Source: a marine gamma proteobacterium HTCC2148
GTDB lineage: Bacteria; Pseudomonadota; Gammaproteobacteria; Pseudomonadales; Halieaceae
Assembly (NCBI GenBank): GCA_000156295.1
Contig: DS999222.1
Span: 64,370 to 128,369 of the forward strand
Reading direction: 5' to 3'
DNA: 64,000 nt
This document shows positions 1-64,000 of the stretch, piece after piece. The notes beneath the pieces were generated by a model. The model was given only the letters and a program-made list of their open reading frames with translations, had not been told where the DNA came from and did not search any database. Positions within the stretch are counted from its first letter, which is position 1. The number at the start of each line of letters is the position of its first letter. The translations under genes were made by a program, and so were the position numbers.

Positions 1-1
1 T

Positions 2-448
2 CACTGGCCGGGCAATATCAGGCAGTTGGAAAATTTCGCCGGGCAAGTGGTGGTTGCTAGCGATACTCAATTGCGTATCCCTGCACCCATAATTGCAGAA
101 ATCGATGTGAAAAAATCAGCGGTTGGGGCCTTTGTCGAGAAGGGCCCCGGGGTTTCAGCTAAACCGCGCAAGCCAATGGACATCACGGAAGTAGATTTTG
201 TGAAAGCCATGGAGCACAGCCTGTTTGAAGTTGCGGCGGTAGCTGGTGAACTGGGTGTCAGTCGTCAGTCAATCTACCGTCGAATTGATGCGTCAGCCAG
301 ATTCCGACGGGCTTCGGAAATTCCCATGCAGGATATTCAAACAACACTGGCCAGTTGCGGTGGCAGCCTGGGTAAAGCGGCGTTCAATCTGGAGGTTTCC
401 GCTTCCGGGCTGCGCCAGCGACTGCGCTCCTTGGGGACTCCCGCATGA
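2..448 (+). CDS. C-terminal end of a sigma-54-activator-type regulator (5' truncated by the window)
   Basis: The reading frame is open from base 2 and begins with HWPGNIRQLENF, the signature that closes the AAA+ domain of sigma-54-dependent activators (usually WPGN[VI]RELEN). The gene therefore starts upstream of the window, and the internal TTG at 26 is not its start. After a linker of about 45 residues come two helix-turn-helix-like segments: one around AAVAGELGVSRQSIYRR and one around CGGSLGKAAFNLEVSASGLRQRL at the C-terminus. The second resembles a Fis-type DNA-binding helix. The same arrangement, a WxGN motif followed by two Fis-like segments, recurs in the regulator at 25688-28252. The Ser/Thr kinase gene starts 9 bases downstream, so the two are probably co-transcribed. 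Whether the missing AAA+ part keeps Walker and GAFTGA motifs cannot be judged here. Confidence 0.8.
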   Translation, partial: HWPGNIRQLENFAGQVVVASDTQLRIPAPIIAEIDVKKSAVGAFVEKGPGVSAKPRKPMDITEVDFVKAMEHSLFEVAAVAGELGVSRQSIYRRIDASARFRRASEIPMQDIQTTLASCGGSLGKAAFNLEVSASGLRQRLRSLGTPA

Positions 449-457
449 TCAATTTCC

Positions 458-1864
458 GTGTCTGATAACAGTATCGGGCCCTACCGTATTGTGCGCCTGA
501 TAAAAAGCGGCGGTCAGGGTCAGGTTTACCTCGGCTATGATGGCCGTCTGCAACGTCAGGTGGCTATTAAAATTCATCAGTTGCCGGAGCTACGGGCGGC
601 GCGCAAGCAAGCGCTTGCCGAGGCTCGTAAGGCTTCTCGAATTAACTGTCCCCGCGTTGTACAGGTCTACGATTTAATGGAATCCAGCGATCACCTGGCG
701 ATTGTGATGGAGTATGTTCCCGGCTGTGACCTGGAAGAATTGCTCAGGCGATGCCGCCTTGAAGTGGCCAGTGCTTTGACGGTTGCCACTGACATCTCGG
801 TGGCGCTTGCTTCTGCGCGTCAGCAGAAAGTCGTTCATGGAGACCTCACAGCAGCCAACGTGCTGGTGAATCGACAGGGCCGGGTAAAGTTGACGGACTT
901 TGGTATTGCTCGTGCGGTGGATGACTCAGTCCTGCCACTTGCAGGTAGCTATAGCGCTTTGACGCCAGAACATCTGCAGGGCGGGCCACTGGATGTGCGC
1001 ACCGACCTGTTTGCTCTGGGTTGCCTGTTGTTTCGGATGCTAACCGGCGAACAGGCATTTTTCCGGGATGGCCGCTTGGACACACAACTGTTGCTCGCGG
1101 AGCACAGGCCGGTATTAACAAGCCGCCTCGTCCTTGAGGCAGGTGTTCCCCCTGAGTTAGATGCGCTGGTCAGCCACCTGTTGCAGAAGAGTCCGGCGAA
1201 TCGGCCCAACAATACCCATACTGTTCGACGCGAGTTACGCAAAGCCCAGCAACAGTTGCCGCTGGCTCAGTGTGATAGTTTGCAGCGACAAGCCAGGCCC
1301 TACTTTCGCCAGGAGTCGCCAGAAGACATTCCTTTGGAGATTCCTGTGCAACTGAGGGAGCGGGGTAAGTCTGCTCTTAAGGGCTCCTGGCCTAGAAGCA
1401 CCGGCAAATGGTTAAAAGCTTTGCGTGCGTCCACTCGGATTGCAATGGGCGCCAGTGCTCTCGCTGCGCTGGTAATCGTGACTGTGTTGGCGATGCAGGT
1501 TTATCCAACCCGGGTCCATTTTGAAGCACCGGCCTTGAGTCTGGAGCACCACAGGGAAATACCTAAACCCATTGACCAGCAGTGGCTAATGGACAAAGTG
1601 GTTAGCGCGGCTGAAGCGGAACTTGGTCCTATGCAGGTGAGTGGAGCGGTTCGTCCCAGGGCTTATTATGCAGAGCTTGCCGCTGCTGAGCCGGAGCTCG
1701 TTCTTAGCGTCAGTCTGCGCTGCAGCGAGGCACTTTGCCTGTATTCGATTTCAGGTGCGCGAGGTGAGGAGTTTGACTATCGCCAGGTCGCCATCGCGCC
1801 AAACCTGCCTGAGGAGGTTTGGGCCGGTCTTATCGTCCAGAGCACGCGCTCGTTGCTCGAGTGA
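458..1864 (+). CDS. Hanks-type Ser/Thr protein kinase with one transmembrane segment
   Basis: 468 residues from a GTG start. The kinase domain spans about residues 8-270: glycine loop SGGQGQVY, ATP-anchoring lysine K38 in VAIK, catalytic loop VVHGDLTAANVLVN with D129, metal-binding DFG in LTDFGIARAV, and an APE-like TPEHL. The catalytic loop reads HGD instead of HRD, so this is a non-RD kinase that may not need activation-loop phosphorylation. A linker of about 55 residues leads to a hydrophobic segment at about 327-347, then a C-terminal portion of about 120 residues, presumably periplasmic, with two close cysteines (CSEALC). It contains no PASTA or WD repeats. The gene lies 9 bases after a sigma-54-activator-type regulator, which suggests a shared regulatory role. 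The substrate is unknown. Confidence 0.88.
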   Translation: MSDNSIGPYRIVRLIKSGGQGQVYLGYDGRLQRQVAIKIHQLPELRAARKQALAEARKASRINCPRVVQVYDLMESSDHLAIVMEYVPGCDLEELLRRCRLEVASALTVATDISVALASARQQKVVHGDLTAANVLVNRQGRVKLTDFGIARAVDDSVLPLAGSYSALTPEHLQGGPLDVRTDLFALGCLLFRMLTGEQAFFRDGRLDTQLLLAEHRPVLTSRLVLEAGVPPELDALVSHLLQKSPANRPNNTHTVRRELRKAQQQLPLAQCDSLQRQARPYFRQESPEDIPLEIPVQLRERGKSALKGSWPRSTGKWLKALRASTRIAMGASALAALVIVTVLAMQVYPTRVHFEAPALSLEHHREIPKPIDQQWLMDKVVSAAEAELGPMQVSGAVRPRAYYAELAAAEPELVLSVSLRCSEALCLYSISGARGEEFDYRQVAIAPNLPEEVWAGLIVQSTRSLLE

Positions 1865-1867
1865 CCT

Positions 1868-2533
1868 TTAAAGTTGCCATGCAACGCTGGCGGCGAGAAG
1901 CATCTGAGAGCCAAAATAAAGCGGTGTACCCCACAGACCATTGATTCGGTCGGCGCTTACAAATTGGCGCCTGGCGACAGCCAGATCAGAAAAAGCGAAG
2001 CCCCAGGCGCCACACAAAATCAGCAGCGACCCTGCGTGCCCCCAGGTGCCACCTGCGAATATCAGCATAGCGGCGATAACAATGATATAGGCGGGAACCG
2101 CCGCTCGCATAAGTCCCTGTAAATGCGGTCTCAACCAAAATAAAACCAGCACGATCAGGGTCAGCGCCGGTAGACAGGCGATCGCTATAGCCATGGTGTT
2201 CAAAGGCAGTTGGGTAAATGCGACGGCATAAAGCAGATGACCACAGAGGAATGCAACAAGCCCTGCTAGAAAGGCAGCTTCCGCTTCAAACATCAGCAAC
2301 ACATCTCCAACGGCGCAAAGTACCAGTCCGAAGAGCAGCCACTGTCCGTAGTTCGACTGGGGCGCGCCGAGTAAGACCGCTAGCCAGATAAACGCAGCCG
2401 CTGCCAGCGGTTTAAGGGCGAATCGACCTCCCTTGAAATCCTGAAAATCGCTGGCTACCAAGCCGCTCACGCTAAGCAGTGAGAGCAGCAGGACGGGGGC
2501 AAGGGTAGCAAGAGATGTGGGTTCAGAGGCCAA
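1868..2533 (-). CDS. YhhN/TMEM86 family membrane protein
   Basis: 221 residues, almost wholly hydrophobic, with about seven to eight membrane segments. The conserved LVLCAVGDVLLMF and AFLCGHLLYAVAF stretches are typical of the YhhN family, related to animal lysoplasmalogenase TMEM86. Family members hydrolyse the vinyl-ether bond of lysoplasmalogens in animals; the bacterial role is less clear. The TTG start at 2533 overlaps the end of panE by 11 bases, so the two are translationally coupled. The stop lies 3 bases from the convergent kinase stop, leaving no room for a terminator. A different start inside panE cannot be ruled out. Confidence 0.8.
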   Translation of the reverse strand: MASEPTSLATLAPVLLLSLLSVSGLVASDFQDFKGGRFALKPLAAAAFIWLAVLLGAPQSNYGQWLLFGLVLCAVGDVLLMFEAEAAFLAGLVAFLCGHLLYAVAFTQLPLNTMAIAIACLPALTLIVLVLFWLRPHLQGLMRAAVPAYIIVIAAMLIFAGGTWGHAGSLLILCGAWGFAFSDLAVARRQFVSADRINGLWGTPLYFGSQMLLAASVAWQL

Positions 2534-3419
2534 GAGCGAGTACCTTATTAAACACGTTTTTGTTGTGCGGGAGGTTCAGCTTATATTTCTGAGCCGTTCG
2601 CAGCAGATAACCTGTGATGAAGTCAATTTCTGTGCTGCGTCCTGCTGCCACGTCTTGCAGCATCGAGGACCGATTATCAGCTGTTCCCGCAATAACAGCC
2701 GCCACGTCTTCGTGCAGCGTGGCTGCAGTAGTATCAAACCCTGCTGCAAGGCTGACCTCAGCAATTTCATCACAAAGGTTGCCAACTTCCTGTTTGAGTT
2801 GTTTGCGCCTGGCCAGCTCTCCATTAAGGCATTGGTGGATGGCAGTCAGCGGATTTATTGCGCAATTAATAGCCATCTTGTGCCATAGGGCGGTGGTAAT
2901 GTCGTCATCCCACTGGCAGTCCAGAGATGTTTTCCTCCAATCTTCATGCCAGCTGGGCTGAGGTAAGCCTTCGGCACTGCCAATACGCGTAATGCCGCGT
3001 CCCGCGTGGCGTATGTGCAGAGTGTCGAGCCGGTAAGCGCCTTCGGTACTGGTGGCATAGTAGATTGGGTTATCGGGCACAATGGCCTTAACTGCAGCGG
3101 CATAGCCCATACCGTTGGTGGCAAACAGGATGGACGCCTGCTTGCCAATGCGTGGGGCAATGCTTTTCACCGCGTCTACTGCGTCCTGTGCCTTGGTGGT
3201 TATTAACAGATGGTTGATCTCGCCGGTGGACGCGGCATGGTCAAGTTGCACCGTCAGTTCATTACTGGAGTTTTTCGATTCTACTGTGAGTGAGCTGGAA
3301 CCCGCCTCTGGCCGGTGGCGCAGAAGCAGAGTGACGCGGCAGCCAGCCTCAACCAGCTGCGAAGCGAATAGGCAGCCCATGGCGCCCGCACCCAGTATGT
3401 GCCAGTGATTGCCGTTCAA
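2523..3419 (-). CDS. panE: 2-dehydropantoate 2-reductase-like (ketopantoate reductase family)
   Basis: 298 residues, the usual family length. It opens with a Rossmann nucleotide-binding motif, WHILGAGAMGCLFASQL, for NADPH. The C-terminal helical domain carries the family lysine region LWHKMAINCAINPLTAI and the helix with VSLAAGFDT. The family reduces 2-dehydropantoate to pantoate in pantothenate and CoA synthesis, in the cytoplasm. The start is a TTG at 3419 preceded by AGGT. A YhhN gene follows with an 11-base overlap; no other pantothenate gene is nearby, so the substrate assignment rests on family similarity only. Related ketoacid reductases share this fold. Confidence 0.82.
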   Translation of the reverse strand: MNGNHWHILGAGAMGCLFASQLVEAGCRVTLLLRHRPEAGSSSLTVESKNSSNELTVQLDHAASTGEINHLLITTKAQDAVDAVKSIAPRIGKQASILFATNGMGYAAAVKAIVPDNPIYYATSTEGAYRLDTLHIRHAGRGITRIGSAEGLPQPSWHEDWRKTSLDCQWDDDITTALWHKMAINCAINPLTAIHQCLNGELARRKQLKQEVGNLCDEIAEVSLAAGFDTTAATLHEDVAAVIAGTADNRSSMLQDVAAGRSTEIDFITGYLLRTAQKYKLNLPHNKNVFNKVLALGL

Positions 3420-3508
3420 AATGCTGACCTGAAGCCTTGCGTTGTAAATTGGCCGTGGGCCATTACCATAGGAGTTCCTGAAAGTGCTTACAGTTGAGGA
3501 ATTGCACT

Positions 3509-3991
3509 ATGCCATCATTTGATGTGGTTTCGGAAGTAGACCTGCACCAGTTGACCAATGCAGTAGACCAGGCGGGTCGTATTATTGCCAATCGCTTTGA
3601 TTTCAAGGGAGTTGACGCGAGCTTTGAGCGAGATGAGCGCCTGGTGTTGATGACCGCGGAGGCCGAGTTTCAGGTTACCCAAATGGAAGATATGTTGCGC
3701 AGCGCGCTTATCAAGTGTGACATTGACCCAGGAGCAATGGATTGTGGTGAGCCGATTACCACCGGCAAACAGGTTAAGCAATCGGTGCAATTGCGTCACG
3801 GTCTGGACAGTGATCAGTGTCGATCAGTGATCAAGAAAATCAAGGAAGCAAAATTGAAAGTGCAAGCCCAGGTGCAGGGTGAGCAGGTTCGCGTGACAGG
3901 TAAAAAACGCGATGATCTGCAGCAGGTAATGGCTATTTTGAGAGAGGGTGACTTGGGGTCGCCATTGCAGTTCAATAATTTTCGCGATTAA
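3509..3991 (+). CDS. yajQ: YajQ family nucleotide-binding protein
   Basis: 160 residues from ATG 3509, which has TGAGGA ten bases upstream. The longer frame from 3494 would put its start inside that ribosome-binding site. MPSFDVVSEVDLHQ, NRFDFKGVDASFE and the C-terminal RVTGKKRDDLQQVMA and PLQFNNFRD match YajQ (DUF520) end to end. The protein has two ferredoxin-like halves. Some members bind cyclic di-GMP and act with LysR-type regulators; others are known only as nucleotide- or RNA-binding. Its tail overlaps the convergent kinase gene by 4 bases. A degenerate-GGDEF protein lies 1.3 kb downstream, but nothing here shows a direct link. Confidence 0.93.
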   Translation: MPSFDVVSEVDLHQLTNAVDQAGRIIANRFDFKGVDASFERDERLVLMTAEAEFQVTQMEDMLRSALIKCDIDPGAMDCGEPITTGKQVKQSVQLRHGLDSDQCRSVIKKIKEAKLKVQAQVQGEQVRVTGKKRDDLQQVMAILREGDLGSPLQFNNFRD

Positions 3992-4863
3992 GCCAGCTTA
4001 TCTTCAACTCGCGGCAAGCGAGACTCCAGTACAGCGGTCGCGAGCTCCGGCGTTGCTTGTTCAAGATGCCAAAGTAACTCTATATAGCGATAAATCGTTA
4101 CAAATAAGTGAAGTTGGCCAGTCTCCTTCTGGTCGGGTTTTCGCTGCAGGTAATAAAACAAGAATCGTTCAATTTGCCCTTTATCGTATTGCTGCCCCTC
4201 GCAGGCAACTGCCAGGTCGAACCAGGGACTGCCCATGGCAACATACTCCCAGTCGAGGGCAAACAGTTTCCCTTTACTGACGATCAGGTTGGCCGGCAGC
4301 AGATCGTTGTGGCACAGCGAAGCAGGGGTGTTACTGATTTCGCTTCGGTTCAATCGCTTAGCAATCGCCCTGCGGATGGCCTCGGGCGGCAATGGCTTTG
4401 CGGTGCGTCCAAGCTGATTCTCGTATTGCTTGATTCTGTTGCCAAGGTCCAGCTTGAGGTGTCTTGCCGGCAGATGGTGAATACCGAGGCAAAGCTGCGC
4501 CAGGTCGGCAGGCGTTGGCACTTGCTTGGCATCCGCGGTGAAATAGTCGCACACCATAGCGCCAAGCTCCGGGTTGAAATAGCGGGGCATCGGTGCCAAT
4601 GCGACATTACCGGCTGACTGCTGGGCGAGATATTCCACATTTCTGTTGATCCCGTGACGAGCAGGGTTTACGCCATCAATGCGCACTACATAGTGCCGAC
4701 TGGCCGAGCTAACCAGGAAATTATGGTTGCTGAGACCTCCACTCAATGGGCGATCCAGATGAGGCGCTGCTTGCAGCGGCGGCTCGCAGCGCCAGTGCTG
4801 CCATTGGGCTAGGGTCTGCTCGAGTTTCAGTTTTACAGCCGCAGAGCTATCGAGGGGTTTCAC
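3988..4863 (-). CDS. Aminoglycoside phosphotransferase-fold small-molecule kinase (choline/thiamine kinase-like)
   Basis: 291 residues with the APH/choline-kinase fold: phosphate-loop analogue LSGGLSNHNFLV, Brenner motif LCHNDLLPANLIV with the catalytic Asp, and metal-binding LDWEYVAMGSPWFDLA. The family phosphorylates small hydroxylated molecules such as choline, ethanolamine or thiamine. The GTG start overlaps by 4 bases the stop of a thiamine-binding-type protein, so the pair is translationally coupled; this favours thiamine or a thiamine-related compound (ThiK-like), but this is inference. The 3' end overlaps yajQ by 4 bases. The alternative is a choline or ethanolamine kinase. Confidence 0.8.
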   Translation of the reverse strand: MKPLDSSAAVKLKLEQTLAQWQHWRCEPPLQAAPHLDRPLSGGLSNHNFLVSSASRHYVVRIDGVNPARHGINRNVEYLAQQSAGNVALAPMPRYFNPELGAMVCDYFTADAKQVPTPADLAQLCLGIHHLPARHLKLDLGNRIKQYENQLGRTAKPLPPEAIRRAIAKRLNRSEISNTPASLCHNDLLPANLIVSKGKLFALDWEYVAMGSPWFDLAVACEGQQYDKGQIERFLFYYLQRKPDQKETGQLHLFVTIYRYIELLWHLEQATPELATAVLESRLPRVEDKLA

Positions 4864-5114
4864 TCGGAAATTTCTAGCTCACCGGGGATAAACTTGCATA
4901 CCAGTACCTGTTTGCCGAAGCGTTCTGTACTGGCTCGGAGGCATTGATCGACGAGTTCGATGACAGTAGCCCAATCACCGCAAACCTGAGTGCTCATAGC
5001 GTTGGAGACCAGTGTCACTCCAGGTTTTTTGGCAGCATCTTCAATAAATGCTCTGATGATGGGAATGTAATTTTCCTGCAGCGGGTACAGGCTCATTTCA
5101 GCGGTTAATTTCAC
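4860..5114 (-). CDS. Small thiamine-binding-type protein (MTH1187/YkoF-like, DUF77)
   Basis: 84 residues from GTG 5114, preceded by the CAGGGAG ribosome-binding site; the frame is open 33 bases further upstream but without such a site. MSLYPL at the start of the fold, the IRAFIEDAAKKPGVTL helix and the VSNAMSTQVCGDWATV strand fit the ferredoxin-like MTH1187/YqgV family, some members of which bind thiamine or hydroxymethylpyrimidine. It carries no signal peptide, so it acts in the cytoplasm. It is the first gene of a two-gene operon with the kinase at 3988-4863, with a 4-base overlap. Confidence 0.75.
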   Translation of the reverse strand: MKLTAEMSLYPLQENYIPIIRAFIEDAAKKPGVTLVSNAMSTQVCGDWATVIELVDQCLRASTERFGKQVLVCKFIPGELEISE

Positions 5115-5198
5115 GCGAGTAATCTCCCTGGAGGGTGTTGTTCCCAACGACGCAAAAGCGCCAGCCGGGTGAACGGGTAACAGTTAACGGTTGCGGCG

Positions 5199-5227
5199 TT
5201 GCATACAGATTGTAGGAAGCATACACT
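5199..5227 (+). promoter_or_regulatory. Candidate sigma-70 promoter upstream of the GAF-GGDEF-like gene
   Basis: TTGCAT at 5199-5204 and TACACT at 5222-5227 are separated by 17 bases in the divergent spacer between 5114 and 5288. Both boxes match four of six consensus bases. It would give a leader of about 55 bases. Seen by inspection only. Confidence 0.3.
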
Positions 5228-5287
5228 GGAAAGCATATAAAATTTCCTCCGGAAAAGGATTATTCTGGCTGATAAGCGAGATTGACG

Positions 5288-6430
5288 ATGGCGGAAGAAA
5301 AAAGCTACAGCGGCGTGCAGCGCGAGGAGATCGAGGGTGCACCGCCAGCTGCGTCCAGCGCGGAGTTGCTCGAGCTTCGTCTCGCAGAACGTATTAGCGT
5401 CAATCGCTACCTGTATCAACAAACCCAGCAATTGGAACGCATGCTGCTGGACGCTAAAGACCTGCAATGCCTGCTGGAAGTTTTGCTGGTCAGTCTTCCC
5501 AGGCACTTTTCCTTTCGCGCTGCCGAACTCTGGCTTTATGACCCTGAAGATGTACTCGCTGGCCTGATTGTTGGTGGCGAGCGCTATGGTCACTACCTGC
5601 AACTGCAGCAGGATGCATTCGAGATTCAGGAGCTCTATTCCCTCGAGCCGGGAATTGAAATTATCGACGTAACGGACTCCAGGATGTTCGAGGTACTCAA
5701 GTCCGAGCATGGCATTGATTATGTTCTGTTACTGCCACTGATAGAATCCGGGCGCCTGATCGGCAGTTTGCATCTGGGTTTACAGGAAGACAGTCTGGCT
5801 TTCGGAAACGCGGAAAGCGACCTGCTCTCGCACCTCGCTATGATGATTTCGCGCTGCTTTGCCATGTCGGTGACGCATCAGCAGATATCCCAGCTGACGA
5901 TGCTGGATCCCCTGACCCAAATCAGCAACCTGCGTGGATTTGAGCGCGATATCGCTCGCGAAATCGCCCGGGCACGGCGGGCGGATCAGCCTGTATCGGT
6001 GCTGATGATCGATATTGATGAGTACGACGACTTGCACGAACATTACGGGGAGGTGCGAGGTCATTTTGTGCTGAAAAAAGTGGCCGAGCGCATTTCCTCA
6101 ACTTTGAGAGCTACGGACATGATGGCGCGTCTCTCTCGTTCACGCATGGCTGTTTTGATCCCCGGAATTGGTGAATCCGTGGGAGGCGACATTGCCGAGC
6201 GTATGCGCCGTGACATTGAGGAGTTCGCGATTGACGATGGCCGTGGCGCCGTATTACAGGTTACTGTCAGCTTAGGCAGGGTAACTTGGGACCCCAAAGC
6301 TTACCCAGCGGTCGATATGGTCCAGTTGGCCAAACAAATGGAGGCAGCCGGGCGTAAAGCACTTGATGATGCACACGTCAAAGGCGGTAATCGACACGTA
6401 CTTTCACGACTTGCCACCCTACTGGTATAA
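5288..6430 (+). CDS. GAF-like sensor protein with a degenerate GGDEF domain
   Basis: 380 residues from ATG 5288; a TTG two codons earlier is possible. Residues about 40-190 look like a GAF/DUF484-type sensor (AAELWLYDPEDVL, YVLLLPLIESGRLIGSLHLG). A GGDEF-type domain follows from about 205 (LDPLTQISNLRGFERDIARE, DIDEYDDLHEHYGEVRGHFVL). The signature position, ARLxxxxxAVLIPG, reads SRSRM at residues 283-287 instead of GGDEF. The substrate-side FKxxND segment is also lost (YDDLHE). Diguanylate cyclase activity is therefore unlikely; the domain may bind GTP or act as a protein-interaction module. No membrane segment is present. Carbonic anhydrase follows after 9 bases. Confidence 0.85.
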   Translation: MAEEKSYSGVQREEIEGAPPAASSAELLELRLAERISVNRYLYQQTQQLERMLLDAKDLQCLLEVLLVSLPRHFSFRAAELWLYDPEDVLAGLIVGGERYGHYLQLQQDAFEIQELYSLEPGIEIIDVTDSRMFEVLKSEHGIDYVLLLPLIESGRLIGSLHLGLQEDSLAFGNAESDLLSHLAMMISRCFAMSVTHQQISQLTMLDPLTQISNLRGFERDIAREIARARRADQPVSVLMIDIDEYDDLHEHYGEVRGHFVLKKVAERISSTLRATDMMARLSRSRMAVLIPGIGESVGGDIAERMRRDIEEFAIDDGRGAVLQVTVSLGRVTWDPKAYPAVDMVQLAKQMEAAGRKALDDAHVKGGNRHVLSRLATLLV

Positions 6431-6439
6431 GGATGCACC

Positions 6440-7075
6440 TTGGCGAAAAAACTGGAAAACCTTTTTGAGAAAAACCGCGCCTGGGCGGACTCGGTAAAAA
6501 CAGACGACCCTCAGTTCTTTGAGAAACTCGCTGCCCAGCAACACCCAGAGTATTTATGGATAGGCTGCTCCGACAGCAGGGTACCTGCAAACCAAATTGT
6601 AGGCCTGCTGCCTGGCGAAGTATTCGTTCATCGGAATGTGGCTAATATTGTCGTGCACACTGACTTCAATTGCCTCACGGTGTTGCAGTATGCCGTAGAG
6701 GTGTTGAAAGTGAAGCACGTCATTGTGGTCGGGCATTTTGGCTGCGGCGGTATAAAGGCTGCCTATGAAAGTGCTGACAATGGGCTTGCCGACAACTGGT
6801 TGCGTCATATCAAGGACGTACAGTTTCGTTATCAGGATGAGCTGGATGCCATCAGCGACAAGGAAGAACGCCTTTCCAGACTGTGTGAATTAAACGTTCA
6901 GACTCAGGTCGCCAACGTCTGTCATACGACGATTGCTCAGGGGGCATGGGCCAGGGGGCAGGAATTGTCGGTACATGGCTGGGTCTACAGCCTCCGCGAC
7001 GGCCTGCTCCAAGACCTGGATTGCTCCGTCAGCAGCTCTGCGCAAATAGCCGAGGCGTACCGCGTTATCAGTTAA
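6440..7075 (+). CDS. can: Beta-class carbonic anhydrase
   Basis: 211 residues. Zinc ligands are visible: C43 and D45 in GCSDSRVPAN, and H99 and C102 in GHFGCGGI. The enzyme interconverts CO2 and bicarbonate in the cytoplasm and supplies bicarbonate to carboxylases. The length and the Can-type C-terminus (VHGWVYSLRDGLLQDL) match the Escherichia coli enzyme. The start is TTG 6440, with TAAGGA six bases upstream; the nearby ATG at 6433 is out of frame. The spacing from the preceding regulator gene (9 bases) suggests co-transcription. Confidence 0.95.
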   Translation: MAKKLENLFEKNRAWADSVKTDDPQFFEKLAAQQHPEYLWIGCSDSRVPANQIVGLLPGEVFVHRNVANIVVHTDFNCLTVLQYAVEVLKVKHVIVVGHFGCGGIKAAYESADNGLADNWLRHIKDVQFRYQDELDAISDKEERLSRLCELNVQTQVANVCHTTIAQGAWARGQELSVHGWVYSLRDGLLQDLDCSVSSSAQIAEAYRVIS

Positions 7076-7126
7076 CCGGTATTAATCTCCCGTGGCTATG
7101 ATGGTTGCGGATAAAGAGGCGATTCA

Positions 7127-7225
7127 GTGAACTATGCCCATCTACTGTCTCCCGGCGCCATCGATAGAGAGCGCCATTTGCAGTACTCGTGTTGTCGCCA
7201 GCAGAATCTTAGGAGCGGCACTTGA
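7127..7225 (+). CDS. Possible 32-residue leader ORF coupled to trmH
   Basis: A GTG at 7127, preceded by AAAGAGG, opens a 32-codon frame whose TGA (7223-7225) overlaps the TTG start of trmH (7222-7224). The product has no recognisable motif beyond a Cys-Cys pair near its end. The arrangement would allow coupling of trmH translation. There is no evidence of conservation, so this is a candidate only. Confidence 0.22.
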   Translation: MNYAHLLSPGAIDRERHLQYSCCRQQNLRSGT

Positions 7226-7932
7226 CCCCGAAACGCATTGCCCGCTTGCGTGAGGTCTTGAATCGGCGACAGCCAGATCTCACGGTGGTTACTGATTTTG
7301 TTCACAAGCAGCGTAATCTTTCTGCCATCGTTCGCAATTGTGATGCAGTGGGAATACAGCGTATGCACGCAGTAATTGGGACAGAGGACTACAAGACATT
7401 TCGCGGTACCGCGATGGGTTCGCACCATTGGGTAGATGTTGACACGCACCAAAATCCGGCGGTGGCCTTGGATGCTTTAAAAGCAAGTGGTTACCAGTTG
7501 GTTGCCGCCCACTTTGATGAGCAGGCCGCTGATTATCGGCAAGTCGATTACACCCTGCCCACCGGGATTTTGATGGGCGCTGAGCGTCGCGGTGTCAGTG
7601 CGATAGCGCTTGAGCGGGTGGATCGCTGTATTACGATTCCCATGGTGGGTATGGTGGAGTCGTATAATGTGTCGGTGGCGGCAGGCATTATTTTGGCGGA
7701 AGCTCAGCGTCAGAGAGAGGCGGCGGGCATGTATGCGCAATGCAGGCTTGAAGCGTCCAGCTGGGAACGACTGTTTTTCGAGTGGGGCCATCCCCGGGTG
7801 CGGGATTTTTGCAGGGAGCGTGGTTTGAGTTATCCTCCGTTAGATGCAGAAGGTGAGATCGATAACCCTTCTGGTTGGTATGCCGATGTGCGTGAAGGAA
7901 GGGCGCCGATGGAGGACAAAAACAATGACTAA
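7222..7932 (+). CDS. trmH: tRNA (guanosine(18)-2'-O)-methyltransferase TrmH
   Basis: 236 residues of the SPOUT class. The N-terminal RNA-binding helix (RIARLREVLNRRQPDLTVV), the HKQRNLSAIVRNCDAVG motif with the catalytic Arg, the GAERRGVS loop and the C-terminal IPMVGMVESYNVSVAAGI knot motif are all present. TrmH methylates the ribose of G18 in the D-loop of tRNAs using S-adenosylmethionine. The TTG start at 7222 has AGGAGCG nine bases upstream. The following small membrane-protein gene overlaps its last eight bases. Confidence 0.93.
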   Translation: MTPKRIARLREVLNRRQPDLTVVTDFVHKQRNLSAIVRNCDAVGIQRMHAVIGTEDYKTFRGTAMGSHHWVDVDTHQNPAVALDALKASGYQLVAAHFDEQAADYRQVDYTLPTGILMGAERRGVSAIALERVDRCITIPMVGMVESYNVSVAAGIILAEAQRQREAAGMYAQCRLEASSWERLFFEWGHPRVRDFCRERGLSYPPLDAEGEIDNPSGWYADVREGRAPMEDKNND

Positions 7933-8107
7933 CCTGTTTCTACTGTTGCTGGCAATTTTTGGTGGTATTGCTGTGTTATCGTTGGTGTTGCAGCGTTTTG
8001 CCAGTCCGATGGAGCCAGACAAAGTCAATCGGATCAGTCGCTGGATATACCCATTGGTGGGTCTGGCACTGGTGCTGGCGACCGCTAGATATTTTTTGCA
8101 GGGCTAA
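7925..8107 (+). CDS. Small two-helix membrane protein
   Basis: 60 residues from ATG 7925, overlapping the end of trmH by 8 bases. Two hydrophobic segments (about 3-22 and 40-57) flank a short polar loop, PMEPDKVNRISRW. I do not recognise a family. Its hairpin topology and coupling to trmH suggest a real translated gene; function unknown. Confidence 0.6.
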   Translation: MTNLFLLLLAIFGGIAVLSLVLQRFASPMEPDKVNRISRWIYPLVGLALVLATARYFLQG

Positions 8108-8166
8108 CGGGCGAAAAGCTTCAGCTTTGGCTAATGTTTGCGGGAAAATTTCGCAGCTCACCGCGG

Positions 8167-8195
8167 TTTTAACTTTGACCGCTGACCCCTATAAT
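8167..8195 (+). promoter_or_regulatory. Candidate promoter of the gsp operon
   Basis: A perfect -10 box, TATAAT (8190-8195), lies 17 bases after TTTTAA (8167-8172), a weak -35. It would start transcription near 8202, about 60 bases before gspC, and is the only good -10 in the gap. Confidence 0.45.
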
Positions 8196-8262
8196 CAACG
8201 CAACACCTTAATTCCGGGCATTGGCTCGGTCAGTTCATTTCCTCTAACCAAGTGAGTGCCAA

Positions 8263-9288
8263 TTGCCAGCTCAGTGGCTTAATAGTTCCAGCGATTTCGG
8301 GACGCGATTAAACAACTCGCTAGAGTCCATTGCACGTTTCGTGACCGAGCCAGCCATCGCTCGCCGCCTGCGGCAGTTGATTATGCTGCTGTTGTGCCTG
8401 TGGTTGGCATTATCTGTGGTTAAACTATTTTGGGCGCTGTATCCCTCGGCGGATGTCACTCCACCTGAAACCCTGGATGTGATTAACCCGGTAAGCCAGA
8501 TTCCCATGGGTGCTGCGCCTGCACCTGTGGACATTGCGCAGTTGCAATCCCGACACCTGTTTGGTGAGGTCAGTGCAGATGCTCCGGCGGCCCCTGTTTT
8601 AGAGGAGTTAACAGCAGTCCAGGAGTCTCGGGAGGGTATTGAAAAGGGCGCCCGGGAAACGCGATTACAATTGGTTTTGCGCGGTGTTATGGCGTCAACA
8701 CAAGACGGTTTGGGCCACGCCATTATCGAGTTTAAAAAGAAGCAGGCTGTCTATGCCGTTGAAGATGAGTTGCCGGTGGGTAGGAAAGTCGTCTTAGCCA
8801 AAGTGATGCGGCGCCAGGTGGTGCTTGATAATGGTGGTACCTATGAGTTGCTGACCTTGTCGGAGGAAAATGAGCTGGACACCTTGATTCAGCCTTCGCT
8901 AAAGGACCGGGTCGCGGTCAACCGCGGAGCCCCTGCTGTTGTCGACAAGCGCAAGGATCTGGGAGCTGCCCAGTTAGCGCAGGAATATCGGGATCGCCTT
9001 TATCAGAATCCACAGTCTCTGGCGGAGGTTGTTTCGGTGAATGCGGTGCGTCAGAACGGAGATTTGCTGGGTTATCGTATTTCACCGGGAAAAGACAGGG
9101 CGCAGTTTTCTCAATTGGGGTTTAAATCCGGGGACCTGGTGACCGGCGTCAATGGGATCGATCTCAATGATCCTGCCAATACCATGCGGCTATACCAAAC
9201 CATGCGTACCGCCAGTGAGGCGGTATTTGACCTTCAGCGCGGAGAAGAATCGGTTTCTCTGAGCGTCAGCCTGCAGTCGAGCCAATAG
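8263..9288 (+). CDS. gspC: Type II secretion protein GspC
   Basis: 341 residues. A short cytoplasmic N-terminus is followed by a membrane segment at about 38-56, a periplasmic homology region around residues 125-195 (ETRLQLVLRGVMAS), and a PDZ domain from about 255 (QLGFKSGDLVTGVNGIDL). GspC links the inner-membrane platform to the GspD secretin and may help select substrates. It is the first gene of a twelve-gene gsp operon. The TTG start at 8263 has GTGAG seven bases before it. No ATG precedes the membrane segment, so the exact start is uncertain by a few codons. Confidence 0.9.
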   Translation: MPAQWLNSSSDFGTRLNNSLESIARFVTEPAIARRLRQLIMLLLCLWLALSVVKLFWALYPSADVTPPETLDVINPVSQIPMGAAPAPVDIAQLQSRHLFGEVSADAPAAPVLEELTAVQESREGIEKGARETRLQLVLRGVMASTQDGLGHAIIEFKKKQAVYAVEDELPVGRKVVLAKVMRRQVVLDNGGTYELLTLSEENELDTLIQPSLKDRVAVNRGAPAVVDKRKDLGAAQLAQEYRDRLYQNPQSLAEVVSVNAVRQNGDLLGYRISPGKDRAQFSQLGFKSGDLVTGVNGIDLNDPANTMRLYQTMRTASEAVFDLQRGEESVSLSVSLQSSQ

Positions 9289-9327
9289 AACGTGATTAAA
9301 GCAAACACAAAGATAGGACGACCATAC

Positions 9328-11361
9328 GTGAACTCAACCCTGCGCCGGATTCGCTTTGCACTTCTTGCCCTGCTGCTCAGCCTGGCTTTGCCTTCGGGGC
9401 ATCTGCTGGCACAGGATTTTACGGTCAACCTGAAAGAGACAGATATTCAGGAATTGATTAAATTCGTCGCGGAAGTCACAGGCACCACAATCGTGGTGGA
9501 CCCGGCGGTGAAGGGCAAGGTCAAAGTGGTGTCCAGCAAGCCGGTCTCCAAAGATGAACTGTACGATTTGTTCCTCTCTATTCTGGAAGTGCATGGCTAC
9601 ACTGCTGTGCGCTCGGGCGGAGTGGTGCGGGTAATTCAGAGTAAGGATGCGCGTTCATCACCCGTTTCAGTGGCCGATGACGGCCCTCGTGGTAGCGATG
9701 AGTATATGACTCAGGTTATCAGGCTGGATAATATTTCAGCGGCCAAGTTGATTCCCGTGTTGCGCCCGCTGGTGCCGCAGCAGGCGCATATGGCAGCTTA
9801 TGCACCCAGTAACGCCATTATCATTTCTGACGTATCTGCCAATATTGATCGCATAAAAGACATTATCCAGCGTATGGACCGTTCAGCGGTGCAAAAAACT
9901 GACATTATCAAGTTGCGCTATGCCGTAGCAGACGATGTCGTAGCCATGCTCGACAAGCTGAATAAGTCCGAGGCCAAGCAGAGTGGCGGCGCAGAGCCAG
10001 AAGTACTGCTTGTCGCAGACAGCCGCACCAATAGCGTGCTGGTCAGTGGCGATGAGATGGAGCGGGCGCGCATGAGCCAGCTGATCAAACACCTGGATAC
10101 CCCCCTTGAGCAAAGCGGCAATGTCCGGGTAGTTTACCTTGAATACGCGGAGGCTAAAGAGATCGCCGAGGTACTGACCCGGGTAATGCAGAATATCAAT
10201 AGCCTGGAAAACGCTGACGGCAAGGCGCAGCGCAGCAACGCCAAGACGGCTACAATTGAAGCCGATGAAGGCACTAATTCCCTGATAATTACTGCCGAAA
10301 CAGACGAAATGGCAGCCATTGAGTCAGTGATTCACCGCCTCGACATTCGGCGAGCGCAGGTACTGGTAGAAGCCATTATCGTGGAAATGACATTTAGCGA
10401 GGGCCAGGACCTTGGGCTGCAGTGGTTGTTTGCTAATACTGATAGTGGTTTTTACGGCAGCAATATCAATTCACCCAGCCAGGCGCAGCAGCTTGCAGGG
10501 GCGCTTAATCCCGACAATGGCGATGAAGCCACTCCGTCTAATGACAGTGAATTTGATGTAGGTGCGCTTGCCGGTGCCCTGGCTAGTACGCCGGGGCTCT
10601 CGCTGGGCTGGGGCTCGGTTGATGATGACCTCACCATGACGGTCATCCTCAATGCGCTGAAGACGCAGGGCAATGCCAATATTCTCTCAACGCCGAGTCT
10701 GCTGACACTGGACAACCAGGAAGCCTTTATCACCGTTGGCCAGAACGTGCCGTTTATTACTGGCTCTTATACCAACTCGGGAAGTTCTGATGGCGCCTCC
10801 AACCCATTTCAGACAATTGAGCGGGAAAATGTTGGTATTACCCTGGCAGTGACGCCCCATATCAATGAGGGAGACTCGGTAGTCCTTGAAATTGAGCAGG
10901 AGGTGTCTAACGTCATTATCGGTGCTTCGCAGATATCAGAAGCAGCGGACATTATTACCAGCGAGAGAAAAATTCAAACCAAGGTTCTGGCTCAGGACAG
11001 CAAGGTCGTGGTGCTGGGAGGCTTGATTGAGGACAATGTGCAGGACGGTCAGCAAAAAGTTCCGATTCTGGGCGATATCCCCTTTCTTGGCCGGCTTTTC
11101 CGCACTGACAGTGTTGATGTCAGCAAGACCAACCTGCTTATTTTCATTCGCCCGACGATTATTCGTGACAACGCGCAACTAGACGGCGCCACGGCTGACA
11201 AGTATCGCTATATACGTGATCAACAACTGTTGCGTCGCGAGCAGGGCCTGATGTTCCTCGATGACGGCAATCTGCCGGTATTGCCTGAATGGGAAGAGCA
11301 GATTCAGCAATTGGAGGAGATCAAGGAGGCGTCCAGCGTTGCGGAACCTGAGGCCAAGTAA
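9328..11361 (+). CDS. gspD: Type II secretion secretin GspD
   Basis: About 677 residues from GTG 9328, which has TAGGAC at a suitable distance; the frame also opens at GTG 9292 but without a ribosome-binding site. A signal peptide ends near SGHLLAQ. N0 begins at FTVNLKETDIQELIKFV, followed by N1-N3 repeats and the secretin core with VPFITGSY, VGITLAVTPHINEGD and VPILGDIPFLGRLFR. GspD forms the outer-membrane pore through which folded proteins leave. A Gly/Asn-rich stretch at about 385-425 lies in the N3-to-barrel region. Its TAA shares one base with the ATG of gspE. Confidence 0.95.
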   Translation: MNSTLRRIRFALLALLLSLALPSGHLLAQDFTVNLKETDIQELIKFVAEVTGTTIVVDPAVKGKVKVVSSKPVSKDELYDLFLSILEVHGYTAVRSGGVVRVIQSKDARSSPVSVADDGPRGSDEYMTQVIRLDNISAAKLIPVLRPLVPQQAHMAAYAPSNAIIISDVSANIDRIKDIIQRMDRSAVQKTDIIKLRYAVADDVVAMLDKLNKSEAKQSGGAEPEVLLVADSRTNSVLVSGDEMERARMSQLIKHLDTPLEQSGNVRVVYLEYAEAKEIAEVLTRVMQNINSLENADGKAQRSNAKTATIEADEGTNSLIITAETDEMAAIESVIHRLDIRRAQVLVEAIIVEMTFSEGQDLGLQWLFANTDSGFYGSNINSPSQAQQLAGALNPDNGDEATPSNDSEFDVGALAGALASTPGLSLGWGSVDDDLTMTVILNALKTQGNANILSTPSLLTLDNQEAFITVGQNVPFITGSYTNSGSSDGASNPFQTIERENVGITLAVTPHINEGDSVVLEIEQEVSNVIIGASQISEAADIITSERKIQTKVLAQDSKVVVLGGLIEDNVQDGQQKVPILGDIPFLGRLFRTDSVDVSKTNLLIFIRPTIIRDNAQLDGATADKYRYIRDQQLLRREQGLMFLDDGNLPVLPEWEEQIQQLEEIKEASSVAEPEAK

Positions 11362-12878
11362 TGTCTGAGCCCGATATTGCAAAGGCACCGGTATCTCTGT
11401 CGCAGTCGCCGGGTCACCGCAGCCTGCCGTTCAACTTTGCCCAGCAGCAGGGTGTATTGCTGGTAGACAGCAGCGATGGTCCTCACGTGCTCACTCACGG
11501 ACAACCCGCTGTGCAAGTGTTAACCGAATTGCGACGTTTCCTGGGTGAGTCTTATACCACCGAGTGCGTGGATAGCGATGAATTTCAGCGCCGTCTGACA
11601 GTGGCTTACCAGCGAGACAATAATGAGGCCGTGCAGATGGCAGAGGACATCGGCGCTGATGTCGACCTGTCGCGGCTGGCCGATGAGATTCCCGAGTCTG
11701 GCGACCTGATGGACGCGGCGGACGATGCGCCGATTATTCGTCTAATTAACGCGATACTGTCCCAGGCCGTGCGCGAGGAAGCTTCGGACGTGCATATCGA
11801 AACATTCGAGGACCGCCTCAGCGTGCGCTATCGTATCGACGGTGTGCTGGCCGAGGTGTTGTCTCCCAAGCGCGCTCTGGCGCCCCTGCTGGTTTCCCGG
11901 CTGAAGGTGATGGCCAAACTCGATATCGCTGAAAAACGAGTGCCCCAGGACGGACGTATTTCCGTACGCATCGCTGGCCACGCGGTGGATATCCGTATGT
12001 CGACCATTCCTTCGGCACATGGTGAACGTGTGGTGCTGCGGCTGTTGGACACTGCCGCTGGGCAGTTGAAACTGGAACAGCTCAACATGAACGAGCAAGT
12101 GCTGGAGGCATACCGTCGTCACCTGCACAGTCCCCATGGAATTATATTGGTGACGGGTCCTACTGGCTCGGGCAAGACCACAACGCTTTATGCCGGACTC
12201 AGTCACATCAACGAAAGCTCTCGAAATATCATGACCATTGAGGACCCGGTGGAATACATGCTGCCCGGCGTGGGTCAAACCCAGGTCAATACCAAAGTGG
12301 ACATGACCTTTGCCCGGGGATTGCGCGCTATATTACGCCAGGACCCTGACGTGGTGATGGTTGGCGAGATACGCGATCTGGAGACGGGTGAAATCGCTGT
12401 TCAGGCCTCGCTCACCGGTCACCTGGTTTTGTCTACCCTGCACACCAACACAGCCATTGGCGCAATCACCCGGCTTAAAGATATGGGTATTGAACCGTTC
12501 CTGGTGTCCTCCAGTTTGTTGGCGGTGATGTCCCAGCGTCTCGTCCGTCTACTCTGTACCGCGTGCCGCGAGGCTGCACCTGCAACCAAAGCGGAGCGCG
12601 AAGTGCTTGCGCTGGAAACCGAGAAGGAAGTGCAGTTGTTCCACCCCCGTGGTTGCGACAAGTGTAATTACACGGGATATCGTGGCCGTACTGGTATTTA
12701 TGAAATGATTGAGGTGGATGACAAGCTGCGGGGCATGATCTACGAAAACGCCAGCGAGCAGGAAATGCTGGCGCACGCGCGTCAGGCTTACCCCTCCATG
12801 CAAGCGGACGGACGCAGACGCATTCTGACGGGCGAAACCAGTTTAGCGGAGGTCATGCGAGTGACCTCGGTGGCTTGA
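11361..12878 (+). CDS. gspE: Type II secretion ATPase GspE
   Basis: 505 residues. It has Walker A GPTGSGKTTTLY (about 266-277), an Asp box near TIEDPVEY, Walker B DPDVVMVGEIRD, the His box GHLVLSTLHTN, and a zinc-binding tetracysteine (CTAC and CDKC) characteristic of GspE and PilB. It powers pseudopilus assembly on the cytoplasmic face of GspL/GspF. The ATG overlaps the gspD stop by one base. All catalytic motifs look intact. Confidence 0.96.
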   Translation: MSEPDIAKAPVSLSQSPGHRSLPFNFAQQQGVLLVDSSDGPHVLTHGQPAVQVLTELRRFLGESYTTECVDSDEFQRRLTVAYQRDNNEAVQMAEDIGADVDLSRLADEIPESGDLMDAADDAPIIRLINAILSQAVREEASDVHIETFEDRLSVRYRIDGVLAEVLSPKRALAPLLVSRLKVMAKLDIAEKRVPQDGRISVRIAGHAVDIRMSTIPSAHGERVVLRLLDTAAGQLKLEQLNMNEQVLEAYRRHLHSPHGIILVTGPTGSGKTTTLYAGLSHINESSRNIMTIEDPVEYMLPGVGQTQVNTKVDMTFARGLRAILRQDPDVVMVGEIRDLETGEIAVQASLTGHLVLSTLHTNTAIGAITRLKDMGIEPFLVSSSLLAVMSQRLVRLLCTACREAAPATKAEREVLALETEKEVQLFHPRGCDKCNYTGYRGRTGIYEMIEVDDKLRGMIYENASEQEMLAHARQAYPSMQADGRRRILTGETSLAEVMRVTSVA

Positions 12879-12893
12879 GGCCATTAAAACACT

Positions 12894-14114
12894 ATGACAG
12901 CCTATCGTTATCGTGCGCTTAACACTGACGGAAAACTCACCAAGGGTTTCCTTGAAGGAGACTCTGAGCGCCAGGTAAGGGGACAGCTTCGCGCCCGCAG
13001 TCTGCGACCGGTCGAAGTGATAGAAGCCAATCGACCGGCAGCCAGTAACTCTGGATGGCGGCTGCAGTTTTTCCAGCCGCGGATTTCTGCCGGAGACCTG
13101 GCCATGCTGACTCGCCAGCTTTCAACTCTGGTGTTGTCCAGTTTACCGTTAGATGAAGCGCTGCAGGCTGCGGCTCAGCAGAGCCGTAGTTCGAGGATCA
13201 AGGGAATGCTACTGCAGGTTCGCTCGCGGGTTTCAGAGGGTTATACCCTCGCCTATGCGATGGCCGAATTTCCGCTGGTCTTCAATGAAATGTACCGTGC
13301 TATGGTTGCCGCGGGAGAACATTCCGGGCACCTGGGTCCGGTTCTGGAGCAGTTGGCTGACTATACGGAACAGCGTCAGTACACCAGCCAGAAATTGAAG
13401 ATGGCAATGATTTACCCCTTCATTCTGGTCGGTGTTGCCATCGCTGTGGTGGTAGCGTTGATGATTTTTGTGGTCCCCGAGCTGATTGGTATATTCGCTC
13501 ACTCCAGTCGGGAATTGCCCTTGCTGACCAGAGCGCTAATTGTCTCCAGCGATTTTTTTCGCGAATGGGGCATTTGGTTGTTGCTGGGTATCATTGTATT
13601 GGTGGTTTTGGCGCGGCAGCTGTTACGCAGTGAGTCCAGGCGTCGCCGGTGGCATCAATTACAATTAAAAATCCCGGGCTGGACACGATTGGTCACGGCC
13701 ATCGATACTGCCCGCTTTGCCTCCACGCTGAGTATTCTTATGGCCAGTGGTGTACCTCTGCTTGATGCATTGCGCATTGCGGGGCAGGTACTGACCAATC
13801 TGGTGTTGCGCGAGGACAGCAAGGCGGTAGCAGAACTAGTGCAAGAGGGCAGTAGCCTCAACAGGGCACTGCAGCAAAGCGGTCGTTTTCCGCCGATGAT
13901 GGTGCATATGGTAGCCAGCGGAGAGGCCAGCGGCGAGTTGGAAACTATGCTGGCTCGCTCTGCAGATAACCAGGAGCGGGAACTGGAAATGACGCTTGGA
14001 ACGATGATGGCCTTGTTTGAGCCGTTGATGGTGGTAGTCATGGGTGGAATGGTTTTGATGATTGTGCTCGCCATTCTGCTGCCGATTTTTGATTTGAATA
14101 CTATGGTGAAGTAA
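12894..14114 (+). CDS. gspF: Type II secretion platform protein GspF
   Basis: 406 residues with the duplicated GspF domain. The first copy contains LTRQLSTLVLSSLPLDEAL and the second ASTLSILMASGVPLLDAL. There are three membrane segments (about 170-195, 222-242 and 375-400). The protein is the polytopic core of the inner-membrane platform and contacts GspE and GspL. It starts 15 bases after gspE. Length and domain order are standard. Confidence 0.95.
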   Translation: MTAYRYRALNTDGKLTKGFLEGDSERQVRGQLRARSLRPVEVIEANRPAASNSGWRLQFFQPRISAGDLAMLTRQLSTLVLSSLPLDEALQAAAQQSRSSRIKGMLLQVRSRVSEGYTLAYAMAEFPLVFNEMYRAMVAAGEHSGHLGPVLEQLADYTEQRQYTSQKLKMAMIYPFILVGVAIAVVVALMIFVVPELIGIFAHSSRELPLLTRALIVSSDFFREWGIWLLLGIIVLVVLARQLLRSESRRRRWHQLQLKIPGWTRLVTAIDTARFASTLSILMASGVPLLDALRIAGQVLTNLVLREDSKAVAELVQEGSSLNRALQQSGRFPPMMVHMVASGEASGELETMLARSADNQERELEMTLGTMMALFEPLMVVVMGGMVLMIVLAILLPIFDLNTMVK

Positions 14115-14118
14115 CGAT

Positions 14119-14553
14119 ATGAAAGCGTTAAGAAACGGTGGATTTTCGCTGGTCGAAATCCTGGTGGTTCTGGTGATTATGGGGCTCCTGATCAGTGTGG
14201 TCGCACCTACGGTACTTAATCGGGCTGACGAGGCGCGAGTACAGAAGGTTTATGCAGATTTTAAGGCAATTGAAACGTCACTGAAGATTTATCGATTGGA
14301 CAACTACGTTTATCCCACTACGGAACAGGGTCTGGAAGCCCTGGTAGAGGCCAGTTCTCTGGACCCGGAGCCACGCAACTTCAAAAAAGGCGGCTACCTG
14401 TCCGAACTGCCCCTGGATCCTTGGGGGCGCCCATATTTGTATTTGAGTCCCGGTGAAAACGGGGAGGTCGATATCTACAGCCTGGGCGCCGATGGCCTAT
14501 CCGGTGGAGAGGACCAGAACGCCGACATCGGCAACTGGAAATCTGAGGACTGA
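14119..14553 (+). CDS. gspG: Major pseudopilin GspG
   Basis: 144 residues. The prepilin site is G8|F9 in GGFSLVEILVV, with the required Glu at mature position 5, followed by a hydrophobic helix. The C-terminal GGEDQNADIGNW region matches the calcium-binding loop of GspG. The protein forms the pseudopilus shaft after cleavage by a prepilin peptidase, which is not encoded in this window. Four bases separate it from gspF. Confidence 0.95.
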   Translation: MKALRNGGFSLVEILVVLVIMGLLISVVAPTVLNRADEARVQKVYADFKAIETSLKIYRLDNYVYPTTEQGLEALVEASSLDPEPRNFKKGGYLSELPLDPWGRPYLYLSPGENGEVDIYSLGADGLSGGEDQNADIGNWKSED

Positions 14554-14558
14554 TCATC

Positions 14559-15125
14559 GTGAAAAGTCTCCGGCAGTGCGGCTTCAGTCTGCTGGAACTG
14601 TTGGTGACTCTGTTCGTTGTGGTACTGGTGACATCGCTGGTGACCTTGAATGTTGGATCAGGTGACCGGGACGTTTTAGCCCGCGCGAGCATCGAGGGTT
14701 TAGCGAAGAGCGCTAATTATGCGCTGGATGAAGCCCAGTTTTCCGGGATGAACTACGGTTTGCTGCTGCAGATGGAAGATGAGGCTGGCCAGTGGCGTTA
14801 CCACTATGATTGGCTGGAACAGACGCCGACCGGATGGCAAGCCCCGACTGCCGGTAAAGATGTGTTTTCCCCCGGTGATTTACCCTCAGGCATTGAGTTG
14901 GAGTTGGAACTCGATGGTGTTGTTCAGGAGCAGGAAACCCTGGTGATCACTACCCAGAATCCTCAGCCCCAAATTATTCTCTATGCCAGCGGCGAGACCC
15001 TGCCTGGCGCCCTGGATATGCGTGCCAGCGATAATGGCGAGCTGCTGTGGCGCATCGAGTGGAATTTGCTGGGAGACTTCAGGGCTTTGCAAGGCGGTGA
15101 ACCCACCGAAGAAGATTTCCAATGA
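14559..15125 (+). CDS. gspH: Minor pseudopilin GspH
   Basis: 188 residues from a GTG start. The prepilin cleavage site is G8|F9 in CGFSLLELL with Glu at mature position 5. The C-terminal region is a beta-rich GspH/FimT-type domain. It is a minor pseudopilin, connecting the shaft to the GspI-J-K tip. The gene ends in an ATGA overlap with gspI. Confidence 0.9.
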   Translation: MKSLRQCGFSLLELLVTLFVVVLVTSLVTLNVGSGDRDVLARASIEGLAKSANYALDEAQFSGMNYGLLLQMEDEAGQWRYHYDWLEQTPTGWQAPTAGKDVFSPGDLPSGIELELELDGVVQEQETLVITTQNPQPQIILYASGETLPGALDMRASDNGELLWRIEWNLLGDFRALQGGEPTEEDFQ

Positions 15126-15544
15126 CCGGTCTGCACAGGAAACATGGCTTTACTCTGGTAGAGGTGATGGTTGCTCTGGCCGTTGTTGCCCTCGCGCTGC
15201 CGGCATTGATGTTTGCATTACAGCAGCAGGTGGATGCAACTGGTTATTTGCGCGATAAGTCGATTGCACACAATGTTGCGGCCAATAAATTAACAGAGGT
15301 TCGGATTCTGGCGTTTGCCCGCGGTGATTTGTTGAAAGGCAAGGAATCCGGTGTCGTTACTATGGGTGAACGCGAGTGGTACTGGTGGATGGAGAGCAAG
15401 CTGACGGAAGTGCCTCTGTTTTACCGTTTGCAAATTGACGTGGCGCTGGACGAAGAAGATGTTAATGCGCCGCTGCATAGTCTGGTGGCGTTCCTGCCAG
15501 CAGATCTTGAAACCGATACCGAAGTAGCGCCGGGCAATGAATAG
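15122..15544 (+). CDS. gspI: Minor pseudopilin GspI
   Basis: 140 residues. Prepilin motif G9|F10 in HGFTLVEVMVALAVV with Glu at mature position 5; downstream AHNVAANKLTEVR and the EREWYWWM segment fit GspI. It is part of the tip complex with GspJ and GspK. It overlaps gspH by four bases and gspJ by eight. Confidence 0.93.
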   Translation: MTGLHRKHGFTLVEVMVALAVVALALPALMFALQQQVDATGYLRDKSIAHNVAANKLTEVRILAFARGDLLKGKESGVVTMGEREWYWWMESKLTEVPLFYRLQIDVALDEEDVNAPLHSLVAFLPADLETDTEVAPGNE

Positions 15545-16193
15545 ATCAGTCAGCAACGGCGGCTTCACGCTGGTGGAAGTTCTGATCGCGCTGGCGATTA
15601 CTGCCTTCGTGTCGGCGATAGCCTACACCAGCTTCAGCACTGTATTAAGCGGTGTAGAGAGCAGTCAGGTTACGGCGGAGCGCGTGTATCAGCTTAACCG
15701 CGCCTGGATGATGATCTCCCGGGATCTGGAGCAGTTTGTCGCCCGCCCTGTTCGTGATGAGTTCGGCGAACTAGAGCCTGCTCTTCAGGGCGGGATCGCT
15801 GCGCGCTTCCCGCTGAGTTTTACCCGGGGAGGCTGGCACAATCCGGTGGGTCATGCCCGATCTGAATTGCAGCGAGTCAACTACCGGGTTGAGGAAGAAA
15901 CCCTGTGGCGCGATAGCTACCCTGTGTTGGACCGTGCGGGAGAAACGAAAACGCAGGCAGTCGCTTTATTAGAAGGAGTACAAGAGCTGCGGGTGCTGTT
16001 TCTGGATGGTCCAGGGAGCGTGGACACAGTGGGCAGTAGCTCTGAGCTCGATAGTCGAAGTTGGCCAGAGAATTGGGTGCTTGATACCAGCCAGCCGGGC
16101 GCTGCTCTCAATCCACCGTTGGCTGTGGAGTTAACATTACAATTGAGTGACTGGGGCGAAATGAGGCGGATCTATGCGTTACCGCCACTCTAG
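15537..16193 (+). CDS. gspJ: Minor pseudopilin GspJ
   Basis: 218 residues. Prepilin motif G9|F10 in GGFTLVEVLIALAITAF, then the GspJ core with RAWMMISRDLEQFVARPVRDEFGE and FTRGGWHNP. It forms the tip subcomplex with GspI and GspK. The 3' end overlaps gspK by 20 bases, consistent with translational coupling. Confidence 0.93.
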   Translation: MNRSVSNGGFTLVEVLIALAITAFVSAIAYTSFSTVLSGVESSQVTAERVYQLNRAWMMISRDLEQFVARPVRDEFGELEPALQGGIAARFPLSFTRGGWHNPVGHARSELQRVNYRVEEETLWRDSYPVLDRAGETKTQAVALLEGVQELRVLFLDGPGSVDTVGSSSELDSRSWPENWVLDTSQPGAALNPPLAVELTLQLSDWGEMRRIYALPPL

Positions 16194-17247
16194 CTTGCCA
16201 TCTAATGAGCGCGGTGCAGCACTGGTAATGGCGCTGTTGATCTTTGCGCTGAGTGCAGCATTGATCGTGGCGATGAAAAGCGATTTTGAGCGCGTCTACC
16301 AGCGCGGTGCCAATGTGTTTCTTGCAGAGCAGTCCCGCGCGTATCTGCGTGGAGCCGAAGGCCTGGCAAGCCTGGCGTTGCTGGCTGACTATGACGTAGA
16401 CAAAAAGGCGGATCAGGCAAGAGACAGCCTGGATGAAGTCTGGGCCAGAGAGGAAGTGCCTTATCCACTCGATGAAGGGGGTTGGCTGTCGGGAAAACTG
16501 GAAGATTTGCAGGGCCGCTTCAATCTTAACCACCTGGCAGAGCGCGCTGAGACCGGGCAGGGTGATAATCGCCTTACCGCCGCCCAGGCCCAATTTGTTC
16601 GCTTGCTCATGGCGGTCACGCAAGAGCAACTGGCGGAAGGTGAAGCTATAGCCATTACTCAGTCGATCGGCGATTGGCTGGATACCGATGCACAGCCTCG
16701 GCTGCAAGGCGCTGAGGACGATTACTATGCGGGGATGACACCGCCCTATCGCGCGTCTAATCGTCCTATGCTAAGTGTGACAGAGCTGCGTGCGGTAAAA
16801 GGCCTGAGCCCGGAATTATTCCAGCTGCTGGAGCCTTGGGTGACCGTTTGGCCCCAGCAGCCGGGTGTTATGAATATTCATACAGCGCCGGCAATGGTAT
16901 TACGCTCCATCGGCGCAGATGATAGCCTCAGGCCTCTGAGTGAGGCTGAAGGTTTGGCTTTGGAAAGTTACCGCTGTCAGTCCGGGTTTGCTGACCTGGA
17001 GGATTTTCTGAATCAGCCATCGTTAGCCAGTAGCAAAGACAACATGCCTAAGATGCGTGATCTTTTGGGCGAACAAAGCGAATATTTCCAGCTGCGTGCA
17101 AGAGTGGAAGTTGCCGGCAGGAACCAGCGCTTGTACAGTGTGCTGCAGCGAAAAAATCGTCAGGTGAGCGTTCTTTCCAGAACTACCGACGGCAAAATTT
17201 CTATACCTGGATCCGAGAGAGAAGAGACTTGCGAGAGATCGCCATAA
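16174..17247 (+). CDS. gspK: Minor pseudopilin GspK
   Basis: 357 residues. The processing site is probably G14|A15 in ERGAALVMALLIF; the residue at mature position 5 is not Glu, as is usual for GspK, which caps the tip. The large alpha domain includes LQGRFNLNHL and the helix-hairpin-helix-like LLEPWVTVWP and VNIHTA-like segments (VMNIHTAPAMVLRSI). It ends with an overlap of 19 bases into gspL. Confidence 0.93.
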   Translation: MRYRHSSLPSNERGAALVMALLIFALSAALIVAMKSDFERVYQRGANVFLAEQSRAYLRGAEGLASLALLADYDVDKKADQARDSLDEVWAREEVPYPLDEGGWLSGKLEDLQGRFNLNHLAERAETGQGDNRLTAAQAQFVRLLMAVTQEQLAEGEAIAITQSIGDWLDTDAQPRLQGAEDDYYAGMTPPYRASNRPMLSVTELRAVKGLSPELFQLLEPWVTVWPQQPGVMNIHTAPAMVLRSIGADDSLRPLSEAEGLALESYRCQSGFADLEDFLNQPSLASSKDNMPKMRDLLGEQSEYFQLRARVEVAGRNQRLYSVLQRKNRQVSVLSRTTDGKISIPGSEREETCERSP

Positions 17248-18428
17248 TTCGTTCGATTGAGGGACGGCTTGCCTGGTATCCCCCTGGATCCAGTGACGGC
17301 CCCCAATGGCTTGACCAGGAGTCTGGCCAGGCGAGTCTGCGAGGTATTATTGCTCAACGCAAATTAATGCCTGTGTTTGCAGTGCCTGGCGAGGATACGC
17401 GGCTACTGCGTTTGCAAATTGCCGCTGAAGAACGCCGTCATCTGGCCACTTCCCTGCCCTTTATGCTGGAGGAAGAGTTAAGCCAGGATATCGATGAGGT
17501 GCATTTCGCGACCTGTGCGCTGGACAGGCTGGATTTTGCTGTCGCGGTCTGCAGCAAAGAGAACATGAATGCTTATCAGTCTTCGTTAGCATCTTACCCC
17601 GGCGTGACTCAATGGTTACCTGAGCCTTTGCTGCTTCCCTGGCAGGGAGGTGAATGGTGTCTGGTGTTGGAGGGTGACCGAGCTATCGTGCGAACAGGTG
17701 CTTGTGAAGGTTTTTCGGTAGAGCGGGAAATGTTGTCGCTGATGCTGCATGCGCTAACCCTGGAGGGCGCGGCTCCAACGGCAATTATTGTGTATGGTCA
17801 GGACCAGGAGACCGATGCTGCCTTGGTCGATGAGGCTTTGCGAGACAGGGTTCAGTGGCGTCAGGGTGATTTGTATGCCGCTATGCTAATTGCAGAGTCA
17901 CCAGACCCCGCCCTGAATTTGCGCCAGGGTGAATGGGCCGTGCGCCTGCCGCTGGCGCGCTGGTGGCAGCACTGGCGCGTTGCAGCCGTTTTGTTCGGTG
18001 TTGCGGTTCTGGTTCATCTGTTCGCAACCGGGTTGGACTATCGACACCTGAAGCAGGAGAACCTGGCACTGCGCGGTGCTGTGCAATCGAGTTATCGACA
18101 GGCGTTTCCCAAAGGCGCGGTAGTGGATGCTGAAAAGCAGCTGCGCAGGCAACTGCAAACCATGACCGGCTCCTCCGAAGCCAGTGGATTCGTCAGCCTG
18201 ATGGCACGGGTGGGTGAAGTCGTTGCGACGGCGGATGGCAGCATCGTTAGCATTAATTACAACGATAAGTCGGGGGAGATGCGGCTTAATCTGCTGGCCG
18301 CAGACTATGAGGCTGTTGAACGCATTCGTACCGGAATAGCCGAGAGCGGCCTGCAGGCGACGCTGGAAAACAGTAGCGCTCAAGGTGAGCGGGTTCGCGC
18401 CAGAATGCGCGTAGGAGACCGTTCATGA
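17229..18428 (+). CDS. gspL: Type II secretion protein GspL
   Basis: 399 residues from a TTG start inside the end of gspK. The cytoplasmic actin-like domain (about 1-240) includes LPFMLEEELSQDIDEVHFA. A membrane helix at about 248-268 is followed by a periplasmic ferredoxin-like domain. GspL recruits GspE to the membrane and pairs with GspM. It overlaps gspM by four bases. Confidence 0.92.
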   Translation: MREIAIIRSIEGRLAWYPPGSSDGPQWLDQESGQASLRGIIAQRKLMPVFAVPGEDTRLLRLQIAAEERRHLATSLPFMLEEELSQDIDEVHFATCALDRLDFAVAVCSKENMNAYQSSLASYPGVTQWLPEPLLLPWQGGEWCLVLEGDRAIVRTGACEGFSVEREMLSLMLHALTLEGAAPTAIIVYGQDQETDAALVDEALRDRVQWRQGDLYAAMLIAESPDPALNLRQGEWAVRLPLARWWQHWRVAAVLFGVAVLVHLFATGLDYRHLKQENLALRGAVQSSYRQAFPKGAVVDAEKQLRRQLQTMTGSSEASGFVSLMARVGEVVATADGSIVSINYNDKSGEMRLNLLAADYEAVERIRTGIAESGLQATLENSSAQGERVRARMRVGDRS

Positions 18429-18895
18429 AACAATGGTTTACGGGGCTCACCCAACGCGAGCAGTTGAGCCTGTTAATTATGGGTTTGGCCGTTGCGCTTT
18501 ACCTGGCGTTCGTTATTGTTATCGCGCCCTTGTCGCAGGCTCGCGATCGTATGGTTGTGCAGAATCGCGGTGTAGCGGAATCGCTACAGCGAGTGGAAGT
18601 GCTGGTGTCGCAAATATTGCACTTACGTGAGACTGGCAACGGCAGTTCCACTAATCGAAACCTGGCCAGCCTTGTTAACCGGTCGACCTCAAGCTATCAG
18701 CTGCAGGTAAATCGACTGCAACCCAATAGTCGCGGAGAGCTGCAGGTTCGCCTGGAAAACGCGGTATTTGATGATCTTATTGCCTGGCTGTACCAGGTTG
18801 AATACAAAGAGGGCCTGCGAGTGCTGGAAACCTCTATCACTCAGGCTGGAACTGTTGGCAGGGTTAATGCCACCGTAAGACTGGCCCAGGGATGA
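18425..18895 (+). CDS. gspM: Type II secretion protein GspM
   Basis: 156 residues. N-terminal LTQREQLSLLIMG leads into one membrane segment (about 16-36), then a coiled region and a periplasmic ferredoxin-like domain (YQLQVNRLQPNSRGELQV, FDDLIAWLYQVE) characteristic of GspM. It stabilises GspL in the platform. It overlaps both neighbours by four bases (ATGA junctions). Confidence 0.92.
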   Translation: MKQWFTGLTQREQLSLLIMGLAVALYLAFVIVIAPLSQARDRMVVQNRGVAESLQRVEVLVSQILHLRETGNGSSTNRNLASLVNRSTSSYQLQVNRLQPNSRGELQVRLENAVFDDLIAWLYQVEYKEGLRVLETSITQAGTVGRVNATVRLAQG

Positions 18896-19641
18896 GCCGG
18901 TCGAAGCTCATTCCCAGCTTATTGCTGGGCCTGTTATTTTTGCTAATTCTATTGGCCAGCGCGCCCGCCCGCCTTTTGTTGGCTATATTGCCGGCGGAGC
19001 AGCTCATTCTTCAGGGACTCAGCGGTAGCTTATGGGAGGGCACGGCAAGTCGCGTGCTGGTGAAGAGTGGCAGCGGGTGGCTTCATCTTGGAGCCAGCAG
19101 TTGGAGTCTCAGCCCCCTATCGCTCGTGGTCCTCGCCCCCCGTGTTGAAATTAGTAGTCATTGGGGGCGTCAAACCCTCAATGCTGTGGCAACTCTGCAC
19201 TCGCGCAACGACATCGAGTTTAGCGATGTTGACCTGTTGCTTGATGCTGCCCTGTTGCAGCATTATCTTCCGGTCGGACTAGTGGGAGATATCGCCATGC
19301 AGTTTGAGGAAATCACTATTCGCAACCAATACCCTGAGAGCGCTACAGGGCGAATCGTCTGGCAGAATGGTGGTTGGATGTCACCCCAGGGAAGTCGCCA
19401 GTTGGGGAGTTATGCGGTCGATGTTCAATCCTTGGCCAGCGGTGGTCTCGCCGGAGAGGTCATCAGCCTTGCCGGAGATCTTCAGGCCAATGGTCCGATT
19501 ATACTGGATCAGGAAAATTACAGCGTCGACGTACAGTTATCGGGATCTGGGCTTGATGATCCACAACTGCGACAGGCATTGCAGTTATTAGCGATTCCTG
19601 AGGGTGATACTTATCGGGTCAGACTCAAGGGCAGCCTTTAG
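18892..19641 (+). CDS. gspN: Type II secretion protein GspN
   Basis: 249 residues. One N-terminal membrane segment (about 9-27) precedes a periplasmic beta-rich domain with the family pattern GLSGSLWEGTASRVLV and YSVDVQLSGSGLDDPQLRQAL. GspN occurs in a subset of type II systems; its role is unclear and it is dispensable in some. It is the last gene of the operon. No gspO peptidase, gspAB or pilotin gene lies beside the operon. Confidence 0.9.
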   Translation: MSRSKLIPSLLLGLLFLLILLASAPARLLLAILPAEQLILQGLSGSLWEGTASRVLVKSGSGWLHLGASSWSLSPLSLVVLAPRVEISSHWGRQTLNAVATLHSRNDIEFSDVDLLLDAALLQHYLPVGLVGDIAMQFEEITIRNQYPESATGRIVWQNGGWMSPQGSRQLGSYAVDVQSLASGGLAGEVISLAGDLQANGPIILDQENYSVDVQLSGSGLDDPQLRQALQLLAIPEGDTYRVRLKGSL

Positions 19642-19672
19642 TCGCTGGTTCAGTAGATCAGGCGGAGCGAGG

Positions 19673-19702
19673 TCGCAGTTACAGGCTGTCCTGTCTTATA
19701 AT
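19673..19702 (+). promoter_or_regulatory. Candidate rubredoxin promoter
   Basis: A perfect TATAAT occurs at 19697-19702, 31 bases before the rubredoxin start. The only -35 candidate, TCGCAG (18-base spacer), is poor, so an activator may be needed. Confidence 0.4.
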
Positions 19703-19732
19703 TCAGCAATTCAACAACCATGGAATAAATGA

Positions 19733-19912
19733 ATGAGTAACGATGATTTCAAGAAATACGAGTGTGTAATTTGTGGCTTCATCTATGATGAAGCCGAGGG
19801 CTTGCCTGCTGATGGTATTGCTCCCGGCACACGCTGGGAAGATGTCCCTGAGGATTGGGAATGTCCCGACTGTGGTATCTCCAAGTCTGATTTCGATCTC
19901 TACGAAGAGTAA
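19733..19912 (+). CDS. Rubredoxin
   Basis: 59 residues. Four cysteines bind one iron in the two standard knuckles: [11 protein letters not shown] (C11, C14) and [12 protein letters not shown] (C44, C47). The aromatic core YECVIC and [11 protein letters not shown] is intact. It carries single electrons in the cytoplasm, often from rubredoxin reductase to alkane hydroxylases or in oxidative-stress pathways; no such partner is in the window. It stands alone between the gsp operon and pepP, with its own candidate promoter. The ATG at 19733 follows an out-of-frame ATG at 19729. Confidence 0.95.
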
Positions 19913-19921
19913 AACCCCCGG

Positions 19922-19941
19922 GGGCGAACGCCGCTTCGCCC
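19922..19941 (+). terminator. Hairpin after rubredoxin, possible weak terminator
   Basis: GGGCGAA (19922-19928) pairs with TTCGCCC (19935-19941) around a six-base loop, 9 bases after the rubredoxin stop. It is followed by a mixed TCTGTTCTG rather than a clean T run, so termination would be weak. Confidence 0.4.
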
Positions 19942-19961
19942 TCTGTTCTGAAGCACTGCTT

Positions 19962-20004
19962 CCGGTGTAGATTTCGGTTACACTTGCCGCCGAATTTGCA
20001 CCGG
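19962..20004 (+). promoter_or_regulatory. Long hairpin in the pepP 5' leader
   Basis: CCGGTGTAGATTTCGG (19962-19977) pairs with CCGAATTTGCACCGG (19990-20004): fifteen pairs, two of them G-T, one bulged T and a twelve-base loop. The stem ends ten bases before the pepP ATG and contains the only purine-rich bases (CGGA) that could serve as its ribosome-binding site. Confidence 0.5.
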
Positions 20005-20014
20005 AATATATTCT

Positions 20015-21796
20015 ATGAATGCTATTGCTGATCGCCTGAAAACTGTTCGCGCCCGAATGGCGGAAGTGGGCTGTGATGCCTTGATTGTGCCTCGGGCTGA
20101 CGAATACCTCGGCGAGTACATCCCTGCTCACAATGAACGCATGCTGTGGATTTCCGGTTTCACCGGCTCGGCGGGAGCAGTAGTAATTCTGCAAGACCGC
20201 GCGGCGATATTTGTCGATGGCCGCTACACCGTTCAGGTACGTAACGAGGTTGATTCCCAGCTCTTTGAGTATTGCCATTTAATCAAGGAACCTCATGCGC
20301 AATGGATTGCTGACCAGCTGAGCGACGGCGCTCGCGTGCTTTGCGACCCCCGAATGCATAGTTTGAACTGGTACCGAAGCACTCAGTCGACGCTGGCAGC
20401 GGCTGGATTAAATCTGCTTGCAGACACTGACAATGTGATCGACCACTGCTGGTCAGGCCGGCCTGAACCGAAGATTGGGCCAGCACTATTGTTGGAGGAG
20501 GCCTTTACCGGCAGCTCTTCGGCTGCAAAGCGTCGTCGTATCGCTGCCGATGTGGCCGCCAAGGGTGCCGATGCAGCATTGATATTTGCGCCAGACTCGG
20601 TGAGTTGGCTGTTGAATGTACGCGGTACGGATATTCCCTGTCTGCCCATACTGCAGAGCTTTGCTTTGCTCGACACGAAGGGTGACGTCACGGTGTTTGT
20701 CGATGCCGGTCGTATCCCTGAGGGGTTTGCCGCCCACGTTGGAGAGGGCGTGCGAATATTGGCCGAAAGCGCCGCGCAGGAAATTTTGCTTAGCTATTCA
20801 GGCCAGCGTCTGTTGGCCGATCCCGATAGTGCGAATGCCTGGACTCAGCTGACTTTGGAGGCCGGCGGTGCTCAACTGGTATCCGCTCCAGACCCTGTTT
20901 TACTGCCCAAGGCCGCTAAAAATACGGTAGAAGTCGAAGGCGCGCGGCAAGCACATCGCAGGGATGCAGTAGCCGAAGTTCGTTTTCTGGCCTGGCTGGA
21001 TGCGGAAGTGGACGGCGGCATACTGCACGACGAAGCGGCTCTGGCAGACAAACTGGGCGCATTCAGGGAGGAAGGTGATCAGTATCATGGTCCGTCCTTC
21101 GATACGATTTCTGCTGCCGGGGGCAACGCTGCTATGTGCCACTACAATCACTTGAACGTGGCCACTCCGGGACAGTTGACTATGAATAGCGTGTACCTGG
21201 TCGATAGCGGCGGACAGTATACGGACGGCACTACTGATATCACGCGAACGGTAGCAATCGGTGATCCAGGAGAGGATATTCGTCGCATGTTTACCCTGGT
21301 GCTCAAAGGCCATATCGCTCTTGATCAAGCTCGCTTTCCCGCAGGAACCACAGGCACTCAGCTGGATGCTCTGGCCAGGCAGTTTCTGTGGCGAGAGGGC
21401 TTCGACTACGATCATGGGACCGGCCATGGTGTCGGGGCATTCCTCAGCGTGCATGAAGCGCCTCAGCGCATAGGCAAAGCCCATAATCCTTTTGCCTTAC
21501 TACCGGGAATGATCGTTAGCAACGAACCGGGGTATTACCGTGACAACTGCTTTGGTATTCGTTGCGAAAACCTGGTGGTTGTTCGCGAGGCTCAAGCCGC
21601 TGGTGAGACTCTCGTTTACGAATTTGAAGCACTCACTTTGGTACCCTTTGATCGACGGTTGCTGGACCGCTCCATACTGACTGCAGATGAGTGCGCGTGG
21701 ATAGACAACTATCATGCCCTCGTGGCGACACAGATTGCGCCTCTGCTGCAGGGCTCAGCCAAAGTCTGGCTGGAACAGGCTACTCTACCGCTGTAG
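20015..21796 (+). CDS. Xaa-Pro aminopeptidase (M24B, large three-domain type)
   Basis: 593 residues, longer than E. coli PepP (about 440) and like eukaryotic aminopeptidase P1, with two creatinase-like N-terminal domains (start: DALIVPRADEYLGEYIPAHN) before the catalytic domain. Metal ligands are visible: the two Asp residues in DSGGQYTDGTTDITRT, His in GTGHGVGAF, Glu in NEPGYY and Glu in RCENLVV. The enzyme removes N-terminal residues preceding proline; it is cytoplasmic and manganese- or cobalt-dependent. The ATG at 20015 lacks a strong ribosome-binding site and follows a stable hairpin. Confidence 0.92.
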   Translation: MNAIADRLKTVRARMAEVGCDALIVPRADEYLGEYIPAHNERMLWISGFTGSAGAVVILQDRAAIFVDGRYTVQVRNEVDSQLFEYCHLIKEPHAQWIADQLSDGARVLCDPRMHSLNWYRSTQSTLAAAGLNLLADTDNVIDHCWSGRPEPKIGPALLLEEAFTGSSSAAKRRRIAADVAAKGADAALIFAPDSVSWLLNVRGTDIPCLPILQSFALLDTKGDVTVFVDAGRIPEGFAAHVGEGVRILAESAAQEILLSYSGQRLLADPDSANAWTQLTLEAGGAQLVSAPDPVLLPKAAKNTVEVEGARQAHRRDAVAEVRFLAWLDAEVDGGILHDEAALADKLGAFREEGDQYHGPSFDTISAAGGNAAMCHYNHLNVATPGQLTMNSVYLVDSGGQYTDGTTDITRTVAIGDPGEDIRRMFTLVLKGHIALDQARFPAGTTGTQLDALARQFLWREGFDYDHGTGHGVGAFLSVHEAPQRIGKAHNPFALLPGMIVSNEPGYYRDNCFGIRCENLVVVREAQAAGETLVYEFEALTLVPFDRRLLDRSILTADECAWIDNYHALVATQIAPLLQGSAKVWLEQATLPL

Positions 21797-21834
21797 ACTG
21801 AGCCGACACATAACAATAATTGGAGACATAGACC

Positions 21835-23184
21835 ATGGCTGGACCTGCTGGCGAACATTGGTCATCTCGGTTTGCATTTTTGATGGCATCGGTGGGCTTC
21901 GCTGTCGGCCTTGGCAACATCTGGCGTTTTCCCTATGTAACGGGTGAGAACGGTGGCGCAGCGTTCGTTATTATTTATCTCGCCTGCGCCTTTGGTATTG
22001 GTGTTCCTATATTAATGGCCGAGCTGCTGATCGGTCGGCGTGGTAAGGGCAGTCCGCCCAACGCCATGGCAGTGGTAGCAGGTGAAACCCATCGCTCCCG
22101 TCATTGGAAAGTTGTTGGTGGAATGGGCCTACTGGCCGCCTACACTATTGAAATCGTTTATGCCGGCGTGGTCGGGTGGGTGCTGTGGTACTTGTACAAG
22201 GCGATTACCACGGGGTTTGTGGGTGTCGATGCGCAGATAGCCGAAGCGACCTTTAACGGAGTACTGGCGGACAACGTGGGCATGTTGTTCTGGACGCTCG
22301 TTGGTTTAGCGATAACGGGTTATATTATTTATTCGGGGGTAAAAGACGGTATCGAGCGCGCGGTGCGAATTATGATGCCCGCCATGTTTTTATTGCTGCT
22401 GGGACTTGCCACCTACAACTATTTTGCCGGCGGCTTCGGTGAGGCGATTCGCTGGTTGTTTACACCTGATTTTAGCAAGATTGGTCCGGCAACTGTGTTG
22501 GCTGCCATAGGGCAGGCATTCTTCTCTATCGGTGTGGCGATGGGCGGAATGATGACGTACGGTTCCTACCTGCCGCGCTCAATTTCTATTACCCAGTCGG
22601 TGCTGATTATCGTTGTCGCCGATACGCTGGTGGCACTGCTGGCAGGCCTGGTTATTTTTCCGGCGGTATTTAACTACGGTCTGAACCCCGCTGCCGGTGC
22701 TGGCCTGATTTTCCAGACCTTGCCTGTGGCCTTTGCCCAAATGCCCGGAGGTTATGGTTTCAGTATTCTGTTCTTTATCATGCTGTCGGTGGCAGGAATT
22801 ACTTCTATGGTGGGCCTGGTGGAGTCAGTGAATTCATGGGTGGAAGAACGTTTTAGTATTTCTCGTCATAAGAGTGCGATGATTGTCGTGGGTTCAATTG
22901 CGGTGCTCAGCATCATTAGTTTGATGTCTTACAATGTAATTGGCGGCGTATCTATGGGCGGTCGCAATTTCAACGACATCATGGACTACTTCTCTAATCA
23001 GATTCTGCTGCCACTGGGTGGGCTATTGATTGCTGTCTTTGCAGGTTGGGTTATCACTAAAGAAATTTCTGCTGATGAGTTGGGTATCAAAAACGGCGTG
23101 GGTCACCAGCTATGGTATTTCCTGATTCGTTTTGTGGTGCCACCTGCATTATTGGTAATTTTCGTGATGGGTGTCAGCGAGTAG
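21835..23184 (+). CDS. Sodium-dependent transporter, NSS (SNF) family
   Basis: 449 residues with about eleven membrane segments, the bacterial MhsT-like topology. The signature FAFLMASVGFAVGLGNIWRF followed by PYVTGENGGAAFVIIYL forms the sodium- and substrate-binding part of TM1-2. IGQAFFSIGVAMGGMMTYGSY matches TM6. Members import amino acids such as tryptophan, leucine or tyrosine with Na+. It follows an aminopeptidase P gene by 38 bases, so a role in recovering amino acids from peptides is plausible, but specificity cannot be read from the sequence. Confidence 0.92.
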   Translation: MAGPAGEHWSSRFAFLMASVGFAVGLGNIWRFPYVTGENGGAAFVIIYLACAFGIGVPILMAELLIGRRGKGSPPNAMAVVAGETHRSRHWKVVGGMGLLAAYTIEIVYAGVVGWVLWYLYKAITTGFVGVDAQIAEATFNGVLADNVGMLFWTLVGLAITGYIIYSGVKDGIERAVRIMMPAMFLLLLGLATYNYFAGGFGEAIRWLFTPDFSKIGPATVLAAIGQAFFSIGVAMGGMMTYGSYLPRSISITQSVLIIVVADTLVALLAGLVIFPAVFNYGLNPAAGAGLIFQTLPVAFAQMPGGYGFSILFFIMLSVAGITSMVGLVESVNSWVEERFSISRHKSAMIVVGSIAVLSIISLMSYNVIGGVSMGGRNFNDIMDYFSNQILLPLGGLLIAVFAGWVITKEISADELGIKNGVGHQLWYFLIRFVVPPALLVIFVMGVSE

Positions 23185-23220
23185 AGTCACTTCGATCGCT
23201 GACCGCATGGTGGGAAACGC

Positions 23221-24660
23221 TTATAGAACGGGAGAAAAGAGTCGCGCTACTGCCATTCCCAAGGTGAACCAGGCAGGCTTGTTGGCAATTTCTTCTTTGA
23301 CTACCAGTCTGCTGCGATCAAAATCCCGTTCCAGCATCGACTCCACCTTTCTGGCGAAAAATAAGTCGTGCACGAGTAAAGTGATTTCAAAGTTGAGGCG
23401 AAAAGAGCGATTGTCAAAGTTAGCGGTACCTACTCCTGCCAGTTGATCGTCCATCAGCAAGACTTTCTGGTGCATGAACCCGCCCTGGTAGCGATATACT
23501 TTTACGCCGCAGGCAATCAACTCATTGGTGAAAGACCAGTTCGCCATCGCTACAACCGGGCCGTCCGGTTCATCGGGAATCATTACTCTGACATCTACGC
23601 CGCGCAGGGCTGCGAGTTGCAGTGCAGCGACAATGCCGCGGTCAGGCACGAAGTATGGGCTGGCAATCCAGATACGACGTTGGGCGGCGACGATAGTCTG
23701 GTGAAACATGAGTCCCGCTTCTTCGTATTCGCTGGCCGGGTCGGAAGGAAATACCAGTACCGTGCTTTCTCCTGGTGCGGTTCTTGAGACGCTCCAGTCG
23801 ACCTCCAGCTGTTTGTTTGTCGCCCATAGCCAGTCAGTCGCGAAAGCTTGCTCAGTGCCTAGCACTGCGGGGCCTTCGACCTTGGCGTGGGTGTCTCGCC
23901 AGTGGCCTACTTTTTTGTCCAGTCCCAGATATTCATCGCCGACATTGTGACCGCCAACCCAGGCCTGCTTTCCATCGACAACAACAATTTTTCGGTGGTT
24001 GCGAAAATTCAATTGAAAGCGATTGCGTCTTCCCTGGGTTGTATTGAATGGCTCCGCTTCTACGCCGGCCAATAACAGCTGTTTGCGAAGCTTGGAGCGG
24101 TGAAATTGGCGACTGCCGATTTCATCGTAAAGCAGGTAAACAGAGACTCCGCTCTTGGCCTTATCCGCCAGAATGCGACACAATTTTCGGCTCAGGTCAT
24201 CGTCGCGAATAATATAAAACTGAAAAAGGATGTATTGCGTTGCTTGCTCCAGACCTTTCTCGATGCTGGCAAAGGTAGCATCGCCATCAACCAATAGCTC
24301 GATCTTGTTGCCGGCTGTGGCCGGCATTCGAGCAAGATTGAACAAGCTAGTGTAGAACGGAGTATCACTGCCAACGGGGATCACATGTTCTTCAATACTG
24401 CTGTTTGTACGCAGGATCAGACGCTGGGCTTCCCGCTCTATTTCATCTCTTTTCTCAAGGTAACCGGCAAAGCGATTGCGGCCAAAAATCAGGTACAGCG
24501 GAAGACTGAGCATGGGAAAACTGAGAAGAGATATTGTCCAGGCGATAGCACCTTGGGAAGTGCGACCATTGAGTATGGCTTCCACTGCGCAAAACAGGGC
24601 TGCAATGTATATCAGCACCACGCTAAGCGTGACTATTTGCGCAAGCAGTGTGAACTCCAT
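23221..24660 (-). CDS. cls: Cardiolipin synthase (phospholipase D family)
   Basis: 479 residues. Two N-terminal membrane segments (about 5-25 and 37-57) precede two HKD phosphatidyltransferase motifs: NHRKIVVVDGKQAWVGGHNV and HQKVLLMDDQLAGVGTANFD. The enzyme joins two phosphatidylglycerols, or a related lipid pair, into cardiolipin at the inner membrane. Length and motif spacing match ClsA. It is followed by nothing on this strand and preceded by a phosphatase gene 3 bases upstream, so the two form an operon. Confidence 0.92.
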   Translation of the reverse strand: MEFTLLAQIVTLSVVLIYIAALFCAVEAILNGRTSQGAIAWTISLLSFPMLSLPLYLIFGRNRFAGYLEKRDEIEREAQRLILRTNSSIEEHVIPVGSDTPFYTSLFNLARMPATAGNKIELLVDGDATFASIEKGLEQATQYILFQFYIIRDDDLSRKLCRILADKAKSGVSVYLLYDEIGSRQFHRSKLRKQLLLAGVEAEPFNTTQGRRNRFQLNFRNHRKIVVVDGKQAWVGGHNVGDEYLGLDKKVGHWRDTHAKVEGPAVLGTEQAFATDWLWATNKQLEVDWSVSRTAPGESTVLVFPSDPASEYEEAGLMFHQTIVAAQRRIWIASPYFVPDRGIVAALQLAALRGVDVRVMIPDEPDGPVVAMANWSFTNELIACGVKVYRYQGGFMHQKVLLMDDQLAGVGTANFDNRSFRLNFEITLLVHDLFFARKVESMLERDFDRSRLVVKEEIANKPAWFTLGMAVARLFSPVL

Positions 24661-24663
24661 AAC

Positions 24664-25563
24664 TTACTCCAACAGGGTGTTTCGCAAAGTGGTGATATCC
24701 GTATCATCAAGGCCCAATGCCTGGTGCACGTAGTTGTCGAAGCTGCCATATTGTTCGTCGATAGTATCAAAGGCAGCTTGCAGCCAGGCTTCTTCTACCC
24801 CCAGTAAAATGGCGATCTTGTCAGCGGCTTCTTTCCCCTGGAGCAGGCGCACCAGGCTCAGCTCTTGTTGGCGGGCGGCGATGGCGTAGTCGCGACTTAG
24901 CATATAGTCTCTCATGATAACGTCGTCGGGCACTCCGAGTAGTCGCAGTAAAATTGCAGCGGCGAAACCCGTGCGATCTTTTCCAGCGCTACAGTGCCAT
25001 ACGATGGGCTGTCCCTTGGCTTTGAGCACTTCCTGAATGAATTGGCTGAACTGGGGGGTGAATGTTTTGGCGAACTCACGGTTGGCTTCGATCATAAACG
25101 CAGTGGGCTCGAAGCCAGAAAAATCGCCGCTGTCGAATCGTGCGATGATTTCTTCACCGACACTATTGTCTCCTCCGTCCATGATAGGAATCTCGACGAT
25201 TTTGAACGTAGACGATTTGGCAAACTGATTGGGTTCTTCTTCTTTTTCGGCAAGCGAACGAAAGTCGATCAAGGCTTTGAGGGTGAGGCCGTCCAGAACT
25301 TTCTGGTCTGCCCGGCTAGTCTCAGCGAAATTGCCAGAGCGATAAAGCTTACCCCACCTGATCTTTCTGCCTTGTGTGGTGGCGTATCCGCCAAGGTCGC
25401 GAAAATTGCTTATTCCCTCAAAATTCAGCACCCGATGAGCTTCCCGCTGTTCAGCGGGAAGCCGCGACGGGATAACAACCGGTTCTGATGGAATGAACTG
25501 GATAACGGTTATCGATAGTGCAAGGACGGCAAATGCCGACCAGAACAATTTCTTCTTATTCAA
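24664..25563 (-). CDS. Membrane-anchored tyrosine phosphatase-like protein (Y_phosphatase3)
   Basis: About 299 residues from TTG 25563, which has GGAG six bases upstream; the frame stays open to 25647 but those codons overlap the divergent promoter region. A single membrane segment (about 5-22) precedes NFRDLGGYAT, typical of this family, and the P-loop HCSAGKDRTGFAAA with catalytic Cys and Arg. Homologues dephosphorylate phosphotyrosine or phosphoinositides (for example Mycobacterium PtpB and Listeria LipA). Its coupling to cardiolipin synthase (3-base gap) suggests a lipid phosphate as a possible substrate, which is inference. Confidence 0.82.
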   Translation of the reverse strand: MNKKKLFWSAFAVLALSITVIQFIPSEPVVIPSRLPAEQREAHRVLNFEGISNFRDLGGYATTQGRKIRWGKLYRSGNFAETSRADQKVLDGLTLKALIDFRSLAEKEEEPNQFAKSSTFKIVEIPIMDGGDNSVGEEIIARFDSGDFSGFEPTAFMIEANREFAKTFTPQFSQFIQEVLKAKGQPIVWHCSAGKDRTGFAAAILLRLLGVPDDVIMRDYMLSRDYAIAARQQELSLVRLLQGKEAADKIAILLGVEEAWLQAAFDTIDEQYGSFDNYVHQALGLDDTDITTLRNTLLE

Positions 25564-25687
25564 GGTTTCTCCGACTTGGTCCCGCGTGTTCAATGGGGAT
25601 GAGCATAGCATTGCGCGAATCGACGCGCATTGCGGGCAGTATGCCATTCGCTACTGCCCAACGGGGTTATCCCCTATACTGGATCGG

Positions 25688-28252
25688 GTGACTGTGCTTA
25701 ATGAACATTACGGAGATCTCGGTGCTTGTCTGGTTATTATTGACCGGGACAGCCAGCTCGTTCTTGAGTGTCTTGGAACCCTGCCTTTTGCTGTGCCGGA
25801 TGGCGTCAAGGGTCGGGGTTGGCATGATGTGCTAGGAATTCCTGCCGATAGTTCAGCGGTGGTTAGTCAATTCATTGCCGCAGGTATCGCTGCAGCCTTG
25901 CCACCAGTAATCGTGGGAGCCGGCGCAGATGGCGATTTTTTAATGGGCGGCATGACCATGCCACAGCAGTGGCATGGCAAAAACGCCGCGCTATTATTTT
26001 TGCGACCTTTGACCACTCCCTGGGGGCTTGAGGCCGAGATTGACGTGGTCGCTGGTGATATTGTCGCGGTGGTGGGGGTTGATCACCTTGAGTTCAGTCC
26101 TGCCTGGGGCGTGCCTGAGATCGAGAGCCTGATGATGGAACTCCGCTGCGGACTGCGGCAAATACTCAGGGAGGAAGACTGGCTGGGTTTGCCTGAGGGC
26201 AGCACTATTCCTGTCGTACTGCGAGGTCTGGAGCCTGATACAGCCCTGAATGTTTGTCGTGCCTTGTCTTCTCACCTGCATCAGTTTCTTGCCGGATGTG
26301 ACGCCGGTGCTCAGTACGCCAGAACCTGTATAGGCCTGTCGCAGCGGCTGCAGGGCCAGACTTCACTGAGTGCGCTGGTTGCTGCCAATGCTGCTTTGTT
26401 GCAGGCGCAGGCGGGTAGCGTCGAGCAGATACGCTATGCCAGCCCATGGGATCCACTGGGCCAGGCTGCACGTTCATTAAGCGCCACTGGCGCCTTCCGA
26501 GATGCATTGCGCGATGAGCGGCACTGCCGATACCTCGATGCACTTACCGCCCTGCCGCAGTCCCCCAGGCGCCTGTCCGACTACTGTGCTCGAGTGCTGG
26601 AGGCCACTCTCGAACAGGAGGGGCTTGGCGCCGCAGTGCTATTAAAACAGGGCCTCCATCACGAGCTGCTCTGTCTTTCGGCGGCAGTGCGTAGCGAGAA
26701 AGGTATTGAATCAGGTTCAATTGAACGGTTGCCGCGCGCATTGCAGGTTGCTGTCCGCGCCCTGGATGCGGCAGCGCTGGCGTCTTCTCCAATGACCTCC
26801 AGCAATGGGGTTCTCTCCCTGGCACTGCGAACAAGTGCAGGCCTGCAAGGGGCTTTATTGCTATTGCAAGCAGATGAATCGGTTTCGCCTTTTCGGCCTG
26901 ACCCTGCAGCGCTGCAGCTAATAGCGACTGCCCTTGCGAACACTAATGCGTCTGCCAAACCGTCTGTGGAAGAAGTGGGGACTCACTTGCCTACTCCCCG
27001 AAAAATGGAGAAGGGCATTGAAGGCTATGTGCTGGATAACATGGAGGGCGCTATCGATCAGGCGGTTTTTTTGGCGAAGGTTGATATGCCAGTTGCCATT
27101 ATCGGTGAGCAGGGCACGGGGAAAATGTATGTAGCCCAGGTTATTCACGCTGAAGGTGGAGGTGCACCGGAGGCACTAGTGCGCCTGGATTGCCGTGCGT
27201 TTCGTAATCGCAATGAGGCATGGACTCGGATTAGTCGCGAACTGGAACAAGGTCAAGGCAGGTTGTTGGTATTCAAGTCGCCGCAGCTGTTACACCGGGA
27301 AACCCAGAGTCGGCTGGCCAGGCAGTTGGCATCAAGAATCTCCAGTGATGACGGGGGCAGTCACTACCTGGCTGCCAATCGCTACTTGGCGCTGTTCCCT
27401 GAGGATCTAGAGGCACTGGTGGCCCAGGGTGTTCTGGATGAGCGTTTGGCCAGCGTGTTTGCGGGTTACCCCATTATTGTGCCGCCCTTGAGGGAGCGTC
27501 CACGGGCGGTCTTGCGTTGGGCACATAAAATACTGGAACAGGAGAGTACGCTGGCTGATCGACGCGTGTCGGGGTATACCCCCGATGCCGAGCAGGCGCT
27601 CTTGCAGCATGGCTGGGCCGGCAACATCAGTGAGATGCGCTCGGTCATCACCGCGGCGCTGGAGCGTGCCGACAAAGAGTGGATTACACCAGTGGACCTG
27701 GGTTTGTTCATTGGAATCTCGGCTGACGGCAAGGCCGCCGCCGCTAAGGAACGTCCGTTTCTGGCGCGACATGAAGAGGAAGAGTTGGCTCAGTCGTACT
27801 ATGCCCCTACGCTTCTGGAAGAACTGCGCATGACCTTGGGACAATCGCTTGCGGCTTCTCTTGCGACGGACACCCTGCACCCACTGGGGGCGTGGCTAGA
27901 TGATGAGATTATTGAAGCTGCACTGGACCGCTGTGGCGGTGATCCCCGGGGCGCAGCGGAGTATTTGGGCACCCGTAGCCGTAATATTGGCCGCTGGATG
28001 CCCAAGGTCAGGCAAAGTGAGCAACAGCGCGAAGCAAGTCTCCTCTGGCAGGAGAGTCGCCGATTGATCCGAGAGTGGGTGGCGGGGTCATCACCTCAGG
28101 AGGAGGCCCCGCAGCAATTGGCGCAGGATTTACTCATGGCGCTGTTAATGCAGCAAGGCGGTGATTTAAATGTTGCCGATAGAGCCCGGGTGATGGGCGT
28201 TTCAACACCGACCTATCAAAAGCGGGTTAAACAGCTGCTACAGAGCGTTTAG
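25688..28252 (+). CDS. Regulator with a degenerate sigma-54-activator-like AAA+ domain and two Fis-like helices
   Basis: 854 residues from GTG 25688; GTG 25694 is equally possible, and a longer frame to 25493 would overlap the divergent phosphatase. About 420 N-terminal residues look like sensor domains, including a GAF-like part (LEQEGLGAAVLLKQGLHHELL). The AAA+ region keeps Walker A GEQGTGKMY (473-481), PPLRERPR (about 599) and WAGNISEMR (643). The Walker B position reads GRLLVFKSP, without the Asp-Glu of canonical activators, and no GAFTGA loop is visible, so sigma-54 activation is unlikely. Two Fis-like helices follow (CGGDPRGAAEYLGTRSRNI; GGDLNVADRARVMGVSTPT). The chemosensory operon lies downstream. 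Confidence 0.75.
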   Translation: MTVLNEHYGDLGACLVIIDRDSQLVLECLGTLPFAVPDGVKGRGWHDVLGIPADSSAVVSQFIAAGIAAALPPVIVGAGADGDFLMGGMTMPQQWHGKNAALLFLRPLTTPWGLEAEIDVVAGDIVAVVGVDHLEFSPAWGVPEIESLMMELRCGLRQILREEDWLGLPEGSTIPVVLRGLEPDTALNVCRALSSHLHQFLAGCDAGAQYARTCIGLSQRLQGQTSLSALVAANAALLQAQAGSVEQIRYASPWDPLGQAARSLSATGAFRDALRDERHCRYLDALTALPQSPRRLSDYCARVLEATLEQEGLGAAVLLKQGLHHELLCLSAAVRSEKGIESGSIERLPRALQVAVRALDAAALASSPMTSSNGVLSLALRTSAGLQGALLLLQADESVSPFRPDPAALQLIATALANTNASAKPSVEEVGTHLPTPRKMEKGIEGYVLDNMEGAIDQAVFLAKVDMPVAIIGEQGTGKMYVAQVIHAEGGGAPEALVRLDCRAFRNRNEAWTRISRELEQGQGRLLVFKSPQLLHRETQSRLARQLASRISSDDGGSHYLAANRYLALFPEDLEALVAQGVLDERLASVFAGYPIIVPPLRERPRAVLRWAHKILEQESTLADRRVSGYTPDAEQALLQHGWAGNISEMRSVITAALERADKEWITPVDLGLFIGISADGKAAAAKERPFLARHEEEELAQSYYAPTLLEELRMTLGQSLAASLATDTLHPLGAWLDDEIIEAALDRCGGDPRGAAEYLGTRSRNIGRWMPKVRQSEQQREASLLWQESRRLIREWVAGSSPQEEAPQQLAQDLLMALLMQQGGDLNVADRARVMGVSTPTYQKRVKQLLQSV

Positions 28253-28267
28253 AGAGGATTAATAAAC

Positions 28268-28837
28268 ATGGCGGAACACCGTAAAAGCCTGGACGACTGT
28301 GCCAGGGAGTACGCTGAAATGTCACAGGATAAGCTGCCCTCCAGTCTTGGGTTTTCAGCCCGTCTCAACATGCTCTGGGACTTGGCTGGGGTCGCCCCCA
28401 GTCAGTTTGAGGGCAGGGTGCTTGGCGTCATGGCCATCAATACACAGTGGCGGGAAACGGAGATTAGAAAGTGGTTGCAAAAAGACGTGCTACCTCCCCG
28501 CAGCGATCTTCGCAATATGGTTATTTTTCTGGTCGCGCAACTGGGTGAGGGTCAAAGTGTTGAACGCTGGGAGGCATTTTTGATTTATGGCGCGCCAGTG
28601 GTCTCCTCTCCGGTAAATCACGCGATGTACCGCGAGGATCAGGCTCGCCGTGAAATTGCCTCGCTGATTTTTGCCAAGTTGGCTGATGAGTACGGGATTC
28701 CGCCTTCCGCCTATGACGCTGACAAGGCTTTCCAGCGCTGCTTGGGCTTGATGCACAAGTTCAATATCTATGAGATGCAGGACTTTCAGCCGGGCCACCT
28801 GGAGCCCTTCAAGAATTACATGTTTCCGAGCGAGTAG
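28268..28837 (+). CDS. Unknown protein linked to the degenerate regulator
   Basis: 189 residues, mostly helical, soluble and without a signal peptide. I recognise no family. The segment from about 50 to 90 (INTQWRETEIRKWLQKDVLP, then RSDLRNMVIFLVAQL) has the feel of a repressor-type helix-turn-helix followed by a dimerisation helix, but this is weak. It begins 15 bases after the regulator stop, so the two are co-transcribed. A 229-base gap with no convincing gene then separates it from the chemosensory operon. Confidence 0.7.
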   Translation: MAEHRKSLDDCAREYAEMSQDKLPSSLGFSARLNMLWDLAGVAPSQFEGRVLGVMAINTQWRETEIRKWLQKDVLPPRSDLRNMVIFLVAQLGEGQSVERWEAFLIYGAPVVSSPVNHAMYREDQARREIASLIFAKLADEYGIPPSAYDADKAFQRCLGLMHKFNIYEMQDFQPGHLEPFKNYMFPSE

Positions 28838-29066
28838 CCTCATTTTCTCTAGTTGGTAGTGATTTTCCGTAATTTCTGGAGAATTGCCCTTGTTTTCGCC
28901 GCCATATTGCCCCTTGCGGTCCGTAGGGGCGCTCGGCAAGGCGATTCCCTTCGTTTTCTGCACAAATCTCCAGTTTATGGTTGCCGGTAGATTTCGCCGC
29001 CTGAAATACTGTCGGGGCTATAACCCATGTGAAAACTCACACTACTGACACGAAGTGAGGGCAGTA

Positions 29067-29477
29067 ATGAACGAACAAACCGAAGAGATGGACATCAGCG
29101 GCGTAAAAATCGCCATTGTAGATGATGCCAAGACGATTCGTATGATGATGTCCCACACCCTGAAAGGCATGGGCTGTGAGGTCGAGTGTGCAGAGGACGG
29201 TTACAAAGCCCTGGGTATGCTGCGTCGCTTCAAGCCAGACCTGATCTTCCTGGATATTACTATGCCGGAACTGGACGGATACCAGACCTGCACGTTGATC
29301 CGCAATGCGGAAGACACCCGGGACACGCCGGTGGTGATGCTCTCCTCATCAGATGGAATTTTTGATATCGCCAAGGGGCAAGCTCGTGGTGCAACAGCCC
29401 ATGTCACTAAAATTCCCCCTGAGAGCGTTTTGCGTCAATTGATCTTTAACCACACCAAGCAGCGTCGCGCTGCCTGA
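29067..29477 (+). CDS. CheY-like single-domain response regulator (PilG type)
   Basis: 136 residues from ATG 29067 with GAGGG six bases upstream. The receiver domain has the acidic pair in IVDDAKTIR, phospho-acceptor D63 in IFLDITMPELDGYQTC, the switch Ser in VVMLSSSDG and the conserved lysine K115 in VTKIPPES. In most CheY-like proteins Pro follows this lysine; here Ile does. DGYQTC and MLSSSDGIFDIAKG are PilG-like signatures. PilG signals to twitching-motility or cAMP outputs in Pseudomonas. It is the first gene of a seven-gene operon; the downstream gene starts 4 bases later. Confidence 0.88.
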   Translation: MNEQTEEMDISGVKIAIVDDAKTIRMMMSHTLKGMGCEVECAEDGYKALGMLRRFKPDLIFLDITMPELDGYQTCTLIRNAEDTRDTPVVMLSSSDGIFDIAKGQARGATAHVTKIPPESVLRQLIFNHTKQRRAA

Positions 29478-29481
29478 TCGC

Positions 29482-30048
29482 ATGGCTCCCTCGGCTATAC
29501 AGTCCCTGGATGCTCTCGAGCAACGCTTTCGTGAGGATGCGGTGGAGGCCCCAGTGCAAGATCTGGAGCGCATGGAGTGGGTGGGCACCTGCCTGAGTAT
29601 TGCTGGTGTCCCGTTGCTGATAGGTGAAGGTGAGCTTGAGGAAATTATTGAAACACCCAACGTGATGGCTATTCCCGGTACCAAACCCTGGGTTCAGGGT
29701 GTGGGCTCGCACATGGGCGGGCTTATTCCCATCATCAGCGGTGATGTTTTTTTTCGCAAACGACCTTACAGCGGCCGCGTGCGAGATTACTGCATGGTAT
29801 TGCGCCGCCCTGGCTTTTATTTCGGTATTACCCTGAGCGGATTAGAGCGGGATATGAAGTTTTTGGTGGAAACTCGTGACATGACAGTGACCACCGATCC
29901 CGATTTTGCCGAATACACACTGGGCGGTTTTCCCGACCAGGATCGCGTGCTGGCGGTGCTTGATATCGATAAATTGATTGCGGACAGCGACTTATCCAAC
30001 GCTGCTGCTAATGACCCTGATTCACCCGAGGAACGGACCAATGATTAA
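29482..30048 (+). CDS. CheW-like adaptor (PilI type)
   Basis: 188 residues with a CheW-like fold: RMEWVGTCLSIAGVPLLIGE, GTKPWVQGVGSHMGGLIPII and MVLRRPGFYFGITLSGLE. In PilI these couple the receptor PilJ to the ChpA kinase. A 25-residue acidic tail (DSDLSNAAANDPDSPEE) ends the protein. It starts 4 bases after the response regulator and overlaps the receptor gene by 8 bases. Assignment to PilI rests on order and CheW features; sequence identity cannot be measured here. Confidence 0.82.
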   Translation: MAPSAIQSLDALEQRFREDAVEAPVQDLERMEWVGTCLSIAGVPLLIGEGELEEIIETPNVMAIPGTKPWVQGVGSHMGGLIPIISGDVFFRKRPYSGRVRDYCMVLRRPGFYFGITLSGLERDMKFLVETRDMTVTTDPDFAEYTLGGFPDQDRVLAVLDIDKLIADSDLSNAAANDPDSPEERTND

Positions 30049-32137
30049 GACAGAAAAAATTGGAGCCAACAAAATGCGCGCCTTGCTAATGGGGCTGGGT
30101 ATTCTGGCCTGTCTGGGAGGAGTGGCCTACAGCTTTTTCATCATACAACAAGAGTCAGGGCACGAAAGTCACTACGGCACCGCCACTGATGAGTTGGCTA
30201 GCCTGGCTCGTCAGGTTGCTATAAGCGTCCAGGCGACAGAGCAAGGCGACGAACAGACTTTTATCGAGCTCGCTGACCAGGAGGCTCAGTTCGAGGCGCA
30301 ATTAGCGCTTATTGATGCGCCTGAGCTTAATGACGAAATTAGCATCGTTGATCTGAATTGGCAGCCGGTCAAGCGTGCGTCGCAGACACTGTTGGAAGCA
30401 GCTCCACGTATTGTGTTTGTTCGCGGTGTTGCTACCGAGCTGGAAAAAAATATGAAACCCATGCAGCGCGAGCTGTCATCGGTTGTCACCGTGTTACAGC
30501 GCCAGCGAGTCTCTCCAGAAACGCTGGTAGCAGCGCAAAAGGCGCCCTGGATGTTGGAGCGTATGGCTCGTAATATCGACCGCATCCTGGTTGGCAATGC
30601 TGATAGTCAGGTCGCTGCCGACCAGTTCACCACAGATGCAGCCGACTTCTTCCGGATTATCGAGGGCTTGACCCGAGGTGATGAACTGCTTGGAATTAAC
30701 AAGGTAAACAACACCTCCGCGATTGAGGCGTTGAGTAACGCGTTTCGTTTGTTTTCGGGTGTTTCAACTTCTGTAGACCGCATCGCAGGCGCCTCAACAG
30801 AGTTGCGCCAGGCGGCATCTGCCCGTAAAACCATCGCCGAAAATAGTGTTCCGCTTATTGATGCAATCGCCAGCCTCCAGCCGGCTATTGCCAGTTTAGC
30901 GGTAGGGCGTCTTTACGACACGAGGAACCTGTTCATTCTGTTCGTAGCGCCGGGTTTACTCGCCGTCGCGCTGCTGGTGACCATGGTATTGGGTCAGCGT
31001 CGAAGAGATTCTTATACTGCAAAAGGAGTTGCCGAAATTAATGGCGCTCTGGCGCATATTTCCAAAGGAGACCTCACGGTTACGGTCGCAGAAACCAACT
31101 CTGTGACCAGTGGCGTTGCTCAGGGTCTTAATGCCGCGACCCAGAATCAGTGTCAACTGGTTCGAGAAATACGCGCGCCTTTTGAAACTTCGGTCAGGGA
31201 AATTAGCAGTATTGGAGAGAGTGCACGCGCCCAGGTTGATAAAGGACGTGAGCTCACTCGTTCTGTCGTTGACTCGACTGAAACAGCCACTGAAATGGTG
31301 CGTACCAGTGAAGAGATTAAAGCTTCCACCGCGGAGGCCGCTGAGACTTCCGATAGCAACTGTCAGAAAGTTGCTCAGGGTTACGAGCTGACCAAGGATA
31401 TGTCCAAGGCTTCGGTGGATGTGCGTGAGTCTGTTCAGGAAACATCAAAGTCTGCCAAGCGACAAGGTGAACTTATTCAGTCAGTAACTGCGGCTGCCGA
31501 ATATATTCAGGCGCTCAACACCAAAATATCAGTGGTCGCGATTAATACGCGTATTGAGGCCGAGAAAGCCGGTGAGTATGGCAGGCCGTTCCTGGGTATT
31601 GCTGAATCCATCGCTGACCTTCTGCGAGAGGCTGAAGAAGAGGGTCGAAAAATTATTTCGGAGGTACGCATGTTGCAGAACATGTCTGCCGATAACCTGG
31701 CCAGTATGGAGAATACGGTGGGTACGGTTGTTACCATCCTCGAGTATATCGACCGACTGGATAGTTCGCTGGAGGAAATTAACTCGGGCTCCGATGCGAT
31801 CAGCGACATCATCCGGAATGTAGATGACGCTGCTGGCAAGTCGGCAGTTAACGCCTTGCATATGAGTAGTTCAATGGCAGAAATCAGCGAACGGAATCTT
31901 GAGATCACTGAACTGAATGAAGTCGCGCAAAAGGGCGTGAATTCGCTTCAGCAATCGATGCGCAGTGCTGCCAGCAATCTTGGTCAATTCCGTATCGATA
32001 ACGATTCTGCCTACCAGGCTACAAGCGGTGGTGATGTTGAGGGCCTGGATAACATCCGTGCCGCCAACCAGGGCTACCGCGAAAAAGAAATGAGTGCTCT
32101 GGACATAGCACAGCAAAAGCAACGCGCTTCAGTATAA
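30041..32137 (+). CDS. Methyl-accepting chemotaxis protein (PilJ-like) with divergent tip
   Basis: 698 residues from ATG 30041 (GAGGAACGG upstream); the longer frame from 29978 lies inside pilI. TM1 is at about 12-36 and TM2 at about 296-318, enclosing a periplasmic helical domain of about 260 residues of PilJ size. A HAMP-like linker and a long coiled cytoplasmic domain follow. At the protein-interaction tip (about 500-520) the sequence is INTRIEAEKAGEYGRPFLGI; canonical receptors have NA-IEAARAGE-GRGFAVVA. The E-GR core is kept but FAVVA is not. It lies directly upstream of the HPt and kinase genes and should feed their signalling complex. Confidence 0.85.
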   Translation: MIKTEKIGANKMRALLMGLGILACLGGVAYSFFIIQQESGHESHYGTATDELASLARQVAISVQATEQGDEQTFIELADQEAQFEAQLALIDAPELNDEISIVDLNWQPVKRASQTLLEAAPRIVFVRGVATELEKNMKPMQRELSSVVTVLQRQRVSPETLVAAQKAPWMLERMARNIDRILVGNADSQVAADQFTTDAADFFRIIEGLTRGDELLGINKVNNTSAIEALSNAFRLFSGVSTSVDRIAGASTELRQAASARKTIAENSVPLIDAIASLQPAIASLAVGRLYDTRNLFILFVAPGLLAVALLVTMVLGQRRRDSYTAKGVAEINGALAHISKGDLTVTVAETNSVTSGVAQGLNAATQNQCQLVREIRAPFETSVREISSIGESARAQVDKGRELTRSVVDSTETATEMVRTSEEIKASTAEAAETSDSNCQKVAQGYELTKDMSKASVDVRESVQETSKSAKRQGELIQSVTAAAEYIQALNTKISVVAINTRIEAEKAGEYGRPFLGIAESIADLLREAEEEGRKIISEVRMLQNMSADNLASMENTVGTVVTILEYIDRLDSSLEEINSGSDAISDIIRNVDDAAGKSAVNALHMSSSMAEISERNLEITELNEVAQKGVNSLQQSMRSAASNLGQFRIDNDSAYQATSGGDVEGLDNIRAANQGYREKEMSALDIAQQKQRASV

Positions 32138-32143
32138 GAACTA

Positions 32144-32178
32144 GCAAAGAGCCGCGCGGGTCTATGCCGCGTCTTTGC
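32144..32178 (+). promoter_or_regulatory. Hairpin between the receptor and HPt genes
   Basis: GCAAAGA (32144-32150) pairs with TCTTTGC (32172-32178). An inner CGCGG (32155-32159) pairs with CCGCG (32167-32171) after a four-base bulge. No T run follows; it may stabilise or process the operon mRNA rather than terminate it. Confidence 0.35.
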
Positions 32179-32203
32179 GCATACTAAAACCGGAGGTTTA
32201 GTA

Positions 32204-34615
32204 GTGGCCATTAAAACTGATATCGTCGCCCTCAAGTGGGTGGTAGGCCTGATGAACAAGCAAGCAGAGAATGCCGAAGCTTCGCTTGTCGAATACAGCA
32301 ACGATACAAGCCAAAAAAAGCCTCTGCTGCAGTGTATGTGGGCAGTTCACCAGATTACATCCACGCTCAGGGCGCTGGGTATGGGCAAGGGTGAAATGCT
32401 GACGCTGGAGATGGAACGCAGTCTGAACTATCTCTACAAAGACAAGGTCGTCGGTGAACGTCAAAAACTGACCATGGGTGGACTGATGCAAGCGCTTAAA
32501 GTGCTGCCAGCCTATCTAGCTCACGCCGAGAACGCGCGTGCAGACACTGGTCATGGACTGGAACAGCACGTCAATGATTTACGACGCTGGATAGGCGAGA
32601 GGCCCAGGCCCGCAGCTTTCTTCTTCCAAATGAATATTCCTGAGGGCCGCGGCATCACTGTGGATGGCACACCAGAAGATTCTGAGGAAGTGCGAGAGCG
32701 GGCGAATGTGATGCTCACGCTGTACCTGGAAATGGCCAAGATGGCCCTGCGTCGCAAAAATGTTGGCGAGAGCATGAAAACCGTCGCTCGTATTTCACGT
32801 CGCATGCAGACAATGTTCTCTGGTACTGAGCCAGAGCGCTTCTGGTTCACAATGGTGGGTATTTGTGAAGGTATGGCCGGTGGCCTGATTGTTCCTGACG
32901 AATGTATCGCGCAGATATTCAAGTCCGGCGCATTCATGATCAAGTATGCTCGCGAAAATGGAGTAGAAGTCGATGAGTCGGTTGACTACGACAACCTGCA
33001 GCAGCAGATGTTGTTTTACATTGCCAGCTGCCAGGCCAAGCCTGTGCATATTGCCCGGATTCGCCAAGTTTTTTCAATTGATGACAACACGCTTGAAGAG
33101 GCTAATCGTGGCCTGATTCACATGGATGCTTTAGTGACAGCGCTCAGTTCAGCCCTGGAGCGGCTGAATGGGGTTGAAAATTATCTTAACTCCCTGGACC
33201 TCACCGAGGCTGCGCGTTCTGCAGATATTGAGTTGGACCCCAAGGCTTTAGATGGCATAGAAGCCACCCAGTATCGACTGGAAGCGGCGGGACAGATGGC
33301 CCATGCAGATTCCTTGCGTTCGGTGCAGGGTCGTCTGACAAAACTTTTCGGTGGTGTTTACAACGAGTCGCCTTCCCAGATGAACCAGGCAATCAACGAT
33401 ATAATCCGCGGTATCGTAGGTGTGAAGCTTGATATCGAGCATAAGCTGGAGCACGGGCTTTGCAGTTCATTTTCCAGCCGTGAATTTGAGCTCAGAGAAA
33501 GTGTGGTTACGGCGACTTTCAACCATATGGGCCTGGTTGAAAACTACATGCACCAGATTCTTCGTCGCAAGGAATTGGCGAGCGCCTTGGCACGAAAACC
33601 CAATGACCCGCAATCAACGCTGCGGCTCACAGTGGCGCTTAATCGCCATCTCAATAAAACTGATCAAGGGTATGAGGCGCTGCGGCAGTCAGTGCGCGAT
33701 GCAGATGCTGGTCAGCCGGATCTTGATTTGCTGTTTATTCAAGCCAAGGAATTTCTCAATGAGCAGGAAACCATATCCGATCGCAAAGCGATCGATATGT
33801 CCCTGCAGCTACTGGCGGAAATTTCCGGTGCCTTGGGCTTTGCCGGCATGGAGCGTGAGGCTCAGATTATCGAGCGCTGTCAGCTCTGGCTGGCAGCAGC
33901 CAGCAAAGGCGGTGCAGTCAGGGAGGACGATGCTTTCCGCTGTTTCGCAGAGGCTTTTGCTCAATTAGAGCTTCATCTACAGCGATCAATTGCTGATCCG
34001 CTGGACGATACTTCCCACATGTTGGCGATCGCAGAGCAGCGCGCTGCCCAACTGGATGACCATGCAGCGGGATTATCAGACGGTGCCGAAGTCGTTACTA
34101 CCAGTTGGACTGAACCTAAAAATTACGTTGAAGACGCTGAGGTTCCCGCTGAATTTCGCGAAGTCTTTATCGAAGAGTCTGAGGAAATTGTTCAGGAAAT
34201 CAGCCGTCTCACTCCACTGTGGTTGCAGCAACGAGAAGATCAGGAAATGTTGCGTGAGATTCGTCGCCACTTTCATACTTTTAAAGGCAATGGCCGCGCC
34301 GTAGGTGCCAATATTCTGGGTGAGCTGGGTTGGTCTGTACAGGATATGCTGGACCGGGTTCTGGATGGGGATTTAAAAGTATCGCCGGCGATTGAGGGCC
34401 TTCTTAAAGAAGTAGTCGCTGCACTGCCTGATTTGGTGATGTCCTACAAGGAAGAAAACGCCTGGGATCCCAGTCATGTTCGGCTGTTAACTGATCGCGC
34501 GTTTCGTATTGCTGAAGGTGGCCAGGAAGATATGGCCGCAGGTTTATCCCAGGTTGAAGAAAATGTACACGGAGGTGCGGACGACGCACCTGTCTCCGAA
34601 ACGCTGGGACAGTAG
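32204..34615 (+). CDS. HPt-containing protein equivalent to the N-terminal part of ChpA
   Basis: 803 residues from GTG 32204 with a strong GGAGGT. The first 110 residues resemble the degraded HPt that opens Pseudomonas ChpA: WAVHQITSTLRALGMG, then MLTLEMERSL. The middle (about 150-620) is helical with no motif I can name. A canonical HPt sits near the C-terminus, RHFHTFKGNGRAVGA with H691. No ATPase, CheW or receiver domain is present. In Pseudomonas these parts belong to one chain with the kinase; here the stop at 34615 is followed by a separate start at 34650, so the function is divided. It may act as a phosphotransfer or docking subunit. Confidence 0.82.
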   Translation: MAIKTDIVALKWVVGLMNKQAENAEASLVEYSNDTSQKKPLLQCMWAVHQITSTLRALGMGKGEMLTLEMERSLNYLYKDKVVGERQKLTMGGLMQALKVLPAYLAHAENARADTGHGLEQHVNDLRRWIGERPRPAAFFFQMNIPEGRGITVDGTPEDSEEVRERANVMLTLYLEMAKMALRRKNVGESMKTVARISRRMQTMFSGTEPERFWFTMVGICEGMAGGLIVPDECIAQIFKSGAFMIKYARENGVEVDESVDYDNLQQQMLFYIASCQAKPVHIARIRQVFSIDDNTLEEANRGLIHMDALVTALSSALERLNGVENYLNSLDLTEAARSADIELDPKALDGIEATQYRLEAAGQMAHADSLRSVQGRLTKLFGGVYNESPSQMNQAINDIIRGIVGVKLDIEHKLEHGLCSSFSSREFELRESVVTATFNHMGLVENYMHQILRRKELASALARKPNDPQSTLRLTVALNRHLNKTDQGYEALRQSVRDADAGQPDLDLLFIQAKEFLNEQETISDRKAIDMSLQLLAEISGALGFAGMEREAQIIERCQLWLAAASKGGAVREDDAFRCFAEAFAQLELHLQRSIADPLDDTSHMLAIAEQRAAQLDDHAAGLSDGAEVVTTSWTEPKNYVEDAEVPAEFREVFIEESEEIVQEISRLTPLWLQQREDQEMLREIRRHFHTFKGNGRAVGANILGELGWSVQDMLDRVLDGDLKVSPAIEGLLKEVVAALPDLVMSYKEENAWDPSHVRLLTDRAFRIAEGGQEDMAAGLSQVEENVHGGADDAPVSETLGQ

Positions 34616-34649
34616 GGGTCTGGCTAAACAATGAAAATGGAGAATCAAC

Positions 34650-37600
34650 GTGCAATCTGACAACGAAAACGCCTTGGTAGCTGATTCCGCTGTTGACACC
34701 ACTATCGAAAGCTCCAAGGAGCGCACACTTCAATGGTTGATGGAGTTGGATAGGGATGAGCCGGAAGAGAGCCTGTTCGTGGTCGACAGCCAGCAGACCG
34801 CTGACTTGAGTTTGAGTGCTTTTGAAGCAGAGGTTGCTGCCAGACCAATGACCCGAGGACGTATCGGTGCTGATGATCTGGATACATACATCGGCGAAGA
34901 AATTGTGCTTTCAGAAACGGGCGGCAATGACATTTACACCAACAGTGCCGTTGAAGAAAATGCTGATATCGAAGAAGACGCCTTTGAAGGTCTGATGGCC
35001 ATCGAGTTCTCCCGTGTGTCCAATGAGGAAGCTGAGGGATTGGCGGAGAATGTGCAGGATGGTAGCGATATCCTGGGTCTGGAAGATGACGACGATATCG
35101 GTGACTCTTATCTCGTGGTCAAACGGGTGAAGAAGCCCGTGGAGCTTGCCGAGGAAAGTCAGCCATCCGCGCAAGTTCAGGACCCTGTGATTGAGGAGAT
35201 TGTTGCAGCGCCGCCGCCCGCGGATGTCGCTGACTACGTGCACAGCAACGAGGTTCCTCATGACGACAAGGAATTTGATGACTTCCTGGCGGCCGGACAT
35301 GATTTGGCGATTAGTGAAGAGGATTTTGAAGGTCTTAGTCTCGAAGCCATTAATGATCAGTTCGCTGCAGATGCGAACATAGACAGCGACCTGGATTTGC
35401 ATGCAGATTTTGTTGCCATGGATGATTTTGGCGAAAATTTGATGGCCGTGATCACGCCCTGTCTCTCTGGCTTTATGGAAGAGCTTAATGCTTCGATTGC
35501 GGCCAGATTGGCGGTCATGGGACGCGATGGCGATCAGGTTCTGGCGGATGTGTCGGTGGCGACCGACACTGAAACGGCCCAGCTTGCACTGCAGCAAGGT
35601 TATGAGCCTCTCTCACACATTTGCACGCAAGTACCCGAGGCGCTGGCAGAGCTGGATGTCTCGCAGCGCGATGCAATTTTGCTGCGCCTGACTGATGCCA
35701 GCAACGGTGAGACTTGTAATCGTTTGTTGCTTGAGGGCGCCCTAAAGGTTTCTCCGGTGCAACTGGCAGAGCCAGAGTTAACCCAGGTGCCAAACGCCGA
35801 GCTTGAGAGTGAGAGCTTTGTTTATGCTCCAGAGGCGGAGCCTCCCGCAGAGGATTGGGCTCCTGCCACTGATGAATACGAGGCCATTTTCGACGAACTT
35901 AGTGATACTGACTTTGACCTGGACTTTGATGCATCTGCTGGCGATGGTCCAATAGACATGGCAGAGGCTGTTGAAGAAATTCTTGCAGAAGAGTTCGTTG
36001 CAGATGATGAACAGACGCTGGAGTTGTTCGAAGAGAACCTGTTTGAGGTCGAGCTCAGTGCGGCAAAGGATGAACTGGCTCCCGTGTCTCCTGAAGACAT
36101 TGATGATGTATTCAGCGATCTGGGTGTGGAGACTGAGACTGCAGGAGAAGTGTGTGGCGTAGAGTTTGAAGAGTTTGCTGAAGCTACCCCGGAAGCTGCA
36201 GAGCATACTGCGCCTCAGTTCGATGAGCTGCCTGGCGTCGCTGCACTGTCGAGCGATGCAACCGAAGACATGTCCTGGTGTATTCCTGAGGGAATCAAGT
36301 TTAGCTACAGCAGTCCTGGCGGAAGCGAAATCTTCGCGGAATTTCTGGACGCCTTTATTGAAGAGGGCTCGTCGGAGCTGGAAAAGCTTGAAGACGCGAT
36401 AAGCGCCTGGGAAGCTGAGGTTGCATCTGATGCCGCTTACACTCAGGTCACCCGGATCCTGCACACGATCAAAGGTATTGCCAAGGGCGTTGGGCTGCAT
36501 TACTACGGCACTTTGATTCATAATTTTGAAACATTGCTAGAATCTGTGGCTCGTCCAGCCGCAGAGCAAGAGCAGGGATATTTCCGTGTGGTAAACGCCT
36601 GGCTGGACGCGGCCGTTCGCGGCATGGATTTTGTGCAGGGCAATCGCCAGGATATTCTCAGCGAATTTCCCGGTGGCATGGCTGCAGCGGCTGCAAACGA
36701 AAAACAAACTGCGACCGCCGAAGTGGTTGTGCCAACGGCTGAGGATGCAACGCCGGAACCGGCGCTGCAGTCTGATCCTGAGCAGGCAAGAAAGGCGGCA
36801 GCTGATTCTCTTCGTAAGAAAGAAGATAAAAAATTGGCGGACGAAGGTGCACGTGCCCTGGCTGCACAGCAGTCTGTGCGCATTACCTCCGAGAAGCTGG
36901 ACCTGTTGTTGAATTTGACTAATCAGGCCCAGCAGCTGGGTGTTCGCACGGCGCAGAGCACAACTCGTAACAAGCGCGCGTCTGCCGAGTTGCAGGGTCG
37001 TTTGTCTTCCGTACGTGCGCACATCGCTGACATCGCAGACCGCGCGCTTTTTAATGTTACGGCTCGCGGCAGTGCCCATTCTGCAGAGCTGGACGCCCTG
37101 GAAATGGATCAGTACACCGAGCTGCAGGAAGCGGCTAATATTTTGCGCGAGGGAGTGGAAGATCTGGCTGATCTTATTGAGCTGGCCAGTCGGCATAATT
37201 CGCAGGCCGAGGCGTTACTGAAGCAACAGGCCACTGTTATTGGCTCAATAGGTTCCTCTATCCGCGCCGCCAGAGTCGTTCCAGTGTCGCGTTTGATGCC
37301 TGGTCTAAGACGATTAGTGCGCACCGTAAGTAATGACCTGGGTAAAGAGGTGGCTTTCCGCGTCAGCAACGAGGTTGGCACTCTGGATCGCGATGACTAC
37401 GCTCGCTGCCAAACGATTCTCGAACACATGGTGCGCAATGCGTTGGATCACGGTATCGAGTCCTCCGCAGATCGCATGGCGCAGGGAAAACCTTCTGTAG
37501 GCCAGATTACTGTTGATGTGCGTATGTCCGGCGCTGACTCGGTCATTGTGTTGTCAGACGATGGCCGTGGGATCAATCCCGAGGCTATGCGCGAGTCCGC

Positions 37601-38678
37601 TGTTCGCAAAGGACTGGACGTCGACGCCTATGCGCTCAGTGACGAAGAGGCTTTGAAACTCGTATTCCACAAAGGCTTTTCCACGGCCGCCGCTCTCAGT
37701 CAAATTTCAGGACGCGGTGTAGGCATGGATATCGTGCTCAGTGAACTGCAACAGATGGGTGGTGATATTCAGATCGAGTCTGAGGTGGGCAAGGGCACGT
37801 CCTTCCATATCCGGATTCCCTCTAATGTGACGGTGAACGGTGCTTTGTTGGTCACCGCTGGAGACAACTCTTATGCGATACCCCTCGGTGGGCTGGTGTC
37901 TGTGGATGAAGTGCCCGTTGAAACATTTTTTGCCGCTGTAGAGAGTGGCGAAAAGTTGCAGATGTCCGGTGTGGCCTGTGAACCTGCATATTTAGGTACG
38001 CTTTGTAACAGTGGCAACTTGCCTGAGCGTTCAACCTGGCGTAATACCCTGCCGGTGATTATCGCAGGCTCTGAAGCTCGATACATGGCTATCGCCATTG
38101 ATGACGTAGAGGAAGCCCTGGAGCTTGTTATTCGCTCGCTGGGGGCCCAGTTTGCCTCCGTGCCCGGCGTTGCCGGGGCCGCGACTACTGCTGATGGTGA
38201 GGCGGTGGTTGCGCTTGACCTGAACGTATTGGTCAGTTGCTTTGAGGAAGGGCAGGGCACCGCAGTGCCAGCCGATCAACCAGAGGAAGAAAAATTTTTG
38301 GCCCTGGTGGTGGACGACTCGCGAACGCAACGCATGGTTGCCACCAGTCAACTGGAAACCGTCGGGATTGAAACAGCCACGGCGGAGAACGGTGCGGTCG
38401 CTATTGATTGGCTTAATACCACCGAGCACCTACCCGATGTGATTTTGCTGGATGTTGAAATGCCGGTGAAAGATGGTATCCAGACCCTGCGCGAAATTCG
38501 TAAGTCAGCCCGTTACAGTCATATTCCGGTAATCATGATTACCTCTCGTACCGGTGTGAAACACCGCACCCTGGCGGAAGAAGCTGGATGTAATGGATAC
38601 ATGGGTAAGCCTTTTAATTTCCGCATGTTGATCGGTCAGATCAATGAGTTGACGGGACACCGTCTTGAGTTGGGCTGA
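34650..38678 (+). CDS. CheA-type hybrid histidine kinase (ChpA C-terminal equivalent)
   Basis: 1342 residues from GTG 34650 with GGAGA upstream. Residues 1 to about 540 are very acidic and low in motifs. HPt: RILHTIKGIAKGVGL with H605. A dimerisation helix region (about 740-860) precedes the HATPase with N box LEHMVRNALDHGIES, G1 LSDDGRGINPE and G2 SGRGVGMDIV (about 1018). A CheW-like domain (about 1065-1190) and a receiver domain (ALVVDDSRTQR, D1268 in ILLDVEMP, K in MGKPF) complete it. All catalytic motifs look intact, so this should be the operon's active kinase. Only one HPt is on this chain; the rest of ChpA's N-terminus is on the preceding gene. Confidence 0.9.
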   Translation: MQSDNENALVADSAVDTTIESSKERTLQWLMELDRDEPEESLFVVDSQQTADLSLSAFEAEVAARPMTRGRIGADDLDTYIGEEIVLSETGGNDIYTNSAVEENADIEEDAFEGLMAIEFSRVSNEEAEGLAENVQDGSDILGLEDDDDIGDSYLVVKRVKKPVELAEESQPSAQVQDPVIEEIVAAPPPADVADYVHSNEVPHDDKEFDDFLAAGHDLAISEEDFEGLSLEAINDQFAADANIDSDLDLHADFVAMDDFGENLMAVITPCLSGFMEELNASIAARLAVMGRDGDQVLADVSVATDTETAQLALQQGYEPLSHICTQVPEALAELDVSQRDAILLRLTDASNGETCNRLLLEGALKVSPVQLAEPELTQVPNAELESESFVYAPEAEPPAEDWAPATDEYEAIFDELSDTDFDLDFDASAGDGPIDMAEAVEEILAEEFVADDEQTLELFEENLFEVELSAAKDELAPVSPEDIDDVFSDLGVETETAGEVCGVEFEEFAEATPEAAEHTAPQFDELPGVAALSSDATEDMSWCIPEGIKFSYSSPGGSEIFAEFLDAFIEEGSSELEKLEDAISAWEAEVASDAAYTQVTRILHTIKGIAKGVGLHYYGTLIHNFETLLESVARPAAEQEQGYFRVVNAWLDAAVRGMDFVQGNRQDILSEFPGGMAAAAANEKQTATAEVVVPTAEDATPEPALQSDPEQARKAAADSLRKKEDKKLADEGARALAAQQSVRITSEKLDLLLNLTNQAQQLGVRTAQSTTRNKRASAELQGRLSSVRAHIADIADRALFNVTARGSAHSAELDALEMDQYTELQEAANILREGVEDLADLIELASRHNSQAEALLKQQATVIGSIGSSIRAARVVPVSRLMPGLRRLVRTVSNDLGKEVAFRVSNEVGTLDRDDYARCQTILEHMVRNALDHGIESSADRMAQGKPSVGQITVDVRMSGADSVIVLSDDGRGINPEAMRESAVRKGLDVDAYALSDEEALKLVFHKGFSTAAALSQISGRGVGMDIVLSELQQMGGDIQIESEVGKGTSFHIRIPSNVTVNGALLVTAGDNSYAIPLGGLVSVDEVPVETFFAAVESGEKLQMSGVACEPAYLGTLCNSGNLPERSTWRNTLPVIIAGSEARYMAIAIDDVEEALELVIRSLGAQFASVPGVAGAATTADGEAVVALDLNVLVSCFEEGQGTAVPADQPEEEKFLALVVDDSRTQRMVATSQLETVGIETATAENGAVAIDWLNTTEHLPDVILLDVEMPVKDGIQTLREIRKSARYSHIPVIMITSRTGVKHRTLAEEAGCNGYMGKPFNFRMLIGQINELTGHRLELG

Positions 38679-38687
38679 GGTGATTCT

Positions 38688-39140
38688 GTGAGCGAGAAAA
38701 AACAGCGAATGTGTGTGCTGTTGCCCTGTGCATCTAACAGGCGGTGGGCCGTCCCACAGAGTTGCCTCGCAGAAATACTGACTCTGCCTGCTCAGGGTGA
38801 AGCCGCCCCTGCTTGCGTTCAGTGGCGCGGTTTGAGTATCCCCGTGATGGATTTTGGGGCCCAGGGCAAGCTGCCGTTCCGGGACGCGCAAAATGGTACC
38901 GGCCTGATCGCGGTTATTCTGGGTGTGCGCGGCTCCGGTTGCGACTACTGGGGTCTGGCGCTGCGCGGCAGTGGCCTGACCGTGAGGCATATCGACGAAA
39001 GCGAATGCCAGGATAAGCCAGAGGCTTTGCAGGAGTACTCTCTGGCGGCATTTGAGCTTGACGGACAAACTTATCAAGTGCCGGACTTGCCCGCATTGCA
39101 GGGTTTGGCGACAGAAATGGATTCTGCGGCCTCCGCCTGA
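38688..39140 (+). CDS. CheW-like protein (ChpC type)
   Basis: 150 residues from GTG 38688 with GAGGTG upstream. CheW-like features include RRWAVPQSCLAEI, VQWRGLSIPVMDFGAQG and YWGLALRGSGL. ChpC is the second CheW of Chp systems and connects additional receptors to the kinase. The fold is short and divergent, so the type is uncertain. It starts 9 bases after the kinase gene. No chpB methylesterase or pilK methyltransferase accompanies it. Confidence 0.72.
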   Translation: MSEKKQRMCVLLPCASNRRWAVPQSCLAEILTLPAQGEAAPACVQWRGLSIPVMDFGAQGKLPFRDAQNGTGLIAVILGVRGSGCDYWGLALRGSGLTVRHIDESECQDKPEALQEYSLAAFELDGQTYQVPDLPALQGLATEMDSAASA

Positions 39141-39166
39141 GAGGTCGCTGCAGTGGAGTAATAGCA

Positions 39167-39562
39167 TTGGAATTGGATAAAGTGGTTGCACAGATCGAAG
39201 ATGCGTTCGGCGATACCCCACCGTTCACGTCAGCAGACCTGGCCTCGAGTGACCGGGATGTGTTGTTGCGGGTGTTTGGTGACGAGGGTTACCAGGTGTA
39301 TTTACAGGATCAGGTCAATCGGCAGATTATTCGTGATTACCTGACCAATGCCATGATGCTTGGATTTTTACCTGAGCAAGAGCTGTCTGCGATTCAGGCC
39401 ATGTTGGGTAGTCAGGAGTCCAGGGCATCACTGTCCCTGCACATGCTAATGAACTCCGTCGAACAAGCCTCCGAACTGGTCGCTAATGGAGGGCCGCCGC
39501 CCCTGACACCGTTGAAGCCTGATCCGGACTCTCCACCTCATATCCGCTTAATACACAGTTAA
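39167..39562 (+). CDS. Unknown protein closing the chemosensory operon
   Basis: 131 residues from TTG 39167 with GGAG nine bases upstream. The first 100 residues are predicted helical (DRDVLLRVFGDEGYQVYLQD, QQELSAIQAMLG-like stretches) and the last 25 are Pro-rich (PPPLTPLKPDPDSPPH), suggesting a tail that binds another protein. I recognise no family. It lies 26 bases after chpC with no terminator between, so it is likely co-transcribed and may be an accessory or docking factor. An AT-rich spacer follows. Confidence 0.6.
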   Translation: MELDKVVAQIEDAFGDTPPFTSADLASSDRDVLLRVFGDEGYQVYLQDQVNRQIIRDYLTNAMMLGFLPEQELSAIQAMLGSQESRASLSLHMLMNSVEQASELVANGGPPPLTPLKPDPDSPPHIRLIHS

Positions 39563-39569
39563 CGCTTAA

Positions 39570-39673
39570 AATTCTGGCATCAAAATCTTTAAAAAATCAA
39601 AAATTCGCGTTTTGATGTAAAAAAATGGCCAATAAATACCATTTCTGACTAATTGCCTAAAATTTTGGCCAAA
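39570..39673. repeat. AT-rich spacer with short direct and inverted repeats
   Basis: Far more AT-rich than its surroundings. ATCAAAA occurs at 39579-39585 and 39596-39602, and its complement TTTTGAT at 39610-39616 forms an AT stem with the second copy around ATTCGCG. TTGGCCAA follows at 39665-39672. This may be a weak terminator for the chemosensory operon or a regulator site; no gene is present. Confidence 0.35.
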
Positions 39674-39679
39674 TTCACA

Positions 39680-39708
39680 TTGCTCACTTTCCCTTTCCGT
39701 CCTATAAC
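39680..39708 (+). promoter_or_regulatory. Candidate sigma-70 promoter
   Basis: TTGCTC (39680-39685) and TATAAC (39703-39708) with exactly 17 bases between, in an AT-rich context. Transcription would start near 39715 with a leader of about 97 bases before the gene at 39812. Confidence 0.5.
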
Positions 39709-39716
39709 TTAGATAA

Positions 39717-39738
39717 CACACGGGCAGGAGCCTGTGTG
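39717..39738 (+). promoter_or_regulatory. Hairpin at the start of a 5' leader
   Basis: CACACGGGC (39717-39725) pairs with GCCTGTGTG (39730-39738), nine pairs including one G-T, around the tetraloop AGGA. It would sit at the very 5' end of the transcript from the promoter at 39680-39708. Confidence 0.4.
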
Positions 39739-39811
39739 CGGTGGATTCGGCCAGTGTACCTGGACAAGGCCACCTTCGAGGGATTGGACAATAATATGCA
39801 GGGAGTCAGCC

Positions 39812-40147
39812 ATGTTGACGATTACACCTACAGCAGCACTCAACGAAAGCCCCGATCGCGAACTGGAAGTGTTCGCAGTCATTGAAGGCAAGAAAGTTTT
39901 CCTTCCGGAAGATGCCAACTACATCATGCAGGACCGCCGCGGGCTTTGGTATTACAGCTCACGGAAGCCGCGCCCTAAAGAGGGTGATTGGACGCCAAAC
40001 AAAACCAGCATTTCCTGCAAGAGCGATGGCGGTTATGTGCGAGCGCTGAAAACGGAAACGGTTCAGCCCTGGCTAGATACCTGCCAGCGCACTGTGCGCA
40101 TGGTGACCGGCAGCTCCTTAGCAGAGCGTCGTCCAGCCGATATCTAG
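39812..40147 (+). CDS. Unknown small protein
   Basis: 111 residues from ATG 39812, with GGGAG upstream; the frame is open 78 bases earlier but without such a site. It contains an EVFAVIEGKKVFLP strand pair, an aromatic GLWYYSSRKPRP stretch, two cysteines (SISCKSD, LDTCQR) and a basic C-terminus. No membrane segment or signal peptide. I do not recognise a family. It has its own candidate promoter and a structured leader, and is followed by a convergent gene after 6 bases. Confidence 0.6.
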   Translation: MLTITPTAALNESPDRELEVFAVIEGKKVFLPEDANYIMQDRRGLWYYSSRKPRPKEGDWTPNKTSISCKSDGGYVRALKTETVQPWLDTCQRTVRMVTGSSLAERRPADI

Positions 40148-40153
40148 ATTCAG

Positions 40154-40681
40154 CTATATGGCGACATCGCGGTCAATTTCGGTCCGTGATGACGCCAGCC
40201 ATAGGTCAAGCTGATTGACCTCTGACGCCAGAATAGCCGTAAATTGCCGTTCCAGTTCCCGGTAGGCCTCTTGCCATGGACCCAGGTGCATTAGCATGTT
40301 GCAGCGTTGGCGCAGCGGCATGCTGTCTGGCAATTCAAGAGGATTCATTTGCCGATTGCGAAAACCGCAATTGAGCACTGTGGCAATCACTTCATTGTTT
40401 CGATTGTCACGCAACTCCCCTTCAAATTTTCTCAAGTGCATGCTGAGACGTTCCCGCGCCGGGAATTGCCGGTCGCAAATACAGTTGTGTACCCAGATTG
40501 GAAGCTCTAACGCCAGCTGCGCCTGCAGTGCTGGGCGATCCTGCTGTTGACAGGGTTGCGGGCCTGCAGGCGGCAGTGCTCGGCTCATCGTGAGGTCTGA
40601 CCGGTTGCGAAAACCCAGTGGTGCGAAAGAGTCCATGCGTGCCCCCACCAGAGCCACGTGCGTCATTTGAAATTCAGACAT
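40154..40681 (-). CDS. Unknown protein
   Basis: About 175 residues from ATG 40681; a TTG at 40699 is possible. The sequence begins MTHVALVGARMDSFAPLG after a short lead and has a Cys pair in VHNCICDRQFPARERL, followed by a segment ending in PLRQRCNMLMHLG. The RxxxR-like clusters are faintly reminiscent of PilZ domains but the pattern is not convincing. It has no signal peptide. It is divergent from the GGDEF-EAL gene at 40853 and convergent with the gene at 39812. Confidence 0.5.
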   Translation of the reverse strand: MSEFQMTHVALVGARMDSFAPLGFRNRSDLTMSRALPPAGPQPCQQQDRPALQAQLALELPIWVHNCICDRQFPARERLSMHLRKFEGELRDNRNNEVIATVLNCGFRNRQMNPLELPDSMPLRQRCNMLMHLGPWQEAYRELERQFTAILASEVNQLDLWLASSRTEIDRDVAI

Positions 40682-40852
40682 ATGTTTGTACGTGTCCAAT
40701 CAGGAATACCCGACAATTCAAGCACAGGCCTGTTTATCCGCTCTACAAAAAATGGGCAATAAGTGCAGTCAGCTGACTTGGGGTTTTGCGCTTGATAACA
40801 CATACTGTACGGGCGCGCGATGCGCTGAATCGTTTGGGGTGAGTGAGAAAGC

Positions 40853-43171
40853 GTGACCATAGCCGGAAGAATAAACGCAATGGTGGTCGCCATTGTAATC
40901 ACCATGAGCATGCTGGTCAGTGGCTTTGCAAGTGTGCTCGAGTACCGACTGGAGCGTGATCGCTTGCTGGAGTTGCTCACCGATGAAGCGGTACGCCGCC
41001 CTGATCTTTCCCTGTATCTTTATTTCGACAATGACCAGGCGCTGCGCAGCACCCTGCGAAGCCTGGTGAGTCCATCACCCGTGCAGTACGGCATTGTTTA
41101 CAGAGCCCAAGGTGGTCTTGTCATGCGCGTCCCTGATAACCCTGGGCTAGGTGTTCCGGACATACCGACGTTGCGAGAGGGCCTGTCTGCTGCTGATAAC
41201 GGTCTCAGGAGTCTGGACGGGCAAGGTGAGTCGGTCAGTAGCGGACTACCGGGCGCATTGATGGGCGCTGATCGTTACTTTCACTTAACGCTGCCGATCA
41301 CCTCCGCTGTTAATCCGCTCAGCGAAAAAGTGAGCCAGGAAGCGTTTTTACTTGCGGCAACCAGGCCTGAAGCCGGAAAAATTCGCCATGTAATTGGCTA
41401 TCTGCACCTGGCTGTGAACCAGCGCGGCTTGTTATTAGAGGTTCTTCCTAGCATCGCTTGGGTGGTGGCGGCATGCGTTACTTTTGCCGTGCTGTGCCTC
41501 ATGCTTAGTCTATCCCTGACCCGACGAATTACCTCGCCAATTTCGCGTTTGGCCAAGCTCGCTGATGGCATCGCCTCCGGCAAGCTGGAGGAACCGGTAA
41601 AAGTCACTGGAGGGGGGGAGGTCGAGGAGATTGCCGCCATTCTTAATGGGGTGATAACGGGCATAAGTAATTACAAAAAAGAAATGGATGTAGATCACCA
41701 ACTGTTAAGTATGAAGGTGGAAGAGCGCACATCACAATTGTCCAAGCGAAACCAGGAGCTCAATACGGCTGTAAAGCAAGTCACTCGAACAAAAAACCGT
41801 TTGCGAAAAATGGCTTATTACGACGCGCTTACCTCGTTGCCTAATCGACGTTTATTTACCGAGCAGTTGTCGCTACTGCTAAAGCTCGCGCAGCGTAATA
41901 AGCAAACCCTCGCTTTGCTGTTTCTGGATCTGGACAACTTCAAACGGATTAATGATTCCCTGGGCCACAGCGCGGGAGACCTTTTGTTGCGCGAAGTGGG
42001 TCAACGACTTTCAAAGTGCGTTCGAGACAGTGACGTAGTGGCGCACTATGCTGATCCTACTGCCAAGATTGATGTGTCACGCCTTGGCGGCGATGAATTC
42101 ACAGTGGTGCTCAATGATTTGGATGCACCTGAGTCGGTCGGGGTGGTGGCAGAGCGTTTAATACTGGCACTTTCTGAGCCGATGTTAATAGATGGTCATG
42201 AACTGGTGATTACACCCAGTATCGGCATTGCTATAGCACCGGAGCATGCCAATGAAGTTGAAGGCCTGCTGAGATGTTCTGACACTGCCATGTACCACGC
42301 CAAGGCCTCCGGCAAGAGTACTTATTTGGTGTATGAATCCAGCATGGAGGAGGCGGGACTTGATCGTCTCACCCTCGAAAATGATTTACGCAAGGCGATG
42401 GACAATGATGAGCTTGTGCTTTTTTACCAGCCCCAGGTGGACACCCGCAGCGGCAAGGTCGTGGGCGCCGAAGCCCTGCTGCGCTGGATGCACCCGGAGC
42501 AGGGGTTGATTCCACCCTTTAAATTTATTCCTCTGGCGGAAGAAATGGGTTTAATCGGGGAGATGGGAGATTGGGTTATTCGCGAGGCCTGCAAGCAGGT
42601 ACAAACCTTTGCCAAAAAAGGAGTTTCTCTGCCCAAGGTTGCGGTGAATGTATCCGCGTTGCAGTTCACACCCAGTTTCACCCGGCGGGTGAAATCCATA
42701 CTGGACGAGTTGGCTGTAGATCCTGCAACCCTGGAACTCGAACTCACCGAGGGTGTGGTAATGGGAGACACCAATGCTTCGGTACAGGCCCTGGCCGAGC
42801 TAAAGGATCTCGGGGTGAGCCTGTCTATTGATGACTTTGGTACCGGCTACTCCTCCCTCAGTTACTTGAGCCGATTTCCTCTGGATGAGTTGAAAATTGA
42901 CCGCAGCTTCGTCATCGAAGCTAACAACAGTGAACAGGGTGCGAGCCTGGTGCGAGCGATAATCGCGATGGCCCAGAGCCTGGGTTTGGAGCTGGTGGCA
43001 GAGGGCGTGGAAACGGATGAGCAGTATGAGTTTATGACCACAGCGGGAGCGCATGTTATTCAGGGCTATATGTTCAGCCAGCCAGTGCCGGCAGAAAAAT
43101 TGGAGCCTTTATTGGCGCCCTGGCATTTTCAGCAGCAGATCGCCCAACTGGAATCTCGCATCCATCGCTAG
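40853..43171 (+). CDS. Membrane GGDEF-EAL protein with HAMP
   Basis: 772 residues from GTG 40853. A membrane segment (about 9-30), a periplasmic sensor of about 170 residues (LYFDNDQALRSTL is typical of CHASE8-like domains) and a second membrane segment (about 201-224) lead to a HAMP domain and a coiled coil. GGDEF (about 325-490) is intact: DLDNFKRINDSLGH and RLGGDEFTVVL. The EAL domain (about 510-755) keeps AEALLRW, LTEGVVM, DDFGTGYSSLSYL and VAEGVET. Both synthesis and breakdown of cyclic di-GMP are possible, with the dominant activity set by the sensor. It stands alone. Confidence 0.93.
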   Translation: MTIAGRINAMVVAIVITMSMLVSGFASVLEYRLERDRLLELLTDEAVRRPDLSLYLYFDNDQALRSTLRSLVSPSPVQYGIVYRAQGGLVMRVPDNPGLGVPDIPTLREGLSAADNGLRSLDGQGESVSSGLPGALMGADRYFHLTLPITSAVNPLSEKVSQEAFLLAATRPEAGKIRHVIGYLHLAVNQRGLLLEVLPSIAWVVAACVTFAVLCLMLSLSLTRRITSPISRLAKLADGIASGKLEEPVKVTGGGEVEEIAAILNGVITGISNYKKEMDVDHQLLSMKVEERTSQLSKRNQELNTAVKQVTRTKNRLRKMAYYDALTSLPNRRLFTEQLSLLLKLAQRNKQTLALLFLDLDNFKRINDSLGHSAGDLLLREVGQRLSKCVRDSDVVAHYADPTAKIDVSRLGGDEFTVVLNDLDAPESVGVVAERLILALSEPMLIDGHELVITPSIGIAIAPEHANEVEGLLRCSDTAMYHAKASGKSTYLVYESSMEEAGLDRLTLENDLRKAMDNDELVLFYQPQVDTRSGKVVGAEALLRWMHPEQGLIPPFKFIPLAEEMGLIGEMGDWVIREACKQVQTFAKKGVSLPKVAVNVSALQFTPSFTRRVKSILDELAVDPATLELELTEGVVMGDTNASVQALAELKDLGVSLSIDDFGTGYSSLSYLSRFPLDELKIDRSFVIEANNSEQGASLVRAIIAMAQSLGLELVAEGVETDEQYEFMTTAGAHVIQGYMFSQPVPAEKLEPLLAPWHFQQQIAQLESRIHR

Positions 43172-43190
43172 GCCGCAGGGAGTTCTGCAA

Positions 43191-43529
43191 TTAACCCCAA
43201 TAAGCCTTCATCGACTGTACTTTACCTTCAGCGTTGAACTCGAATACATCAATGGGCGAAATATCTACGCCCTCCATCAATACCTTGAATGGGAAGGCAG
43301 CTGCATTGCCAGCACAGCGCACATCGCCTGACAGTGCGATTTTGGCACCGGTAGCAAAAGCCACTTCATAAAAGCCGACAATAGCTTCAATACCCACGTA
43401 AGGCTCGCTGCCGACCGGGTCTTCCACCACTGCATCGTCGGCGTAGATTTCGCGGATCAGGTTCATGTCCGCACCACTAAACGCATCCATGTACTTGTTG
43501 ACTGCCGCGATTTTTTGCTCGTTGTCCAT
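43191..43529 (-). CDS. Delta-5-3-ketosteroid isomerase-like protein (SnoaL-like)
   Basis: 112 residues with the cone-shaped NTF2/SnoaL fold. YADDAVVEDPVGSEPYVG, then FPFKVLMEG and VQSMKAYWG align closely with Pseudomonas putida ketosteroid isomerase. Candidate catalytic residues are Y13, D37 (in VEDP) and D94 (in SPIDVFEF), corresponding to Y16, D40 and D103. The family shifts a steroid double bond from position 5 to 4. Two acyl-CoA dehydrogenase genes lie upstream on the same strand (12-base gap), supporting steroid or related lipid catabolism, but related folds have other roles. Confidence 0.75.
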   Translation of the reverse strand: MDNEQKIAAVNKYMDAFSGADMNLIREIYADDAVVEDPVGSEPYVGIEAIVGFYEVAFATGAKIALSGDVRCAGNAAAFPFKVLMEGVDISPIDVFEFNAEGKVQSMKAYWG

Positions 43530-43541
43530 AGCGTTGTCCTG

Positions 43542-44681
43542 TTAGTAGCCACACAGCGTGGCGTAGCGATTCTTGTGAAATCCGGTATCGCCGAAAATTT
43601 GCATAGCTACCCGGGCGCGTTTGAGGAAAAAACCAATTTCCAACTCATCGGTAACGCCAATACCACCGTGCATCTGCACCGCCTCGTTAGTGGCTAACTT
43701 AGACAGCTCGTTGAGCTTGGCTTTGGCCAGGCTGGCGAGTAATGGCAGTTGTTCTGGAGCTTCATCTACCGAAGATAGGGCCTGCAAGATGACCGAGCGA
43801 CACAGTTCAATGTCTGCTTGCATCTGCGCTGCGCGATGCTGAAGTGCCTGAAAACTGCCGATCAAGGCACCGAACTGTTCTCTTTGCTTGAGGTATGCGA
43901 TCGTGCGATCAAAGGCTTCCAGAGAAAGTCCCATCATTTCTGCAGCCAGTGCTACGCGGCCTCGATCCAGAACCGGATCCAGGATCTGCCATCCCTCATT
44001 GAGCTCGCCGACCAGGGCATCGGAGTTCACACTCACTGCGTCAAGGGTAATGTTTGCAGCATTACGACTATCAACCATGGTCGTGCGTTGCACGCTGACA
44101 CCACTAGCACTGCGATCAACCAGGAACAAACTAATCCCGTCGGTAGACTTTTCGTCGCCGGAAGTGCGGGCAACGACTATAATTTTGTCGGCACTGTGAC
44201 CGTCCAGAACCAGGGTTTTCTGGCCAGAGATAAGGTACTTGCCATCGCTATAGGTCGCGGTTGTCGCAATGTGAGTCGGGCGATGATGATGTGTTTCTTC
44301 GAGCGCCAGCGCGAGGGTAAGTTTGCCGCTGGCAATTGCTGGCAGCATAGTTTCCTTTTGCTCATCGCTGCCTCCCAATAGCAGAGTTGATGCGCCAACA
44401 ACTGCGGAGGCAAAAATAGGAGAAGCAAGCAAAGTGCGTCCGGTTTCTTCCATAATCAGTCCCAGGCCGGTAAAACCAAAATCAAGGCCGCCATACTGTT
44501 CGGGCAGAATAATGCTGGCCCAACCAAGCTCTGCCATGTTTTGCCAAACCTCAGGGTCGTAGCCCAGTGCGTTGCGCTCGTCGCGGAGTTTGCGCAGTGA
44601 CTCTACCGGCGCGTTGTCAGCCAAAAAGTCGTGAGCGCTGTCACGCAGTAAACGTTGTTCTTCTGTGAGTACCAGAGCCAT
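43542..44681 (-). CDS. Acyl-CoA dehydrogenase, subunit of a likely pair
   Basis: 379 residues with the flavin-dependent acyl-CoA dehydrogenase fold: SIILPEQYGGLDFGFTGLG, the central LALALEETHHH beta domain and the C-terminal NEAVQMHGGIGVTDELEIGFFLKR motif. It introduces a double bond between C2 and C3 of an acyl-CoA. Two different acyl-CoA dehydrogenases encoded side by side, as here, form heterotetramers in steroid side-chain degraders (FadE pairs); the pairing here is inference. It starts 9 bases after the upstream dehydrogenase gene. Confidence 0.88.
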   Translation of the reverse strand: MALVLTEEQRLLRDSAHDFLADNAPVESLRKLRDERNALGYDPEVWQNMAELGWASIILPEQYGGLDFGFTGLGLIMEETGRTLLASPIFASAVVGASTLLLGGSDEQKETMLPAIASGKLTLALALEETHHHRPTHIATTATYSDGKYLISGQKTLVLDGHSADKIIVVARTSGDEKSTDGISLFLVDRSASGVSVQRTTMVDSRNAANITLDAVSVNSDALVGELNEGWQILDPVLDRGRVALAAEMMGLSLEAFDRTIAYLKQREQFGALIGSFQALQHRAAQMQADIELCRSVILQALSSVDEAPEQLPLLASLAKAKLNELSKLATNEAVQMHGGIGVTDELEIGFFLKRARVAMQIFGDTGFHKNRYATLCGY

Positions 44682-44690
44682 ACTTTTCTC

Positions 44691-45905
44691 CTATGACTGG
44701 GGCAGTTGCAGAACGTTCTTGGCGATAACGTTCAGCTGAATTTCGGAAGTGCCACCGGCAATCGTCATAATCTTGGACATGGCCCACAGGCGCAGGGTGT
44801 CGATTTCGGATTTTGAAAAACCGTCGCCTTCCCAGCCCAGGCCCTGGCTACCCATGATGGCCAGTAGTAGCTCGCTTTTAGTCACTTCTGCTTCAGTGCC
44901 CACATACTTCATCACCATTGGCGCTGCACTGCGGATACCTGCGATCTTTTCTTCAAAAGTGCGAAAGTGGGTGAGTCCGATGGCATGCATGTTCATGTCG
45001 TAGTCAACCAGGTCAGAGCGCAATTGTGAGTCGGCTATTTTTCCCTGCTCGAAATCCAGATACTCGCGTGCAGCGGCATTGGGAACAATAACTTCGCGCG
45101 GGGAGTCACTGCCGATCTCTGACATTAACTTGCGCTCATGCACCAACAGTTCCTTGGCAACACTCCAGCCCTTGTTGAGTTCGCCGACCAGGTTTTCCTT
45201 GGGTACTTTCACATTGTCAAAAAAGGTCTGGCAAAATTCCGATTCCCCACTGATCAAACCGATAGGGGTAGTGCTAATGCCAGGGTCGTCCATGTCAATG
45301 AGTAAAAAGCTGATCCCTTCCTGTTTCTTGGCATCAGGATCAGTGCGCACCAGGCAAAAAATCCAATCGCATTTGTCCGCCGCAGTGGTCCAGATTTTGC
45401 TGCCGTTGACCAGGAAGTGGTCGTTTTTGTCTTCGGCTCTACACTGCAAACTGGCCAGGTCAGAGCCAGAGCCTGGCTCCGAGTAACCCTGCGCCCAGCG
45501 CGCTTTGCCGTCAATGATTGCTCTGATGTGTTGCTGCTTTTGGGCTTCGTTGCCAAATTCCAATAGTGCTGGGCCCAGCATCCAGATGCCGAGTCCGTAA
45601 AGTGGAGTGCGGGCACGAATAGCCCTCATCTCCTCTTTGATGATCTTGCTGTGCTGTGCAGTGAGGTCTCCACCACCATATTGCGTGGGCCATTCGGGGC
45701 CAATCCAGCCTTGATCGCGCATGCGTTCAAACCACAGCTTTGCATCTTCGCTGGGGAACTCGGCATTGCGACCACCGTAGTATTGTTCCTCGGGGGTCAT
45801 TGGTTGGCGCTGCGACTGTGGGCAGTTTTCTTCCAGCCACTGGCGCGCTTCACTGCGAAACTGCTCTAAGTCCTGCAAGCTCTCTCTCCTGACGGGGGCG
45901 TTCAT
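44691..45905 (-). CDS. Acyl-CoA dehydrogenase, partner subunit
   Basis: 404 residues from ATG 45905, preceded by GGAGAG; the frame extends to 46001 but without a site. WIGPEWPTQYGGGDLTAQ, RWAQGYSEPGSGSDLASLQC and the C-terminal IAGGTSEIQLNVIAKNVLQLP match the family, with FAD-binding and substrate regions. It heads a three-gene operon (dehydrogenase, dehydrogenase, isomerase). A divergent SDR gene starts 256 bases away, and the shared spacer may carry a common regulator site. The acyl substrate is unknown. Confidence 0.88.
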   Translation of the reverse strand: MNAPVRRESLQDLEQFRSEARQWLEENCPQSQRQPMTPEEQYYGGRNAEFPSEDAKLWFERMRDQGWIGPEWPTQYGGGDLTAQHSKIIKEEMRAIRARTPLYGLGIWMLGPALLEFGNEAQKQQHIRAIIDGKARWAQGYSEPGSGSDLASLQCRAEDKNDHFLVNGSKIWTTAADKCDWIFCLVRTDPDAKKQEGISFLLIDMDDPGISTTPIGLISGESEFCQTFFDNVKVPKENLVGELNKGWSVAKELLVHERKLMSEIGSDSPREVIVPNAAAREYLDFEQGKIADSQLRSDLVDYDMNMHAIGLTHFRTFEEKIAGIRSAAPMVMKYVGTEAEVTKSELLLAIMGSQGLGWEGDGFSKSEIDTLRLWAMSKIMTIAGGTSEIQLNVIAKNVLQLPQS

Positions 45906-46160
45906 AAACTCTCCGCAATGATGGGACGGCGGATGGCAATTCGTTAGTGTACGCCCGCAGCCCTTCCTCTTTGAAGTGGTCTCAGGGTACTCGTGCACCA
46001 TCGCTTGGCAATGGCTTAATAAGTCAGCCCGAATGACAATATGAGACAGTCCTTAGCGCTCAATCTATCGGTGTTTGCGGGTATAGTGCGCCATACCGGT
46101 AAAGTTGACGCTCAACGCGTCGCCGGGCACATTAAATTCATTATCAACAGGGAGTTAGGC

Positions 46161-46910
46161 ATGCAGCGTCTGACGGGAAAAGTGGTTCTGGTAACGGGCG
46201 CCGGCAGTGGAATTGGACGCGCTAGTGCACAGCGAGCTGCTGCCGAGGGGGCAGCTGTATGTTGTCTGGACATAGATGGGACGGCTGCAGAAAATGCAGC
46301 CCAGGCAATTAACCGGTCCGGCGGACAGGCGATATCGGGGGCATGTGATGTCGGTGACGAAGCCGCAGTCCAGGCTTGTGTAGCGGACTGCGTCGCGCAA
46401 CTCGGTCACCTTGATGCGCTGGTTAACATGGCGGGGGTTCTGCGCTTTGATGATACCGAGCAATTGAGTCGTGACAGCTGGCAGCGGGTGATCGATGTCA
46501 ACCTCACCGGCACCATGCTTTTAAATCGTGAGGTGCTGCCCCATCTGGTGAAATCAGGTGGCAGCATTGTCAATGCGGCGTCCACGGCCTCACTGGCGGG
46601 TTTGCCCTGCGGGGTGGCTTATTCCGCCAGTAAGGGCGGCGTGTTGGCGATGACTCGCAGCATCGCTGTCGAATACGCCAAGCGCGGTGTGCGAGCCAAC
46701 TGCGTCTGCCCTGGCGATATCAAGACAGATATGACCAAGGGCATCGAATTCCCTGATTCAATGGACTTCACCCTGATGTCGCGCATTTCCTCACTCAGCG
46801 GACCCAAAGACGCTGAAGTAGTGGCGGGGGTAATCGCCATGCTGATATCTGCCGATGGTGCCCACATTACTGGAGAAGATATTCGTGTTGATGGCGGCAC
46901 CTTGTCCTGA
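46161..46910 (+). CDS. Short-chain dehydrogenase/reductase
   Basis: 249 residues from ATG 46161 with AGGGAG upstream; the frame is open back to 46041 but without such a site. It has the NAD(P)-binding TGAGSGIGRAS motif, an acidic residue after beta-2 (CCLDIDG) that favours NAD, NMAGV, the catalytic YSASKGG and a C-terminal DGGTLS. The family oxidises or reduces secondary alcohols, including hydroxysteroids. It is divergent from the acyl-CoA dehydrogenase/isomerase operon, which suggests shared regulation, and convergent with the protease gene (1-base separation). Confidence 0.88.
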   Translation: MQRLTGKVVLVTGAGSGIGRASAQRAAAEGAAVCCLDIDGTAAENAAQAINRSGGQAISGACDVGDEAAVQACVADCVAQLGHLDALVNMAGVLRFDDTEQLSRDSWQRVIDVNLTGTMLLNREVLPHLVKSGGSIVNAASTASLAGLPCGVAYSASKGGVLAMTRSIAVEYAKRGVRANCVCPGDIKTDMTKGIEFPDSMDFTLMSRISSLSGPKDAEVVAGVIAMLISADGAHITGEDIRVDGGTLS

Positions 46911-47963
46911 TTACTGCGACTCAGTTAACTCCACTTCAAAGTTAAGCGCTTCGTCTTTACGGAGGGTTTTGATGGTGACCTTGTCGCCGGGTTCGTAATT
47001 TTCCAGTATGGACAGGTAGTCGTCACTGCTGCGAACTTCCTTGTCTTCGATATGGGTGATAACGTCCCCCAGCTCGATTTCCCGGCTGCCAATTTGACGC
47101 GCCCCCTGTAGGCCGGCTTTTGCTGCAGGGAGTCCTGGATAGACGTGCACGATGGGCACGCCTTCAATGCCGTAACGGCGAATCCAGCGATCGCTTGCTA
47201 ATTCGACGCCAATGATGGGATGCAGGACCTTGCCATAGGAAATAAGTTGCGGAATAACGTCCTTGATGATGTTGACCGGAATGGCGAAGCCAATGCCAGC
47301 GCTGGCTCCACTGGGGCTGTAAATGGCGGTATTTACCCCTACCAGTTGCCCCAGCGAATTAAGTAAAGGTCCACCCGAATTCCCCGGGTTAATCGCCGCA
47401 TCAGTTTGGATAACGCCTCTAATGGTGCGCCCGCTGGGTGCTTGAATCTCCCGCCCCAAAGCGCTGACCACTCCGGTGGTTAGAGTGGTATCGAGTCCGA
47501 AGGGGTTGCCAATTGCCAGTACTTTACGTCCGACCGAGAGCTCGGACGAATCACCCAGGGGCAAACTCTTCAGGTCTTGGGGAGGGTTCTCTATTCGCAG
47601 CACCGCCAGGTCTTTTTCCGGGGCAACTCCGACTACCTGGGCATCAAATTCGCGCTGGTCGCCCAGGGTTACGATGAGTCGATGCGCCCCGGATATCACA
47701 TGAAAATTAGTGACGATGAGCCCGCTCTCATTCCAGACGAATCCGGTGCCAGAGCCCCGGGGAATTTCCTGAACGTTAAGGGAAAACAGGCTGCGGCGCA
47801 GTGCGGTATTCGTCACATAGACGACTGAGGGGCTGGCTCGACTAAAAATCTCAGTCGAGTTTTTTTCATCTTCTGTAGCGAAAGTCAGGTAGTCGGTTTC
47901 CTCCGCTGCCAGGGGCAGGGAGGCGCAGAGTAGGCAGCTCAGCAAAAACAGGGTGTGACGCAC
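46911..47963 (-). CDS. DegS/HtrA-type periplasmic serine protease with one PDZ domain
   Basis: 350 residues. A signal peptide or anchor (residues 1-20, ending LPLAAE) is followed by a trypsin-like domain with H88 (TNFHVI), D118 (EKDLAVL) and S196 (NPGNSGGPL), then one PDZ domain (about 255-345). A single PDZ and this length match DegS, which triggers the sigma-E stress response by cutting RseA; here the hydrophobic N-terminus ends in an AA-E pattern that might be cleaved. The start is GTG 47963. A DUF1499 gene lies upstream on the same strand with a 3-base gap. Confidence 0.9.
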   Translation of the reverse strand: MRHTLFLLSCLLCASLPLAAEETDYLTFATEDEKNSTEIFSRASPSVVYVTNTALRRSLFSLNVQEIPRGSGTGFVWNESGLIVTNFHVISGAHRLIVTLGDQREFDAQVVGVAPEKDLAVLRIENPPQDLKSLPLGDSSELSVGRKVLAIGNPFGLDTTLTTGVVSALGREIQAPSGRTIRGVIQTDAAINPGNSGGPLLNSLGQLVGVNTAIYSPSGASAGIGFAIPVNIIKDVIPQLISYGKVLHPIIGVELASDRWIRRYGIEGVPIVHVYPGLPAAKAGLQGARQIGSREIELGDVITHIEDKEVRSSDDYLSILENYEPGDKVTIKTLRKDEALNFEVELTESQ

Positions 47964-47966
47964 GAG

Positions 47967-48692
47967 CTATTCCTGCTGTTGGTACATAGCGATAAACTGA
48001 CGAATTCGCGCTGCGTTGGCACCCAGGTCGCTGACACCGACGCGAGACACGGAACGAATGTCCATCAGTGTGCCGCTTGCGTTGGTGCGCAGGCGGATAA
48101 CAATGTCGTCTTTGAATCCCATGATCGCCGTGCTGTCGACCGCTTCTATGAACCCATCATTGAGGTCTTCACGGTAGATTTCCCAGCCCAGTTGATTGGC
48201 GGTGGCCATCGCCTTCTCGAACACCACTTCAATTGAATCGGTCAACACTACGGTCTGCAGATCTGGGTAGGCCGCCAGTTGTGCATCAATGGTTTCGGGA
48301 TCTAGCGCCAGGCTGTTGCTGTCGTTACCCCTGAGTTTGACCGCCGCGCTGAAAGCAGGGGGGTCCAGCGTGTCGGTAGTGATATCGTGAATAGCGGGAT
48401 TATCACCGCCCCCTCCCAGCAGGGAGAGCAGCAATACGGTGCCCGGTACTGTGAACAGCGCTCTCAGGCGAACGTCTCTGCGCCACTGGGCAAATCGTGG
48501 AAGAAATGAAACCAGCACTGCCAGTAATAGAATCACGACAGAGCCAAGGCAGCTCAGGGCATACAGTAGCAGGCCCTGCTCCCATGCACCGGCGCGCACG
48601 GTGAGCACCGCCAATGGTATTGTCACAAAAAAGCAGATCGCCAGGTAACCAATCCAGTTAACCAGGCCCGGTTTACTCGTTGTATCCGTCAT
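47967..48692 (-). CDS. DUF1499 family membrane protein
   Basis: 241 residues. Three hydrophobic segments (about 11-31, 39-63 and 78-94) precede the DUF1499 domain, which opens with the family pattern AIHDITTDTLDPPAF and includes SRVGVSDLGANAARIRQF. The function of DUF1499 is unknown. It sits directly upstream of the DegS-like protease (3-base gap), so both are probably one transcript and may act in the envelope. Confidence 0.82.
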   Translation of the reverse strand: MTDTTSKPGLVNWIGYLAICFFVTIPLAVLTVRAGAWEQGLLLYALSCLGSVVILLLAVLVSFLPRFAQWRRDVRLRALFTVPGTVLLLSLLGGGGDNPAIHDITTDTLDPPAFSAAVKLRGNDSNSLALDPETIDAQLAAYPDLQTVVLTDSIEVVFEKAMATANQLGWEIYREDLNDGFIEAVDSTAIMGFKDDIVIRLRTNASGTLMDIRSVSRVGVSDLGANAARIRQFIAMYQQQE

Positions 48693-48825
48693 TAGAGACT
48701 CCAGTGTTGTCGATATCGGTATAAGAATACTACCGCCAAGCCACTCTGGCGATCCAGTCCGTTGAGACTCTCGCGCGCTTTTGTTTTACTGGAGCCGGAA
48801 CCTATTATTTCAAGGGCAGGCGCGC

Positions 48826-49539
48826 ATGGAAAAATTGATCTATCCCCTGTGGAAACCAGAGCGTGTTGATAGCGACGCGTTTCGCGATGACCTATTGCTC
48901 AAGGCGCAGGCTTGGACTGCGTTTGCGGGGGTGCGAGGGTTGCGCGTCTCGGTCGCTGATACGGCCGTTGCGGCAGGCGAACAAAGGCGTATGGCAGCGA
49001 TGAAGCCGCTCCCGGATGGCCTGCTTTCGGTTTGGCTGGATGCGGCTGTAGCCGAGCGAGCAACGATAGAGGCAGCGTTGGATAAAGTGGTGTCCAGGTT
49101 TCATTGCTATCTTGTTACAGAGGCAGAACCTATTCGCAATAGCCTGCATCCGGCTGCGCCTGGTGAGCGAGTGCACGGCATGTGCCATGTTGTGTTTCTA
49201 CAGCGGCCGCCGCGCCTTACCGAGGATGAATGGCTGGCGATCTGGCAGGGCAGCCACACCCGAGTGGCTATTGATACCCAGTCGACCTTCGGTTACCGGC
49301 AGAACGTGATAGTGCGAGGTTTGAGTTACGCCGCTCCACCTCTGCATGCGATGATCGAGGAAAACTTTCCAGAACAAGCCATGGCGTCTCACTATGCTTT
49401 TTACAACGTGAAAGAAGGCGATGACGAGGGCATGGCAAAAAACGCTGGCGCTATGATGGAGAGTGTCAGCCGCTTTATCGACTTCGATCGCATCGATGTC
49501 ATACCGATGAGCGAATACCTGTTTAAAAGCCCCGCTTGA
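48826..49539 (+). CDS. EthD-type dimeric alpha-beta-barrel protein
   Basis: 237 residues from ATG 48826. Two ferredoxin-like halves: the first is degenerate, the second carries FLQRPPRLTEDEWLAIWQGSHT and a C-terminal MMESVSRFIDFDRIDVIPMSEY, as in EthD-domain proteins found in catabolic gene clusters. The catalytic role is unclear; members include small-molecule-degrading enzymes and accessory proteins. It is alone between two divergent or convergent neighbours. Confidence 0.72.
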   Translation: MEKLIYPLWKPERVDSDAFRDDLLLKAQAWTAFAGVRGLRVSVADTAVAAGEQRRMAAMKPLPDGLLSVWLDAAVAERATIEAALDKVVSRFHCYLVTEAEPIRNSLHPAAPGERVHGMCHVVFLQRPPRLTEDEWLAIWQGSHTRVAIDTQSTFGYRQNVIVRGLSYAAPPLHAMIEENFPEQAMASHYAFYNVKEGDDEGMAKNAGAMMESVSRFIDFDRIDVIPMSEYLFKSPA

Positions 49540-50421
49540 TCAGGCGCTTTGTAGTGCCCTGATGCGATCTTCCAGTGGCGGGTGGGAACGACGTAGCCCG
49601 GCTACGCCCTGTTTCAGCTGCTCGCTAATCCCAAAGGCAGTGAGTTCCCCCGGTAAATCCTGAGGTAAACCCTGCTCTTCGCGCAGGCGTTGCAGTGCGG
49701 CGATCATATGTGCGTTGCCCGCCAGTTGCCCGCCAGCGGCATCTGCCCGGTACTCCCGCCACCGGGAAAACCAGAACACAATCATGCTTGCCAGGAATCC
49801 CAGTACCAGTTCAGCCACAATGGTGACCACAAAATAGCCAATGCCATAACCTCTTTCGGTTTTGAAAACCACCCTGTCGACGGTGTGGCCGATAATTCTG
49901 GCGAGGAACATGACGAAGGTATTGACCACTCCCTGAATCAGGGTGAGGGTTATCATATCGCCATTGGCGACGTGGCCTATTTCGTGTGCCATAACCGCCC
50001 TGGCTTCTTCGGGGCGGAATCGTTGCAGCAGTCCCGCACTTACCGCTACCAAAGCGTTATTGCGGTTCCATCCAGTGGCAAAAGCGTTGGCCGCCTGTGA
50101 CGGAAAAATGCCGACCTCGGGCATGCCGATACCCGACTGTTCTGCCAGTTCACGCACCGTGTCCAGCAACCATTGCTCCTCGCGGCTTTGAGGCGTTTCG
50201 ATAATGTGTATGCCGGTGCCTCGCTTGGCCATCCACTTGGAGAGGAATAGAGAAATGAGAGAGCCTCCGAAGCCAAACAAAGCGCAGAAGATCAGCAGTC
50301 CTTGCAAGTTCAGGTCCACCCCATTGGCGGCAAGTATGCCGTCCAAGCCAAGCAGGTTGAAAATGATGCTGACGAGCACCAGCACCGCCATATTGGTTCC
50401 CAAAAACAGCAAAATACGCAT
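49540..50421 (-). CDS. htpX: Membrane metalloprotease HtpX
   Basis: 293 residues. Four hydrophobic segments (about 4-24, 38-60, 157-177 and 193-217) surround the zinc site HEIGH (146-150), with a third ligand likely in the EYRADAAG segment. HtpX degrades misfolded membrane proteins with FtsH. The protein matches the bacterial M48B length. Its gene starts 3 bases after the 107-residue unknown gene. Confidence 0.95.
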   Translation of the reverse strand: MRILLFLGTNMAVLVLVSIIFNLLGLDGILAANGVDLNLQGLLIFCALFGFGGSLISLFLSKWMAKRGTGIHIIETPQSREEQWLLDTVRELAEQSGIGMPEVGIFPSQAANAFATGWNRNNALVAVSAGLLQRFRPEEARAVMAHEIGHVANGDMITLTLIQGVVNTFVMFLARIIGHTVDRVVFKTERGYGIGYFVVTIVAELVLGFLASMIVFWFSRWREYRADAAGGQLAGNAHMIAALQRLREEQGLPQDLPGELTAFGISEQLKQGVAGLRRSHPPLEDRIRALQSA

Positions 50422-50424
50422 GGA

Positions 50425-50748
50425 TCAGGAGACTCCGTCAGGGCTCAAGTGGGCCAGTTCGTTGGCATCTGCTGGCAGCGGTTCTTCGGTCGACTCAGGT
50501 TCTTCTTCAAAACAGGGAAGGGGAATCTGACTGGGCTCTATCACCGGGTTGCCGCGCTCATCAAGCTCCGCTGCGACAGCCTCCCCGCGTAACTCAATAT
50601 CCTTGGTAGAAAGTTCAAACAGCGTGTTGATGGCCTCATCCTCGTGTTTGGCCCGCAGCACTGTTTTTGGATCGCCTCCGCTCACCCACTGTTTGCTCTT
50701 GGCCCAGTAGTGTCCATGTTGATTGCGGATAACAAAAACGTTGGTCAT
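50425..50748 (-). CDS. Unknown acidic protein upstream of htpX
   Basis: 107 residues. The N-terminal MTNVFVIRNQHGHYWAKSKQWVS contains an aromatic strand pattern, and the C-terminal 45 residues are acidic and Pro-rich (CFEEEPESTEEPLPAD). No signal peptide or membrane segment. I do not recognise a family. It is coupled to htpX (3-base gap), so may act in the same stress response. Confidence 0.62.
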   Translation of the reverse strand: MTNVFVIRNQHGHYWAKSKQWVSGGDPKTVLRAKHEDEAINTLFELSTKDIELRGEAVAAELDERGNPVIEPSQIPLPCFEEEPESTEEPLPADANELAHLSPDGVS

Positions 50749-50826
50749 TGCGTGTGATGTCCTTGCAGGTAAGTTGGCGGCAAGCTTAAGCGCTGCCCAG
50801 CGGTAATGCCAGAGATCCCCGCAGGC

Positions 50827-51537
50827 TCAGCCCACTAGTAAGTCTTTGGCCTGATTGATTTTAGCGGCCAGGTAGTCATTGCCACCGCGGTCCGGGTGTA
50901 GCTTTTGCATCAGGGTTCTGTGTGCAGCAATAATATCGTCCTTTTCAGCGGCGTCATCCAGACCGAGCACCGCCAGGGCTTCTTTGCGGCTCATGCCAGA
51001 GCTGGTGTTCGCTGACGCCTGCTGCGCGCCAAATTCGGTTTCACCGGGAAAGCGCTGCTGTAGATAACTGTCCAACAGCTGCACAGAGTCAGCATCTTCC
51101 TGTTGGCAATAAGCCAACAACTGCTCCAGTTGCTGGCGCTCCATGTCTGCCAGGTGCCAGCCCTGATATTGCCCCTTCAGTACTTCACCCGATAGTGCGC
51201 CACTGTCGTGATCCAGCTGCATGGAAAGAATGGCGCTGGCCACGGTTGAGTGCTGACCGGCACTCGGTGAACTTCGACCGAATTTAGAGGCCAGCATGGG
51301 GAAAAAACGCAACAGCGTGGGCGCCAATTGTCTAAAGGCGACTAGCAGTGCGGTTAGCGCGACCCCAATCCAGTGCATTTTGCCCGCAAGGGCTAAAATG
51401 ATGACAGCGACTACCGCAATGCCCAGGCCTAATTTGATGTACTCCCCACGCCGTTTATGCGGCGGCGCAGACTGGGCGCGCTTGAACAGGATAAAAAGTG
51501 CGAAGGCGATAGCCGCCAGCAGGATTATTCGGGGCAC
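50827..51537 (-). CDS. Membrane-anchored J-domain protein
   Basis: 236 residues from GTG 51537. Two or three N-terminal hydrophobic segments (about 2-17, 36-54 and 57-78) precede a linker and a C-terminal J domain (about 180-234: [20 protein letters not shown]) with the essential HPD in KLHPDRGG. J domains recruit and stimulate DnaK. The membrane anchor with a terminal J domain resembles DjlA/TIM14-type co-chaperones. It lies 7 bases downstream of the VWA-like gene, with HtpX nearby. Confidence 0.85.
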
Positions 51538-51544
51538 AGGTCTC

Positions 51545-52231
51545 TCAGTGTTTTAGTTGCTTAAGCAGCAGTTTAGCACCCTCAGTGCCCTGCTGTTCAA
51601 GTGCCGTGAGGCCGCCTGAGGCAAAACCGGCAACCGCTCCCAGCAGCGAGGCCAGGGTACTAGAGCTGTTGCTGTCGAAGCTGGCCCAGGCGCCTTTGCT
51701 CAGGCTGGCCATGCTGGTAAAGCAGTGTTTGGCGTCGGCTAGCTGGCCCTCCTGGAAGATGAACAAGGGCAGTTTGAGCATGCCACATTGCCCCGCCAAC
51801 TGGCACAGCGTATCCGCGTTTTCTTCCAATGCATCGCCGATGAATACCAGGGCTTTCAGGGAATTTTTTTGGTGTTCTGAGAGGGCGTGACGCAAGAGTC
51901 GTTCTATCTGGGTGTGGCCCCCTTCGCAGGAAACCTGGGACATTTGTCGTGCCAGTTGTTCGGAATCGGTGGTCCATTGAGCCGCTTTAAAGTCAGCAAA
52001 TCCGCGAAAATAGCACAGCTGCACGCACAGGGTATTGTCTTGCTGAGCAGCCACAAACATTTCCCGTTGCAGGTGACTTGCCTGATCCCAGGTGGGTTGT
52101 CGGCTTGCAGTGGCGTCAATGGCGAATATCAGGCGGGGCTGTTGCTCGCGGACAATGGCGATGTTCTTGCTCTTGCGCAGGAAGCGGTCTATTTCAGTAC
52201 GCGAAGAGCGTCGGGAGGGGAGTCGTGCCAT
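51545..52231 (-). CDS. VWA-like protein
   Basis: 228 residues. [19 protein letters not shown] matches the start of a von Willebrand A domain; the usual metal-site DxSxS appears here as DATAS, with T and S possibly supporting a site. The downstream [12 protein letters not shown] and [14 protein letters not shown] are consistent with a VWA fold. A C-terminal hydrophobic patch ([16 protein letters not shown]) may contact membrane or partners. It pairs with the J-domain gene (7-base gap). The function of this pair is not known to me. Confidence 0.75.
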
Positions 52232-52262
52232 TTTTTTTAGCTGCGCCCCTGGGCGCGCGCAC

Positions 52263-52451
52263 TCAGTGGTTAGACTGGAGTTTACCTTTGCGGGTTAATT
52301 CTTCCAGGTAATGCCTGCGCGCGGTGAGTTCTTCAATGGCGGCGGCCAGTTGAGTGTCGGTGACCTTCGCTTCACGCTGCTCGTTCACCAGCTGCCAAAG
52401 CTTGCGGCTGCAGAGCTCACTGGCATTAAATTCATTACTTTGTGTAGTCAT
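52263..52451 (-). CDS. Small helical protein of unknown function
   Basis: 62 residues from ATG 52451 (GAGAG upstream). The sequence is hydrophilic and strongly helical, with heptad-like spacing across SRKLWQLVNEQREAKVTDTQ and IEELTARRHYLEELTRKG, suggesting a coiled coil. It heads the VWA-J-domain gene set on this strand, 31 bases before the VWA gene. I do not recognise a family. Confidence 0.6.
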   Translation of the reverse strand: MTTQSNEFNASELCSRKLWQLVNEQREAKVTDTQLAAAIEELTARRHYLEELTRKGKLQSNH

Positions 52452-52580
52452 TTTTCTCTCTATTTTTTCACACCCGGTAGCTGATTAAGTCTGGGCCAAA
52501 CGTCTCGTCGGAGGACGATTTTGGCTTTATCCATGTATATGACAGGGATGTGACGGGGTCTAGCCGGCGGGTCCGGCGAC

Positions 52581-52610
52581 TTGAATTTTGTGCCGGTAAG
52601 GGTGTCTACT
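52581..52610 (+). promoter_or_regulatory. Candidate msrA promoter
   Basis: TTGAAT (52581-52586) and TCTACT (52605-52610) with an 18-base spacer, 49 bases before the msrA start. Each box matches four of six. A small hairpin, GCCGG/CCGGC, lies just upstream at 52563-52577. Confidence 0.3.
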
Positions 52611-52659
52611 CTATCTCAATCAACCAATAATGCAAATCTGTCTTAATTCTGGAGCTGAA

Positions 52660-53310
52660 ATGACCCTCTTCGATATTCGTAAAAAGCGCGCAATTCCTAC
52701 TACTGAAACTGCTTTGCCCGGGAGACCAGAGGCCATACCGGTGCCTGCCAGTCATTATGTGAACGGTAACACCTTGGCAGGCCCCTTCCCGGAAGGTCTA
52801 CAATATGCCGTTTTCGGTATGGGCTGTTTCTGGGGTGTGGAGCGAATGTTCTGGCAACTGCCGGGCGTTTACTCCACCGCTGCCGGCTATGCCGCCGGAG
52901 TCACGCCCAATCCTACTTATCAGGAGGTGTGCAGCGGCAGGACCGGTCATAACGAAGTAGTACAAGTGGTTTATGACCCGGCGAAAATAAGCTATCAGCA
53001 GCTGCTCCAGACCTTTTGGGAAGGACATAACCCTACTCAGGGTATGCGTCAGGGCAACGATATGGGCACGCAATATCGTTCGGGAATCTATACCTTCTCG
53101 GACGAACAACTCGAGCTGGCGCAAAACTCAAAGCTCGAATTTCAGGGCGCGATCTCCAAGGCTGGATACGGCGAGATTACTACCGAAATTTTGCCAGCCC
53201 CCGAATTTTACTACGCCGAAGACTACCACCAGCAATACCTTGCGAAAAACGTGAACGGGTACTGCGGGCTTGGAGGAATCGGGGTCAGCTGTCCGGTTGG
53301 CGTGATCTGA
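52660..53310 (+). CDS. msrA: Peptide methionine sulfoxide reductase MsrA
   Basis: 216 residues from ATG 52660 with GGAG five bases upstream; the frame extends to 52630 but lacks a site. Catalytic C56 lies in the GCFWGVER motif, with [13 protein letters not shown] and [11 protein letters not shown], both typical. The C-terminal [18 protein letters not shown] holds the resolving cysteines. It reduces methionine-S-sulfoxide using thioredoxin in the cytoplasm. Length matches E. coli MsrA, with an N-terminal extension of about 50 residues before the core. Confidence 0.95.
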
Positions 53311-53439
53311 TTAGAAGTCGCTGTCGAATTCATCGAGCCTCGGCTCGCTCTGCGATGCTGCATCAGACCCGTCGCAGTGCCCCTTGTGGTGGCGGTTGCA
53401 TCCACAGTCTTCCATGATTTTCGCAACGCCGAACATCAT
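53311..53439 (-). CDS. Possible 42-residue Cys/His-rich protein
   Basis: An open frame from ATG 53439 (internal ATG 53415 gives 34 residues) ends at 53311. It contains CGCNRHHKGHCDGSD: three cysteines, three histidines and an acidic tail. The spacing is close to, but not the same as, the CDGSH iron-sulfur signature, with Asp where the final His should be. No clear ribosome-binding site is seen. It lies one base from the msrA stop on the opposite strand, before a decayed receptor gene. Too short to recognise a family. Confidence 0.35.
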   Translation of the reverse strand: MMFGVAKIMEDCGCNRHHKGHCDGSDAASQSEPRLDEFDSDF

Positions 53440-53480
53440 TAAAGGTACTTACTGGCAAGCGTTATCGATTGAGTAAATAA

Positions 53481-54163
53481 GAAGACGAGAACTGGGAGTT
53501 TGGATTCAAGCTGGATTTTTTGGATAGACGCTTAAGAATCAACAGCGCTATCTTCAATATGGATTACACAAACCGCCAGTTAACGACACTGGTGATTAAC
53601 CCTAATACCGGATCGCCGACGCCGGCGACGATCAACGCCGCGGAATCGACGATTCGTGGTGTTGAGTTGGAGACGACCTGGTTGCCAGTGGAGCGCTGGA
53701 TGTGCAGTTAACTCTGGCTTCTGCCGGGGAAGTACCGGCGGGCTGCCCCCGCAGTTCCCTGGTCGTCATTTCTGTTGACGAGTGCCCCAATGATCGCTCT
53801 GATGAAAATCTTCCAAGGTTGCCCCAAAAGACCTATATGTTGGCCGTTCAGTACGATTGGGAATCGGGCTTCGGTCTGTTTCAACCCAGGCTGCAAGCCA
53901 GTTTGAAGTTTGATATCGACTATTGCTTTGATTCCGCCAGTTGCAGAGCCGGCCTGTGGTTGGCAGATGAACAGTTCGAGCTGTGTGGTCGTATTGGCTG
54001 GGTTTCGCCAGAGAGTAAGTGGACCGGGGGGCTTTATGGCACCAACCTGACTGATGAGGACTATTTTATTGGTGGGACTGCGCTGGTGGAATCATCGGGT
54101 ATTGGCGGCTTTGTGCCGGTGGCACCGCGCATGTACGGGTTGGAATTGCAGTACAACTTTTAA
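53481..54163 (+). pseudogene. TonB-dependent receptor C-terminal remnant, frameshifted
   Basis: Two consecutive frames read as one TonB-dependent receptor barrel end. The first (53481-53711) begins with WEFGFKLDF-DRRLRINSAIF, as in GLKSDF-RLRLNAAFF of such receptors, and includes STIRGVELETTWLPVE. A single-base shift near 53694 moves the frame to LDVQLTLASAGE, continuing to the stop at 54163. The C-terminus LQYNF ends in the aromatic residue expected of outer-membrane barrels, and GGLYGTNLTDEDYFIGG is a typical final repeat. No plug domain, signal peptide or upstream portion is present; a stop precedes it at 53478. It is a decayed fragment of a receptor gene. Confidence 0.85.
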
Positions 54164-54170
54164 GGCTTCG

Positions 54171-54878
54171 CTAAAACAGCCTGCCAATTAAGCTGGTGAC
54201 CGCATTCTCCACCCGGAGGATGCGAGGCCCCAGGCTCACTGTCTGACAGCCAGCACTTTCCAGCTTTTCAATCTCGTAAGGTATGAAACCACCCTCTGGC
54301 CCGATAAAAAGTAGCGTTGGCATTGCGACGCCGCGCGGACAGGGGGGGTAGTCGCCAGGGTGGGCAAGTAAAGCCTGTTTGCCAGGCATGAGAACAGGTA
54401 GTTCGTCCTCTACGAAAGGCTTGAAACGTTTGTGTAGGTGAACGGCTGGCAGGCAAGTGTCGCGGGATTGCTCCAGGCCCTGTAACAGGTATTGCTCGAT
54501 GGCCTCTGGTTGCAGAACCGGCGTCTGCCAGAAGCTCTTTTCTACTCGATAACTATTGATCAAGTGTAACTCTCCCACCCCAAACTCTGCTGTTGAGCGC
54601 AAAATTCTGCGCAGCATTTTTGGTCTGGGTAGCGCCACGACAAGCGTTAGAGGCAGTTTGGCAGGCGCTTGTTGATCCAGCATCGGCTCCAGTACTGCTG
54701 CATTTTTATCGATGCTGATGATGGTTGCGTTGCCTATGCCGCCATTGATCTCACCGACCCGCACGGTATCTCCGCTGTCTTTGCCATGAACAGCCAGCAA
54801 ATGCTCGAGCCTGGCGCCAGTTATTTGCAGTTGACCGTTTTCGTTGCGGTCTTTGGCGGAGAACAGGAGCAGGTTCAA
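54171..54878 (-). CDS. rsmE: 16S rRNA (uracil(1498)-N3)-methyltransferase-like protein
   Basis: 235 residues of the RsmE SPOUT family. N-terminal PUA-like part (LEHLLAVHGKDSGDTVRVG), family patterns LVVALPRPKMLRRILRSTAE, and the knot motif LLFIGPEGGFIPYEIEKL followed by VSLGPRILRVENAV. It methylates N3 of U1498 in 16S rRNA. The sequence is distinct from the E. coli form, for instance in HLINSYRVEKSFWQ, so a related subfamily is likely. The start is TTG 54878; AAGG upstream lies at the end of rimO. It follows rimO by 5 bases. Confidence 0.85.
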   Translation of the reverse strand: MNLLLFSAKDRNENGQLQITGARLEHLLAVHGKDSGDTVRVGEINGGIGNATIISIDKNAAVLEPMLDQQAPAKLPLTLVVALPRPKMLRRILRSTAEFGVGELHLINSYRVEKSFWQTPVLQPEAIEQYLLQGLEQSRDTCLPAVHLHKRFKPFVEDELPVLMPGKQALLAHPGDYPPCPRGVAMPTLLFIGPEGGFIPYEIEKLESAGCQTVSLGPRILRVENAVTSLIGRLF

Positions 54879-54883
54879 TGGCC

Positions 54884-56209
54884 TTAACCTGCCCAGAGGT
54901 CGTATTCGTTGGCTGCGGTTACTTCAGCTTCAACCAGGTCACCCGGATTAAGGTCAGTGGCTCCATCGAGGAACACCTTGCCATCTATCTCTGGCGCGTC
55001 TGCCGATGAGCGCCCGATCGCTCCCTCGCTATCCACTTCGTCGATTAATATCTCGATCGTGGAGCCCAACTTTTGTTGCAGCTTGGCGGTACTAATTTCT
55101 TGCTGCAGTGCCATGAAACGCTCCCAGCGCTCCTGCTTTAATTCTTCGGGCACGTGATTCGGGAGGTCGTTGGCCCTGGCTCCCTTCACTGGTGAGTACT
55201 GGAAACAGCCTACCCGATCTAACTGGGCCTCGTCGATGAAGTCGAGCAGGATGTCAAAGTCCTTATCGGTCTCGCCTGGAAAGCCCACAATGAAGGTACT
55301 GCGCAAAGTGATATCAGGACAGACCGACCGCCAGGCCTGAATGCGTTCCAGCGACTTTTCGGCTGCGGCGGGGCGCTTCATGCGTTTGAGCACGTCAGGG
55401 CTGCCGTGTTGTAAAGGAACATCCAGATAAGGAAGTATCTTGCCCTCGGCCATGAGTGGAATGACCTTGTCCACGTGCGGATAGGGATACACATAATGAA
55501 GCCTGACCCAGACACCAAAATCAGCGAGGGCTTCGCACAGCTGTTGCATATGGGTTTTCAGCGGTCTTCCGTTCCAGAACCCGGTGCGAAATTTAGTATC
55601 GATGCCATAGGCACTGGTGTCCTGTGAAATCACCAGTAGCTCCCTCACGCCAGCGCGCACCAGTCTTTCTGCCTCTTCCATGACATCGCCGATAGGGCGA
55701 CTTACCAGATCACCTCTCATGTCTGGAATGATGCAGAAACTGCAGCGATGGTTGCAGCCCTCGGATATTTTCAGATAGGCATAATGACGGGGTGTCAGCT
55801 TTATGCCTTGAGGGGGTACCAGATCAGTATAGGGATCGTGGTGTGGGTTTGGGGGTACGTATTCGTGCACAGCGCCGACTACTTCTTCATAGGCGGCCGG
55901 GCCACTCACGGCAAGTACCTTGGGGTGTAACTCCATGATCGAATTGGCATCGTCGCCCTTGCCCATGCAGCCAGTCACAATCACTTTGCCGTTTTCGCTT
56001 ATCGCTTCGCCAATGGCGTCCAATGACTCCTGCTTGGCGCTGTCGATAAAACCACAGGTGTTCACCACCACGACTTCGGCGTCCTGGTAGCTGGGTACGA
56101 TATCGTAACCGTCCATCTTGAGCTGGGTGAGAATGCGTTCTGAATCCACCAGGGCTTTGGGGCAGCCCAGGCTGATAAAGCCCACCTTTTGCTTGTCCGG
56201 GTTGTTCAT
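54884..56209 (-). CDS. rimO: Ribosomal protein S12 methylthiotransferase RimO
   Basis: 441 residues from ATG 56209; the longer frame upstream has no support. MTTase cluster cysteines C16 ([12 protein letters not shown]), C52 (NTCGFID) and C81 (GCMGKG), radical-SAM cluster C152, C156 and C159 in [13 protein letters not shown], and a C-terminal TRAM domain are all present. The ALVDSE signature separates RimO from MiaB. It modifies the aspartate of protein S12 in the decoding centre. Length is standard. Confidence 0.95.
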
Positions 56210-56304
56210 GGGAGCGTGTGCCCAGTTGCGAGAAGGGGCGCATTGTAACGCAGCACTCGGGCAAGATGCCAAGCGAACAGAGGCACCCTGGCGGGTGCCC
56301 TGAT

Positions 56305-57486
56305 TTAGCTCAGGTTGGCGATCTCTTCGCCCAGTACCTGCAGGAATCGAGCACCGACTGCACCATCGATCACCCGGTGATCGCAGGCGAGAGTGGCGCT
56401 GATTCGCGTGGCAATGCCAATTTCCCCATCCTTCACCACCGGCTTTTGTTCCGCTTTACCAAGCGCAAGAATTGCACCCATAGGGGGATTAATAATGGCG
56501 GTGAAGCTGCTGACGCCAAACATGCCCAGGTTCGAGACAGTGAAACTGCCGTCACTGAGATCTTCTCGCGTCAGTTTGCCGTCTTTGGCTTTCTGGGCCA
56601 GAGCTGCCGTTGCCTGAGCAATTTCTGCAGCAGACAGGTTTTGAGCCGCGCGAATGGTCGCGGGGTATAGGCCGTCATCGGTTGCGATGGCAACGGATAC
56701 GTTAGCGTCGCTGAATTGGTGAATAGCGTTATCAATCATGTTGATATTAAGTTTTGGTTCGCGCATTAATGCCTTGGAGACGCAGCTGACGATGAGGTCA
56801 TTCACTGAAATGCGTGTATCGTCCGAGGCGTTGTGTGATGCCCGGTGCGCAAGCAGTCCGTCCAGGTCGTATTCGACGGTCAGGTAGTAGTGGGGTATTT
56901 GCTGCTTTGCTTCGGTGAGGCGCTTGGCAATTGTCTGGCGTGTCGCAGACAGGGGAATGACTTCAACATTAGCGGCGGTGCCGCCCGCATCGCCTGCGCT
57001 GGCAGCAGCGCGAACATCATCTTCGGTGATGCGTCCGCGACGCCCGGTACCGGTAACCCCATTCAGGTCGACTTCGAGCTCCTGGGCGAGATTGCGTACC
57101 GCGGGGGTCGAGCGCGTTGCTGCATCGCCACCCGGCGCCGCAGCAGGGGCACTGGCCTCTGCTGGTTTAGCTTCTGCAGACCCACTTTCAGCGGCGCCCG
57201 AAAAGTCAGCAATAAACGCGTCGATGGCGGCATCATCAATGGCAGCATCAGCGATGATGCCCAACAAGGCGCCCACCGGATGAGCGTCGCCTTCTTCGGC
57301 GACGATACGGCGTAATACCCCATCAACCGGCGATTCCCAGACGTTTACGATCTTGTCAGATTCCATTTCAAGGATTTCTTCACCTTTGGTGACGCTATCG
57401 CCCACCGCTTTGTTCCAGACATTCACGGTGCCTTCGATCATTTCAATGCCCCACTTGGGCACTGCAATGGCGTAAATCTCGCTCAT
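56305..57486 (-). CDS. 2-oxo-acid dehydrogenase E2 (dihydrolipoamide acyltransferase)
   Basis: 393 residues. An N-terminal lipoyl domain has lipoylated K45 in [13 protein letters not shown], an Ala/Pro-rich linker and a peripheral subunit-binding domain ([20 protein letters not shown]), then a catalytic domain ending in [13 protein letters not shown] with H370 and D374. It transfers the acyl group to CoA and forms the complex core. It overlaps E1 beta by four bases. The E3 component is absent from the window. The acyl substrate (acetoin, pyruvate or branched-chain oxo-acid) is not evident. Confidence 0.92.
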
Positions 57487-58487
57487 GCCATGGTCCCCTT
57501 GATTGCGGCGATGATTTTGCTCGAGTCTGGTATGTAGGAAGCTTCCAACTCAGGAGAGAAGGGGGTAGGGCTGTGCGGCGCACAAACCTGCTTGATCGGA
57601 CCCTTGAGCGAGCTAAATGCTTTATCTGCGGCAAGCGCGGCGATATCGGCAGTTAGGCCGCAGCGAGGTGGTGCCTCGTCCACTACCACCAGTCTGCCGG
57701 TGGCCTCGACACTCTCAAGAATTGCGTTGGTGTCCAGCGGCGAACTGGTGCGTGGATCAATGAGGTCGCAGCTGATGCCTTCGGCTTCCAGTGCGTCGAT
57801 CGCCTGGGCAGCCTTGGGTACCATCTGGCCGAAGGCAACGACGGTGCAGTCGTCGCCCTCACGCAAAAAGGAGGCTTCTCCAAAGGGAATGGTATACATC
57901 TCGTCGGGGACCTCGCAGGCCTCTTGGTAAAGTACCTTAGGTTCGAAGAACAGTACCGGGTCATCGTCCTGAATGGCTTGAAGCATCAAACCTTTGGCGT
58001 CGTAGGCGTTGGAAGGAATAACGACCTTCAGTCCGGGAAAGGAAGTCATCACCTGGTACATAGACTGACTATGCTGACCCGCGGCGCTAAAGCCACCGCC
58101 GGCGGCAAAGCGAATCACCGCAGGACAGCGGCTTTTGCCACCAAACATGTAGCGAAACTTGCCCATTTGGTTGACGATCTGGTCCATGCAAACGCCAATA
58201 AAATCGGCGAACATAATTTCAGCGACAGGCCTCATGCCCATGAGTGCGGCACCCGAGGCTGCGCCCACGATCGCCGACTCGGAAATGGGGGTATCGATAC
58301 AGCGGTCTGGTCCAAAGGCCTGGTAGAGGCCTGATGTAACGCCAAATACGCCGCCCACGGTTCCGGTTTCACCCGGCGCACCGTTGCAGCCGGCTACATC
58401 TTCACCAATGACGAATACTGAGTCGTCGGCTGCCATCGCCTGGTGCAGGGCTTCGTTGATGGCATCTCGCATTGTTTTCTCGGCCAT
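57483..58487 (-). CDS. 2-oxo-acid dehydrogenase E1 beta subunit
   Basis: 334 residues from ATG 58487, with GGGAG upstream. Features include VFVIGEDV, GAASGAALMGMRPVAEIMFA, GGGFSAAGQHSQS and SNAYDAKGLMLQAI of the transketolase-like beta subunit. It binds thiamine diphosphate with E1 alpha at the interface. Order E1 alpha, E1 beta, E2 with short gaps matches acetoin- or pyruvate-dehydrogenase-type operons of Gram-negative bacteria. Confidence 0.93.
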   Translation of the reverse strand: MAEKTMRDAINEALHQAMAADDSVFVIGEDVAGCNGAPGETGTVGGVFGVTSGLYQAFGPDRCIDTPISESAIVGAASGAALMGMRPVAEIMFADFIGVCMDQIVNQMGKFRYMFGGKSRCPAVIRFAAGGGFSAAGQHSQSMYQVMTSFPGLKVVIPSNAYDAKGLMLQAIQDDDPVLFFEPKVLYQEACEVPDEMYTIPFGEASFLREGDDCTVVAFGQMVPKAAQAIDALEAEGISCDLIDPRTSSPLDTNAILESVEATGRLVVVDEAPPRCGLTADIAALAADKAFSSLKGPIKQVCAPHSPTPFSPELEASYIPDSSKIIAAIKGTMA

Positions 58488-58503
58488 GATTATTCTCCCG
58501 GTT

Positions 58504-59484
58504 TCAGCTGGCTGCGCCATAGTTGATGTAAACGTCAGCAGTTACCTGCTCTGGTGTTGGTCGTGCAGCAGCCTTGGCATCGACAACGGACTGCTCGATG
58601 ACTGCCATTACCTCGGCATCGACTGCGTCCAGCTCTTCTGCTGATATCTCACCGGTTTCCGCCATGCGAGCGCGGAAATTTTTCAGGCAATCAGAGTTCT
58701 CTCGCAAGTCCTCTAGTTCACCCTCGGCGCGATAGTATTGTGGGTCGCCGACAAAGTGACCGTGGAATCGTCCTGTCTCCGCGAAAACTCCGGCGGGGCC
58801 TTTGCCCGAGCGGGCGTGTTCGATGGCTTTGCCAGCAGCTTCATAAACGGAGAAAAAATCAGCACCGTCCGCTTCAAATACCGGAAATCCAAACGCTTCA
58901 GTACGGGCTTTTAAATCGTCACAACCGACGGCATAACTGATGTTGGTGTGTTCCGAGTAATAGTTGTTTTCGATGACAAATACGGCAGGAACTTCGAGCA
59001 CAACCGCGAGATTCATAGCCTCGAAGCAGGTGCCCTGGTTGACAGAGCCATCGCCAGAGAACGAAATGGCGACCTTGCCATTTTTGCGGATCTTGGCGGC
59101 CAGTGCTGCGCCTACAGAAATGGGAGGCCCGCCGGCAACGATTCCGTTTGCGCCCAGGATGCCTTTGTCGACATCGGCAACGTGCATGCTGCCGCCCTTG
59201 CCTTTGCAAAGGCCTTCAGAGGAACCCCAGAGTTCTTTCATCATCCCCGGTACGTCCGCGCCTTTGGCGATACAGTGCCCGTGTCCCCTATGGGTGCTGA
59301 TGATGGCGTCTTCATCGGAGAGATGCTCACAAATGCCGACGGCATTGGCTTCCTGTCCAGTGTAAAGGTGGGTGAAGCCAGCGATCTGGCCGTTCATGAT
59401 TTCGGTGTGAGCGCGCTCTTCAAATTCGCGGATGGTTTTCATCATGCGATATGCGCGCAGCAGGTCCTCTTTGTCCAGGCTCAT
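58504..59484 (-). CDS. 2-oxo-acid dehydrogenase E1 alpha subunit
   Basis: 326 residues with ATG 59484 preceded by GAGGAG. THRGHGHCIAKGAD, the thiamine-diphosphate motif GDGSVNQGTCFEAMN ending in IENN, and GKGPAGVFAETGRFHGH are canonical. It performs decarboxylation of the oxo-acid. It is the first gene of the E1 alpha-E1 beta-E2 operon, 16 bases before E1 beta. The sequence is closer to acetoin/pyruvate E1 alpha than to branched-chain forms, judged by eye; specificity is uncertain. Confidence 0.92.
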   Translation of the reverse strand: MSLDKEDLLRAYRMMKTIREFEERAHTEIMNGQIAGFTHLYTGQEANAVGICEHLSDEDAIISTHRGHGHCIAKGADVPGMMKELWGSSEGLCKGKGGSMHVADVDKGILGANGIVAGGPPISVGAALAAKIRKNGKVAISFSGDGSVNQGTCFEAMNLAVVLEVPAVFVIENNYYSEHTNISYAVGCDDLKARTEAFGFPVFEADGADFFSVYEAAGKAIEHARSGKGPAGVFAETGRFHGHFVGDPQYYRAEGELEDLRENSDCLKNFRARMAETGEISAEELDAVDAEVMAVIEQSVVDAKAAARPTPEQVTADVYINYGAAS

Positions 59485-59546
59485 GCTGATCTCCTCATTG
59501 GATCGTGTAAGTTGGCTTGTTATTTGTATGCGTTGGAACCGGGCGC

Positions 59547-60296
59547 TTATAGCGTATTCATTGCCCAGCGGATGCCACGGCGCAATAACTCGTAGTACTC
59601 CGTGGTTTTCCAGGCGCCGAACTCGGGCTCTGGATATTCTTCAATATGGGGCTGCATATCGTACTTGCCGCGACAGTGCCCCAGGGTTAAATAAAGTACT
59701 TCGCCGTCACCGTAGGGGCGAAGATACATACAGGACCGGGGTTCATCGCTGGTCCATTGATCGTGTACAAAGGATTCGGTGACGCCGTTCCAATGGGTGT
59801 GCAACAGCATAGTTTGCTCACCGTGATGTTCGCTCAGGTAGAGTTCGTCATCCACAGTAAAGGTTGAGATGTCCTTGACCAATGGATGGTCGGGCGCACT
59901 CACTTCTACATCATAGGGTTGTATAGGCGGGTGGGAGAGAAACTGGCTACCTAACATATCCATGAAAGCGTCATTCTCACGCGGACAATCAACGCTGCCA
60001 TCCTCCAGAAAACGCAGAATGGAATTGGTGCCATGCAGTGCAAACCAGCGACCACCAGCTTGCATGTATTCGCACAGCTTTTCGGTCTCCGCAGCGCTGG
60101 GCATGACGTCGCAGGTGTACGTGATGACAAAATCTGCCGCGCAAATAGTTTCTATATCTGAATAGTCAGCGCCTACTGATACTTTCAGGCGCGGCTGATC
60201 TGCCAGGAGTTTCAGTATCTCCAGGCGGGCATAGTCGATATTGTGATACTTGCCGCCGGCTACGAAGTAGACGTCTAATCTGTCGCTTTTTCCCAT
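59547..60296 (-). CDS. ThuA-like (class I glutamine amidotransferase-like) protein
   Basis: 249 residues from ATG 60296; the frame is open a few codons longer. DVYFVAGGKYHNIDYARLEI, AADFVITYTCDV, GGRWFALHGTNS and the C-terminal VLYLTLGHCRGKYDM match ThuA-domain proteins, which have a flavodoxin-like amidotransferase fold but commonly lack the Cys-His-Glu triad; Cys is not in the nucleophile elbow here (ALHGT). Function in sugar or cofactor metabolism is uncertain. It precedes the E1 alpha gene by 62 bases on the same strand. Confidence 0.8.
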   Translation of the reverse strand: MGKSDRLDVYFVAGGKYHNIDYARLEILKLLADQPRLKVSVGADYSDIETICAADFVITYTCDVMPSAAETEKLCEYMQAGGRWFALHGTNSILRFLEDGSVDCPRENDAFMDMLGSQFLSHPPIQPYDVEVSAPDHPLVKDISTFTVDDELYLSEHHGEQTMLLHTHWNGVTESFVHDQWTSDEPRSCMYLRPYGDGEVLYLTLGHCRGKYDMQPHIEEYPEPEFGAWKTTEYYELLRRGIRWAMNTL

Positions 60297-60421
60297 CGTT
60301 ATTATGTCGTCCCGCACAAAGGTTGAGTTTGCTGTATCGAAGGCCTAGATATTGGACTCTGCAGGAGCGACCAACCAGTTCTCGAACAAATGACATTTAT
60401 TAGGTGTGGAGGGAAACTATC

Positions 60422-60499
60422 ATGGCCCTTGAATTAAAACAAACACAATTGACTGTTTTTTTTGCCCATGATTCCAAGCGCAAAACTTGTGCAGTCTGA
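60422..60499 (+). CDS. Possible 25-residue leader peptide ORF
   Basis: ATG 60422 follows a near-perfect GGAGGG (60407-60412) at nine bases. The frame is 25 codons, ending at 60499, 42 bases before the enoyl-CoA hydratase start. It includes a run of eight T bases (60466-60473) that encodes Val-Phe-Phe. The strong ribosome-binding site is the best evidence that it is translated; a regulatory upstream ORF is plausible. Confidence 0.38.
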   Translation: MALELKQTQLTVFFAHDSKRKTCAV

Positions 60500-60541
60500 T
60501 GCGGGTTCTTAAACTGATGGCCTTTAGCCTGGAGTGTATCA

Positions 60542-61315
60542 ATGAGCGTATCGATCGTGACACAGGGGCGCATCACTGTGATCACCCTGAGTCGCCCGCA
60601 AGTACGAAACGCGGTAGACGGGCCAACCGCTAGCGCTCTGGCAGAGGCGTTTCACGCTTTTGATCGGGATGAGGGTAGTGATGTGGCGGTATTTTACGGC
60701 GCTAACGGCACGTTCTGTGCGGGTGCCGACCTTAAAGCCGTTGCGGCCCAGGAGGGCATTAATCCCCTTTCGGAGCTTGGAAATGGCCCTATGGGGCCTT
60801 CGCGCATGTTACTTGGCAAGCCGGTGATTGCTGCGATTTCCGGCCATGCGGTCGCCGGTGGTTTGGAGTTGGCGCTGTGGTGTGACTTGAGAGTGGTGGA
60901 GCAAAATGCGGTGATGGGAGTGTTCTGCCGACGCTGGGGTGTCCCGTTGATAGATGGGGGAACGGTGCGTTTGCCCCGATTGATCGGTCATAGTCGGGCC
61001 ATGGATTTGATCCTCACCGGACGCCCGGTTTCTGCCGATGAGGCGCTGTCCATGGGTTTGGCCAACCGGGTTGTTCCTGACGGGGGTGCGCTGCAGGCTG
61101 CTCTATCATTGGCAGAGCAATTAGTGGGCTTTCCCCAGAACTGCCTGCGCTCTGATCGACTCAGCGCCTGCGAGCAATGGGACCTGCCCTACCCGGAGGC
61201 AATGGCGAACGAGTTTAGCCGCGGCGTGCAGGTCATCGATTCAAAGGAGACAGTGACAGGCGCAACGAGGTTTGCGTCTGGCAAGGGCAGGCATGGAAAT
61301 TTCGAGGATATATAA
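60542..61315 (+). CDS. Enoyl-CoA hydratase/isomerase family protein
   Basis: 257 residues of the crotonase fold. Oxyanion-hole regions FCAGADLKAV and AISGHAVAGGLELALWCDL are present, with the first catalytic-type Glu in GGLELAL. The region of the second Glu of classical hydratases reads FCRRWGVPLIDGGTVRLPRL and seems not to keep it, so a non-hydratase activity is possible. It processes an acyl-CoA in the cytoplasm. The sulfurtransferase gene follows after 23 bases, but the functional link is not obvious. Confidence 0.85.
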   Translation: MSVSIVTQGRITVITLSRPQVRNAVDGPTASALAEAFHAFDRDEGSDVAVFYGANGTFCAGADLKAVAAQEGINPLSELGNGPMGPSRMLLGKPVIAAISGHAVAGGLELALWCDLRVVEQNAVMGVFCRRWGVPLIDGGTVRLPRLIGHSRAMDLILTGRPVSADEALSMGLANRVVPDGGALQAALSLAEQLVGFPQNCLRSDRLSACEQWDLPYPEAMANEFSRGVQVIDSKETVTGATRFASGKGRHGNFEDI

Positions 61316-61338
61316 GTTTAATCCGGGGAGTAGTGACC

Positions 61339-62139
61339 TTGCGTGATGATTTGTTAATAGAGGCCGACGACCTGCTGGCTGAGCGGGACGCGGTCATTGT
61401 TGACTGCAGGTTCTCGCTTGCAGACCCACTTGAAGGCAGCAGGCTCTACCAGACCGGTCATATCCCGGGGGCGCACTACCTGGATCTGAATCAGGATTTG
61501 TCGTCTCCGGTGCAGCAGCAGGGTGGTCGCCACCCTCTGCCGGACCCGCTGTTGCTGGCGGAGCGCCTGGCAGTTTGCGGGATCGGACCCACGACAAGCG
61601 TAATAGCTTACGATGACACCCGCTTGGCCTATGCCTCAAGGTTGTGGTGGCTGATGCGCAGTATGGGTTACTGTCAGCCGAAGCTACTGAATGGCGGCTA
61701 CCGAGCCTGGTTGGAAGCGGGCGGTGTGCCAGCAGTAGGTGAAATTGCTGTGAGCAAGGTTGCCACTGGCGGAGGTAGTCTGACAGGCTTTTGTGATATT
61801 GATGGTCTGCGTGCCCTGCAATCCGAGGGCTGCACGCTGGTGGATTCTCGAGAGGAGCGACGTTATCGGGGGTTGGAAGAGCCTATTGACCCCGTGGCTG
61901 GACATATCCCCGGCGCGGTCAATCATCCCTGGCAAAGTGTCACCGACCAGCAGGGCAGGGTTTTATCTGAGCAGGAGCTACGTGTTCATTGGGGGGAGAG
62001 CCTGGAAGCAGAGTCATTGGTGATTTATTGCGGTTCCGGTGTCACCGCCTGTGTGAACCTGTTTTCCCTCGCTTTGTTGGGCAGGGATGACCCTGTTCTC
62101 TATGCGGGTAGCTGGAGCGATTGGTGCAGCCGTTTGTAA
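61339..62139 (+). CDS. sseA: 3-mercaptopyruvate sulfurtransferase (tandem rhodanese)
   Basis: 266 residues from TTG 61339, eight bases after GGGGAG; a GTG at 61333 is too close to that site. Two rhodanese domains: an inactive first (DCRFSLADPLEGSRLYQTGH, with HPLPDP) and an active second with catalytic C231 in YCGSGVTACVN. The CGSGVTA loop is diagnostic for mercaptopyruvate sulfurtransferase rather than thiosulfate sulfurtransferase. It moves sulfur from 3-mercaptopyruvate to acceptors such as cyanide or thiols. Confidence 0.9.
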   Translation: MRDDLLIEADDLLAERDAVIVDCRFSLADPLEGSRLYQTGHIPGAHYLDLNQDLSSPVQQQGGRHPLPDPLLLAERLAVCGIGPTTSVIAYDDTRLAYASRLWWLMRSMGYCQPKLLNGGYRAWLEAGGVPAVGEIAVSKVATGGGSLTGFCDIDGLRALQSEGCTLVDSREERRYRGLEEPIDPVAGHIPGAVNHPWQSVTDQQGRVLSEQELRVHWGESLEAESLVIYCGSGVTACVNLFSLALLGRDDPVLYAGSWSDWCSRL

Positions 62140-62224
62140 GCCGCTTCAGTTTGCAATATTCGGACTAGGCCACAGGCCATCCCTACGTTAAAATGCGCGC
62201 CCTTTAATCGAACCGGGCCGAACT

Positions 62225-63323
62225 ATGCTTGAGATCAACCCCCAGATTCAAACGTTGAAAGACATCGAGGCACGTACCGACGTGCTTAGGGGGTATCTTT
62301 GACTTCGCTAATCGCAAGGAACGCCTCGCAGAAGTAGAGCTGGAGCTGGCAGAGCCCAGCGTTTGGGACGACCCGAGCCGCGCTCAGGAATTGGGCCGTG
62401 AGCGCTCGTCACTGGAAACTATCGTACTCACCATTGAGAAGTTGGAAGGTGGCGCGACGGACGCTGCTGACTTACTTGAGATGGCTGCCGCAGAAGATGA
62501 CCAGGATACGTTAACGGAAGTTATCTCTGAAATTGATGCCCTTGTCGCTCAGCTGGAACGACTGGAATTTCGCCGGATGTTCGATGGCGAAATGGATGCC
62601 AATAATGCGTTCCTTGATATTCAGTCTGGTTCAGGTGGTACTGAGGCACAGGACTGGGCCGAAATGATGCTCCGCATGTACCTCCGCTGGGGCGAGGCGA
62701 AGGGCTTCAAAACTCAGCTCATGGAGGCATCCGCAGGCGATGTTGCAGGCATCAAGAGCGCGACGATCAAGTTTGAAGGCGAGTACGCGTTTGGTTGGCT
62801 GCGCACCGAGACAGGTGTCCACCGTCTGGTCCGCAAGTCACCTTTTGATTCCGGTAATCGCCGACATACCTCGTTTTCTTCGGTCTTTGTGTCTCCGGAA
62901 ATCGATGACAATATCGAAATTGAGATTAACCCTGCTGACCTGCGGGTTGATACGTATCGAGCCTCTGGTGCTGGTGGGCAGCACGTTAACAAGACCGACT
63001 CTGCCGTACGCCTTACCCATAACCCTACTGGCATTGCAGTGCAGTGCCAGACCGAGCGCTCTCAGCACCAGAACAGGGACAACGCCATGAAGCTGTTGCG
63101 GGCGAAGCTTTATGAGATGGAAATGCTCAAACGCAATGAAGAGAAGCAGGCCATGGAAGATGGCAAGGCAGATATTGGGTGGGGCAGCCAGATTCGTTCT
63201 TACGTGCTCGATGATGCCCGCATCAAGGATTTGCGCACTGGCGTAGAAACAAGAAATACCCAGGCGGTGCTCGACGGCAGCCTGGATCAGTTTATAGAGG
63301 CTTCGCTAAAGAGCGGGCTTTAA
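62225..63323 (+). CDS. prfB: Peptide chain release factor 2, made by programmed +1 frameshift
   Basis: The frame from ATG 62225 runs 25 codons to TGA 62300-62302 and continues in the +1 frame from GAC 62301 to the stop at 63321-63323, for 365 residues in total, the normal RF2 length. The shift site at 62288-62303 is the known one: internal Shine-Dalgarno AGGGGG, then CTT TGA C. The anticodon-like SPF motif (S205-F207) and the peptidyl-tRNA hydrolysis motif GGQ (250-252) are both present. RF2 ends translation at UGA and UAA and controls its own synthesis through this UGA. lysS follows. Confidence 0.97.
62288..62303 (+). other. RF2 programmed +1 frameshift site
   Basis: AGGGGG (62288-62293), TAT, CTT (62297-62299), TGA (62300-62302), C. 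The internal Shine-Dalgarno, the slippery CTT and the weak TGAC stop context are all as in E. coli prfB. Low RF2 lets ribosomes slip +1 and make full-length protein. Confidence 0.97.
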
Positions 63324-63339
63324 CCTACCAGACCTTTTT

Positions 63340-63365
63340 CCCGCCTGCACTGAGATGAAGGCGGG
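63340..63365 (+). promoter_or_regulatory. Hairpin between prfB and lysS
   Basis: CCCGCCT (63340-63346) pairs with AGGCGGG (63359-63365), seven perfect pairs around a twelve-base loop. No T run follows on either strand, so it is more likely an mRNA processing or stability element than a terminator. Confidence 0.4.
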
Positions 63366-63387
63366 CAAGTGTTGAGAGTAAAAGAGT

Positions 63388-64000
63388 ATGAGTGAGCAGA
63401 ACAAGGCACCCGAAGCGCAGGATGAGAACAAGCTGATTGCAGAGCGTCGCGCCAAACTGGACGCTATTCGCGAGAAGCGCAATGCGTTCCCCAATGATTT
63501 TCGTCGCACCGGCGAGGCCCACCAGCTGCAACAAGAGTACGGTGAGTCCTCCAAGGAAGAACTGGAGACGGCGGATAAGCACTTCTCGGTGGCCGGTCGA
63601 CTGATTCGCAATCGCGGCTCCTTTTTATTGATCCAGGACGGCTCTGATCAGATTCAGCTGTATGTCAATCGCAAGGGTTTGGATGAGGAAACTCTCGCCG
63701 AGATAAAATCTTGGGACCTGGGTGATATTGTTGCCGCCAGTGGTCCTCTGCATAAGTCTGGCAAAGGTGATCTGTATATCAATATGGAGCAGGCGCGGCT
63801 GTTAACCAAAGCGCTCAGGCCGTTGCCCGACAAGTATCATGGGCTCTCGGATCAGGAGATGCGTTACCGTCAGAGATATGTGGACCTGATCGTTAACGAG
63901 GAGTCGCGCAAGGTGTTTCGCACTCGTTCGCGCATTATCGCGTTCATTCGAGACTATATGATGGAGCGGGGATTCATGGAGGTAGAAACGCCCATGATGC
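63388..64000 (+). CDS. lysS: Lysyl-tRNA synthetase, class II (3' truncated by the window)
   Basis: The first 204 codons from ATG 63388 are in the window. After an N-terminal helical extension ([20 protein letters not shown]), the OB-fold anticodon-binding domain is visible ([36 protein letters not shown]), followed by the class II motif 1 region ([26 protein letters not shown]). It charges tRNA-Lys. The prfB-lysS order is conserved with E. coli and many gammaproteobacteria. The gene continues beyond base 64000. Confidence 0.96.

Follow-up and report, generated by a model that had tools for sequence, protein, structure and literature searches.

A conserved relative of the sigma-54 activators lacking the AAA+ catalytic motifs adjoins a split-ChpA chemosensory operon in Halieaceae

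Sigma-54 activators (bEBPs) that make no contact with sigma-54 are known singly, chiefly through loss of the L1 loop, and the sigma-54-independent derivatives carry REC or ACT-PAS sensors. The bEBPs without GAFTGA that are reported to act at sigma-70 promoters include NtrC of R. capsulatus, VpsR of V. cholerae, NtrC of Caulobacter and TyrR of E. coli (PMC10274813, PMC6375630). ATP binding, and not hydrolysis, is described as essential for R. capsulatus NtrC, and Caulobacter NtrC is described as still needing the Walker B Asp (PMC10274813). FleQ and FlrA are reported as bEBP-derived regulators linked to c-di-GMP, which FleQ, an ATPase, binds at its AAA+ domain (PMC12564702). Among degenerate GGDEF proteins, PopA is reported to keep the RxxD motif with a degenerate A-site (PMC12564702) and SgmT to bind c-di-GMP (PMC4877007). 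The family described here, termed pseudo-bEBP, differs in that the motifs serving hydrolysis, sensing between subunits and contact with sigma-54 have all gone from a whole lineage, while the P-loop is kept and the domain stays under strong constraint. No paper on this family was found in a search of titles and abstract starts, mostly outside subscription journals.

The window analysed is a stretch of 64,000 nucleotides from the marine gamma proteobacterium HTCC2148, in which the pseudo-bEBP gene occupies positions 25688..28252 of the plus strand and encodes 854 aa from a GTG codon. The frame is open from stop to stop from position 25439, and its first ATG at 25493 would yield a protein of 919 aa (25493-28252, +). 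Since the relatives begin level with the GTG at 25688, the start chosen in an earlier sequence-only reading of this DNA is likely right, and the open frame itself was confirmed. That reading had described a sigma-54-activator-like protein with a gutted AAA+ domain, and had proposed a profile search, a family alignment and a structure prediction as checks. The profile search placed the core and lid of a bEBP-type AAA+ domain at aa about 442-675 (27011..27712, +), with the Pfam families PF14532 (44.2 bits, gathering score 25), PF25601 (35.5, 27) and PF00158 (29.6, 20.2) all above threshold. The AF2 model yielded the HTH and sensor folds, but was poor for the AAA part, where the block pLDDT was mostly 26-54.

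For the family alignment, 52 orthologues, one per genome, were taken from 140 Halieaceae family-group genomes, and the controls were seven ordinary bEBPs encoded in the target's own genome. Walker A (GEQGTGK, 27104..27124, +) is intact, and the P-loop GxxGTGK is kept in 50 of 50 readable copies; PPLRER and WAGNISEM are likewise present, as had been noted from the letters. The Walker B position reads LLVFKSP (27263..27283, +), with Asp replaced by Lys and Glu by Ser; across the family, Lys occupies the Asp position in 52/52 proteins and Ser, Tyr or Cys the Glu position in 52/52. Of the 50 readable pseudo-bEBPs, 49 have a spacing of 51 residues from the P-loop to Walker B, compared with 65 in six controls and 68 in the seventh; a deletion of 14 residues has removed the GAFTGA loop (DCRAFRNRNEAWT; 27188..27226, +). 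All seven controls keep both Walker B residues and GAFTGA (GSFTGA in one of them). The reported absence of the Asp-Glu pair and of GAFTGA was thus borne out and extends to the whole family; neither motif lies elsewhere in the protein, a pattern check of the 919 aa having returned no GxFT and no hydrophobic-DE stretch.

The losses go beyond those listed in the sequence-only reading, which had mentioned neither the 14-residue deletion nor the loss of the arginine fingers and of the Arg in sensor II. Both arginines are missing from the arginine-finger segment LDERLASVF (27434..27460, +), and neither is kept in any of the 52 orthologues (controls: 6/7 for the first, 7/7 for the second). Sensor II, within WAGNISEM (27614..27637, +), reads Ser in 49/52 and Thr in 3/52 proteins, never Arg, which is present in 7/7 controls; sensor I is lost likewise. 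Pseudo-bEBP is derived from the sigma-54 activators, and its AAA+ domain is dead.

Pseudo-bEBP thereby resembles R. capsulatus NtrC, VpsR, Caulobacter NtrC and TyrR as a bEBP-type AAA+ protein without GAFTGA, a likeness checked by sequence for the target only. VpsR was among the sequence matches of the target (E 1.7e-11) and matched its lid in structure (Z 12.5, rmsd 1.5, 73 residues aligned). Beyond GAFTGA, pseudo-bEBP has lost Walker B, both arginine fingers, sensor I and the Arg of sensor II while keeping the P-loop, further losses that VpsR, R. capsulatus NtrC and TyrR may share to some extent; where Caulobacter NtrC depends on the Walker B Asp, it carries Lys. It also differs in its sensors, which are of the PAS, GGDEF-like and GAF types, and in having a fixed partner gene. 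FleQ is homologous to pseudo-bEBP in the AAA domain and shares with it the derivation from bEBPs and a link, here a putative one, to c-di-GMP; the predicted c-di-GMP site of pseudo-bEBP, however, is placed in a distinct, dead GGDEF domain, and the protein has lost its catalytic motifs.

The large N-terminal sensor regions noticed earlier could be assigned to three domains. The PAS-like domain (aa 1-109; 25688..26014, +), seen in the AF2 model, aligned with the PAS chain 4m4x (VIA-align Z 12.4, rmsd 2.5, 101 aligned), and Pfam PAS models matched in one to three of 23 family members. The GAF domain (aa 270-425; 26495..26962, +) aligned with 3cit (Z 12.9, rmsd 3.5, 136 aligned) and 4g3k (Z 12.5). 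Between them lies a degenerate GGDEF-like domain (aa 109-256; 26012..26455, +), the identity of which was settled by a profile of 33 long forms that matched solved GGDEF chains (best E 4.4e-8); LapD is the nearest fold (Z 14.7, rmsd 2.5, 139 aligned). The window's copy alone scored 15.3 bits against Pfam GGDEF, under the cut-off of 23.8, whole-protein Pfam scans of the target gave no GGDEF match, and the profile of a seven-row alignment (A3) was uninformative, with a probability of 0.2% against the window's own domain.

At the GG(D/E)EF position the window's protein reads PEGST (aa 169-173; 26192..26206, +), and the motif is kept in none of the 33 long frames. The I-site motif REED (aa 161-164; 26168..26179, +) aligns with the RxxD of solved GGDEF chains and is kept in 30/33 long frames, this copy included (R in 30/33, D in 31/33; lost at loci L016, L099 and L101). 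Since each of the five ordinary GGDEF chains compared has RxxD as well, its retention alone is no proof of c-di-GMP binding. The combination of a GGDEF fold, a lost A-site and a kept RxxD recalls PopA and SgmT; unlike in these proteins, the domain, with its predicted c-di-GMP binding, is fused to a pseudo-AAA+ and HTH output and is absent from short forms. The family comes in long, middle and short forms. The short forms, which make up 18 of the 51 rows in the tree, lack the N-terminal PAS, GGDEF-like and GAF domains, and an N-terminal profile found no detached sensor gene at E<=10 among frames of at least 200 aa at the short-form loci, so that the core function cannot depend on c-di-GMP. The three forms provide a ready set for separating sensor from core.

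Since pseudo-bEBP lacks nearly all of the parts needed to burn ATP, it probably controls the neighbouring sensory genes by a route other than sigma-54 remodelling. The best explanation, with a probability of roughly 0.6, is that it would regulate the chp operon locally and independently of sigma-54, with nucleotide, c-di-GMP or both as the gating signal. The AAA+ domain would be a maintained pseudo-ATPase with the P-loop and lid still in place, having given up catalysis, the sensing of ATP between subunits and the loop that contacts sigma-54; the protein most likely works as a sigma-54-independent, DNA-binding transcription factor. Its assembly on DNA would change with a ligand bound in the P-loop pocket and, where the form is long, with c-di-GMP bound to the I-site of the dead GGDEF domain. 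Jointly with the partner protein p189, it would determine how the neighbouring split-ChpA operon is transcribed, probably acting at a dyad that precedes a sigma-70-like promoter. It is predicted to bind DNA, to bind nucleotide or c-di-GMP and to contact p189 physically; either protein may be the one that binds the dyad, and the regulation could have either sign. We offer only tentatively, as a doubtful though possible joint reading, that the family-fixed Walker B Lys may lock a nucleotide without Mg2+ or hydrolysis, that long forms may be gated by the dead GGDEF domain reading c-di-GMP, and that this P-loop-only pseudo-ATPase, with p189 on an operator occurring about once per genome, may switch the split-ChpA operon from a sigma-70 promoter. 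Pseudo-bEBP would offer a natural test of the role of an AAA+ domain in a regulator unable to burn ATP.

The gene had been placed directly upstream of the chemosensory operon, which is nearly the case: p189 (28268..28837, +; 189 aa) lies in between. This partner gene was detected in the same 52/52 genomes, on the same strand and starting 2-157 positions past the matched end of pseudo-bEBP. Its Pfam scan gave no relevant family, Foldseek found no match at E<=0.001 among PDB or viral structures, and phrogs yielded weak matches only. The N-terminus is weakly XRE-like (Z 4.2-5.6 against EspR, XRE, 434 and lambda repressor), with unrelated chains scoring alike. A p189 profile across 390 sampled genomes of the order gave ten matches, all in family f1, and found no relatives outside the family. 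The pseudo-bEBP profile, applied to 369 sampled genomes of the class at E<=1e-25, matched its own protein and one ordinary bEBP, which carries GAFTGA and LLLDE (genome G589).

The split-ChpA operon (29055..39140, +), delimited by Pfam, synteny and co-occurrence, comprises genes for a receiver, CheW, an MCP, an 803-aa Hpt protein, a 1342-aa CheA-type protein and a second CheW. The pair of pseudo-bEBP and p189 might instead regulate something else, with chp as a long-standing neighbour through vertical descent. Genomes G036 and G416 carry the pair without a chpN match, chp being gone in G036 from between p189 and orf137, and a divergent pair in G418 adjoins cysS. This reading is nevertheless unlikely, as split chpN is carried by 49 of the 52 genomes with the pair, many genera share the gene order pair-receiver-chp, and G036 and G416 represent a single genus with assemblies 70% and 60% complete.

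A dyad near CTGGAG-AAAA-CTCCAG, counted when a 32-base block had at most 10 mismatches, was found about 100 bp upstream of the chp operon at 19 of 22 loci compared and is a candidate operator. The window has a degenerate copy (CTGCACAAATCTCCAG, 28958..28973, +; relatives, CTGGAGAAAACTCCAG); the dyad is weak at L044, L045 and L049 and absent from L047, L048 and L050. The block remains 96-116 bases from the intergenic end even where the gap has grown to 0.8-1.1 kb. At L053 in G036, where the pair is present and chp absent, the dyad is missing too; since it goes with chp, it could belong to another regulator. An intrinsic terminator was rejected, as the position tracks the receiver gene rather than p189 and substitutions in the left arm are uncompensated; a leader element is a possible alternative. 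In relatives, TTG(C/A)TG and AATACT, candidate elements of a sigma-70 promoter, follow the dyad by eye; scanning the window for the consensus gave no hit at this place. Two further exact dyads occur, in G007 and G001, the one lying within a frame and the other about 80 bases upstream of an unrelated one, and the stretches around them share no match.

Of the two Fis-like helices noted earlier, the first (27905..28009, +) is a Fis-like HTH into which NCBIfam PspF, NtrC and NifA models align and which HTH_8 matches (E 0.0096, 16.1 bits) under its gathering score of 22. The second (ADRARVMGVSTPTYQKR; 28109..28246, +), recognized by eye, is HTH-like with helices in the AF2 model and with GVSxPT..K conserved in the family, and no family match was found for it. 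The weak HTH_8 score would suit a chemosensory signalling adaptor that acts via protein contacts, its HTH segments vestigial, rather than a usual transcription factor, as would the finding that 11 of 12 pairs have a lower dN/dS in the AAA segment than C-terminally. Such a role has a small chance, given that the HTH helices are confidently modelled (block pLDDT 86-89 for the first) and that GVSxPTYQK is one of the well-conserved C-terminal stretches.

We consider quite improbable a continued role at sigma-54 promoters, by poisoning the hexamers of intact bEBPs or by binding DNA without remodelling. The bEBP lid and P-loop are kept and the same genome has intact bEBPs, but the arginine fingers of the subunit interface are gone. 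A sigma-54 promoter ahead of chp was rejected: the p189-chp gap contained no site of the type TGGCAC-N5-TTGCW with up to two mismatches, and the 42 such sites in the window show no excess over a chance mean of 49.1. A decaying gene or a misalignment, suggested by the loss of nearly all catalytic motifs, has next to no chance, since 52 orthologues share the same substitutions as against seven intact bEBPs of the same genome, every readable copy keeps the P-loop, and dN/dS in the dead AAA segment is low (0.018-0.128 over the 12 of 13 pairs that could be computed, below the N-terminal part in 12/12), which argues for a gene that is not decaying.

A related C-terminus had also been noted at the left window edge (2-448). 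The kinship stands at the superfamily level; a closer one was ruled out by the absence of this protein among the seven own-genome matches of the target (itself included, E<=0.01) and by its intact motifs, as the whole gene (L036:2750-4318, 522 aa) encodes an ordinary bEBP with GETGVGKE, GAFTGA and SLFLDE.

The target protein, a sigma-54 activator (bEBP) derivative termed pseudo-bEBP, is encoded by a forward-strand frame at 25493-28252 that specifies 919 aa when counted from the first ATG. The sequences of the relatives start level with the GTG codon at 25688, which makes this codon the likely start of an 854-aa protein, and the coordinates 25688-28252 of the earlier sequence-only reading are likely right. 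In Pfam the bEBP AAA+ core and lid score above their gathering thresholds; HTH_8 matches below its cut-off. Among solved chains, the AAA+ domains of NtrC1, PspF, VpsR and ZraR are closest in sequence. The related C-terminus at the left window edge (2-448; whole gene L036:2750-4318) belongs to an ordinary bEBP with intact GAFTGA and Walker B and, by eye, an FHA-like N-terminus; it adjoins a Ser/Thr protein kinase gene (458-1864). A type II secretion cluster follows at 9292-19641, with secretin, GspE, GspF and GspK recognized by Pfam in four frames.

The AAA+ domains of 52 family frames, one per genome, were aligned with those of seven bEBPs from the window's genome, which served as controls. 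The P-loop GxxGTGK is kept in all 50 members that can be read at this place, L131 being truncated by its contig end and L132 having a broken frame here. Lys stands in place of the Walker B Asp in 52 of 52 members, and Ser (47), Tyr (4) or Cys (1) in place of the Glu. Between the P-loop Lys and the Walker B place, 49 of 50 pseudo-bEBPs have a spacing of 51 residues and one has 49; six controls show 65 and the seventh 68, so that the family carries a 14-residue deletion spanning GAFTGA. The losses of the Walker B Asp-Glu pair and of GAFTGA, claimed by the sequence-only reading for the window's protein, were thus borne out across the family. Both arginine fingers are absent from all 52 members, whereas the controls retain them in 6/7 and 7/7 cases. 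The sensor I T-N/H/D pair is changed to F/L-P/C, the sensor II Arg to Ser (49) or Thr (3), and the switch Asn to Asp in 47 of 51 members, four retaining Asn. Across the whole family, the same set of losses leaves the AAA+ domain dead.

The AAA segment nevertheless is strongly constrained, whatever the exact dN/dS values. These range from 0.018 to 0.128 in the 12 computable of 13 orthologue pairs tried, with several dS near saturation. In all 12 pairs they are lower than for the N-terminal part, which may contain bases before the true start, and in 11 of them also lower than for the C-terminal part. The joint loss of the L1 loop, Walker B, the arginine fingers and sensor II speaks strongly against an ATP-driven mechanism of the usual sigma-54 kind, sensor II likewise being among the parts this mechanism needs. 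With the P-loop kept and dN/dS low, we would say that the domain is maintained for binding or assembly. The roles of GAFTGA, Walker B and the arginine fingers in bEBPs are established (PMC7175178). As defining features of a sigma-54 activator were tested and found lacking, the family is in all likelihood bEBP-derived and sigma-54-independent, akin in kind to R. capsulatus NtrC, VpsR, Caulobacter NtrC and TyrR as these are described (PMC10274813, PMC6375630).

Three N-terminal domains were resolved in an AF2 model built from 7 sequences (mean pLDDT 65.3, pTM 0.35), in which the AAA part is poor. VIA-align assigned a PAS-like domain to aa 1-109 (4m4x, Z 12.4, rmsd 2.5, 101 aligned), a GGDEF-like domain to aa 109-256 (LapD, Z 14.7, rmsd 2.5, 139 aligned) and a GAF domain to aa 270-425 (3cit, Z 12.9, rmsd 3.5, 136 aligned). 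A profile built from 33 long frames, 32 of them from family members and one the divergent G418 protein, matched solved GGDEF chains (7e6g, E 4.4e-8; 3ign, 7.7e-7); all five displayed alignments are free of gaps from RxxD to the end of the A-site. Pfam GGDEF matched 26 of the 33 frames at E<=1, the window's own domain scoring 15.3 bits, under the cut-off of 23.8. GG(D/E)EF is retained in none of the 33 frames and RxxD in 30, its Arg and Asp being among the more conserved columns and its middle residues variable; RxxD also occurs in all five ordinary GGDEF chains shown. The notable feature is that RxxD stayed and the A-site went, a combination that PopA, a c-di-GMP receptor, is also described to show (PMC12564702). 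Binding of c-di-GMP by the long pseudo-bEBPs is put forward as a prediction.

By frame length, the 51 rows of the pseudo-bEBP tree, 50 of them family members and one the G418 protein, comprise 18 short forms, consisting of AAA and HTH only, 17 middle forms, one of them (L101) cut by a contig end, and 16 long forms. The short label requires three changes on the tree, at least two of them forced by well-supported branches, and in one short group the members (L020 and L082) nest with a long form. A detached sensor gene was not found in the short-form loci searched. The G418 protein reads by eye as REC-PAS-GGDEF-GAF-AAA*. Loss of the sensor domains is likelier than gain, and only likelier, because the G418 branch is very long and its placement unsure.

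Among 58 genus, family and order genomes, own genome included, pseudo-bEBP matched 23 at E<=1e-30, all from one family; named loci belong to Seongchinamella (Halieaceae in the NCBI taxonomy), Pseudohalioglobus, Mangrovimicrobium and Halioglobus. It is carried by 52 of 140 family genomes (E<=1e-60). None was found outside the family in the samples: in a class sample of 369 genomes the only hits were the window's own genome and a single ordinary bEBP. The conserved partner gene p189 (28268-28837) is present in exactly those 23 of the 58 genomes that have pseudo-bEBP. Within the family p189 is present in 54 of 140 genomes, namely the 52 with pseudo-bEBP, where it starts on the same strand 2-157 positions beyond the matched end in every case, and G417 and G418 with divergent copies. 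The G418 copy adjoins a divergent pseudo-bEBP; near the G417 copy, which borders a contig end, no bEBP turned up within the available stretch. The p189 N-terminus looks XRE-like by eye, with weak structural resemblance to XRE. The G418 pair (L117:5001-8609; a REC-bearing pseudo-bEBP by eye and a p189-like gene) adjoins cysS, and its P-loop Lys is Arg (GSSGTGR).

Downstream of p189 lie genes for a receiver, CheW, an MCP and ChpA in two parts, an 803-aa Hpt protein and a 1342-aa CheA-type protein (32204-38678). Matches to the split chpN gene occur in 57 of 140 family genomes, strong in 51; in the other six the sole match is weak and falls on a long unsplit frame. Pseudo-bEBP is carried by 49 of the 51, counts that come from related, non-independent genomes, so that a Fisher value for the association cannot be taken as a probability. 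The exceptions, G022 and G431, are fragmented assemblies; conversely, G036, G416 and G433 have the pseudo-bEBP/p189 pair without strong chpN. Unsplit ChpA frames of 1782-2066 aa occur in other family genomes, and G002, G003 and G014 have both kinds. In L053 (G036), orf137 follows p189 after about 320 bases and no chp gene matched in the stretch; in L038 and L039 (G002, G003) the receiver and both ChpA parts matched, without CheW188 or MCP. Conservation is extreme in the 140-aa receiver (29055-29477), which shares 99% identity with its counterparts in five other loci of the genus. Two small genes without Pfam match (39167-39562 and 39734-40147) close the cluster and recur at this position in several relatives.

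Between p189 and the receiver gene, a block near TTTCTGGAGAAAACTCCAGTTTTTGGTTGCTG was found in 19 of 22 loci with <=10 mismatches. When each region was shuffled 200 times by single bases, the best match had 11-16 mismatches; L042 was scanned over the last 465 bases of the gap only. The block is weak in L044 (8 mismatches), L045 (10) and L049 (9) and was not found in this gap in L047, L048 and L050. It lies 96-116 bases from the gap end, even in gaps enlarged to 0.8-1.1 kb. The exact dyad CTGGAG-WWWW-CTCCAG was found in 7 of 16 genomes, at most two sites per genome, and in six of the seven one site occupies the gap position; two sites located elsewhere are unrelated to one another. The window's copy (28958-28973) is degenerate and does not match the exact dyad. 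This element would be a candidate site of pseudo-bEBP. In the same gap, the best CRP/Vfr-like TGTGA-N6-TCACA site has <=1 mismatch in 15 of 22 loci, at varying positions and without shuffle control; these loci include L030, L031, L032, L034 and L037, and the window's best site has 2 mismatches.
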